DNA from: a virus
DNA: 40,679 nucleotides
Reading direction: 5' to 3' (one strand)
IMG/VR virus record: IMGVR_UViG_3300027833_000101
Coordinates: 1 to 40,679 of that record
Part shown: positions 1-40,679 of the stretch, in pieces
Layout of the letters: every line of letters begins with the position of its first letter
Numbering within the stretch: the stretch's first letter is position 1
Translations under genes and position numbers: made by a program
Notes under the pieces: model-generated
Seen by the model: only the letters and a program-made list of their open reading frames with translations
What the model was told of the DNA's origin: nothing
Database searches by the model: none

Positions 1-1
1 T

Positions 2-679
2 TATCATATAGATGATGATTTAGAACACATAAAAAAGAATGGTAAGGCAAATAAAGACAGATCAAAAGGCTGTATGTGTGTTTACAGAAGATTTGTTAAT
101 ACTGATGTACCGTGTGAGATGCCTGTCGCTTTTTATACTGATCGACCAGAAAGCAAAGCTATTTTTTACGAAAATTGCTTAAAATTAGCTATCTTTTACG
201 ACAGTCTTGTGTTAGTTGAATACAATGACGATGGTTTTTTAAAATATTTTATTGAAAAAAAGATGACTAGGTATTTAAAAGAAAGGCCTCGTTCTGCTGA
301 TTCTCCTTATTCTGTTGTAGCCAACAAGTATGGGGTTCATATGAAAACTCATCAGAAAAAACTAATAACAGAATTGATTGACGAATACATAAAAACGAGT
401 TGGGAAGACATTTACTTCTTAAAACTTTTAATAGAGTTAACCGTTTATGGAACTAAGAACACAGATAGAGCAATGGCTTTTGGTATAGCCTTATTGCATG
501 ATATGGATAATTTGAGAAAAGTAACTCATAAAAAAGACAAAGAAGAAGAAAGAATGCATATACCACATTTTGCTAAAGATAGTTCAGGTAATATTATTTC
601 TATACATAATAAAAATAACTCAAACCTAAATAATTCAAGCAGAAAAGCTACTTTTGATTATAACTTTGATGAAGAATAA
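2..679 (+). CDS. terL: Terminase large subunit (TerL), C-terminal nuclease part, 5'-truncated
   Basis: TerL is the ATPase and nuclease motor that packages phage DNA through the portal. Only the last 225 residues are present: the frame is open from base 2 with no start codon, so the first in-frame ATG at 74 is internal. The fragment looks like the RNase H-type nuclease domain and tail of crAss-like TerL. A beta-hairpin reads LVLVEYNDDGFLKYFIEK, followed by YLKERPR. A late acidic helix, NTDRAMAFGIALLHDMD, matches the usual position of the last catalytic Asp. The extreme C-terminus is Asn/Ser-rich and probably disordered. The portal gene begins 5 bases after the stop, the normal terL-portal order. 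The ATPase domain (Walker A/B) lies outside the window. The family call is recognition plus synteny. Confidence 0.82.
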   Translation, partial: YHIDDDLEHIKKNGKANKDRSKGCMCVYRRFVNTDVPCEMPVAFYTDRPESKAIFYENCLKLAIFYDSLVLVEYNDDGFLKYFIEKKMTRYLKERPRSADSPYSVVANKYGVHMKTHQKKLITELIDEYIKTSWEDIYFLKLLIELTVYGTKNTDRAMAFGIALLHDMDNLRKVTHKKDKEEERMHIPHFAKDSSGNIISIHNKNNSNLNNSSRKATFDYNFDEE

Positions 680-684
680 ATAAT

Positions 685-2913
685 ATGAAATTTTCAAAAC
701 AAAACATACCAGAATCTCAGAAAACTAAAGAATGGCATAATGGCTGTCTTGATGATATTTTAAAATATAACAAATCAAGTTCAAGTTATGCTGCTGAAAA
801 AACAAAAGATTATGAAAACTATTTATTAGTTACGGGGCAGTTTGATAAAAAACAATTTAAATATGTTACAGACATGTATGGAATTACAGCTCCTGCTCGT
901 TTTGTTAATTATCCTATCATAATGCCTAAGATTGATTTATTGGCTGGTGAGATAGTTTCTCAACCATTAAAGTGGTCAGTAAATGTTGTTAACAGAAATG
1001 CTATTAGAAGAAAAAACGAAAAGAAAATTCAAATGGCAGCAGAAGTAATTCTAAAGCCTATAAGAAGAGAAATAGAAAAAGCACTTGGTACTGAATTAAA
1101 AGATGAAGAAATTGGGGAAGAAGTTCCCGAAGATGTAGAACAATTTCAAAACAAAAGATTTAGAGACATTGTAGAAGAGCAAGTTCATGTTGGATTAAAT
1201 TTCATATCACAAAAACAAAAACTAAAATCTGTTTTTAAAAGAGGGTTTTATGATTTAACAATTACAGGAAAAGAATTTTATAGAGTTACCGTAAAAAACA
1301 GAGACCCTTATATTGAAAGAATTGATCCTCGCTCTGTAATATATGATTTTGATTCTGACAAAGAGAACTTACAAGATTCTAAATTTGCAGGTCTTGATAA
1401 TTGGTACACTGTTAATGAAATAGTAGACAGGTTTCAACTTTCAGGAAGTGTAGTTGATGAATTAGAAAAATTAGAAAAAATGGATTCTAATTCTATTAAC
1501 GAATTAAATTCTGGCTACGATTGTTACATGAGTAGTAATTCTACAAATTTAAAAGTTCGTGTTGTTGATGTTGAATGGAAATCATTCAAAACAATGAAAT
1601 ATAAAGTAACTCCTAATAAATATGATAAGTCTATTGACTTTTATAAAATGGTCAAAGATGATTATAAAGGTAAAGATGGAGAAAAGGTTGTTACAAAAGT
1701 TATTTCTGATGTAAGGTATGCAATAAGAGCTGGTCATGAAATTCTTTTAGCTTGGGGGAGAAAACCAAACATTGTTAGACATGAAGATAATTATGCTAAT
1801 TGTAAATTAGGTTTTTTTGGAATTATTAAAAACAGTTTTAATTCTCAAACACTATCTGTAGTTGATTCTCTTAAAAACATTCAAATACTTTATAATCTTG
1901 TTATGTATCAAGTTGATTTAGCAATGGCAAGATCAGGAGGTAAAGCTTTAGTTTATGATGTTTCTCAAAAACCTAAAAACGTACCATTAGAAGATGTAAT
2001 GTATCATGCAAAAAACTCTGGACTTGTTATTATAAACAGTAGATCAGAAGGAATGCAAGGAAGTTCTTTTAATCAATTTCAACAAATTGATTTAACATTA
2101 TCTCAATCTATTGGTCAATTAATTAATTTAAAAGTAATGCTTGAGCAGACAGCTGATCAGTTAACAGGTATTACTGCTTCTCGGTCTGGTATAAGCAAAT
2201 CAAGTGACGCTGTTGGTGTAAATGAAAGGAGTGTTATGCAGTCTACGTTGATTACTGCACCATTGTTCGATTTACATTATGATATAATCGGAGATGTAAT
2301 GAACGAGGCTGCTAACTTGTTTAGGTATTGTTGGTCAGAGGAAAACAGAATGATAAATGTTTTTGGAGATATGGGATTTGAAACATTCAAATGGGATAAA
2401 TCTTCAGCATTAGACGAATATGGAATTTTTGTAGAAAACTCTTCAAAAGAGCTACAAAGAAAACAATCTATGTTCTCTTTAATGGATAGAATGGCTTCTA
2501 CAGGAAGTCTTGATCCAATTTCAAGTATTAAAGCTATGAACGCTGAATCAGCTTCTGAAGTTGAATCTATACTTGTTAAAGGAATGAAAACTATGCAAGA
2601 AATGCAACAACAACAAAGTCAACAGCAAAGTGAAATTGCTCAACAAGCAAATGAAATAAATCAACAAAAAATAAATGTTCCAATTGAAGTTGCTAAAATT
2701 AAAGCAGAAGCTGACATAAGAACTACTGCTATGAAATTAGAAGGAGAAGAAAATATAAATTCTTTTAATTCTGAAAGAGCAGAAGATATGCAGTCTGTAG
2801 AGTCTCAATCAAAATTAGATCAACAAATGTTGGCAGATTCAAATAAAGAAACTCAGATGATGAACGATCAGTCAGAACAATTAAATGAAGAATCAAATGA
2901 AGTAAATCAATAA
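685..2913 (+). CDS. Portal protein
   Basis: This would form the dodecameric ring at the DNA-packaging vertex and the base for the tail. It has 742 residues, within the usual size for crAss-like portals. The core around residues 185-250 has the typical stretch ITGKEFYRVTVKNRDPYIER, then DPRSVIYDFD and DNWYTVNEIVDRF. Residues about 395-440 (NIQILYNLVMYQVDLAMARS) fit the portal stem helices. From about residue 632 the C-terminus is a Gln-rich, probably coiled-coil tail (many CAA codons) that may extend into the capsid as a barrel or crown. It sits directly between terL and the scaffold/capsid genes. The start is the only reasonable ATG, after an AT-rich AATAAT stretch with no Shine-Dalgarno site. 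Confidence 0.82.
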   Translation: MKFSKQNIPESQKTKEWHNGCLDDILKYNKSSSSYAAEKTKDYENYLLVTGQFDKKQFKYVTDMYGITAPARFVNYPIIMPKIDLLAGEIVSQPLKWSVNVVNRNAIRRKNEKKIQMAAEVILKPIRREIEKALGTELKDEEIGEEVPEDVEQFQNKRFRDIVEEQVHVGLNFISQKQKLKSVFKRGFYDLTITGKEFYRVTVKNRDPYIERIDPRSVIYDFDSDKENLQDSKFAGLDNWYTVNEIVDRFQLSGSVVDELEKLEKMDSNSINELNSGYDCYMSSNSTNLKVRVVDVEWKSFKTMKYKVTPNKYDKSIDFYKMVKDDYKGKDGEKVVTKVISDVRYAIRAGHEILLAWGRKPNIVRHEDNYANCKLGFFGIIKNSFNSQTLSVVDSLKNIQILYNLVMYQVDLAMARSGGKALVYDVSQKPKNVPLEDVMYHAKNSGLVIINSRSEGMQGSSFNQFQQIDLTLSQSIGQLINLKVMLEQTADQLTGITASRSGISKSSDAVGVNERSVMQSTLITAPLFDLHYDIIGDVMNEAANLFRYCWSEENRMINVFGDMGFETFKWDKSSALDEYGIFVENSSKELQRKQSMFSLMDRMASTGSLDPISSIKAMNAESASEVESILVKGMKTMQEMQQQQSQQQSEIAQQANEINQQKINVPIEVAKIKAEADIRTTAMKLEGEENINSFNSERAEDMQSVESQSKLDQQMLADSNKETQMMNDQSEQLNEESNEVNQ

Positions 2914-2941
2914 TTGTTATAATAATTAATTAAATTTAGAC

Positions 2942-4042
2942 ATGAGTATAGAAGAAAAAGAAAAAGAAAACGGACTAAGCGAAGAAAACAAAGGAGATAT
3001 TTTTGATTTCAGTGCTTTCACAGAACCAGTAAAAACTTTAGAAGTAAAAGAAGAAAAAGCTCCTGAAAGAGAAAAACAGGTTGAAACAGAAAAAAGTAAT
3101 GATGGCGAAAATGCTAATTCTTTTAGTGATAGTGATAAGTCAGATAGAAGCGACAATAATTTTATTTGGGGTGATGCTATTCCTGACCGAAATAGCAATA
3201 GTTTTAATCAGAATGAAACAAAAACTGAAAACGCTAACGAAACAATTAAAACAGAAGAGAGTAAAGAAGTTAATAAAGAAGTAGATAATAAAGAAATTTC
3301 TATTTCAGAAGATCAATTTAGTTATGTAGCTAATGAGTTAAATTTAAAAGCAAAAAACATAAACGAATTAAAAGAATCATTAACTGATATTGTTAATGAA
3401 AATAAAAGATTAAAAGAAAACTACCCGAAAACTAATGAAAAAATTGGAAATTACAAAAAACTTCTTAATTTAGAAGATAAAGATTTAGTAACCGAAAATT
3501 TAAAGGTTGATGGGTTTGAAGGAAAAGAATTAGAAAATGCTATTGAAAGATATTTAGATAACGATATTTTAGATATAGAAGCCAAAAAAATACGCAACAC
3601 CTTAACCAGTGCTATTGACTTTGAGAAAAAAGAGTTAATTAACGCCGAAGCTAATGAAATTGCAAAGCAAAATCAAGAGCGAGAAGATGGTATAAGGGAA
3701 TTAAATTCTTATTTAGGTTCAACGGACCAAATGTTTGGGTTTAAGATGGCAACTTCTGACAAAGTGGACAATGTTCGAAAAGATCATGAAGAATACATCA
3801 CAAGCGGAAATTACTTAAATGAAATCACTTCGAGTTCTTCATCATTAGCTGAATCAGCTTGGTTATGGAGAAACAGAGAAACTATTTTAAAAGCTATGAG
3901 AAATCAAGGCTTTAATAGTGGTCGTGCTGATATCATTAAAGAAATTGGCAATCCTGACGCAAATGCAGGAACAAGAACATTTGCAGACCCGAGTACAGGA
4001 GAGGGATTTGATCCTGGAAAATTTGGAATAAGAAATAAATAA
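2942..4042 (+). CDS. Putative scaffolding or capsid-assembly protein
   Basis: This is a 366-residue, very charged protein placed between portal and major capsid protein, where tailed phages usually keep a scaffold or maturation gene. Residues 1-115 are Glu/Lys/Asn/Ser-rich and look disordered. Residues about 120-255 are predicted helical (LNLKAKNINELKESLTDIV and following), as in elongated scaffolds. The C-terminal part is more ordered (ESAWLWRNRETILKAMRNQG) and ends with FDPGKFGIRNK. No protease motif is visible, so prohead proteolysis cannot be assigned here. The start follows TTTAGACATG, a context also seen at 14732. The role is inferred from position and composition, not from a recognised domain. 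Confidence 0.5.
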   Translation: MSIEEKEKENGLSEENKGDIFDFSAFTEPVKTLEVKEEKAPEREKQVETEKSNDGENANSFSDSDKSDRSDNNFIWGDAIPDRNSNSFNQNETKTENANETIKTEESKEVNKEVDNKEISISEDQFSYVANELNLKAKNINELKESLTDIVNENKRLKENYPKTNEKIGNYKKLLNLEDKDLVTENLKVDGFEGKELENAIERYLDNDILDIEAKKIRNTLTSAIDFEKKELINAEANEIAKQNQEREDGIRELNSYLGSTDQMFGFKMATSDKVDNVRKDHEEYITSGNYLNEITSSSSSLAESAWLWRNRETILKAMRNQGFNSGRADIIKEIGNPDANAGTRTFADPSTGEGFDPGKFGIRNK

Positions 4043-4067
4043 TTATTAATTTTTAATAAAAAAAAAT

Positions 4068-5438
4068 ATGCAGTTTCACAAAGGAACATACGGAAAAGAA
4101 ACTATTGAAGCGAATTCTTTAGTTCAAAATCTTTTGAAATACCCAGAAATTTCAAAAACATTAATCAGACAATACCCTCAGTATTCTCTTAACTATTTTG
4201 TAGATGGAACTTCTCGTTTTGCTAAAGAAGACTTAATTGGAGACAATTCATTCAAGTGGGCAATCTTAGGAAGATTAAACAGACCTTCAACTTTAACAGG
4301 TGGTGGTGCAGGAAATGGTCTAGGAATTGGAACATTTACTTTTGAAACAGAAGAAAACTATTTAAATCCTAACGATGTAGTTAAGTTTAAAGATGGTACT
4401 CAAGCAATTATTTTAGGTGAGCCAGTAGCATCTGCTCTTGGTTATACATTTTCTGCAAAACTTCAAACTAATGATGTTACTAAAATTTTAGCAGCAGGAA
4501 ACATAGGAATAGGATTGACTGTTAACACAGCAGGTAACGCATTTCCTGAAGGATCAGAAAGAGGTTATGAAAACCATGTTTACCCAGATTGGTATGTAAA
4601 CTATTTAGGAACATCAAGAAAGGCAAAATCTATTACAGGTTCAGCTTTAACTGATATTACTTGGATTGAAAACAACGGACAAAGACTTTGGTTTTTTACA
4701 GATCAAAAGTTAATGGAAGAAGAGTTTTTATATCAAAGAGAACTTTCTGATTGGTATGACGAATCAACAATGGATGCTAATGGTAATCCAATGGTTTTTG
4801 GAACTGATGGAAAAGCTATTATTAAAGGAGATGGTGTTCTTAAACAAATTGATGCTGCAAACGTAGATACTTACAACGGAGCGTTAAGTGAAGAAAGAAT
4901 TACTGATTTCTTAGCACAATTGGCTTTAAGTACAGGTTCTATTTCTTCTCATTGGATGGTTTTTACTGGTACTGCTGGTAGAGTTGCTTTTCATAGAGCT
5001 ATGAAAGAATTAGTTTACCCAAGTGGTAACTTAGTATATGATGCTAAAGTTGGAATGGAAATGGAAATAGGTGTTAATTTTACGACTTACAATGCTTTAG
5101 GTCATAGATTAACATTGGTTCACAATCCATTATTTGATGATAAAAACATACACACTGATATTGATCCTGCAACTGGTTATCCAAAAGAATCTTTCAGAAT
5201 GGTGTTTTTAGATTTTGGTTCAACTGATGGTGTATCAAATGTAGAAAGAAAAATTAAAGGAGCAGGTGGAATTGACCGTTCTATGATTGTTAAGTATATC
5301 CCAGGAATGGTAGATCCTTTCGATCAAGGTTCAATGAAAGCTGCAAATTCAAGAGATGCTTTTACTTGTGAGATTCTTTCTGAATCTTGTATGGTAGTTA
5401 GAAATCCTCTTTCTTGTGGACAATTAATTTTTGCATAA
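4068..5438 (+). CDS. Major capsid protein (HK97-fold type, crAss-like)
   Basis: This is the capsid shell subunit, with 456 residues. It follows the putative scaffold and has the look of crAss-like major capsid proteins. The N-terminus (LVQNLLKYPEISKTLIRQYP) resembles an N-arm. A Gly-rich loop, STLTGGGAGNGLGIGTF, comes at about residues 76-92. Beta-rich segments follow, and the end is compact (VRNPLSCGQLIFA). There is no long charged N-terminal delta region, consistent with a separate scaffold upstream. The start ATG follows an A-run (AAAAAAAATATG), a strong context in Bacteroidota. The fold is inferred from family resemblance and position; no catalytic residues are expected. Confidence 0.8.
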   Translation: MQFHKGTYGKETIEANSLVQNLLKYPEISKTLIRQYPQYSLNYFVDGTSRFAKEDLIGDNSFKWAILGRLNRPSTLTGGGAGNGLGIGTFTFETEENYLNPNDVVKFKDGTQAIILGEPVASALGYTFSAKLQTNDVTKILAAGNIGIGLTVNTAGNAFPEGSERGYENHVYPDWYVNYLGTSRKAKSITGSALTDITWIENNGQRLWFFTDQKLMEEEFLYQRELSDWYDESTMDANGNPMVFGTDGKAIIKGDGVLKQIDAANVDTYNGALSEERITDFLAQLALSTGSISSHWMVFTGTAGRVAFHRAMKELVYPSGNLVYDAKVGMEMEIGVNFTTYNALGHRLTLVHNPLFDDKNIHTDIDPATGYPKESFRMVFLDFGSTDGVSNVERKIKGAGGIDRSMIVKYIPGMVDPFDQGSMKAANSRDAFTCEILSESCMVVRNPLSCGQLIFA

Positions 5439-5465
5439 AAAAAACAAATTTAAGAGAAAAAGAAA

Positions 5466-6197
5466 ATGACTTATACAAAAGCAGAAGTGAAAGACTTGAC
5501 AAAAGGAGTAGATTCATCAGGTATAGTAGAAGTGCGTTTGGTTGACCCCAAACGTACTGGTACTATAACAGTTAGAGGATTTAACGAAATTGATAAATAC
5601 GGTTCTCATAAATGGAGAGAGTTAGTTGATGGAAATGGAGTAATTAGGGTAGTTAAAATTCAAAGAAAAAGAAGTTTAAACCTTAGTTCCGACAATGACA
5701 GAATACTTTATGCTCACTTACAAAAACACACACATTTTGTAAACGGTCCAAGACCTTTATTAAAACTTGTGAATGTTGAAGAACAAGCTAAAGATTTTAT
5801 CTCTCATAGAGAAATTAAAACTGAAGCTGAATCATTAGTTAAAAACTTTAGTGATGAAAAACTAAAAGATTTAGCAAGAGTATTGACTATTAATGTTAGA
5901 AGAAATTCAAGCATTACTGTATTAAAAAGAGAGCTTTATAATTTTATAGATTTACATGATAACAAAGCTCAAATATCTAATGCAGAAAAGTTAGTAAACG
6001 AAGTTAACTCTGAAGATTATGAAACTAAAGTGTTGCTAAGAAAAGCGATGTCAGAAGATATTATTAAAGAATCTTTGAATCGTTTAATGTTTGGTACAAT
6101 TAGTTTAGGTACTTCTTTTAGTTCAGCAGTTCAATGGGCAAGGAATAATAAAGATTTATTAGCAGAAATTGAGACAAGTTTAAAAAACAAAAAATAA
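5466..6197 (+). CDS. Uncharacterised head-module protein downstream of the capsid gene
   Basis: A 243-residue protein in the conserved slot just after the major capsid gene. Residues 1-90 look beta-rich (VDSSGIVEVRLVDPKRTGTI, then RGFNEIDKYGSHKWRELVDG). Residues 100-243 look alpha-helical and charged, with an Arg/Lys-rich patch (VKIQRKRSLNL) and a C-terminal helix near WARNNKDLLAEIETSLKN. There is no signal peptide or membrane segment. The next gene begins one base after the stop, so the two are probably translationally coupled. It could be a capsid-associated, vertex or internal head protein. I do not recognise a domain, and the structural role is inferred from context only. Confidence 0.5.
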   Translation: MTYTKAEVKDLTKGVDSSGIVEVRLVDPKRTGTITVRGFNEIDKYGSHKWRELVDGNGVIRVVKIQRKRSLNLSSDNDRILYAHLQKHTHFVNGPRPLLKLVNVEEQAKDFISHREIKTEAESLVKNFSDEKLKDLARVLTINVRRNSSITVLKRELYNFIDLHDNKAQISNAEKLVNEVNSEDYETKVLLRKAMSEDIIKESLNRLMFGTISLGTSFSSAVQWARNNKDLLAEIETSLKNKK

Positions 6198-6198
6198 G

Positions 6199-6849
6199 AT
6201 GAATATAGTTGAAATGCATACCTTATGTGATTTGCTTATAGATAAAGCAAATGCTCCTTGGTTTTCCTCTCAAGAAAAAGATGATTTTATTAATTTAGCT
6301 CAAGCTGAATATGTAGATAAAAACTATAGACTTTTTGAAAAAGATGAAGAAGTTAGAGCAAAGCTTAATAATCTAGTTCGCAGTATTGCATTAGGTACAA
6401 CTCAACAAATATTGTTATCGGCTATAACTGATTTTCGTTATGCTCTTAGATTAAAAGGAACAGCCCCCAACAAGTGTGGCAGATTAATAAGCCAACCTAT
6501 TGTACCAGTGCAATGGGATGATGAAGCTGAAAATCAACTAGATCCATTTAACAAAGCAACAGATCAGAATATGGGTTATACCCAAGAAAATGTGGTAAGT
6601 ATCGGAAATGTGTTTAACATATTATCCGATACTATTCCTACTCTTGTTTCTTTAGTTTATTTAAAAACTCCAATTAATGTTCTTAATGATGTTGTTACTC
6701 CTGCAAATAATATTGCCTGTGAATTAGCACCTTCATCGCATGAAGAAATTGTTAATTTAGCAGTTAGAAAAATGTTAGGTACTGTTGAAAATCAAACTCA
6801 ATATCAAGTTCAAGCCAATGAAATAGTAAGTCAAAATCAAAATCAATAA
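6199..6849 (+). CDS. Putative head-tail connector (ring/adaptor-type) protein
   Basis: A 216-residue, mostly helical protein. The N-terminal half carries FSSQEKDDFINLAQAEYVDK, the pattern of helical bundles in phage adaptor or head-completion proteins. The C-terminal half returns to helix with SSHEEIVNLAVRKMLGTVEN and ends in a Gln/Asn-rich tail. Between them a beta region (about residues 95-165) could be the inserted sheet found in ring proteins. It is packed one base behind the preceding gene and is followed by a 53-base AT-rich gap. Position after the capsid gene and before the tail genes supports a ring or adaptor role in the neck, but no motif proves it. Confidence 0.5.
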   Translation: MNIVEMHTLCDLLIDKANAPWFSSQEKDDFINLAQAEYVDKNYRLFEKDEEVRAKLNNLVRSIALGTTQQILLSAITDFRYALRLKGTAPNKCGRLISQPIVPVQWDDEAENQLDPFNKATDQNMGYTQENVVSIGNVFNILSDTIPTLVSLVYLKTPINVLNDVVTPANNIACELAPSSHEEIVNLAVRKMLGTVENQTQYQVQANEIVSQNQNQ

Positions 6850-6902
6850 TTTTGTTAAAAAACAATTAAATAAATATAAAAATAATTTTAAAATAAATTA
6901 AA

Positions 6903-7628
6903 ATGAGAAACGAAATCGCAGTTGTAAACAACACAGCAGGTTATGCACCAGCTCTTGCAAATGGAAATGTAGAATTGTCTCAAGGCTTTTCAGTTCCTGT
7001 AGGATTCTTAAAAGGAGCAAACGTAGTAAACGTAGTACACGCAGCTGGTACAGGAAGTGCTGTAATAATTACATTTGGAGGAACTTTTGGTTTAGCTGAT
7101 ACTGCTAAAATAGTAATTGAATCTAATTTAACTAGCAGACAAAAATTTGTTAAAGCTTATACTGTTACAATTACTTCTGATTTAATTGGAGCAACAGCAG
7201 CAGCAACTAGAACAAATGTAGCTAATGCTTTTAAAAATAAATTTTTAAGAGAAATTAATGCAGGACTATTAGATTATCCAATATCTACAGCAGTAGTTTC
7301 TGGTGCTGCAAATAATGTACTTACAATTACTCAAAAAGGTAAAGCTCAAGCAGGTATTTCAGGTAGTGGTTATTCAGATGGTGCTGGAACTTTAGTTAAA
7401 ACTTCAGTAGCTTTTGTACCTTCTAATGGTACTGCTGCTGATCTTAAATTAAAAGGTATTAAAGCTTCAGATATAACTTCTGCTTCTTATGATACTGTAA
7501 AAATTGATTTAAGTATTGATGCTGCTATTCCTTTTATTGATTCAAAAGGAGTAATAGTAAAAGAACTTTATTTATTTGTTGTAGCAGGAAGAGGTGCAGC
7601 TACTAAAACTGCAATAGATGCGTTTTAA
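6903..7628 (+). CDS. Beta-rich structural protein, candidate capsid decoration or head-fibre protein
   Basis: A 241-residue protein rich in Ala, Gly, Val and Thr, with alternating beta-strand-like segments and almost no Cys. The N-terminus (AVVNNTAGYAPALANGN) is followed by strands around residues 45-75 (GSAVIITFGGTFGLADTAK), and a conserved-looking core reads VANAFKNKFLREINAGLL. It is the last gene before a strong terminator, so its transcript can end right after it, as expected for a highly expressed virion protein. Candidates are an auxiliary capsid protein, a head fibre or a major tail-type protein. The family is not recognised. The 53-base upstream gap is very AT-rich, but I could not place a confident promoter in it. 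Confidence 0.55.
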   Translation: MRNEIAVVNNTAGYAPALANGNVELSQGFSVPVGFLKGANVVNVVHAAGTGSAVIITFGGTFGLADTAKIVIESNLTSRQKFVKAYTVTITSDLIGATAAATRTNVANAFKNKFLREINAGLLDYPISTAVVSGAANNVLTITQKGKAQAGISGSGYSDGAGTLVKTSVAFVPSNGTAADLKLKGIKASDITSASYDTVKIDLSIDAAIPFIDSKGVIVKELYLFVVAGRGAATKTAIDAF

Positions 7629-7647
7629 TAATGAATAATAACAAATT

Positions 7648-7679
7648 AAAAGCCTGTGTACTATCACAGGCTTTTTTTT
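7648..7679 (+). terminator. Intrinsic terminator between head and tail genes
   Basis: A perfect 8-bp GC-rich stem (left arm AGCCTGTG at 7651-7658, right arm CACAGGCT at 7665-7672) closes a 6-base loop. It is flanked by A on the left and a run of T up to 7679. It begins 20 bases after the stop of the candidate decoration gene and ends 14 bases before the next start. With so little room for a promoter after it, it probably acts as a partial terminator, lowering transcription of the tail and cargo genes relative to the head genes. The symmetric A/T flanks could let it work in both directions. Confidence 0.85.
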
Positions 7680-7693
7680 ATTAAATTTATAAT

Positions 7694-8392
7694 ATGGCAA
7701 CATTTAATCAATTAGCTTATAACATTAGAAATATAGCCAATAGAGGTCAAGGAAATTCAGATGACGAAAGACTAAAGATTAGTCAAGTTAAATTTTGGAT
7801 TCAATATTATAGGTCTGAAGGAATTAATCAATTTACAGATTACGGAAAAGACATTAATCCACAGTTAATTCAAGACCTCGGTATTATTCCTTTAATAGAA
7901 GTTGATAAAACTGATTCTAATTGTCCTAATGTAACTTGGGGTTGTAAAATTAAAAAAGTTGTTTTGCCAAAGTTTGTTGGATTTCCAAAAGGAAGAGCTG
8001 TTTCTTTTTTAGGAAAAATAGATAAAATAACTCCATTTATAAAAGGAGATGCTGACACTGAATATTTTAAATCTGAAACTAGATTTGGTAAAATAATGTC
8101 AAGAGGACATATTATTGGTCAAAATTATTATTTAGAATTATCAAAAAATGATGCTGACCTTAAATACATTAATGTTCGTGGTGTTTTTGAAGATCCTACT
8201 TCTATAAATACTTATGCTAAAACAGGTTGTGAACCAAAATGTTTTGACGATGAAACAGATGAATACCCATTACCGTTAAATATGTATGTATATGTTTTAA
8301 CTAACATATTACAAAAAGAACTTGCATATAGCGAACAAGCTGTTAATGATGAATTAAACGATGCAAGAGAGGGTTATGCAAAAATGGGATAA
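7694..8392 (+). CDS. Putative tail connector/ring protein
   Basis: A 232-residue protein with the layout of crAss-like and podovirus tail-adaptor proteins. An N-terminal helix (ATFNQLAYNIRNIANRGQGN) is followed by ISQVKFWIQYYRSEGINQFT. A central beta region (about residues 60-165) contains the IIPLIEVDKTD and KFVGFPKGRAVSFLG stretches. A C-terminal helical end carries the pattern PLPLNMYVYVLTNILQKELA. Four Cys occur in the middle (NCPNVTWGC, GCEPKC) and could bind metal or simply be free thiols. It is the first gene after the terminator and overlaps the next gene. A neck-ring assignment is likely but rests on architecture and position. Confidence 0.6.
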   Translation: MATFNQLAYNIRNIANRGQGNSDDERLKISQVKFWIQYYRSEGINQFTDYGKDINPQLIQDLGIIPLIEVDKTDSNCPNVTWGCKIKKVVLPKFVGFPKGRAVSFLGKIDKITPFIKGDADTEYFKSETRFGKIMSRGHIIGQNYYLELSKNDADLKYINVRGVFEDPTSINTYAKTGCEPKCFDDETDEYPLPLNMYVYVLTNILQKELAYSEQAVNDELNDAREGYAKMG

Positions 8393-8840
8393 TAAAGGAA
8401 GAGTTAATTTATTTGGTATTTATTGTTCTGCAATAGATCAAATAAAAAAAGATTTATCAAACAAACCTCACTTAAAAAAAAGAACAATTACTTATAGAGA
8501 GTTTTATTTAATAATTTCTATTTACTTTACTGAAATATTTAATATTGTTCTTTCAGGATTAAAATATAATTTATTTAATAGATTTGGTTCTATTAGAATA
8601 GTTAAAACTAAATTAAACAGATATAAACCTATATATTACAAACCAACAGATACAAACGAAAATTACACTAAAGGATATTGGCATTTTATTTTTTTTGATG
8701 CTCCTAAAAAATGGCGAAAACATAATTTTGTTTTTAGTAGAAAATACAAGGGATTAATGATGAATAAAATTAATTCGGGTTTTGAGTTCCCAGACTTTAC
8801 TCAAGAGGGTAATAAAGGTTTTATTTATAAAGTAAAATAA
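8361..8840 (+). CDS. IHF/HU-like DNA-binding protein in the tail module
   Basis: A 159-residue basic protein. The stretch REFYLIISIYFTEIFNIVLS, followed by NRFGSIRIVKTKLNRYKP, follows the HU/IHF pattern: helices, then a GFGxF-like turn (here RFGSI), then a basic beta-arm with Arg and Pro. crAss-like phages are known to carry an IHF-like gene among the tail genes, which agrees with its place between two connector genes. The first ATG (8361) overlaps the upstream gene by 32 bases. A second ATG at 8376 would reduce the overlap to 17 bases, and I cannot decide between them. The C-terminal 60 residues (aromatic and basic, FFDAPKKWRKHNFVFSRKYK) go beyond a normal HU domain. It may be virion-bound or DNA-bending; the function is inferred. 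Confidence 0.65.
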   Translation: MQERVMQKWDNKGRVNLFGIYCSAIDQIKKDLSNKPHLKKRTITYREFYLIISIYFTEIFNIVLSGLKYNLFNRFGSIRIVKTKLNRYKPIYYKPTDTNENYTKGYWHFIFFDAPKKWRKHNFVFSRKYKGLMMNKINSGFEFPDFTQEGNKGFIYKVK

Positions 8841-8842
8841 AA

Positions 8843-9565
8843 ATGGAAGGAAACAAAATATCAATTAAAAGAATTATAGGTAATGTTATTGGTAATTTAC
8901 AAATAAAAAATGTTAATTCTTGCATAGATGATTTTGCAAGATGGGCATTAGAAGCTGAAAACTTTATAGGAACTTCAAATAGCTATGTGCATAAAGAATG
9001 TTTAATAAAATTTAAAGGAATGAAAGCATGTATTCCTGATGATGTAATCTATATAAATGCATTAAAATACAATAATTATCAAATTGAACTTACCAATAAA
9101 AACTTCACTATGTTTGATAAAGGAGCTTCTAACGGAGGTTCTAAACACTTGGCTACTGTTTCTTCAGCTAAATTAAATACTGGCGTTACATCTCAATCTA
9201 ACGTTAATGATTTAAACAATAATGTAGTCTTCTCTATTAAAAATAGATATATATACATAAATTCAAAATCTATTGAAGAAATTGGTATTTCTTACGAAGG
9301 TATTGCTTTAGACGAAAATGGATGGCCTGAGATTTCGGAAAGCCACGAACAAGCAGTTCAACAATATTTAATGTGGCAGTATAAAGTTGCTGAGTATGTA
9401 AATGGAAAAATACCTCAACATGTTTATGCTACTCTTGAACGTAGGTGGTATGAGTTGTGTGCTCAAGCAAGAGGAGATGACGAATTACCTTCTCAATCGG
9501 AAATGGAATATTTAGGTAACATGATGAATCAGTTAATGCCTTTACCAAATAAAAAATTCTTCTAA
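8843..9565 (+). CDS. Putative tail connector/ring protein, second copy type
   Basis: A 240-residue protein with an N-terminal helical segment (IDDFARWALEAENFIGTSNS). Beta-rich middle parts include KGMKACIPDDVIYINALKYN. The C-terminal helical end reads SHEQAVQQYLMWQYKVAEYV and then LERRWYELCAQARGDDELPS. This helix-sheet-helix order, with a bulky aromatic C-terminal bundle, is the same plan as the connector gene two positions upstream, and fits the stacked neck rings of crAss-like virions. Its stop overlaps the start of the muzzle gene (TAATG at 9563-9567), implying translational coupling. The exact ring it forms cannot be told from sequence. Confidence 0.6.
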   Translation: MEGNKISIKRIIGNVIGNLQIKNVNSCIDDFARWALEAENFIGTSNSYVHKECLIKFKGMKACIPDDVIYINALKYNNYQIELTNKNFTMFDKGASNGGSKHLATVSSAKLNTGVTSQSNVNDLNNNVVFSIKNRYIYINSKSIEEIGISYEGIALDENGWPEISESHEQAVQQYLMWQYKVAEYVNGKIPQHVYATLERRWYELCAQARGDDELPSQSEMEYLGNMMNQLMPLPNKKFF

Positions 9566-12500
9566 TGACAAAAATTAGCAAAAACATATTTAGTAAGGGT
9601 CTTAGCAAAGATTACGATTCTTCAAATGTGTCTGCATATTCAATGATTGATAACATTAACGGTAGATTAATGTTTAATGATAAAGGAACTTTAGATTGGG
9701 TTGAAGATAATGGAAATAAAATTTCCTTTACTATAAGTGCTAACAACGGTACTGATCCTAATCCATACAATCCAATTGGTTATACGGGAGATGGAAACAT
9801 TAAAGTTATTTTTTCTGTTTCTACTGTAGAAACAACTCCTGGTTCTGGATTGTTTTTTTCAGAAATAGGTATAATTGGTACTGATTCTGAAGGTAATGGA
9901 ACTTATGCAACTTTGTTTAATGATTCTTCTGATCCTGACCTTTTAAATTTTAATTCTATTAATCAAATATGTGCTAGATTTTTATATGAAAATGATAAAA
10001 TAATTAGAGTGTTTTGGGTTGATGGTGTTAAAACAACAGTTCCTAAATCAAATCCACCAAGAGTTTTTACTTTTAAATTTAATAATAATTTTAATAGAAA
10101 TGTTGTCACTGCTTATACTCCTGTTAGTTCTTCGGTACATAGTATTAATAGTCAAGCGGACTTTTTTCCAGGAATAATTAAGTTTGTCCAAACTATATCA
10201 GGAAATCTTCTTACAGGTGTTTATCAATACTCATACAGGTTAATTACTATTGATGGTTATGCTACTCCTTGGATAACTCCTACAAGAAAATTCTTTGTTA
10301 CTTCTGATTCTGTAAGTAATACAAATTGGAATGTATATGAAATGGAAGGTAGTGGAGTAAATTCTGGTAAAGGAAATGAAATTCAAATAAAAGGAATTGA
10401 TCAAAGATATTACCGTATTCAAGTTGCATATTTATTTTCAGAGTCTAATGCACAAATAAAAGAATCAGGTACTTTTATTGATGTATTAATTGATAAAACT
10501 ACTGGTGGAAATATAGAATCTTTTAATCATGTTGCTAATAATGGAGTTCCTGTTGCAGTTGACGAAATTGCAGGAAGATTTCAAGGAATAGCAGGAGCTA
10601 AAACTTTAGACATAAAAGATTCTACTTTGTATTATGGTAATCTAAACGAAAATGTACTTGAAGTAACAAATGCTGAAATAGAAAATGTTTTAGCAAACCT
10701 TACTATAGTTCCTACTTTTAGAGATATGACTTCTGACACAAATTCTCTAGGTCCAAGTACTCCGCCAATAACTCATCAAAATTTATATAATAATAGCACT
10801 ATTCAAAAAAGAATGTTTTCAGGTTCTTTTGAAAATTATAATCTTAACAATGATTATTCTAATTACAAAGGAACTCAAGTTGAGAATTTGTTTACTGGTT
10901 ATTTTAGAGGAGAAACTTATAGATTTGCAATTGTTTTTTACGATAAACTAGGTTATCCATATTTTGCTTTTCATTTAGCTGATTTTAAATTTCCAGAACA
11001 ACATAGTACAGATTACACATATGAAAGATTAAAACTTGATGGAAGTGTAGTTAATGTTTCAGCATCTTTATCTCAACCTGCTTGCCCAACTAATGATTAT
11101 TTGTATGCTCCAATAACAAGTGATCCTATTGTTTTAAACGATCCTTTTCATGTTGCTAGTTATTCTCATTTAAGAATAATGGGAATTGACGTTAGTGGTA
11201 TTGACATATCGGGAATTAAAGATAAAATTAGTGGATTTTCTATAGTTCGTACTGACAGAGATGTTACAATTATTAATCAAGGTATATTGTTACCTGCTGT
11301 TATTGATGCTGATGCAGGTTCTAGAACAAATCCTCTTCCTGTTGCTCATCAAGGTTTTGCTAATGTTGGTGGTGTTCTAACATTACTTGGAGTTGTAAAT
11401 CAAAGTGGAAATAATGGATATAGAATAAGACCTAATCAATCTTTGTTTTATTCTCCTGAAAATGATTTTGATATATCTACTATTCCTGTTGTTCAAACGC
11501 CAGATAGATTAAAAATAGTAGGTTCTTGTTATAAACAAGCATCACAAGTAGGAACAGTAAGTGGTTATAATAACGGTATTCATCATACTTATGCTGATAC
11601 AAATGCTTCAAATCCTACAGATCATAGATGGAAATCTCCTCAAATAATAAGTAAATGGTATAGGTCTTTAAATCTTTATCATAATAGTATAAATGACTCT
11701 ACTATACCTCAATATGGAGCTACTGCTAGTATAGTATATCAAAAAATTCTTGGATTAGCTGAACAAGCTCCTAATTATGAACTTGGGCTTGATTTTCATA
11801 ATAGTGCTTCTTATGATACTGCTAATTGGCCAAATGTTGAAGGTTTTGGAGATAGTGGAGACCCTTATGATATGTGGGGTAAAAACACTATTTTATATAA
11901 ACATACTAATTTTGGAATATCTTCTGCTTGTAGATTTAACTACAATTCTACTTCAAATTTAAATCAAGACACTCAAGCAGGTTCTTTAATTGCAAATTAT
12001 ATAAGACCAAATTTAAACCCATATGGAGGTGTAAATCCAAGTGCTCTTCAATTGTCTACTTTTTATTCTACAGGACATTTTCAACCAGTTGGAAATCCAA
12101 CTTTTACTTCTGCTACTAACGATATTTACAATAATATAGAAGTTTATGGTGGAGATTGTTATTTAGATTATTTAGGTTTTCTAAGAATGTATGCTAGGTA
12201 TAAAAATACTGACGAAGACGTTTCTTATTCTGTTGTTTTTCCATATGAATGTATTATTAATCATTCTTTAAGGCAAGCGTCTTCTGTTCAAAATCCAATG
12301 TATACAGATGTAGGTGCAAGACCTCAAAAAGAATTTGATACACCTGGAAGTACTGCTTTTATTAACGGAATTTTTATAGCTAATAGTGGAGGTTCTAAAT
12401 TACTTGAAGAGTTTAACTATAATGATGTTCTTACGTTTAATGAACTAAATAATTTTTTTAATAGTCAACCAATCGGCTTCCAAAACAACAACGAGTTTCC

Positions 12501-13881
12501 CGTAAGATGGAGGCATACATTGAATAAATTCTACGGAGACCCAATAGATTCATGGAGACAATTTGAAATAAATAGCTTTAAAGACGTTAATGGTCAGCAT
12601 GGTCAAATAACATCTTCATCTTTTTTGTTTGGTGGAATTTATTCTTTTCAAGAAACTGCTTTTGGAAAACTTAGAACTTTTGATCGTGCAGCACTTGAAA
12701 GTGAAAACACTACATCTTTAACAACAGGTGTTGGTCCTGCTTTGGATGGAGTTGATTATATATCTAGTAAATCAGGGAATCAACATCAATGGTCTTTAGT
12801 AAACACAGGTAAAGCACTTTATTGGATAGACGTTTTCAATGGTAAGTCTATGAGGTTTGGTCAAGATGGAACAACTTATTTGTCAGACACTAATTCAATG
12901 CATACTTTTTTCCAAAAACAATCTAAGTTCTTTTTAAATAAAGATAATCCATCTAATTTAGATGGGATTCTAGGTTCTTGGGATTCTAAAAATAGAGAAG
13001 TTCTTTTTACTTTTAAAAGAGACGAATATCTTGTTAGGTCAAACATATTTGTAATAAAGTCTGATGTTTTAACTGATGTTGACTATTACGAAAATAATGA
13101 AACTGTTTTTGTTAATTGGACAGGAACTAATCTTCCTACAAGTGGTTTACATCTTCCTTCTGGAAATTCTCAAAACGGAAACAATTATAATACTTTGCAA
13201 TACGTTTCTTTAAAAGTTGGGTCTAATTCAATGTATGTTTCACAAATTAATGGTACAACAATAACAACTTTAGTTCAAATTGTAGCAGGTCAAAACTACT
13301 TATTTTCAAGACCGACAGAATTTGATAATTGGGAATTTGTTCAAATTAATAAAAGTAAAATAACTCCTTTTAGATCAACTGTTGTTTATTCGGAATACAT
13401 TTCTGCATTTACTCAATTTCATTCTTTTAAACCTAAATTTTCTATTTCTCATAATAAATTTTTATTAACACAAGACTCTGATATTACACAAAGAATTTTT
13501 TACGTTCATGGAAAAAACCCTTTAATGGCTAATTATTATGGTTTAAATTATAAAACTTCTATAGAAGTTGCTGTAAACGATGGAAGTGAATTTTCTAAAC
13601 TTTTTGATAATTTAAGAGTAGCAATAAATACTATTGGAACTACAACTATGGATAAATTTATATTTTCTACTCAAAAACAAGATAGATTTTATAATGTTCA
13701 AGGAGATGGAAGAGTTAAGTTTTTAGAAGATAATTTAAGATTACCAATAAGAAGACAAGATCAATCTGACAGAATGAGGGGAAGATTTCTAAATATGATA
13801 TTAGAGTTTGGTAACAACTCTAATAAGTCAGTAAAAATTGATAACTTCATAAATCATTATAGAGTTTCTAATAGAAAATAA
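9565..13881 (+). CDS. Giant tail protein, muzzle-type (tail-tube/stabilisation)
   Basis: A 1438-residue beta-rich protein with the size, position and start of the crAss-like muzzle protein, which forms the distal tail barrel. It opens with ISKNIFSKGLSKDYDSSNVS and a short strand-rich head. The rest is long stretches of Ser/Thr/Asn/Gly/Tyr-rich beta structure, with few Cys and no signal peptide. Recognisable blocks are SGFSIVRTDRDVTIINQGIL (about residue 550) and LYWIDVFNGKSMRFGQDGTT (about residue 1085), the latter like a propeller or barrel blade. The C-terminus (LPIRRQDQSDRMRGRFLNMI) is basic. It begins by a one-base overlap with the connector gene and ends two bases before the next gene. 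The assignment is by synteny and overall look. Confidence 0.75.
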   Translation: MTKISKNIFSKGLSKDYDSSNVSAYSMIDNINGRLMFNDKGTLDWVEDNGNKISFTISANNGTDPNPYNPIGYTGDGNIKVIFSVSTVETTPGSGLFFSEIGIIGTDSEGNGTYATLFNDSSDPDLLNFNSINQICARFLYENDKIIRVFWVDGVKTTVPKSNPPRVFTFKFNNNFNRNVVTAYTPVSSSVHSINSQADFFPGIIKFVQTISGNLLTGVYQYSYRLITIDGYATPWITPTRKFFVTSDSVSNTNWNVYEMEGSGVNSGKGNEIQIKGIDQRYYRIQVAYLFSESNAQIKESGTFIDVLIDKTTGGNIESFNHVANNGVPVAVDEIAGRFQGIAGAKTLDIKDSTLYYGNLNENVLEVTNAEIENVLANLTIVPTFRDMTSDTNSLGPSTPPITHQNLYNNSTIQKRMFSGSFENYNLNNDYSNYKGTQVENLFTGYFRGETYRFAIVFYDKLGYPYFAFHLADFKFPEQHSTDYTYERLKLDGSVVNVSASLSQPACPTNDYLYAPITSDPIVLNDPFHVASYSHLRIMGIDVSGIDISGIKDKISGFSIVRTDRDVTIINQGILLPAVIDADAGSRTNPLPVAHQGFANVGGVLTLLGVVNQSGNNGYRIRPNQSLFYSPENDFDISTIPVVQTPDRLKIVGSCYKQASQVGTVSGYNNGIHHTYADTNASNPTDHRWKSPQIISKWYRSLNLYHNSINDSTIPQYGATASIVYQKILGLAEQAPNYELGLDFHNSASYDTANWPNVEGFGDSGDPYDMWGKNTILYKHTNFGISSACRFNYNSTSNLNQDTQAGSLIANYIRPNLNPYGGVNPSALQLSTFYSTGHFQPVGNPTFTSATNDIYNNIEVYGGDCYLDYLGFLRMYARYKNTDEDVSYSVVFPYECIINHSLRQASSVQNPMYTDVGARPQKEFDTPGSTAFINGIFIANSGGSKLLEEFNYNDVLTFNELNNFFNSQPIGFQNNNEFPVRWRHTLNKFYGDPIDSWRQFEINSFKDVNGQHGQITSSSFLFGGIYSFQETAFGKLRTFDRAALESENTTSLTTGVGPALDGVDYISSKSGNQHQWSLVNTGKALYWIDVFNGKSMRFGQDGTTYLSDTNSMHTFFQKQSKFFLNKDNPSNLDGILGSWDSKNREVLFTFKRDEYLVRSNIFVIKSDVLTDVDYYENNETVFVNWTGTNLPTSGLHLPSGNSQNGNNYNTLQYVSLKVGSNSMYVSQINGTTITTLVQIVAGQNYLFSRPTEFDNWEFVQINKSKITPFRSTVVYSEYISAFTQFHSFKPKFSISHNKFLLTQDSDITQRIFYVHGKNPLMANYYGLNYKTSIEVAVNDGSEFSKLFDNLRVAINTIGTTTMDKFIFSTQKQDRFYNVQGDGRVKFLEDNLRLPIRRQDQSDRMRGRFLNMILEFGNNSNKSVKIDNFINHYRVSNRK

Positions 13882-13883
13882 TT

Positions 13884-14729
13884 ATGGCAATATTTAACGA
13901 TACAAGAGAGCTTTCAACACAAAAACGTCATGTTGGTATGAAGCGAATGACTGGCTTTAGAAAACAAGTAGCCGCATTAGCGGGATATAAAGATGACGGA
14001 ACAAAAAATTGGTGGGGAAAAATAGGAGGTACAAAATATTTACTTGGAACAGGAGTAGTAGGTGAATCAATTCAAAGAGGTGTTGGTCAATGGGCTTCTA
14101 AAGGAAGTGATGCTAACCAAGTTTTTAAAGAAACTAATGATGAATTTTTTCAATCAAAATTGGCTGAAGTAAATATGAATCTTGAAGGAGCAAAACTTGC
14201 TGCTAAAGTTGTTGGTGGTGTTCCAGGAGGAGGTGATGTAGCAGGAGGTAATGTAGGAACAGGTGATCTTGGAACAGGTGATGTTTCAACAATGAGTGAT
14301 GGAGCAGAAGGAGGTAGTGGTATTGGCACAGAAGGTATGAGTGGATCAGAAAGTTCAATCAGTACTGAAAATTTAAATAATTATCTAGGAAAAAAAGGTA
14401 AAGATCTTATTGAAGATCAAATTAATAAAACATCAGAAAAGTTATCAGGTAATAAAACAGATAAAGAATTAGTTAAAGATTTAACTGAAGAAGAGGAAGA
14501 AGATGGGGTTACTGATGTTGATGAAGAAGCTCTTAAAAAGAAAAATAAATTTACAAAAGCTAATGAAAAATTTAAAAATGTTACAGATAAAATTCCTGCT
14601 GCTGGTAAGTTTTTATCTACAATGTCTCAATACAGAACATCATATTTAAATTTAGAGAATGAAGCTGATAGAATTTCATCTAATTTAAAAAGAAAAACTG
14701 CAAAAGAAAATGAATTTAATTATTTATAG
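13884..14729 (+). CDS. Putative cargo/ejection protein with Gly-rich linker
   Basis: A 281-residue protein directly after the muzzle gene, at the start of the cargo block. The N-terminus is basic (STQKRHVGMKRMTGFRKQVA) and then moderately hydrophobic (KYLLGTGVVGESIQRGVGQW). Residues about 112-155 form a degenerate repeat of Gly-Asp/Asn-Val with Gly-Thr-Gly-Asp (GGGDVAGGNVGTGDLGTGD), surely flexible. Next comes a charged helical part with an acidic run (TEEEEEDG) and a C-terminal helix (YRTSYLNLENEADRISSNLK). No enzyme motif is seen. Position suggests a small ejected or plug protein inside the tail, but the function is unknown. Confidence 0.55.
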   Translation: MAIFNDTRELSTQKRHVGMKRMTGFRKQVAALAGYKDDGTKNWWGKIGGTKYLLGTGVVGESIQRGVGQWASKGSDANQVFKETNDEFFQSKLAEVNMNLEGAKLAAKVVGGVPGGGDVAGGNVGTGDLGTGDVSTMSDGAEGGSGIGTEGMSGSESSISTENLNNYLGKKGKDLIEDQINKTSEKLSGNKTDKELVKDLTEEEEEDGVTDVDEEALKKKNKFTKANEKFKNVTDKIPAAGKFLSTMSQYRTSYLNLENEADRISSNLKRKTAKENEFNYL

Positions 14730-14731
14730 AC

Positions 14732-14843
14732 ATGCCTGGTATTTTAGACAAACATAAAAACAAAAAAAACTACACCTAAGTTTAGTCCTCCAATAAAACA
14801 AGATATTAAAGAAATAAAAACATCACTTAATAATAAAAAAGAT
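14732..14843 (+). other. Frame-disrupted 5' end of the transglycosylase-like gene (A8 run)
   Basis: An ATG at 14732 lies two bases after the preceding stop, in the context ATAGACATG. It reads 15 codons, beginning MPGILDKHKNKK, and stops at 14777-14779. Removing one A from the run of eight A at 14762-14769 joins it to the frame of the gene at 14844. The added sequence looks codable (KFSPPIKQDIKEIKTSLNN), giving 37 extra residues and a total of about 892. The downstream frame has no ATG, GTG or TTG before 14844. Either one A is a sequencing error, or slippage on the A-run makes the full protein while 14844 serves as a second start. Confidence 0.6.
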
Positions 14844-17411
14844 ATGCCTAACAGTTCTAAAAAACAAATAAATTTACAAAATCTAAAATTAGGATATGTT
14901 AGTGCTTTCGATCCTAAAACTCAAAAACCTGTAGGAAAAGCAAAACTTGTTAGTCCAAAAGAAACAAGGAAATTCTTAATTAAATTAAAGAAAATTTCTG
15001 ATAAATATCCTGGAACAACTCCTGAAGATTTTTTATCTGTAATGATAAAAGAAAACAGTTTAGATAAAGATGGTGTTCTTTTGTTAGATCAAAAATCACA
15101 ATTAAAGACAAATTCAAAAAATGGAAGAGCAAGAGGTTTAATACAGTTTGTTCCTAAAACAGCAAAAAGGTTAGGTTTAAATCAAGATGATTTAGCTACA
15201 ATGACACCTTCTGATCAATTAGACTATGTAGATAAATATTTTAAAGGAGCAAAAAAAGGTTCTTTAAAAAACTACTCAGATTTATATATGTTTACTTTTC
15301 AACCTGCTGCTGTAGGTGAAGACGACAGTTACATAATAGGTAAAAAAAATTCTACAGACAAAGGTCTTGCACAAAGATACAAATCAAATTCAGCTTTAGA
15401 TAAAGACAACAGTGGTACTATTACTAAAGGAGAGTTTCAATCTTGGTCTCAAAAGAACATGCCTTCAGAAACAAATAAAGATTTATTCTCTAGTGTAGAT
15501 ACAAAAGCTTATGAAAACTACTATAATGAAGTAGCTAACCCTGTTGATCCTAAATTAAAAGAAGTTGTTTTAGGAGAAGACCAATATGGAAAATATGTTA
15601 GTGTTTTAACAGACATGGGTACAGGAATGAAACCTCAATATACAAATCGTTATATTGATGATACTGATAAAGGTTTGCTTCAACCAATTACTGATAATGA
15701 AACAGTAGAAATAAAAAAAGTTGGAGACGTTGATTATGTTCAAATTTCATCAATAGATGAAAACAACAATGTTCAAAGAAGATATATTGATATTGACGAA
15801 GATAGTGATTACGATCCATCAGCAGAAAGAGGTTATAAAGCCGAACCTATTGAAGCTAAAGAAATGTATCTAAAAGAAATTAAAAAGCAAGATCTTTCTG
15901 AAAAAGGACTTGCTAAAGCTCAAGATATAACTGAATCTTCTTTGGCTGATTATGGTAAAGATACTGATGAGTATAAAGAAATAAATTTTAATTTTCAAAA
16001 AGATCATAAAATACCTTTTATAAAAAAAGATATAGAACAAGCTAAAGAATATGCTCAAAAAGAATTGCTAAAAATTTCTAATACAATTGCTAATTCTCCA
16101 CCTAGTAATAAATCTATGTACGAGCCATATCTTAAAAAAGCACAAGAAAACTTAGAAATAGCTACTACACAAGAAAAGAAAACAAATGAGCTTTTTCAAA
16201 GATATAATGATAAAGCTAACATTTATAAACAGACTAAAAAATCAAATAAATACTCTAAACAATTTAATGAATTTTCCACTACAGAAAGGAAACAAATTTT
16301 AGAAGGTGCAGGAGATGAAGATTTAGATAAAATAAATAAATTAGGTGAACAATTAACTTCTAATTATAAAACATCACTAGAATCAGAAATATATAAAAAG
16401 TTCAAACCTAAACCTTTTGTAATTAAAGATAAATATGGAAGATTGCTTCCAAATGCTGGGAATAATTGGTTATCTGATGGCTCATCTAATGGCTCAACTA
16501 CAACTACAACTACAACTACAAATGGTTCGGGTGGTAATGGTAATGTTGATGTTAGTGATGATGGATATGAAGAATCAACAATAGGTGCAAACCAAGAATC
16601 TCCTGTTGATGAAAATGGAAATCCTATTAATTATACAAGTGAGTATTACGATGAACAAATTGCAGAAATTGATGAAATTTTAAATGAAAAACAAAACCCT
16701 GAATTTGAGCCTGATTTTTCTGGATTAAAAAAAGATGATAAGCTTGGAAATTTTGCTGGTAATGCAATGGATATTGGAAGAGGTTTACTTGGAGCAAAAG
16801 GTATGCTTGAAGAAACGCCTACTTACGAAGAAACAGATATATTTAAAGAATATACTCAAGACGCTATAAGAAGAAAAGACATAGGCTTAACTCCTATAGA
16901 AATAGCTAATAGAAAACAAGATGCAGAAAGAGCTTTTGCTTTTAGTAATAAAAATTTAATAAGAGCAGCTAATGGTAGTGCAGGAACTTATTTGGGTAAT
17001 CAAAATGCTTTAAACAAAGGTCTTCAAGATCGTTATGCTAAAATTTCTGAAGAAGATCAAGTAATAAAAAGAAACAATTTAAGTAGATTTGATTCTGCTG
17101 CTGTTAATAACGAAAATGTTAATGCAAGAAAATTTAATGCTAAATTTGAAACTGTAATGCAAAATAAAAAAGCAGGAGCTAAGCTTGTTAGAGATTCTAT
17201 AAAAAACATGAATGAACGTGCTGCTTTTGAGGAACAATACGGTGAAGGAAGTATGAATTATGAATATCAAAAAGAATTATTAGCTTCTAAACAGGAGATG
17301 TCTTTTACATTAAAAGAAGCTAGAAAATATCAAAAAGAGAAAAGAACAAAAGAATTAGAAAAACAAAAAAAGGATTATTTATTAAAAAAGAAAAATTTAA
17401 ATAAAAAATAA
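14844..17411 (+). CDS. Lysozyme-fold (transglycosylase-like) cargo protein with EF-hand
   Basis: An 855-residue protein (numbering from 14844; the true start may be 14732). Residues about 40-165 look like a lytic transglycosylase domain. A candidate catalytic Glu70 sits in VMIKENSLD, G98LIQF is followed by VPKTAKRLG, and the late motif is DLYMFTFQPAAVG. Such domains cut the glycan strands of peptidoglycan during DNA entry. Residues 186-197 (DKDNSGTITKGE) are a perfect EF-hand calcium loop, and EFQSW follows. The remainder is long, charged and mostly helical. A Thr-rich linker (eight Thr) lies near residues 553-560, and the C-terminus is very basic (KELEKQKKDYLLKKKNLNKK). It lies in the cargo block and is probably ejected. 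In typical SLT enzymes Glu is followed by Ser; here it is Asn, so activity is plausible but unproved. Confidence 0.7.
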   Translation: MPNSSKKQINLQNLKLGYVSAFDPKTQKPVGKAKLVSPKETRKFLIKLKKISDKYPGTTPEDFLSVMIKENSLDKDGVLLLDQKSQLKTNSKNGRARGLIQFVPKTAKRLGLNQDDLATMTPSDQLDYVDKYFKGAKKGSLKNYSDLYMFTFQPAAVGEDDSYIIGKKNSTDKGLAQRYKSNSALDKDNSGTITKGEFQSWSQKNMPSETNKDLFSSVDTKAYENYYNEVANPVDPKLKEVVLGEDQYGKYVSVLTDMGTGMKPQYTNRYIDDTDKGLLQPITDNETVEIKKVGDVDYVQISSIDENNNVQRRYIDIDEDSDYDPSAERGYKAEPIEAKEMYLKEIKKQDLSEKGLAKAQDITESSLADYGKDTDEYKEINFNFQKDHKIPFIKKDIEQAKEYAQKELLKISNTIANSPPSNKSMYEPYLKKAQENLEIATTQEKKTNELFQRYNDKANIYKQTKKSNKYSKQFNEFSTTERKQILEGAGDEDLDKINKLGEQLTSNYKTSLESEIYKKFKPKPFVIKDKYGRLLPNAGNNWLSDGSSNGSTTTTTTTTNGSGGNGNVDVSDDGYEESTIGANQESPVDENGNPINYTSEYYDEQIAEIDEILNEKQNPEFEPDFSGLKKDDKLGNFAGNAMDIGRGLLGAKGMLEETPTYEETDIFKEYTQDAIRRKDIGLTPIEIANRKQDAERAFAFSNKNLIRAANGSAGTYLGNQNALNKGLQDRYAKISEEDQVIKRNNLSRFDSAAVNNENVNARKFNAKFETVMQNKKAGAKLVRDSIKNMNERAAFEEQYGEGSMNYEYQKELLASKQEMSFTLKEARKYQKEKRTKELEKQKKDYLLKKKNLNKK
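16495..16518 (+). repeat. Hexamer repeat CAACTA x4 encoding a poly-Thr linker
   Basis: Four perfect copies of CAACTA lie in frame inside the transglycosylase-like gene and encode a run of Thr flanked by Gly/Ser/Asn. It marks a flexible linker between the charged helical middle and the C-terminal region. Hexamer copy number can change without breaking the frame. The same kind of Thr-coding repeat occurs in the giant cargo gene. Confidence 0.85.
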
Positions 17412-17412
17412 C

Positions 17413-19113
17413 ATGAGCGATTGGGCAATGTATTCAGCGTTATCAGGAACTGATAACTGGGAGAGAAAAAGACAGGATAGGGCACAAAATCTTATGCTTG
17501 CTGAAAAGATGGAGCAAAGGGCTCAAAAAAGCATGAATGATCAAATGCAAATGGAAGCAGGTATGAATGAATACCTTAACCAAGCAAGTCAATTTGATGT
17601 TATGCCTGAAGATCAAGAAAGAATAAATGAACTTGAAAAAAGATCAAGAAGAGATATAATTAAAGGAATTACTAAATTTAACGGAGATTTAAAAAAATAC
17701 ATGGCTTCTGGTGGTTTAACAGATTTAAACGGTTATAAAAACAGTATTTTAAAATCAGAAGAAGTTAAAAATGCAGCTGCTAATAAATCAACTTATGCTG
17801 ATTTTGTTAAAGCCAAGCAAAGCAATTTATATGTTGGTAGAGCTGAAGTTCAAGTTCCTGTTTATGATAAAAAAGGAAATATTCAATTAAAAAATGGAAA
17901 GCCTGTTACTAAATCAGCAAGCTTAACAATGGATAAGCAAATGGCTTTGTTTAAAAAAGGAATTATAACTAAAATAAACATTGGTAATGTAGAGAAAAAA
18001 GCAGATGTAAACCCTATGACTTTTAAATCAGTATATAAAGACGATTTAAGACCTTGGTCTAAAGATAATATAGTTACTGAACAAGATGTTTATAACGTTG
18101 CTATAATGAGCGGAAGTGAAGAACAAGCAAGAGATATTGCAAAAAATTATGGTAAAGAATTTTCTGAAGGAAAAGCTTGGAAATTCAAAGCAATGAATAA
18201 TCTTGAACTACAGAAATTAAAATCAGGAATTCAGGTAGATAAAGCAAGAGTGCAAAAATTAACAACAGTAAAAAGTTCTAAAAGTAAAGGCTCTTCAAAA
18301 ACAAGACTTTTAAATACTGTAAATAATCAATTTGATGAATTAAAAGTAGGAACAATGGCATCTGATGTACTAACTCCTGGGGCAGAGAGAGGATCAACAA
18401 TGTGGGGAGAAGGCTTTAAAAACATAATGAATAAAGGAACAAGTGCTCCAATTGCAAGTAAAAAATTAAGAGAATTTTGGGGAGATTATTTTGTAAACGG
18501 AGCAGGTAAAAATAAAATCGCTTATGATATTAATTTTGATAATATTGCTGCTAAAGACAAAGCTAACAATACAAATTCTCTTGAAGAATATCCTAGTTTT
18601 GGTAGATATGATATATCTACAGCTGATTCAGTTGTTCCTTTAGAGTATGTAAGAAAGAAAGTAAATGGGAAAACAAAAAAATTCGTAAAACTTGAAGTTT
18701 CGTTTCAAGACAAGCGAGCAGGAGGTATAGATGACGGAATTCCCGAATCAGTAAGGTACGCTACAGGTGATGAAGATAGTGATCTTGATCATTTAGCAAA
18801 TAATTGGGTATTATCCAAAAAGGCTTACAATACTGGTGATAGAGATGACGACGAACTTGCATCTACTGACGTAAGGACAGGACATGTTTTAGTAGATGTT
18901 ACAGATGATCTTCAGTTACCTAATTTTGTAACTCAAGTTAATAGAGCTTCAGGAATAACTTCTGCCATGGATGGAGCTCCACAAAGTACAACTCGACAAA
19001 ATACTGTTGATGCTAAAAATGAAAATATGAATGCTCTTATTTTATTACTTCAAGAAGAAGGATTTGAAGGAGAAGCTTTAGATCAAGAATTATACAGATT
19101 ATTAAACCAATAA
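17413..19113 (+). CDS. Helical cargo/ejection protein, uncharacterised
   Basis: A 566-residue protein starting one base after the previous stop. The N-terminal 130 residues are Gln/Glu/Met/Lys-rich helix (RAQNLMLAEKMEQRAQKSMN), probably coiled coil. A mixed region follows, with a beta stretch at about residues 138-170 (EVQVPVYDKKGNIQLKNGKP). The C-terminal half is mixed and ends in helix (ALILLLQEEGFEGEALDQEL). There is no membrane segment, Cys cluster or enzyme motif. Its place between the transglycosylase-like gene and the RNA polymerase gene matches the medium-sized cargo proteins of crAss-like phages. Function unknown. Confidence 0.6.
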   Translation: MSDWAMYSALSGTDNWERKRQDRAQNLMLAEKMEQRAQKSMNDQMQMEAGMNEYLNQASQFDVMPEDQERINELEKRSRRDIIKGITKFNGDLKKYMASGGLTDLNGYKNSILKSEEVKNAAANKSTYADFVKAKQSNLYVGRAEVQVPVYDKKGNIQLKNGKPVTKSASLTMDKQMALFKKGIITKINIGNVEKKADVNPMTFKSVYKDDLRPWSKDNIVTEQDVYNVAIMSGSEEQARDIAKNYGKEFSEGKAWKFKAMNNLELQKLKSGIQVDKARVQKLTTVKSSKSKGSSKTRLLNTVNNQFDELKVGTMASDVLTPGAERGSTMWGEGFKNIMNKGTSAPIASKKLREFWGDYFVNGAGKNKIAYDINFDNIAAKDKANNTNSLEEYPSFGRYDISTADSVVPLEYVRKKVNGKTKKFVKLEVSFQDKRAGGIDDGIPESVRYATGDEDSDLDHLANNWVLSKKAYNTGDRDDDELASTDVRTGHVLVDVTDDLQLPNFVTQVNRASGITSAMDGAPQSTTRQNTVDAKNENMNALILLLQEEGFEGEALDQELYRLLNQ

Positions 19114-19168
19114 AAAACATGAATTATTAGAAAAACAATGTTTAATTTTAAGAAATAAGAAAAACAAT

Positions 19169-22100
19169 ATGTCAGAAGAGATCGAAGAAAGGAAACAGCT
19201 TTTAATTGATAATATAAAAGAAGAAAGTAAATTATCTTCTGATTCTGATTTTTCTAATAATGAAGTTTCAGAAGAGGGGTCAGACGATCCCATGACAAAT
19301 AAAGTAAAAGAAAAACTTGGTGATTCTTTTTTAGAAAACCTTAAAACTGATCTTTCACTTTCTTCTTCATTTGAAAATCCTGGTGAAGAAAATATTTACA
19401 GAACAATAGATTATAATAAAGAAAAAGAGCAAGATGTAGAAGTTATTACAAGCCAACAAGGATTTGATCAAGGTAATACTAAAGATTTCTTGAGTGGTAT
19501 GTTTAATGAATTAGTTATAGGTAACGTAGAAGGGTTATCAAATCTTATACCTACTGTTAATAATTTATACGAAGAAAAAGACTGGGCAAATAATTGGATG
19601 GACGCTGTTAACAAATGGGGTAAATCACAAAGAGTAATTTTTTCTGATGATTTTTACAAACCAATGGATAGCATAGGAGATGTTAATCAATCTCAATTTT
19701 GGGGTGCATTAGGTAGTGGAGTTGGTTTTGTGTTAGGTATTGCAAATTGGGCAAAAGCACCTAAGTATTTTACTAAGTCTGGTAAAGCTCTTGTTAAAGC
19801 TGAAAAAATAATAAAGTCAGAAAAAATAACTGATTTTTCTATGAGGTCAGTTTTAAAAATAGGTAAACTTTTAAAAGGTGCAGGAGTTGTAAAAAGTGCT
19901 AAGCCTACTTCTCAAATTGTAAAAACTTTTAATAAAGCATGGAAAACAAACAAAGGTGCTACTGCTGTTGAACTTGCAGCAGCTACAAAAAGAATTAACG
20001 ACATAAATAAAGCATCAGCAAGTACTTTAAAATGGTCTGCTCGTGCAGGTTCTTTGTTTGGAGGAACAACAATGATGTATAATCAAATTCAACAAGATGC
20101 AATTGAATCAGGTCTTAGTCGTGAACATTCTGCTAGGTTTGCAATGTCAGTTGCTACACTTGTATCATTAACAGAAGGTATGGCTCTTGAATGGCTAGGT
20201 AAAATACCTGCAAAATCTTTTCGTAATCTTTTACTTAAAAACACAGTAAAACAAACATTAAAAACAGCTGGTTCAAAAAACTTAACTGCTTCTCAAACAG
20301 TTGGATTGTTTACTAAGAATTTTCAAAAAGCATCAGTTATAGGTGCAGGTGTTGCTGAGGGTGGTGCTGTTGAGTTTGGTCAAGAATTTGTTCAAACTTA
20401 TATTGAAGAAGGAGCTAGACAGTTATATGATGAAGTTGTTGCTGGTAATGCAAAAGCAGGTGATGGAAAATTTGGAAAAGAAGTATTTGATTCATCAGCT
20501 GATAATGTTTATGATTTTTTTGATAAAGGTAAAGACGCTGGAACTACATTTACTCAGTCATTATTTGCAGGTATGATAGGTGCTATCATTGGTAGTGGAA
20601 TGGGTGTTAACTCTGTTATTAGAAACGGTTCTGCTACTAACGAAAGAAATTTACAAAAAGAAACTCTTTATTCTTATTTATCTCAATCAATAGTTTCTAA
20701 GGACACAAAAGCTTTAGCTGATTTAGACGCTCTTATTGATGAAAACGTAGATAAAAAGAAAATAACTATAGAAGAAGGAAGAAAAGCTAAAGAAACTATT
20801 CAAACAATGTCTACTCAAATTGTTGGTTATGTTTCTGCTGGTATAACTGATAACATTGCAAGTTGGCAATTATCTACTTTAGATAACATTAATGATTCAA
20901 TTGAAAAAAGAAAGCAAGAAGCTAATGTTCCTGAAAGTGCTAACGCAGTAATAAAAAAAGATTCTAATACAAAAAAAGCATTAGTTGATCAAGTACAGAA
21001 AAACATTATTTCTTATTTTTCAGAAATCATTTCAGAAAATTCAGCAAGCGAAGTTGGTGCTAAAGATTTTCAAGATAAAATGTTAGAGTATGATTTATTA
21101 GTTGATGGTATAATGAATAAAAACATTACTGATTCTAATGAACTTAAAAATGATTTAGAATCTATATTTAAGAAAGAATCAGAAGTAGAATCTCAAGAAA
21201 ATAAAAACAAAATAATTAAATCAAAAGATAATTCAAGTCAAGTTTCTTATGAAGAAGACGGATATACATATACTCCTGAAAATATTTCATTAGCCGAAGC
21301 AACTCTTGGAATTGATGCTTCTACAGACGTAAAAGCTCAAATGGAAGAGATAGCTAATAAATTTAACGTAAGTCTTGGTGCAGTTACAGAAGCTCTTGAT
21401 AAGACAACTACAAAAGGTGTCTCTAACGCAAAAGAACAGTTTAAAAACAATAAAAGCACAACTACTACAACTGATACAACTACTACAACTGATACAACTA
21501 CTGAAGCTATTACTGAAGATGAGGTTACTGCTATGGCTGTTCCTAGAACTTTCTTTGCAGATAGAATAGCTAGAATTAAAGAAGTTATTAGTGGTAAAAG
21601 AAAAGCGGGTTATTCAGGTACTGTTGGTAATGAAATTGCTTCCCCAATGCAAGATGAGTTTAATGAAAAAGACAGTAATGATAGATTTATTAGTAGAGGG
21701 GGCTCAGACGTTTATTTAACACAAGAAGAAAAAAGTAAAATTGCGAAAATAAAGGCTGAATATAAAATAAAGAAAATTAATAGTGTACAAAGAGAAGAAG
21801 CAATTCAAGAAGTTCTAAGAGATGCTTTTAAAAGGGCTTTGGCTACATATGAAGTAGTTGAAGACGCTCCTACATTAGGAGTAAAAGAAAGAGTTGAGGC
21901 TTTTAAAGCTAAAACTGCTAAAACTACTGATACAAAAGCAAAACCTAAAGTAGATAACACAGCTGACACAAATACTGATACAAAAGCAAAGCCTAAAAGA
22001 AGTATTACTACAATAAATGATATTTCTAAAAATAACTTTTCTGAAGAAAATGATGTAGATAATCCTTTTATTGTTGCTGAAAACGCTGATGGAAATTATG

Positions 22101-25100
22101 AAGTTTCTCTTAATGAAAATGGAAATCCAACTTTTGTTTTAAATTCTCCTCAATCTTTTTTTCAAACAGGTGTGCAACAGAGTAATGAATCAAGAGGCAT
22201 GAAAGGTGCTGTTATGACTTCTCCTGCCATTGTAGATAAAAACGGGAAGGTTATACAAAATGCAAAAATTACTTTTACAGAAAAGGAAGGGTTTGAAAAT
22301 GATTTTAGCAACACAACGAAAACAACTCAAAAACCTAAAGTAGATTCTACAACTAATACAACTACTACTACAGATAATAAAACTACTAGCACAACTGATA
22401 ATTCTTCTGATACTAGTAAGGAAGAAGAAGCTCGTAAGGATAGACTAGCTAAAAGAAATAAAAAACTTTTTCCTAAAAACCTAAAAGGTAAAAATAGTTT
22501 ATCTGCTTTTGTAAGTGAAATATATGACATTACAACAAACGAAAATGGATTACCAACAGCAGTATATAAGAATAGAAAGGGAGAAATAGATGTCGTAATA
22601 ACAGGCTCTAAAAATGGTAGTTTAACAGACTTGGTAGTTTTTAAGAGAATGTATAAAAATGGAGGAATAACATCAACTAATCAATTCACCTCTAAGTTTC
22701 AGATTCAAAGCAAAGAAGCTAATTTTAAACAAATGTTAAAGGATGCTCAAGATAAGCTTCCTGAAAACCACGAGTGGGTTGAAAATAAAAGTATATCTAT
22801 AAGTGGATTGAGTGTTTTTAACAAAGCTTTAGATTTTGGATATACAACTAAGAAAGACTCTGATGGAAATGTAGTAACTAGAGACACTCCAATTAATATA
22901 GCTACAAAAGAAAATGTAGATACTATAGGAGAAGAGGCTTTTGATTCTTTTAAATCACAGTCTTTAGAAGAAGCTAATAAAAAAGCAGAAGAATCTAAAA
23001 AAGCTTTTCCTGGTATTGAAGTAGAAGTTCAAGAAACAAAACAAGGACCGCTTAAATTTTACAAAGTAATATCTAAACTACCTGTATTAGTATCAAGTGA
23101 TGCAATAGATGGTAATAATAATAATAATAATTTAAATCAAAATCAAGATGGCAAAAAAAGCAACGAAAAAGGCAACGAAAAAAACAACGAAAAAAGTAAC
23201 GAAAAAAACGAGGTACTCTTAGATGAAATAAATCCAGAATCTTCCACTATAGAATTTACTGATGAAAACAAGAATGAATTAGATAATTTATTTGATAATA
23301 TAAGCAATGAAGAAAATGTAAAAGAACAACTAGTTTCTCCTAGAACAGATCGTCAAAAAGCTTCATCAAACAGAAACTTAAATGACAAAATAAAATCTAG
23401 ATTTAAAAAGCTATTTCCTAATATACCTGTTCGTAAAATAAATCAACTTTTTGACAAATATGGTGCAGAAAGAATGGCTAATGTTACAAAAGAAGGTATT
23501 GGTATTTCTGACAATGCTTTTCAAGATTCTATTATTCATGAATATGGTCATATTTATTTAGACATGATCGCTGATTCTCAAATTGTAAAAAGAGGAGAAG
23601 AATGGATTAAAGGAACTGAATATTTTAAAGAAGCTCAAGAGTTATATCCTGACGAAAGTGAAGAGTATCAAGCTAACGAAGCGTTAAACCAAGCTATTGC
23701 TGAAGATTCTTTTTCTAAATTGGAAAAAAAATTAGATGGAAATTTAATAGAACAATTTGTTGAATTAAGTAAAAAGATTTGGAGATCTATTAAAAGAAAA
23801 TTTGTAGGAGTTAATGATAACGATTTAGTTTCTTACTTGTCTGATTCAATGATTTATGCTAGTAAGCCTTTTAATGTTAATACTTCTTATTTAGGAAATA
23901 ATACTAAAAATCAATTAACACAAGTTAGTGAGTTTACTGCTGAATTAAGTAATAAGCTGCAAAACTCTATGGCTACTCTTAAAATATTCATTATGGACAA
24001 CCCTAATATGCAGGGTAAGATTAGTGAAGAAACTTTAAAAGGTCAAATGTATTCTCAAATTGCTGATCTTCTTAATAAAAATGGAGACATATCATTAGAG
24101 GAAGGTTTAAGTCGATCTCAAAAAGCTGCTGAAGTAGTTAAACAATTAGATAAAAATGGAACTACTGGAATATTAATTACTAATGCAATAGAAAGACTTA
24201 GTAAAATTCCATTGATGAACGAAAAGGATAAGGCAGATTCTATTAGTGAAGCAATGGATGCTATAGATGGAAAAAGTAATAAAGAAGATATAAAAGGTAC
24301 TCAAAGAATAAGCACTTCAATAAAAGGAATTATGGCTTCTTTGCTTACGCCTGATGGAGAAATAATAAACCAAGACTCAGTATGGAGTTATTTAGGCTCT
24401 TTAGCTTCTGAAATATCAAATAAAAAAGATTTTGATAAAAGATTAGAAGAGGATTCAGATACAAATGATGTTGCATTTGCTATAAAATCTCTTCTTAATC
24501 ATATTAAATTATATGATTCTGCAAATAAAAATAAATCTAAAGAAAAACTAAGTCTTTTGAATTCTTTTTACACTGAAATAATGTCAATTACACCTGTAAA
24601 TTATTACTCAGTTGTTGTTGAAAATTTAAAAAATAAAGCAGGAGAAATAACAGATGGAATAAAATTAAAATTAAACAAATTAAACAAAAGTAGATTAAGC
24701 ACAAAAGCATTTAATGATCTTTTAGAAAAGATGAAGAGTAATTTTGATTCATTTAAAATAACTCTTAGTGGTGATCAAAATGTAAATTTAAAAGAGTGGT
24801 ACAAAAAGAATAGCGTAATTCAAAAAGGAGGAAGATATTTAAAGTATTCTGTTATAGAAGATTTAGATGAAGATCAAGTAATAGATCAAGTCCTTGATTA
24901 TTTAGGTATTTCAGGTGTTAATTTAAATAATCTTTATACTGCTATGAAAGATCAAGCTCCTAAAGCATTTGATACTTTGCTTGATAACAAATTTGTAGAT
25001 TTAGCCCCTAGGCAAGTAATGGCTGTTAAATTAGTTGAATATTTAGCTAATACAGATTTAGACCCTAAGTCTTCTGTTGGTTATATAACAAAAATTTATC

Positions 25101-28100
25101 AAAAATCTAATGCAGATACTGGTGTTCAAAGCATGTTTATTAACTCTTCAGGAAACAACATAAATAGCATTAGATATGGTTTCTTTTTAAATAGGCAGTT
25201 TGATATGCTTAGAAATAATAAAGAGTATGCTGATGCGTTTTTAAAAAGTCCTGTATTTAAAGGAAATTCAATTCTTAAAAGAATAATTAATAAAAAAGAA
25301 GACGCTATTGAATGGTATATACATGATGCAATTAACAATGTTATAACAGGTAAAGTTTCAGAACATTCAAATCAAAACGGTATTGATTTATTATTGAATC
25401 AATTAATAAATTTTGGAGCAACAATTGGTAATACATATGGGCAACAAGCTTATATAAACGACAGAAGTCATACAACTTTTGCTAAAGTAGATTTTATAGA
25501 TTCAAAACAAGTTGACTTTTCTATGGTAAGTCAAAAATCTAAAGAAGAATTTATATTAAATCAAGAATATAAAAAGCTACAAAATGTAAAAAATGGAGCT
25601 AAACTTCAAAAAGAATTTATTAAAACTTTTAATGAAATAAGTTATAATCAAGCTGAAATTATTGACGGAAAAATTGTTGTTAATGTTTTAACTTATGAAA
25701 AACAAAATAATGAAAATTCTTTAATAGTTAAGAAAAGAGCTGAATTAGCAAAAGAAGTTGATAGAATTAAAACAGCAATAATAGGTGCTAGTTTAGAAGA
25801 AGCTTTATTAAAAGATAGATACAAAGATAAAACTTTAAATAATTTTATAAAAGATTTTATATTTAACGACCATATAAACAGACAAATGTTAACTGACCTT
25901 TTGCAAGGACCAATGGCAAAACGTATTATAGTTAATAAAGGAGATGGTGTTTTTAAAATAGATAAACCTAATATTATAAAAAGAGCAGCAGGAATAGATT
26001 CAGGAGGAGCAAAAGTAGAATTAACAAAAAAGGTTAAATTTTTTGTTTATAAGAAAAACGACTTATTGAACAATCCAGTTTCTGATTCTTTTTCTTTTAA
26101 CGGTGCAGGCCTTTATCAAGAAGTTAGATCGTTAATGGGTAAAGCAAATCCTCAAGGTCATAACGCTAAAGATATGATTTATCAAGTAGATGAAAATGGG
26201 GATTTATTATTTGTAAAGATGAGTACTCTTAATCATGTTAAAGAAGTAGATGAAAAAGGAAACGAAATTGATTCTATTAAAGAAATGGGTGATGGATATA
26301 CAGATGTTGCTGAAATATTAGATGCTCTTGAAGCTAAATATTCTGATGAATTTCATATAAAAATTGTTGATGAGAAAACTCTTAAAGGAGAATTCATACA
26401 TGAAGAAGCAATGACTTTAGAAGAAATGTATGAAGAAGTTCAAAATGGTAATTTAGAAAAAATATCTTCTAAATCTAGTTTTGAAAAAAAGATAGTTAAT
26501 TATCAACAACCTTTTAATCTACATAACGATATATCTCAAACTGACTTAGAAGATCAAAAAGTAAGATTGGGTTCTCAAATATCTAAAATAATTCTTAATC
26601 AGTTAGCAAATAGAATAGATGGTGAAAATGGAGATATTCAGCGTTTTGAAAACTTAATGGTTGAAATTTCTAAAAAAAGAATGGGGCTTTATGGTGATGA
26701 AGACTATAATGATTCTGTTCTTTATGAAACTTTATATGGTACTGATAATTTGTTACAATCATTAGGAAACAGTACAGACCAATTAAACGATCCAGCATTA
26801 TTTACACTTATTCAAGAGGTAAGAGAAATAAATAGACAATTAGGAGAAAATCTTGATGATGCTAGAAAAAACATATTAAAATTAAACAGAAAAGGTAATT
26901 ATGAAGATTTATCAGATTCTGATCAAATTTCATATAAAGCATCAGAAGGAGTTTTAGCAGGAAAAAGAACAATTAATAAACTTGATCATCCTGATATGAT
27001 TACTAAAATTCAACAATTAATATCTTCTAAAATAAAAGAAAGGGCATTAAGAGTTGAACTATCTGGTAAATACGTACAAATGGCTCCCGATTTAGCACAT
27101 GGAACTGAATCGGCATTAGGTGCAAATGAAGTTAAAGTTCCTTGGTCTATGTTTGGTAAAACAAAAGAACAAGCATTAGCTTTTTTAGATGAAATGAAAG
27201 ATAAAGGAGGTCTTAAAACAGTTCTTGTTCGTGTTCCTGCTTCTGGTCCTGTTTCTACAATGAACGCAACTGTAGTAGGTTTTGTAGATGGTAAAAGTAA
27301 TACAGCTATTCTTCCTCATGAATTTACTTTAAAATCTGATGCTGATCACGATGGAGATAAAGTCTTTATATATAGAAATGATTTAAAAAATTCAGGAGAA
27401 GAAGGTTCTTTAAAAACAACTATTAAAAACTCAAAACAAAATGAGTTGTTTGACATGATGTATGAACTTAATGGTACTGAAGAAATAATTAGACAAAGAG
27501 ATGAAGGAGATTTAGATATTAAAGCTCTTAGCGATGCTGCTGATGATTTGCATGCACAACTTCTTAAAGAAGGTAAAGAGGGGTTAGACGTAGGCTATGA
27601 CTTCTTAACTCCTTCTGAATTGGCTAACTTAAATAGTAGACTTTCTTTTGGTTCGAATGCAGTAGGTATATTTGCAGTAGCAGGTAAACTAGCTTCTATG
27701 CTTAGTCAATCAAATGCAACTTTAGTTGAAGCTTTTACTGTTGATATAGGAAATGGAAATGTTCTTTCTTTTAATGATTTTAAAATTGACAACTTAAAAG
27801 ACATTGCAGTTTTATTACAAGCAGCACTTGATATAACTGCTGATCCTACATTACTTAAAACAGGTGTAAATGCAGTAACTGTAAATGTAGCTTCTACTAT
27901 GGCAATGTTAGGTGTAAATCCTAAAGAAATAATGAGGTTTTTAAATAACAAGTCAATAAAAAAGTTTGTTAAAAATTTAAACTCAAATGATAATGCTTTT
28001 GAAATAGACAATGATCAAGCTGTAAGACAGACTTTAAAGCAATTAATTTACGAAGCAAAAAAAGATAATTCAGAAGATCTTGAAATTCTTGAAGCTTATG

Positions 28101-29533
28101 ATAGATTATCTAAAATATCAGACTCTCTTAATTCTTTAGTTAATATTGTCCAAATGGATGGTAAAATACCTAATGATAGTGCTAAATTAAATGTTGTTAA
28201 AGAAGCGTTTGAAAAAATGTATTCTGGTAAATCGCCAATATTATTAAATAATTTTACAAGAAGACCTTTAATTAAACATTATGAAAAAGTTTTAAATTTA
28301 GTTTCTGATATTTATAAGCATCATTTTGTTATTGAATCTGAAGCTTATGCAAAACAAGTTGATAAAATAAAACCTAAAATAACTTATGCAGGTGGTACAA
28401 GTAAATATTCTTCTGAAAAAAATAGGAGAGGTGTTGATCAAACTTTTTTACATATTGCAGCACAAAAATTGCTTTCAAATGAAATGTTAGAACAAATTGA
28501 AGGAACTGTAGGTGGTGCTAAAGTTTGGGTAGATAATTTTGTTAAATCAGTAAAAACTTTTACTTTGTTTAAGAATTCATCAAAATCTACAGAACAAATG
28601 TATCAAGATTCTGAAACAGAATATTCTTATGATTTTGAAAGATATTCTAATATTACTTACAACAAAAAGAAAATAAATCTTTATGATCTTTATGAAAACT
28701 CGCCAACAGGTTGGTTGGATTTTTTAAATAGTTTAGGAGAAAATGAATCTGCTAAAATTGAAATTACTAATGCAGTAGAAGATTACATAGATTACAAATC
28801 AAGAGTTCAACCTATGATAGACGTTTCTGGAAATAATTTCATTGAAATGCTTAAAGTTAAAACTAATGATGATGATGGAACTTCAATATTGTCAGGTTCT
28901 CAAGATATTAGATTTATGACACAATCTGACAAGAAAAAAGCAAAAGAAGATTTTCCTAAATTAAGTCAAGACTTACAAGATCAATTTAAAGCTTTTCAAA
29001 TTTTAAAATACGGTTTAAGTAATAAATTAGGATCTTTGGTTTCTATAATGCCACAAGAATTTGGAGCAAGTTTACTTGAGCAAATGTCTCAAATTGGAGA
29101 AAATGCTGGCAAAACAAGTATAGAAAGTTATAATATTAATTTAAATTACATAATGGCTAATCCAGGTCTTGTTCAAGAAATGGAAATTGAGCCTTACAAT
29201 ACAAGAGTTATAGATGGAGAAACTTATTTAGTTGCTAAAAAAGAAATTGAACTTGATGGTGTTAAAATAAAAACTGACGAACCTATTCATTACAATGGAG
29301 ATGAAAAAACAGGAGATAATGGAGATAGGTTTATTAAAAGTAAATCAACACAAGAAATATATCTTCTTCGTGGTGGCGAAACTTCTAATCCTGGTAGTTT
29401 GTTAAAAATACAAACTACTTTTAGTAAAAGTGATAATCATGTTTTATATGATACCAATGCAAAATTAGTTTCAGGTGAAAATATAAAAGAACAATTAATA
29501 GAAGCTGAAGCAATAAGAAACGGTTGTAGTTAA
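19169..29533 (+). CDS. Giant ejected protein: hydrophobic N-part, zincin motif and virion RNA polymerase core (DxDGD)
   Basis: 3454 residues. Order of parts: an acidic head; Gly-rich hydrophobic segments (177-193 FWGALGSGVGFVLGIANW; 466-484 FAGMIGAIIGSGMGVNSVI) that may line a channel; a helical part; Thr/Lys-rich linkers (764-778, about 915-950, about 1050-1085); a globular part; an Asn6 and NEK-repeat linker (1316-1346); and a zincin motif, H1457EYGH1461. A double-psi barrel follows with VRVPASG (Arg2688) and DADHDGD (Asp2726, Asp2728, Asp2730), matching the metal-binding DxDGD of multisubunit-type and crAss virion RNA polymerases. The known crAss-like enzyme (phage phi14:2) is packaged, ejected and transcribes early genes. 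The polymerase-bearing part after the linker, about 2100 residues, is close to that enzyme's size, so this ORF looks like a fusion. Polymerase activity is likely, protease activity plausible, the channel role inferred. Confidence 0.8.
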   Translation: MSEEIEERKQLLIDNIKEESKLSSDSDFSNNEVSEEGSDDPMTNKVKEKLGDSFLENLKTDLSLSSSFENPGEENIYRTIDYNKEKEQDVEVITSQQGFDQGNTKDFLSGMFNELVIGNVEGLSNLIPTVNNLYEEKDWANNWMDAVNKWGKSQRVIFSDDFYKPMDSIGDVNQSQFWGALGSGVGFVLGIANWAKAPKYFTKSGKALVKAEKIIKSEKITDFSMRSVLKIGKLLKGAGVVKSAKPTSQIVKTFNKAWKTNKGATAVELAAATKRINDINKASASTLKWSARAGSLFGGTTMMYNQIQQDAIESGLSREHSARFAMSVATLVSLTEGMALEWLGKIPAKSFRNLLLKNTVKQTLKTAGSKNLTASQTVGLFTKNFQKASVIGAGVAEGGAVEFGQEFVQTYIEEGARQLYDEVVAGNAKAGDGKFGKEVFDSSADNVYDFFDKGKDAGTTFTQSLFAGMIGAIIGSGMGVNSVIRNGSATNERNLQKETLYSYLSQSIVSKDTKALADLDALIDENVDKKKITIEEGRKAKETIQTMSTQIVGYVSAGITDNIASWQLSTLDNINDSIEKRKQEANVPESANAVIKKDSNTKKALVDQVQKNIISYFSEIISENSASEVGAKDFQDKMLEYDLLVDGIMNKNITDSNELKNDLESIFKKESEVESQENKNKIIKSKDNSSQVSYEEDGYTYTPENISLAEATLGIDASTDVKAQMEEIANKFNVSLGAVTEALDKTTTKGVSNAKEQFKNNKSTTTTTDTTTTTDTTTEAITEDEVTAMAVPRTFFADRIARIKEVISGKRKAGYSGTVGNEIASPMQDEFNEKDSNDRFISRGGSDVYLTQEEKSKIAKIKAEYKIKKINSVQREEAIQEVLRDAFKRALATYEVVEDAPTLGVKERVEAFKAKTAKTTDTKAKPKVDNTADTNTDTKAKPKRSITTINDISKNNFSEENDVDNPFIVAENADGNYEVSLNENGNPTFVLNSPQSFFQTGVQQSNESRGMKGAVMTSPAIVDKNGKVIQNAKITFTEKEGFENDFSNTTKTTQKPKVDSTTNTTTTTDNKTTSTTDNSSDTSKEEEARKDRLAKRNKKLFPKNLKGKNSLSAFVSEIYDITTNENGLPTAVYKNRKGEIDVVITGSKNGSLTDLVVFKRMYKNGGITSTNQFTSKFQIQSKEANFKQMLKDAQDKLPENHEWVENKSISISGLSVFNKALDFGYTTKKDSDGNVVTRDTPINIATKENVDTIGEEAFDSFKSQSLEEANKKAEESKKAFPGIEVEVQETKQGPLKFYKVISKLPVLVSSDAIDGNNNNNNLNQNQDGKKSNEKGNEKNNEKSNEKNEVLLDEINPESSTIEFTDENKNELDNLFDNISNEENVKEQLVSPRTDRQKASSNRNLNDKIKSRFKKLFPNIPVRKINQLFDKYGAERMANVTKEGIGISDNAFQDSIIHEYGHIYLDMIADSQIVKRGEEWIKGTEYFKEAQELYPDESEEYQANEALNQAIAEDSFSKLEKKLDGNLIEQFVELSKKIWRSIKRKFVGVNDNDLVSYLSDSMIYASKPFNVNTSYLGNNTKNQLTQVSEFTAELSNKLQNSMATLKIFIMDNPNMQGKISEETLKGQMYSQIADLLNKNGDISLEEGLSRSQKAAEVVKQLDKNGTTGILITNAIERLSKIPLMNEKDKADSISEAMDAIDGKSNKEDIKGTQRISTSIKGIMASLLTPDGEIINQDSVWSYLGSLASEISNKKDFDKRLEEDSDTNDVAFAIKSLLNHIKLYDSANKNKSKEKLSLLNSFYTEIMSITPVNYYSVVVENLKNKAGEITDGIKLKLNKLNKSRLSTKAFNDLLEKMKSNFDSFKITLSGDQNVNLKEWYKKNSVIQKGGRYLKYSVIEDLDEDQVIDQVLDYLGISGVNLNNLYTAMKDQAPKAFDTLLDNKFVDLAPRQVMAVKLVEYLANTDLDPKSSVGYITKIYQKSNADTGVQSMFINSSGNNINSIRYGFFLNRQFDMLRNNKEYADAFLKSPVFKGNSILKRIINKKEDAIEWYIHDAINNVITGKVSEHSNQNGIDLLLNQLINFGATIGNTYGQQAYINDRSHTTFAKVDFIDSKQVDFSMVSQKSKEEFILNQEYKKLQNVKNGAKLQKEFIKTFNEISYNQAEIIDGKIVVNVLTYEKQNNENSLIVKKRAELAKEVDRIKTAIIGASLEEALLKDRYKDKTLNNFIKDFIFNDHINRQMLTDLLQGPMAKRIIVNKGDGVFKIDKPNIIKRAAGIDSGGAKVELTKKVKFFVYKKNDLLNNPVSDSFSFNGAGLYQEVRSLMGKANPQGHNAKDMIYQVDENGDLLFVKMSTLNHVKEVDEKGNEIDSIKEMGDGYTDVAEILDALEAKYSDEFHIKIVDEKTLKGEFIHEEAMTLEEMYEEVQNGNLEKISSKSSFEKKIVNYQQPFNLHNDISQTDLEDQKVRLGSQISKIILNQLANRIDGENGDIQRFENLMVEISKKRMGLYGDEDYNDSVLYETLYGTDNLLQSLGNSTDQLNDPALFTLIQEVREINRQLGENLDDARKNILKLNRKGNYEDLSDSDQISYKASEGVLAGKRTINKLDHPDMITKIQQLISSKIKERALRVELSGKYVQMAPDLAHGTESALGANEVKVPWSMFGKTKEQALAFLDEMKDKGGLKTVLVRVPASGPVSTMNATVVGFVDGKSNTAILPHEFTLKSDADHDGDKVFIYRNDLKNSGEEGSLKTTIKNSKQNELFDMMYELNGTEEIIRQRDEGDLDIKALSDAADDLHAQLLKEGKEGLDVGYDFLTPSELANLNSRLSFGSNAVGIFAVAGKLASMLSQSNATLVEAFTVDIGNGNVLSFNDFKIDNLKDIAVLLQAALDITADPTLLKTGVNAVTVNVASTMAMLGVNPKEIMRFLNNKSIKKFVKNLNSNDNAFEIDNDQAVRQTLKQLIYEAKKDNSEDLEILEAYDRLSKISDSLNSLVNIVQMDGKIPNDSAKLNVVKEAFEKMYSGKSPILLNNFTRRPLIKHYEKVLNLVSDIYKHHFVIESEAYAKQVDKIKPKITYAGGTSKYSSEKNRRGVDQTFLHIAAQKLLSNEMLEQIEGTVGGAKVWVDNFVKSVKTFTLFKNSSKSTEQMYQDSETEYSYDFERYSNITYNKKKINLYDLYENSPTGWLDFLNSLGENESAKIEITNAVEDYIDYKSRVQPMIDVSGNNFIEMLKVKTNDDDGTSILSGSQDIRFMTQSDKKKAKEDFPKLSQDLQDQFKAFQILKYGLSNKLGSLVSIMPQEFGASLLEQMSQIGENAGKTSIESYNINLNYIMANPGLVQEMEIEPYNTRVIDGETYLVAKKEIELDGVKIKTDEPIHYNGDEKTGDNGDRFIKSKSTQEIYLLRGGETSNPGSLLKIQTTFSKSDNHVLYDTNAKLVSGENIKEQLIEAEAIRNGCS
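21458..21502 (+). repeat. 18-bp direct repeat encoding Thr-rich linker
   Basis: Two exact 18-base units (ACAACTACTACAACTGAT at 21458-21475 and 21476-21493) are followed by half a unit. They encode TTTTTD twice in the giant cargo protein. Similar Thr-Asp coding runs recur around 21910-22000 and 22320-22400. They form flexible connections between the helical N-terminal part and the next globular part. Confidence 0.85.
23114..23206 (+). repeat. Low-complexity junction: (AAT)6 and four 12-bp NEK repeats
   Basis: Six AAT codons (23114-23131, Asn6) are followed at 23159-23206 by four 12-base units of the form N-Asn-Glu-Lys (SNEK, GNEK, NNEK, SNEK). A-runs lie at 23153-23159 and 23202-23208 (seven A each). 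The stretch separates the N-terminal cargo part from the zincin and polymerase part of the giant ORF. In the other + frame the same bases encode a Lys/Ala/Thr-rich repeat with its own ATG, which suggests a former gene start or a slippage zone. Confidence 0.8.
23148..23222 (+). other. Nested lysine-rich micro-ORF in another frame of the giant gene
   Basis: ATG at 23148, 24 codons, stop TAG at 23220-23222. The peptide starts MAKK and continues KKATKKATKKTTKK, like lysine-rich histone-H1-type tails. It overlaps the NEK repeats. It could be a relic of the start of a separate polymerase gene, the C-terminal tail of a truncated product made by slippage on the A7 run at 23153-23159, or chance created by the 12-base repeat. 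An A-rich or AAT-rich lead like that of real starts precedes it. There is no evidence that it is translated. Confidence 0.35.
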
Positions 29534-29554
29534 TATATTTAATTAAAAGAAATT

Positions 29555-32500
29555 ATGAGTTGTCCTATAAAATCTAATAAAGATTGGAAAGCACTTGTTG
29601 CTAAGGTTGGTGAGCAAAAAGCGTATTTAGAATATGTTAAGAATGGAAATCAAGTTCCTGCTTCAAAAACAGTAAAAAGAGAAATTAATAAAGGAATAGG
29701 AAACAATATTGAATTTAGCAATCCTGTTACAACTTCTTTAATTAATGAATACCCTAGTTTAGCTAAAGAAATTATTGACGATTTAGTTACTTTATTTCCT
29801 GATGTTGTATTTAGCAAAGAAGGTATTATAGATAAAAATGGAAAGTTTGTAGAAATAGAAGCTGGAAAACAAGGAATGCATTATAGAAATGCTTTTATAT
29901 CTATGGTTTCTTGGGCAAATGATTCTTTTTTAGAAACTCCTCCACATGAATATGCTCATCATTATATTGACATGTTTAGAAATCATCCTTTAGTTGCTAT
30001 AGCGATAGAAAAATATGGCGAGGAAAAATTGGTAGAGAAAATATCAAAAAGATACACTAAAGAATACACTTCTCCTGCTTTTTCAAAATGGGTTAATAAG
30101 TTTTGGACTATGACTAGAAGTTTATTTGGAATTGAAAGTATTAATGATAAAATATATAAAGCTTTTAAAGAAAATAAAAAACTAAGTAAAGACGAATACA
30201 AAGGAACAGCTACTGTAAGGTTTCAGGATAAACCTAAAATAATGAATAAAAAATCACAAGCAGATATAAGTAAACAATCCAATATTAAAAGATTAGTAAA
30301 AAATGTTTTAACAATAAGTGATGAAGCAGGATTAAATTCTTTTAAAAAGTTTTTTAAAAAAATACAATCAACAGAAGACAGTCCAAATAAAACAGATAAA
30401 ATAAGAAATTTCTTTCTAGATAAAATAGAAATTTTAAAGGAAACTGATTTAGATGACAAAAAAAAATATATGGATTTGTCTGAATTAGATTCATATGATT
30501 TAAACCTTTTTAAAGACAATCTTACAAACGATCAAACAGGTTTTCAATATTCTAATTATTTTGCTTTAAAATTATCAGGTGCTTCTGATACTTCAATATT
30601 TATTGATGATTTTTTTAAAGCTATAAATTCTAGTACTATTAAAGATTTTCAAAATAAATATGAAATAGACTCAAAACTTTATTTTAATATTCATAAAAGA
30701 ATAGAGTATAATAAACAACAAAAAGAGAATCTTTTGCTTGATGATGGAAAACTTGTTTCTGTTTCTGCTGTTGAAAAAGAGGTTTTAAATGATATTGATG
30801 AAGCATCTAAAAACAGAAAAAGAAGATATAATAAAGGATTGTTAAGTATTAATTCTTTAGAGAATATTTTTAGACTTGTTACTAAAGGAGTTAATGTTTA
30901 TTTAATGAGTCCAAGGCTTAAAGCCAAATTAATTACAGGTAAGAATTTAAGTTTATTGCAAAAAATAACTTACGATTCTTTTAATGAAGCTTTAAATAAG
31001 CAAAATAAAATTTTACAGAATTTTTATGAGAAATTTCAAACTAAAAAACTAAGCAATAAAATTAAATCTAGATCTTTTCATTTTAGTAAAAAAACTAAAA
31101 TAGATGAATTTAAAGGAACTTACGAAATAAAACAAGAAGGAAGAAAATTTAAAATAACAGAAGCTGAAATTCTTAATATATATTTTTTAGCAAGGAATGA
31201 TTATAGATCATTAATTGAAAGTGGTGTTTATTTAGAGGATGATATTGAAGGTAGAAAATATGATAAAACCATAAAAATAACTGATCAGATTATAAAAGAT
31301 ATTGAAGAAATTGTAAACAATAGCAATGAATTGTCTGAAGTAATTACTAAAATAGATAATGGTATTAAAGTTATTTTTGATGCTAGACAAGAAAATCATA
31401 AAAAAGTAAATCCAGGATTTGAAATAGAAGAAAAGGATAATTACTTTCCTTCTCCAAGGAGAATGAGTACTAATACAAGTTCTAAACCTTCTATTCAAAA
31501 TTTCAGAAGTTTAAATTCAAATAATTCTTCTAAAAAAAGACCAGGAAGTACAAAGCCATATTTAGTTAGAGATGTTTTTAGAATAATGGATAATATGGCA
31601 AGAAACGAATCTTTTAATGCTAGTTTTGAAATTCCTATTAGAAACGCTAAACTTTTATTAGATAAACTAATAACAACTACAAATAGACAAAACGTAAAAG
31701 ATTCTGGATTAATTAATAAAACACTTGATGGTTTAAAAGAAAATGTTACAAGAATACAAGACAATACTGAAAAAACTTATGGAAAAAATGAAAGTCAATT
31801 TTTGCAATTTCTTAAAAGAAAAAGGTCTAATTTTGTTGCTTATGTTTTAGGTCATGGAATTCCTGTACTTTTTAAACAACCTGTTTCTTTACTTGCTGCT
31901 GCGACTGTAATAGATCCTAAGTTTTTATCAGATTCAATGCTTAATAAGGTTATTCCTAAGACAAGTTCTGTATTTGAAGCTTATAAAGAATCATTAGGTA
32001 AACTTGAATTTTCTCCTCCAAATAAAGGTCATACTGTATTTCCTTTTGAATGGGTTTCTGATCCTGATGAAGAAACTTCTAAAGAAATGGAAGCGTGGAG
32101 TCCAACTTTATTTCTTAGAACAAGTGGAACTCAAGATTTTTCTATTGAAATGAATGAAGCTACTTCAGAAGCAGGAGATAATAATGATTTTACAGATTTA
32201 AAACTTTTTGGTGTTGGTAAGTATTTAAAAAACATAATTAGAGGTAAAAATGAAAACTCTGGATCAGAAAATCTTCGTGTTTCAAAATCTAGAGGAATGC
32301 AGGGTATTAGAGTTTTTGATACAACTACAATAAAAAAGATATGGAGAGGTGCAAAACGAGAAGCTAAAGAAGTTTACGGTATTACAGAACAAGATGGTGC
32401 TATTTTTTGGGAACACGTTGCTGCAAGATCAGAACAAATAACTAATGAAACTCAACCTACTTACGACCTTAACAATAGATCAGGACTTTCTGCTATGGGT

Positions 32501-33034
32501 TCAAAAAATGAAACCATTAAAACTTTAACTATGTTTTCTTCTGCAAGAGAGAAAATGCCTAATATGATGATGGAGAGAATGATTGAATATGTTAATGAAC
32601 CTAATGACGTAAATAAACGTAAATTAACAAGAACTGTAGCTACAGTTAGTATTGGCGTTGCTCTTTTTCAAGCTTCTATACAAGAAATCTTCAACAGTCT
32701 TAATGGTTGGCTTGATGATGATGATGAACCCGAATTAGATGAAATTCCAGAAAGTATTGCTTTAGAAATGTTAAGAAATAATTTAGGAAATATTCATGGT
32801 GCTGGTACTGCGGGTAACGGTATTGTTTCATATTTAGATAATGAACCTTGGCATCAGACAACACAATATCCTGTATTTCAATTATTGGATAATATGGAAA
32901 AAACAGCAGCTTATGGACTTAAATCAGATCCTAAAGTTTTTGAAAGTATGGTTAAATATGGATTAATGTATAAAGGAATTCCTGGGGGAAGTTATAAAGT
33001 AGTTTCTCAGGTTATTAAGAAGATTGCTGAATAA
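29555..33034 (+). CDS. Large ejected protein with N-terminal zincin motif
   Basis: 1159 residues. It opens with a compact helical segment (CPIKSNKDWKALVAKVGEQK, then YLEYVKNGNQVP). A zinc-protease motif follows, H131EYAHH136, in the context LETPPHEYAHHYIDMFRNHP, with candidate downstream acidic ligands around EKYGEEKLVEKI. The long middle is Lys/Glu/Asn-rich helix. A later stretch, GHGIPVLFKQPVSLLAAATV (about residue 767), is of the kind seen in large polyvalent ejected proteins. Near the C-terminus there is a mildly hydrophobic helix (VATVSIGVALFQASIQEIFN) before an acidic DDDDEPE patch. It starts 21 bases after the giant polymerase-bearing gene and ends the cargo block. Protease activity is plausible but untested. 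Confidence 0.65.
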   Translation: MSCPIKSNKDWKALVAKVGEQKAYLEYVKNGNQVPASKTVKREINKGIGNNIEFSNPVTTSLINEYPSLAKEIIDDLVTLFPDVVFSKEGIIDKNGKFVEIEAGKQGMHYRNAFISMVSWANDSFLETPPHEYAHHYIDMFRNHPLVAIAIEKYGEEKLVEKISKRYTKEYTSPAFSKWVNKFWTMTRSLFGIESINDKIYKAFKENKKLSKDEYKGTATVRFQDKPKIMNKKSQADISKQSNIKRLVKNVLTISDEAGLNSFKKFFKKIQSTEDSPNKTDKIRNFFLDKIEILKETDLDDKKKYMDLSELDSYDLNLFKDNLTNDQTGFQYSNYFALKLSGASDTSIFIDDFFKAINSSTIKDFQNKYEIDSKLYFNIHKRIEYNKQQKENLLLDDGKLVSVSAVEKEVLNDIDEASKNRKRRYNKGLLSINSLENIFRLVTKGVNVYLMSPRLKAKLITGKNLSLLQKITYDSFNEALNKQNKILQNFYEKFQTKKLSNKIKSRSFHFSKKTKIDEFKGTYEIKQEGRKFKITEAEILNIYFLARNDYRSLIESGVYLEDDIEGRKYDKTIKITDQIIKDIEEIVNNSNELSEVITKIDNGIKVIFDARQENHKKVNPGFEIEEKDNYFPSPRRMSTNTSSKPSIQNFRSLNSNNSSKKRPGSTKPYLVRDVFRIMDNMARNESFNASFEIPIRNAKLLLDKLITTTNRQNVKDSGLINKTLDGLKENVTRIQDNTEKTYGKNESQFLQFLKRKRSNFVAYVLGHGIPVLFKQPVSLLAAATVIDPKFLSDSMLNKVIPKTSSVFEAYKESLGKLEFSPPNKGHTVFPFEWVSDPDEETSKEMEAWSPTLFLRTSGTQDFSIEMNEATSEAGDNNDFTDLKLFGVGKYLKNIIRGKNENSGSENLRVSKSRGMQGIRVFDTTTIKKIWRGAKREAKEVYGITEQDGAIFWEHVAARSEQITNETQPTYDLNNRSGLSAMGSKNETIKTLTMFSSAREKMPNMMMERMIEYVNEPNDVNKRKLTRTVATVSIGVALFQASIQEIFNSLNGWLDDDDEPELDEIPESIALEMLRNNLGNIHGAGTAGNGIVSYLDNEPWHQTTQYPVFQLLDNMEKTAAYGLKSDPKVFESMVKYGLMYKGIPGGSYKVVSQVIKKIAE

Positions 33035-33065
33035 TAATTTATAAATTAGTAAGAAATAAAATAAT

Positions 33066-33974
33066 ATGAAATTAGATTTTAGTGTAAGCAATGTAGATTG
33101 CTGTAGTAAAGTTAAACTATGTGACACAACTTGCGAGTTTGATCCTTGCCTTGAAATTGCTTGTGCTGATGGATATGGTATAGGTACTAACAAAACTAAA
33201 TACGACATTGGTAGTACTGCCTTTAATTTTAAAACTCCAAATGGAACTATCTACAATAATGTAAACTTAAACTTTAAACCTGCTACAAGGTCTTACGGTA
33301 AGTTTCAGATTACAGGTGGTACTACAGGTGCTATTGTTGTAAACATAAACGGGTTACTTGTTTCTAATACAGTTTTTATGACTGATATAGAAACTACATT
33401 AAAGAACCTTGTAAATACTGCTAATGGTGATTCTAAGAACACTGGTTGGCATATGGAACTTATTGGTACAGATACTATAAAAGTTATTTCAAACATTCCT
33501 GGTGTCCTTTATAATGGTCTTGACGTTAATGTCGGGCTTAGTGGGGATATTACCGTAACAATGATAGATGATCCTACTGCTTATGGTTCAGGTGTTAACA
33601 ATTGTGTTGAGTTTTTAATCTCAGACATATATGGTTCTAACGCAGCTCCTGTTGGCAACAGTGGTCCAGATTTCGCTGATGGTGTTTATGAAATTACATA
33701 TATTATTTATGATTTATTAGGTGTTGAAATAGACCGTGTAACAAAATGTATTCTTTTTGACTGTAATGTTAAAGCTTGCGTTAAGGCTGCTATTTTAAAA
33801 TTAGAAGATGGTGCTTGTGGTGGTTGTGTAGACGATTTAATTGAAAGAGTTTTAAAAATAAAGTCAAAAATAGAACAAGCTCATGCTCAACTTGCTGAAG
33901 GATTGGGTGATTGTGCTAATGATACTATAAAATCAGCAGGAGAATTATGTAATAATATTTGTTTAGACTGTTAA
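33066..33974 (+). CDS. Cys-rich tail-tip/adaptor protein
   Basis: 302 residues with an unusual number of Cys. The N-terminus has a cluster (VDCCSKVKLCDTTCEFDPC). The middle (about 60-215) is beta-rich (GKFQITGGTTGAIVVNINGL). The last 70 residues are helical with regularly spaced Cys (FDCNVKACVKAAI, GACGGCVDDLIERVLKIKSK, ending NNICLDC). The next gene ends with a similar Cys-bearing helical part, so the two probably pair or share a fold. It is the first gene after the cargo block, so a baseplate or fibre-adaptor role is likely. Whether the Cys bind metal, form disulfides or are free cannot be told. Confidence 0.5.
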   Translation: MKLDFSVSNVDCCSKVKLCDTTCEFDPCLEIACADGYGIGTNKTKYDIGSTAFNFKTPNGTIYNNVNLNFKPATRSYGKFQITGGTTGAIVVNINGLLVSNTVFMTDIETTLKNLVNTANGDSKNTGWHMELIGTDTIKVISNIPGVLYNGLDVNVGLSGDITVTMIDDPTAYGSGVNNCVEFLISDIYGSNAAPVGNSGPDFADGVYEITYIIYDLLGVEIDRVTKCILFDCNVKACVKAAILKLEDGACGGCVDDLIERVLKIKSKIEQAHAQLAEGLGDCANDTIKSAGELCNNICLDC

Positions 33975-33975
33975 T

Positions 33976-35556
33976 ATGGGAACTTACGCTATAACATTAC
34001 CAAATTTGCAAACTAGAATTTCTGAAAAAGATCTTTTAGTTCAATCACAAGTAAATACTTATTCTACAGGTAACGCCTATAGAACTCAAGAATACAAAGT
34101 TATTGAGCAAGACACAACTCAAACTAACCAAGTAAAGCAAACTAAATTTGACGTAGGGGTTATTTGTTATAACGAAACATTAAAAAAGCACTATTACATT
34201 TGCACTGAACCTGGGGGTACAAGTAATATAATGGAACTTGTTGATGGTGATTCTGAATGGAAATGGTTTGCCTATCATCCTAACACTGCTCAAGGAGGTT
34301 ATACTCCTGATAAATATGTTTATTCTAAAAAACACAAAACTTATTATTCTTGTTCGGCTGGTTTAGCTGAATGGGATGAAGCGACTTGGGCTTACACAGG
34401 AAGGGGAGATGCTACGGGTCAATATCTTATAGCTTATGATTCTAAAAGAGATTTAGTTATTTCTTTTGCAGTAGGACATACAATGAATCCTAATTTTCAA
34501 ATATACCTTACTACTTATGATCCTTCGATAGCTTCTACTACTGTAGATCCTAGTCCTAATGCAGGAGGTAACATTCTTCTTAGTTCTAACTACTTACATA
34601 ACATAAGTACTATGGGTGAGCCTCTTAATGATTTTAGTCATTTAAGTTATTCGCCTTATGATGATTCTTATTATTTTTGTATTATAGGAGCTTTATGGAA
34701 AACTAATCCTATTACTGGCGTTACATCTCTTGTCTATACTTCGACAGGAGAAACTTTAAGTCTTGCTTTTGATGGAGATACAAAATATGCTTATTTAATT
34801 ATAGAGCATATTAATACGCCTACTATTAAAATAGAAATGATTGAACTTGATACTTACACTCTTGTAAGTTCAAAAACAATAAGCACAACTAATTCTCCTT
34901 TATTTACTAGATTAAGTTTTGCTACTATATTGTACGCTAAAGATATTCTTTTAATTTTAGTGTATTTTGATGACAGTGCAAACAGTCCTAGTTTTGCAGG
35001 ATCAGGAGCTTTAAGAAGTTCTGCTCTTTTAGGGTACAATAAAGATATTTCTTTAGATTTAATGTTTCAAAAAAGGCTTTATGATAATTGGAGTGCAGGG
35101 GGTAATTTTCCTCAGCAACAATTTTATTATCTTCCTGGTTTTTTTAGTCAAACTCAAATTCCTGCTCCTAATGTTAAGAATTTTCTTAGTACAATTTCTC
35201 CTCAGCATTTTAAAACCTTGGCAGGAAATCAAACAGAAGTTCATATACCTGTTTTTAATCCTGTTAACGATGCTTGGAATAGATCGGTAATGTTAAACAT
35301 AAACCCTGTAACTCCATATCCTACTGTAGCAGTACCTGTGGTTGACGATTGTTGTTTACCTGAGTTAATAGTTGATATTAATTGTAAATTAGCTAAGAAT
35401 AGCTGTGAAGCTACTAAAAGATCAATAGTTGGAAGACACTTTAATAATGTTTGGAAAAATTCTCAATTATTAGAAGCTGTTCTTTGGGTAACAACTTTTG
35501 ATTGTTTAAGTTGTGATGAAATAGAAAAATTAAAATGTATAATCTCTAAAATTTAA
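33976..35556 (+). CDS. Tail protein with propeller-like repeats and Cys-rich C-terminus
   Basis: 526 residues, starting one base after the previous stop. Residues about 50-345 contain repeating Tyr/Asp-rich strand pairs (VGVICYNETLKKHYYICTEP, then YVYSKKHKTYYSCSAG and LSYSPYDDSYYFCIIGALWK), which look like beta-propeller blades. The C-terminal 70 residues (from about 456) are helical with a Cys pattern (DCCLPELIVDINCKLAKNSC, then FDCLSCDEIEKLKC) similar to the end of the preceding protein. A propeller on a tail tip would suit receptor contact. The blade reading is visual and the receptor role is inferred from position. Confidence 0.55.
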   Translation: MGTYAITLPNLQTRISEKDLLVQSQVNTYSTGNAYRTQEYKVIEQDTTQTNQVKQTKFDVGVICYNETLKKHYYICTEPGGTSNIMELVDGDSEWKWFAYHPNTAQGGYTPDKYVYSKKHKTYYSCSAGLAEWDEATWAYTGRGDATGQYLIAYDSKRDLVISFAVGHTMNPNFQIYLTTYDPSIASTTVDPSPNAGGNILLSSNYLHNISTMGEPLNDFSHLSYSPYDDSYYFCIIGALWKTNPITGVTSLVYTSTGETLSLAFDGDTKYAYLIIEHINTPTIKIEMIELDTYTLVSSKTISTTNSPLFTRLSFATILYAKDILLILVYFDDSANSPSFAGSGALRSSALLGYNKDISLDLMFQKRLYDNWSAGGNFPQQQFYYLPGFFSQTQIPAPNVKNFLSTISPQHFKTLAGNQTEVHIPVFNPVNDAWNRSVMLNINPVTPYPTVAVPVVDDCCLPELIVDINCKLAKNSCEATKRSIVGRHFNNVWKNSQLLEAVLWVTTFDCLSCDEIEKLKCIISKI

Positions 35557-35561
35557 AAATT

Positions 35562-36278
35562 ATGTCAAATTGTGGATGCGGGTGTTCAGGAACAGGAAAC
35601 TGTAATCAAAACTTAAATAGTTACAACCCAAATAATAATTCTACAGGTAATTTCAAGTACGATGGTACTGCTATTACTTGTGCAAATAGTAGTAACTTAA
35701 CTACTCCTACAGGAACTGGTTTAAATACAGTTATTCAAAATTTATTAAATCAACTTTGTTCTTTATCTTCTCCAAGTTATTTAGCCTATAGTGCTTTAAA
35801 CAAGGCTTCAACTTCTGCTGTTGGTGTTCAACAACAATTAGCTTCTGTTGAATTTGTAGGAACTAAAAACATAAAGATTGGAGAAATGATTAGAATAGTT
35901 TTTTCAGGTCAATATAGTTCTTTTATAGGTGGTACAAGTCTTCTTTTTGGAGGAAGAGTTTATAGTAAAGATTCTACGGGTGCTTTTACATCTCCTGTTT
36001 CTTACTTATCAAACACAGTTACTTCTTCTGCTACTACAGTTACTGATAATTTTGAATACACTGTTAATGTTACAAGAGTTTCTGATTTAGTTCTTCATTT
36101 TGCTATTAACGGTAGTACAATATCAGGTACTTTACCTAATAAAATATCAAACCTTAATGAAACTATTACTGGTAGTTTAACTACTCACGATTTAGTTCTT
36201 GATTTTGTATCAACAAAAGGTCATTTTAATGATATTTATATAATAAAATCTATAACTATGGAACATATTAGACCTTAA
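35562..36278 (+). CDS. Short tail-fibre-like protein
   Basis: 238 residues. The N-terminus is Cys/Gly/Asn-rich (SNCGCGCSGTGNCNQNLN). Next comes FKYDGTAITCANSSNLTTPT with NTVIQNLLNQLC, a pattern seen at the attachment end of fibres in Bacteroidota phages (Tyr-x-Gly, then Cys, then a short helix ending Leu-Cys). The rest, from about residue 75, is a beta-rich globular part (VEFVGTKNIKIGEMIRIVFS and following), the likely trimeric head. It ends 45 bases before the next gene. The fibre call is from pattern and location. Confidence 0.55.
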   Translation: MSNCGCGCSGTGNCNQNLNSYNPNNNSTGNFKYDGTAITCANSSNLTTPTGTGLNTVIQNLLNQLCSLSSPSYLAYSALNKASTSAVGVQQQLASVEFVGTKNIKIGEMIRIVFSGQYSSFIGGTSLLFGGRVYSKDSTGAFTSPVSYLSNTVTSSATTVTDNFEYTVNVTRVSDLVLHFAINGSTISGTLPNKISNLNETITGSLTTHDLVLDFVSTKGHFNDIYIIKSITMEHIRP

Positions 36279-36323
36279 AGGTTTTTTTTACTATTTTAGT
36301 AACTCACATTAAAAGAAAAAGAA

Positions 36324-36803
36324 ATGGAAACAGTAGAAATGATTAAAGTAGACGAAAAAAAAGAAAAAATGGACAGTAAAGGATCAGAATTAACAATTGA
36401 AACAGCAATAGTCTTAGGAAGGTCTATTGTCAATTTATTAGAATCATGTTCTTCTTTAAATGGTAAATTGTATTACTCTTTAGGAAAAAATGAAGTTAAA
36501 TTACAAAAATTTGCTTTAGAATATAGGAAAAAACAAGCTGAATTATTAAGCAAATACGGTTTGTTAGATGATAATGGTTTTTTTAAGCAAAAAAAAGAAG
36601 AAGATATGCCTCCTAGTGGAAATCCTTTTTTATTTAAAAGTGATGATCTTGAGCAGGAATATGAAAAAGAAGCTGTAGAGTATTTAAATACTACTGTTTC
36701 TCTTGATTTACACAAAGTAGATAAACTTCTTTTTGAATCTTTAGAAATACCTACTGCTGAAAATAAAGATTTTTTTGTTTTAGTTGATAATTTGTCTTTT
36801 TAA
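36324..36803 (+). CDS. Uncharacterised helical protein of the tail/lysis cassette
   Basis: 159 residues, mostly helical and charged. After an acidic/basic start it has TIETAIVLGRSIVNLLESCS, a long amphipathic helix (KLYYSLGKNEVKLQKFALEY and following) and a Lys/Glu-rich linker. The C-terminal part (SLDLHKVDKLLFESLEIPTA) resembles small phage proteins made of two helical hairpins, but I cannot name the family with confidence. It has no membrane helix, so it is not an obvious holin. It lies 9 bases before the endolysin gene and may be co-translated with it. Confidence 0.45.
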   Translation: METVEMIKVDEKKEKMDSKGSELTIETAIVLGRSIVNLLESCSSLNGKLYYSLGKNEVKLQKFALEYRKKQAELLSKYGLLDDNGFFKQKKEEDMPPSGNPFLFKSDDLEQEYEKEAVEYLNTTVSLDLHKVDKLLFESLEIPTAENKDFFVLVDNLSF

Positions 36804-36812
36804 GAAAAAAAC

Positions 36813-37631
36813 ATGTTAAAGTATAACAATTATTTAGAAGAATTAAAAAAACCTAAAAATCTAATTAGTATTGGTACTAAGAAAGATGGTTGGGCAAAAA
36901 AAGTTCAAGAGTGGTTAAATCTTCATAGATTCCACACTAAAGGTTATTATACTCGTGTTGAAATGGATGATTGGTTTGGAAAAGCTACTGCATCAGCAGT
37001 AAAAGAGTTTCAGCTTATAAATGGATTAAAAGAAACAGGAGATGTAGATTTAAATACTTGGCTTTGTCTTGTAAATCCAATGTATAATGCTTTTATGCAT
37101 ATTGGAGATATTAATGGAGATGTTAGCGAAAGATTAGTAGGGTATATTAATCAATTTTGCGAAGAGCATCCTACTGAAATTCATCCTAATTCTGGCCCTT
37201 GGGTTAGAGCTTTTATGAAAGGAAATGAAGGAGAATGGGCTGCATGGTGTAACGGAGTTGTTTCAACTGCGTTAGATCATGCATGTGCATCTCTTAATAT
37301 TGATATGAATAGTATTTTAAAATGGGAATGGTCTTGTGAAAGAACTAAGCAAAATGCTTTAAAAGAAAATGGAACAGCTAAATACTATAGTCCTGAAGAT
37401 CTTTTATTATGCAAAGATAATGTAAAAATTGAAAGAGGTGATATATTTTTGGTTATCAGAAAGTCTGATAATCGAGCAAGACACATTGGTGTAGTGGAAA
37501 ACGTAAATGAAGGTGTTGCTTCTTGTATTGAAGGAAACACAAATGACGAAGGAAGTCGAGAAGGCTATGAACTTTGTAAAAGAAAAAGAAATTTAACCAA
37601 TGGCAATTATGGAATAATTAAATTAAAATAA
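36813..37631 (+). CDS. Endolysin: peptidoglycan-binding domain plus CHAP-type cysteine peptidase/amidase
   Basis: 272 residues. Residues about 20-90 form a PG_binding_1-like domain (VQEWLNLHRFHTKGYYTRVE, then DDWFGKATASAVKEFQLING and LNTWLCLV). The second half has CHAP or NlpC-like catalytic signatures: Cys146 in WAAWCNGVVSTALDH, His224 in ARHIGVVENV and Asn242 in IEGNTNDEGS. Together they would cleave stem peptides or the amide bond of peptidoglycan. It has no signal peptide, so it needs a holin, and none is visible nearby. It sits between tail-fibre genes, so it could alternatively act on the virion tail during entry. Catalytic residues are read by pattern, not by alignment. Confidence 0.8.
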   Translation: MLKYNNYLEELKKPKNLISIGTKKDGWAKKVQEWLNLHRFHTKGYYTRVEMDDWFGKATASAVKEFQLINGLKETGDVDLNTWLCLVNPMYNAFMHIGDINGDVSERLVGYINQFCEEHPTEIHPNSGPWVRAFMKGNEGEWAAWCNGVVSTALDHACASLNIDMNSILKWEWSCERTKQNALKENGTAKYYSPEDLLLCKDNVKIERGDIFLVIRKSDNRARHIGVVENVNEGVASCIEGNTNDEGSREGYELCKRKRNLTNGNYGIIKLK

Positions 37632-37640
37632 ATTGTTATT

Positions 37641-37949
37641 ATGGGAAATTTAACTCCTAGAAATACTTTAGAGTATTTAATACAGAAATCTAATACCTTA
37701 TTAGCAACACTAGGCGCAGCACCAGTTTTAAGAACTCCTTCTGTCGTTATAATTTCAGCTTCTTCGGGTAATACTAATTCAGGAGTAAAAGGCGTTTGTT
37801 TGTTGGTTCAATCAAATGACGCAACAGTTGGTGGTATATCTATTCCAAATGGAACTTCTATTGATTTTAACGCTACAGGATCAGATACTATTGATTCTAT
37901 TTCCTATAATGCTGGTGCAGGAACTATAATTATAACTTATTTAACTTAA
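37641..37949 (+). CDS. Small beta-rich tail/fibre protein
   Basis: 102 residues, starting 9 bases after the endolysin stop. The N-terminal 35 residues are helical (NTLEYLIQKSNTLLATLGAA). The rest alternates strands (VKGVCLLVQSNDATVGGISI, then IDSISYNAGAGTIIITYL). The last motif is a familiar-looking closing strand in small tail-associated proteins of Bacteroidota phages, but the family is not certain. It may be a fibre-tip or decoration subunit for the large fibre encoded four bases downstream. Confidence 0.5.
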   Translation: MGNLTPRNTLEYLIQKSNTLLATLGAAPVLRTPSVVIISASSGNTNSGVKGVCLLVQSNDATVGGISIPNGTSIDFNATGSDTIDSISYNAGAGTIIITYLT

Positions 37950-37953
37950 AAAA

Positions 37954-39426
37954 ATGGGTACTAAAATAATATTAAATAGCTCAGGTGGTAATATATCAAC
38001 AGCAGATTTAACTTTTGATGCAGCTCATACAGCAAATATAAATGGTTACGGTTGGCAATTAAAAGATTCAACAGGGGCAAACAGAATACTTTTCGATATT
38101 CAACAAGGGTTTGGTTCTACACACGGTATTGGTTATGGTGGGGCTGCTATAGCTAATCAACATACATTTTATAATATAGGTGGTACTAATCAATTATGCT
38201 CTTTTACTAATCTAAATGGTTTAAAATTAACAGGAGATAACGGTGATTATTTAAACTTTGGTAGTGCTGGATTTTTATTGACAGTTAAACCAAGTACTGC
38301 TTACGGTGCATCAATTTCAGTTTACCCCAATATTATATTAAAAACAAATCACAGTAGTCAAGGAGTCATTTTCGATACAAATAATTTTGTTAGTTTTAAA
38401 AAAGCTACTGTTCAACATAGTTTAATAGATTCTTCTTCAAGGTGGATATTAAGAGGTTCAGCAGTTGTAGGTTCTGAAAAAATAAGCTTACAAGATGACA
38501 CACTTATTAAAGGCTCTGACAATTCAGTAAATACAAGTGGATTTAAGTTTACTGATATTAATAATAATTTACTTTTAGATATAAGAAACAACGGTCAAAC
38601 AGGTTGGGGAGGTAATAAAGTTATCAATGTAGCTCACGCATTTTACAATTCGGGTGGAGGTTCTGCAAGTTTGGCAAGATTCTATGAAACTGATGGTACT
38701 ATTGGTATTAATTTAGCAACAAACGGAACAATAATGACTGCAAACAGCAGTCAAGGAACTATATTTAGCACTAACGCACAGGGAGGTGTACCACATATAA
38801 GGCTATTTCATCAAACAAGGGGAGAAATTATAGATTTACAAAGTGGTGCTTCTCATATTGATGCAACATCTTTAACATTAGGTGGACAAACAGGAAAGCC
38901 AGGAGCTAAGGTTTCAATAATGCAAGCAAGTGCAGTAGTAAATCAACAACTGTTTTTTGGGAATATTACAACACATACAGCAGGTAGACTTGGTTCTGAT
39001 ACAGGGTTTGGAACAAATCACAAAGGTTTAGAATGTTTTGATACTACAGCAAATAAAAAATATGTTTGGAATGGAACAGCTTGGGAAAAAATAAAGGGAA
39101 ATATTGAAAGTGTTTCTGTTGCAAGTGCAACAACTGTTACACCTAATATTGATATTTCAGAAATGGAAATTGTTTCAGCCTTAGCAAGTGCTTTGACAAT
39201 AGCTGTACCTACGGGAGTTGCTTCATCATTTTATGAGGGGAAAGAATTAACCTTTAGAATAAAAGATAATGGTACAGCAAGAGCTTTAACGTGGAACGCT
39301 ATTTTTGTAGATTATACAGGAATACTACCAACAACAACTGTAGCAAGTAAAACAGTTTATATAGGCTGTAAATATAATGTAGTAGATACTAAGTGGGACG
39401 TTGTAGCAGTACAGGTTCAACCATAA
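37954..39426 (+). CDS. Tail fibre/spike protein with internal repeat
   Basis: 490 residues of beta-rich Gly/Asn/Ser/Thr composition. Two related blocks (about 34-145 and 197-278) share LKDSTGANRILFDI versus FTDINNNLLLDI, GYGG..HTFYNIGG versus GWGG..HAFYNSGG, and SSQGVIFDTN versus SSQGTIFSTN. A short hinge (CFDTTANKKYVWNGTAWEKI, about residue 365) leads to a C-terminal domain (FYEGKELTFRIKDNGTARAL and following) of a type common at the ends of phage fibre and spike proteins. No chaperone-type autoprotease motif is visible. It is likely the main fibre of this cassette; the receptor is unknown. Confidence 0.65.
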   Translation: MGTKIILNSSGGNISTADLTFDAAHTANINGYGWQLKDSTGANRILFDIQQGFGSTHGIGYGGAAIANQHTFYNIGGTNQLCSFTNLNGLKLTGDNGDYLNFGSAGFLLTVKPSTAYGASISVYPNIILKTNHSSQGVIFDTNNFVSFKKATVQHSLIDSSSRWILRGSAVVGSEKISLQDDTLIKGSDNSVNTSGFKFTDINNNLLLDIRNNGQTGWGGNKVINVAHAFYNSGGGSASLARFYETDGTIGINLATNGTIMTANSSQGTIFSTNAQGGVPHIRLFHQTRGEIIDLQSGASHIDATSLTLGGQTGKPGAKVSIMQASAVVNQQLFFGNITTHTAGRLGSDTGFGTNHKGLECFDTTANKKYVWNGTAWEKIKGNIESVSVASATTVTPNIDISEMEIVSALASALTIAVPTGVASSFYEGKELTFRIKDNGTARALTWNAIFVDYTGILPTTTVASKTVYIGCKYNVVDTKWDVVAVQVQP

Positions 39427-39438
39427 ATAATAAAAATT

Positions 39439-39834
39439 ATGATAACAATAACTTTAACAGAAAATTGTGGAATTAAGGCAGGAGGTCTTGATATTTATGC
39501 AGCAGGTGTAAGAAAAATTTCTTGTCCTGGAAATATAGGTACAGGAAGAGAAACTGTTCAAACTTTTAATATACCTTTTAATTGGGCATATGGAGAATCT
39601 ACTGAATGGAAAGCAGAAAACACTATTCAATTAAACATTGAAGGTTCTGATAAAAACATTATGGGTCAAGACTTTGAAATGGAAACTGAAACTGGCTCTG
39701 ATAAATACGCTTATTCTGATGGTTCAAAAGCAGGTTTAAAAGCTTTACACTATATGATGAGTAATTACGGTAAGCAAATTATTGAAGAATATTTTCCTAC
39801 TATTGGAACTGTTGAAGTAACTTATTTAGACTAA
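39439..39834 (+). CDS. Small uncharacterised tail-cassette protein
   Basis: 131 residues. A beta-rich N-terminal part (MITITLTENCGIKAGGLDIY and following, with two Cys) is followed by PFNWAYGESTEWKAENTIQL and a helical C-terminal part (GSKAGLKALHYMMSNYGKQI, then EEYFPTIGTVEVTYL). It lies 12 bases after the fibre gene and 6 before the next one. Its opening (MITI) matches the start of the following gene, perhaps only by chance. Fibre-assembly or fibre-cap roles are possible. I do not recognise a family. Confidence 0.45.
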   Translation: MITITLTENCGIKAGGLDIYAAGVRKISCPGNIGTGRETVQTFNIPFNWAYGESTEWKAENTIQLNIEGSDKNIMGQDFEMETETGSDKYAYSDGSKAGLKALHYMMSNYGKQIIEEYFPTIGTVEVTYLD

Positions 39835-39840
39835 CATATT

Positions 39841-40122
39841 ATGATTACAATTATTTCTAAAATAGAATTAGAAGGTTCTGATGATCTGAAATATACAGAT
39901 ATTGGTCATACTCAAGACGTTAATATTATTAATCAAATTAACGAAGATTATGATTCTTCTTTAGGTAAGTTTATAGGAGAAAATAAAACTAAACTTGAAT
40001 TAGGAATTGTTAGTATAAGTGCTTTTTTTGCTAATTATCCTTTTGTGAATGAAGCAAGAACTCAAGTAGAAAATTCAGAAAACTTAGGTTTAGTAGAAGT
40101 AACTGATATAAATCAACTATAA
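39841..40122 (+). CDS. Small uncharacterised tail-cassette protein
   Basis: 93 residues, acidic, with a beta-type start (MITIISKIELEGSDDLKYTD) and a helical middle (GENKTKLELGIVSISAFFAN, a mildly hydrophobic stretch too short and too polar for a sure membrane helix). Its stop overlaps the start of the next gene (TAATG at 40120-40124), so the two are probably translated together. Function unknown. Confidence 0.45.
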   Translation: MITIISKIELEGSDDLKYTDIGHTQDVNIINQINEDYDSSLGKFIGENKTKLELGIVSISAFFANYPFVNEARTQVENSENLGLVEVTDINQL

Positions 40123-40679
40123 TGGCTGTACCTACTAAGGGAAATACTACAAATGCTAATCCAACACCAGGGGCAAGCTCTAAAACTCAAGCTCATACTC
40201 ATAACACAGGTAGTGATAGTTTTATAGTTGCTCAGTTTACTATGAGTAACACTAGAACTTACACAGGTTGTACTTATGGAGGGCAAGCGATGACTCAGCT
40301 TTATCAAATTAACAGAAGTGGATTAGGGCAAAGAATGGCATTTTTTTACTTGGAGAATCCCCCAACAGGAGGTAACAACATAGTAGTTAGTTTTAATGGT
40401 TCTCAATGGAATCCTATTAGCATACACATAAGAAGTTTTACTAATTGCGGGGGAATTGGAGCATCAACTAGAGTTGGAGGACAAACAACACCAAACAATG
40501 GAAGCTTAACAGTAGAAGATGATTCTTTAATAATGATTACTTCATGTTCTATAAACGCTATTACAAGCCAACAAATACCAACAGGAACTAATCAATCATA
40601 TACTCAACACAATACTAATAGACAAGTAGCAACAGGTGCTATTAGTGCAAATGCAGGTCATAGTGCTGGTAGTATTACT
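40122..40679 (+). CDS. Adhesin-like beta-sandwich protein, 3'-truncated by the window end
   Basis: An ORF from ATG at 40122 stays open to the last base (186 codons, no stop). After a Thr/Asn/Pro/Ser-rich start it has QAHTHNTGSDSFIVAQFTMS, GCTYGGQAMTQLYQINR, MAFFYLENPPTGGNNIVVSF and SLTVEDDSLIMITSCS. This order is the pattern of a beta-sandwich domain found in bacterial surface proteins and phage tail proteins: His-Thr-Ser start, TYGG-type strand, FYLENPPTG loop, then strands. It fits a receptor-binding or decoration part of the fibre. The N-terminal boundary is fixed by overlap with the previous stop. Confidence 0.6.
   Translation, partial: MAVPTKGNTTNANPTPGASSKTQAHTHNTGSDSFIVAQFTMSNTRTYTGCTYGGQAMTQLYQINRSGLGQRMAFFYLENPPTGGNNIVVSFNGSQWNPISIHIRSFTNCGGIGASTRVGGQTTPNNGSLTVEDDSLIMITSCSINAITSQQIPTGTNQSYTQHNTNRQVATGAISANAGHSAGSIT

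Follow-up and report, generated by a model that had tools for sequence, protein, structure and literature searches.

A 3454-residue open reading frame in a divergent crAss-like phage contig probably encodes a fused virion RNA polymerase

Gene content of the locus

The stretch of DNA analysed here (the window) spans the 40,679 bases of the IMG/VR virus record IMGVR_UViG_3300027833_000101, and the features located in it are listed in Table 1. A structural block with genes for the major capsid protein, terminase large subunit (TerL), portal, tail stabilization (muzzle) and tail tubular/ring proteins, together with an IHF gene, is the signature of crAss-like phages (PMC7886860). In the window Crass_capsid, crAss_MUZ, CrAss_Ring_1 and CrAss_Ring_2 were found above the Pfam cut-offs, and TerL and the portal by phmmer. 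The portal matches in named phages fall in Crassvirales and in the Fipvunavirus group of Flavobacterium psychrophilum, with identity below 30 % among the matches listed. The short ORF between the two ring genes gave no family or phmmer match. With the TerL end, portal, capsid, rings and muzzle in the crAss order, followed by a block of large ORFs, the window is, as judged from its genes, a piece of a crAss-like genome.

Two further genes were noted outside the features of the table. Residues 83-199 of an 855-aa ORF at 14844-17411 match the PHROG baseplate hub family phrog_196 (E=6e-23), and the product may be a cargo protein that includes a domain for cutting cell walls. An endolysin-like gene at 36813-37631 has a PG_binding_1 match (E=1.6e-10) and a weak CHAP match.

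Table 1 Features of the window and of the giant ORF
Feature	Position	Strand	Evidence or remark
Terminase large subunit, C-terminal end, cut by the contig start	2..679	+	phmmer to cr118_1 TerL, E=3e-19
Portal protein	685..2913	+	phrog_6547, E=8e-86; tblastn to Crassvirales and Fipvunavirus portals
Major capsid protein	4068..5438	+	Pfam PF23898 Crass_capsid, E=5e-49
Tail ring protein 2	7694..8392	+	Pfam PF25702 CrAss_Ring_2, E=1e-25
ORF of 159 aa between rings 2 and 1	8361..8840		place of the IHF gene in phi14:2
Tail ring protein 1	8843..9565	+	Pfam PF24228 CrAss_Ring_1, E=3e-36
Muzzle (stabilization) protein	9565..13881	+	Pfam PF25731 crAss_MUZ, E=2e-92
Giant ORF	19169..29533	+	3454 aa; ATG start, open for 3454 codons
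N-terminal part, about residues 1-680	19169..21208	+	blastp 34-39 % to L002/L003; kept in relatives
Low-complexity linker, about residues 681-1387	21209..23329	+	translated runs rich in T/D, K/E and N
Zincin-like metalloprotease-type domain, about residues 1388-1783	23330..24517	+	HEYGH 1457-1461 = bases 23537-23551
Two-barrel RNA polymerase core as modelled, residues 2130-2960	25556..28048	+	AlphaFold2 and structural matches
Upstream half of the core, residues 2236-2622	25874..27034	+	structural alignment with 6VR4 and, from model residue 107 on, with QDE-1
Beta'-type barrel DPBB-A, residues 2628-2736	27050..27376	+	structural alignment; hhalign E=6.1e-21 over the region
R2688-V-P2690 of the RxP element	27230..27238	+	R and P invariant in 67 cores
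DADHDGD, residues 2724-2730, putative Mg-binding triad D2726/D2728/D2730	27338..27358	+	
Helical region after DPBB-A, residues 2737-2925	27377..27943	+	profile match continues through; model helices
Next ORF, 1159 aa, zincin-like HEYAH (bases 29945-29959)	29555..33034	+	order conserved in relatives

In the giant ORF a single-chain two-barrel RNA polymerase is fused behind an RNAP-associated part and a zincin-like domain. Other crAss-like phages have an upstream virion protein that is RNAP-associated, and the N-terminal part of the ORF is its likely counterpart. In profile comparisons the upstream half of the ORF matched Intestiviridae gp45-type proteins (E=4.7e-8) and the N part of the fused Suoliviridae ORFs (E=1e-6), and the layout of the ORF is therefore that of the Suoliviridae fusion, at a rather short length; the match of its C-terminal region to crAss-like counterparts was weak. 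The 1159-aa ORF that follows is a likely positional counterpart of the third protein of the RNAP block, in the place of phi14:2 gp65, and its profile relation to gp65-type proteins is weak. Profile comparison relates its HEYAH domain to that of the polymerase ORF with HEYGH (E=1.7e-10), so that the block carries two related zincin-like domains close together.

Relatives of the giant ORF were sought in viral contigs and in cellular genomes. A peptide scan of viral contigs with a long query recovered none, and shorter, motif-centred queries recovered several. The IMG/VR scans yielded homologous ORFs in L002 (3472 aa), L003 (3360 aa), L025/L026, L027, L028/L029, L032, L036 and L039, with lengths of 2980-3472 aa in L002, L003, L025-L029 and L039. 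Wherever the flanks are present the gene order is the same: an ORF of 515-560 aa, the giant ORF, and an ORF of about 1100-1200 aa. An HExxH lies at the corresponding place upstream of the polymerase in all relatives found, and a second occurs in the next ORF wherever that ORF is present. By blastp, the blocks conserved between the window, L002 and L003 are the N-terminal part, the HExxH part and the polymerase, with low-complexity linkers between them; no blastp segment joins the window ORF to L002 or L003 in the linker at about residues 681-1387. Two scans of bacterial and archaeal genomes returned no relative of the window polymerase and hence no host link. The L002 ORF (2522-12940) has a long insertion after DPBB-A, roughly at residues 2600-2790, which the other members lack; by eye, part of it (FGSGIYLTSNEEYA) resembles an ADP-ribosyltransferase-type segment.

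The DADHDGD motif and its conservation

The first-pass annotation had placed DADHDGD and an upstream VRVPASG with R2688 in the ORF, and the translation confirmed both at the positions of Table 1. DADHDGD by itself is weak evidence. In composition-matched shuffles of the ORF, DxDxD occurred in 69 %, DxDGD in 7 % and ADxDGD in 0.5 % (98 of 20,000). The motif is beyond chance because the homologous ORFs of 2.98-3.47 kaa read [SA]DAD[HN]DGDK at the same place in every relative found. When 67 polymerase cores were aligned, no residues but R2688, P2690, D2726, D2728 and D2730 proved fully invariant. The DxDxD metal triad of the beta'-type barrel serves as a criterion for crAss-like virion RNA polymerases (PMC7886860), and its three Asp are present in the window ORF.

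DxDGD with a bulky x is found in cellular RNAPs (PMC7598289). The annotation had ascribed DbDGD, with b a bulky residue, to crAss-like polymerases as well, and this part of its account did not hold for the members checked: in 14 named Crassvirales enzymes, collected by homology and not by motif, the sequence is DFD[IV]D or DLDVD, and in gp32 of the Flavobacterium phage FpV4 it is DYDID. In the window clade, DHDGD or DNDGD combines an unusual x with the Gly of the cellular enzymes. Among the crAss-like enzymes checked, DHDGD is thus the exception, cell-like at Gly. The statement of motif frequency is based on the tblastn-derived set of crAss-like polymerases, and 80 IMG/VR crAss-like loci fetched by the pattern G[SA]D[FL]D[VI]D[KS] were left out of it. 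A literature search for DFDID or a zincin in crAss-like phages found nothing.

Relation to Crassvirales polymerases and predicted fold

The window polymerase is recognised by no Pfam, PHROG or NCBIfam model. Single-sequence searches with it were unproductive in PDB, Pfam, PHROGs and NCBIfam, and tblastn in phages gave only marginal matches. The phi14:2 gp66 and cr111_1 polymerases are likewise missed by Pfam and PHROGs. The relation emerged from the profile-profile search that the annotation had proposed, in which the clade core (8 sequences) aligned with 14 Crassvirales virion RNA polymerase cores over 340 columns with the DxDxD motifs in register (hhalign E=6.1e-21, 99.3 % probability), and the controls, a reversed profile and eight column-shuffled profiles, gave E values of 0.2-1. 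The clade profile also matched the cr111_1 RNAP (E=8e-7) and phi14:2 gp66 (E=0.012 and 8e-4), and L003 matched the cr8_1 polymerase by tblastn (E=2e-6). Direct profile alignment of the DPBB-B sub-region alone was not significant. In a polymerase-core tree built without a usable outgroup, the 8-member clade of the window is monophyletic (support 0.999) on a long stem.

A first AlphaFold2 model, made from six clade sequences with no Crassvirales sequence among them, had a pLDDT of 56 and low quality near the motif; even so, a single PDB entry matched it significantly, the virion polymerase of phi14:2, 6VR4 (E=9e-5, the next being 0.57). A deeper alignment was built because of this poor region, and the model from its 67 sequences (residues 2130-2960) reached a pLDDT of 80.7 and a pTM of 0.77. 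The best match of the deeper model was again 6VR4 (E=4.7e-11, Z 15.7, 692 residues, 4.8 A), a likeness that is not independent of the homology claim because the alignment includes 58 crAss-like cores. QDE-1 (Z 14.4), RDR2 (Z 12.4) and P74-26 gp62 (Z 11.0) were matched as well, and over DPBB-A many cellular RNAPs at Z of about 9. The model aligns to residues 711-1686 of 6VR4 along its whole length, to residues 645-1140 of QDE-1, and from model residue 499 onwards to DPBB-A of the E. coli, Pol II, AR9 and phiKZ RNAPs. Among the viral models of BFVD, crAss-like phages top the matches, with cr118_1 first.

The structure prediction called for by the annotation thus puts a two-barrel fold around the motif, with 6VR4 and then QDE-1 as the best matches, and the model indicates that a single chain holds two double-psi barrels. 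DPBB-B, the beta-type barrel and the first of the two, is expected within residues 2236-2622. In this upstream half of the core K2271, K2287, K2334, K2350 and K2406 are conserved, with no residue-by-residue match to the catalytic pair. Residues 2737-2925 would correspond by position to the bridge helix and trigger loop.

Interpretation and comparison with known systems

The ORF very probably encodes the DNA-dependent RNA polymerase of a divergent crAss-like phage, made as one fused chain that would be active in transcription and packaged in the virion. Profile homology, the fold match and genome context support the beta'-type double-psi barrel and the kinship with crAss-like virion polymerases that the annotation had claimed, and we infer from the family and from synteny that the enzyme is a virion one. 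The chain would run from the RNAP-associated part through the zincin-like domain and the beta-type barrel to the beta'-type barrel with DADHDGD. In the proposed mechanism the catalytic Mg ions would be bound by the triad D2726, D2728 and D2730. R2688 would take the part that the RxP arginine has in other RNAPs, contact with the incoming nucleotide. The virions of phi14:2 and phi-crAss001 contain their RNAP-block proteins, which are believed to go through the tail in a partly unfolded state (PMC10172136, PMC7886860). By analogy with these two phages the protein would be stored in the capsid; the polymerase might then be ejected, partly unfolded, through the tail together with the DNA, refold in the cell and transcribe early genes of the phage independently of the host polymerase.

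A two-barrel polymerase could also be made in the cell and left out of the particle, like the phiKZ nvRNAP or P23-45 gp64, and the Gly of the motif does resemble that of non-crAss enzymes such as cellular RNAPs. This reading is unlikely, as the gene stands in the virion block after the muzzle and cargo-like genes, is fused to a part of the RNAP-associated type, and occupies the same place as phi14:2 gp65-gp67 and the phi-crAss001 RNAP-block proteins, all of which are in virions (PMC10172136). Fast divergence and the long stem branch in the core tree would suit an ejection protein that keeps the RNAP fold in a structural role and no longer transcribes. Such a degenerate protein is more improbable still, since no relative shows a change at the three Asp, at the Arg and Pro of RxP or at the following Lys, in a core that is otherwise about 30 % identical.

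The giant virion RNA polymerase of the N4 type (T7-like) is also about 3500 aa long, and this similarity in length is all that speaks for it; with no RNA polymerase family match in Pfam or PHROGs, and with homology and fold both indicating two-barrel enzymes, its chance is very slight. The frequency of DxDxD in shuffled ORFs would fit a chance motif in a large unrelated virion protein, a reading with negligible probability that is contradicted by the conservation in all relatives, by the profile match with its clean controls and by the fold match.

Within the preferred reading, that of a fused crAss-like virion polymerase, a more tentative proposal can be made, which we regard as doubtful: the clade may be a deep branch that kept the cellular-type DxDGD, the Gly having changed to Ile or Val in other crAss-like phages, and the zincin-like domain within the chain could cut the fusion during ejection and free the polymerase. 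If true, the deep branch would connect the single-chain enzymes of phages with cellular RNAPs at the level of sequence. What the analysis gives directly is the homology, the predicted fold, the invariant active-site residues and the gene context; we infer catalysis, packaging, ejection and early transcription, and any cutting of the chain by the zincin-like domain.

The kind of enzyme is already known; what is new is a divergent lineage with the cell-like DGD in place of D[IV]D. The crAss-like virion polymerases are thereby extended to a lineage that is uncultured and hardly visible to sequence searches against known phages. The catalytic motif of the family, with DHDGD and DNDGD besides DFD[IV]D, is more variable than its named members suggest, and the clade offers a natural comparison for the role of the residue between the second and third Asp. 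Giant virion ORFs of this kind remain unlabelled because the standard family libraries that were searched lack them. One more distant ORF of 3285 aa (L009:5600-15454) has GADVDGDKV and an RVP element and matches the clade profile with E=5.5e-5; its neighbouring genes have no crAss-like match, and it may represent a further group of phages in which a giant ORF includes a two-barrel RNAP.

Among known systems, phi14:2 gp66 (6VR4) shares with the window the single-chain two-barrel core, DxDxD, RxP, the helices after DPBB-A and the place in the virion block, at about 16 % identity over the structural alignment; it differs in being a separate protein of 2180 aa with DFDID, the window having DHDGD in a 3454-aa fusion. 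The annotation had correctly described the ORF as longer than the phi14:2 enzyme, but its length is not exceptional: other crAss-like phages often join the polymerase to further virion parts, in ORFs of 4070-4946 aa, and beside these 3454 aa is ordinary. In Steigviridae the parts are separate proteins (phi14:2 gp67, gp66 and gp65). In Suoliviridae the upstream part is fused to the polymerase in ORFs of 4502-4946 aa, and in Intestiviridae the RNAP-associated protein is fused to a zincin protease and the polymerase to the downstream part (4070-4422 aa). The Suoliviridae ORFs (cr118_1, 4946 aa; cr55_1, 4551 aa; cr125_1, 4502 aa) resemble the window in that a single ORF holds the upstream part, HExxH and the polymerase and another large ORF comes after it, and cr118_1 is also the best BFVD match; unlike the window they have the motif DFD[IV]D, an HExxH in the context YHEAFH and about 1000-1500 aa of additional length. 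Carjivirus communis (Intestiviridae) has, as annotated, an RNAP-associated and zincin protease protein (gp45) and a fused polymerase ORF of 4070 aa (gp44), with a protein break before the polymerase, which is instead fused downstream, and the motif DFDVD.

The cultured Flavobacterium phage FpV4 (Fipvunavirus), whose capsid and portal are related to those of the window, has in gp32 a 4287-aa virion protein with a crAss-type polymerase core that matches the Crassvirales polymerase profile with E=4e-31, but its motif differs and its match to the window clade is marginal (E=0.006). In this F. psychrophilum phage gp32 (L040:33880-46743) is annotated just as a virion structural protein, and its motif lies at residue 3116. 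The RNA-silencing polymerases QDE-1 and RDR2 share the two-barrel single-chain core and are eukaryotic RNAi enzymes without fused virion parts. In P23-45 gp96, likewise a giant virion protein, a metallopeptidase domain accompanies the fused virion RNA polymerase, which has DFDGD (PMC10770324), but gp96 is a siphovirus tape measure fusion with the polymerase at the N end and is not the closest fold match.
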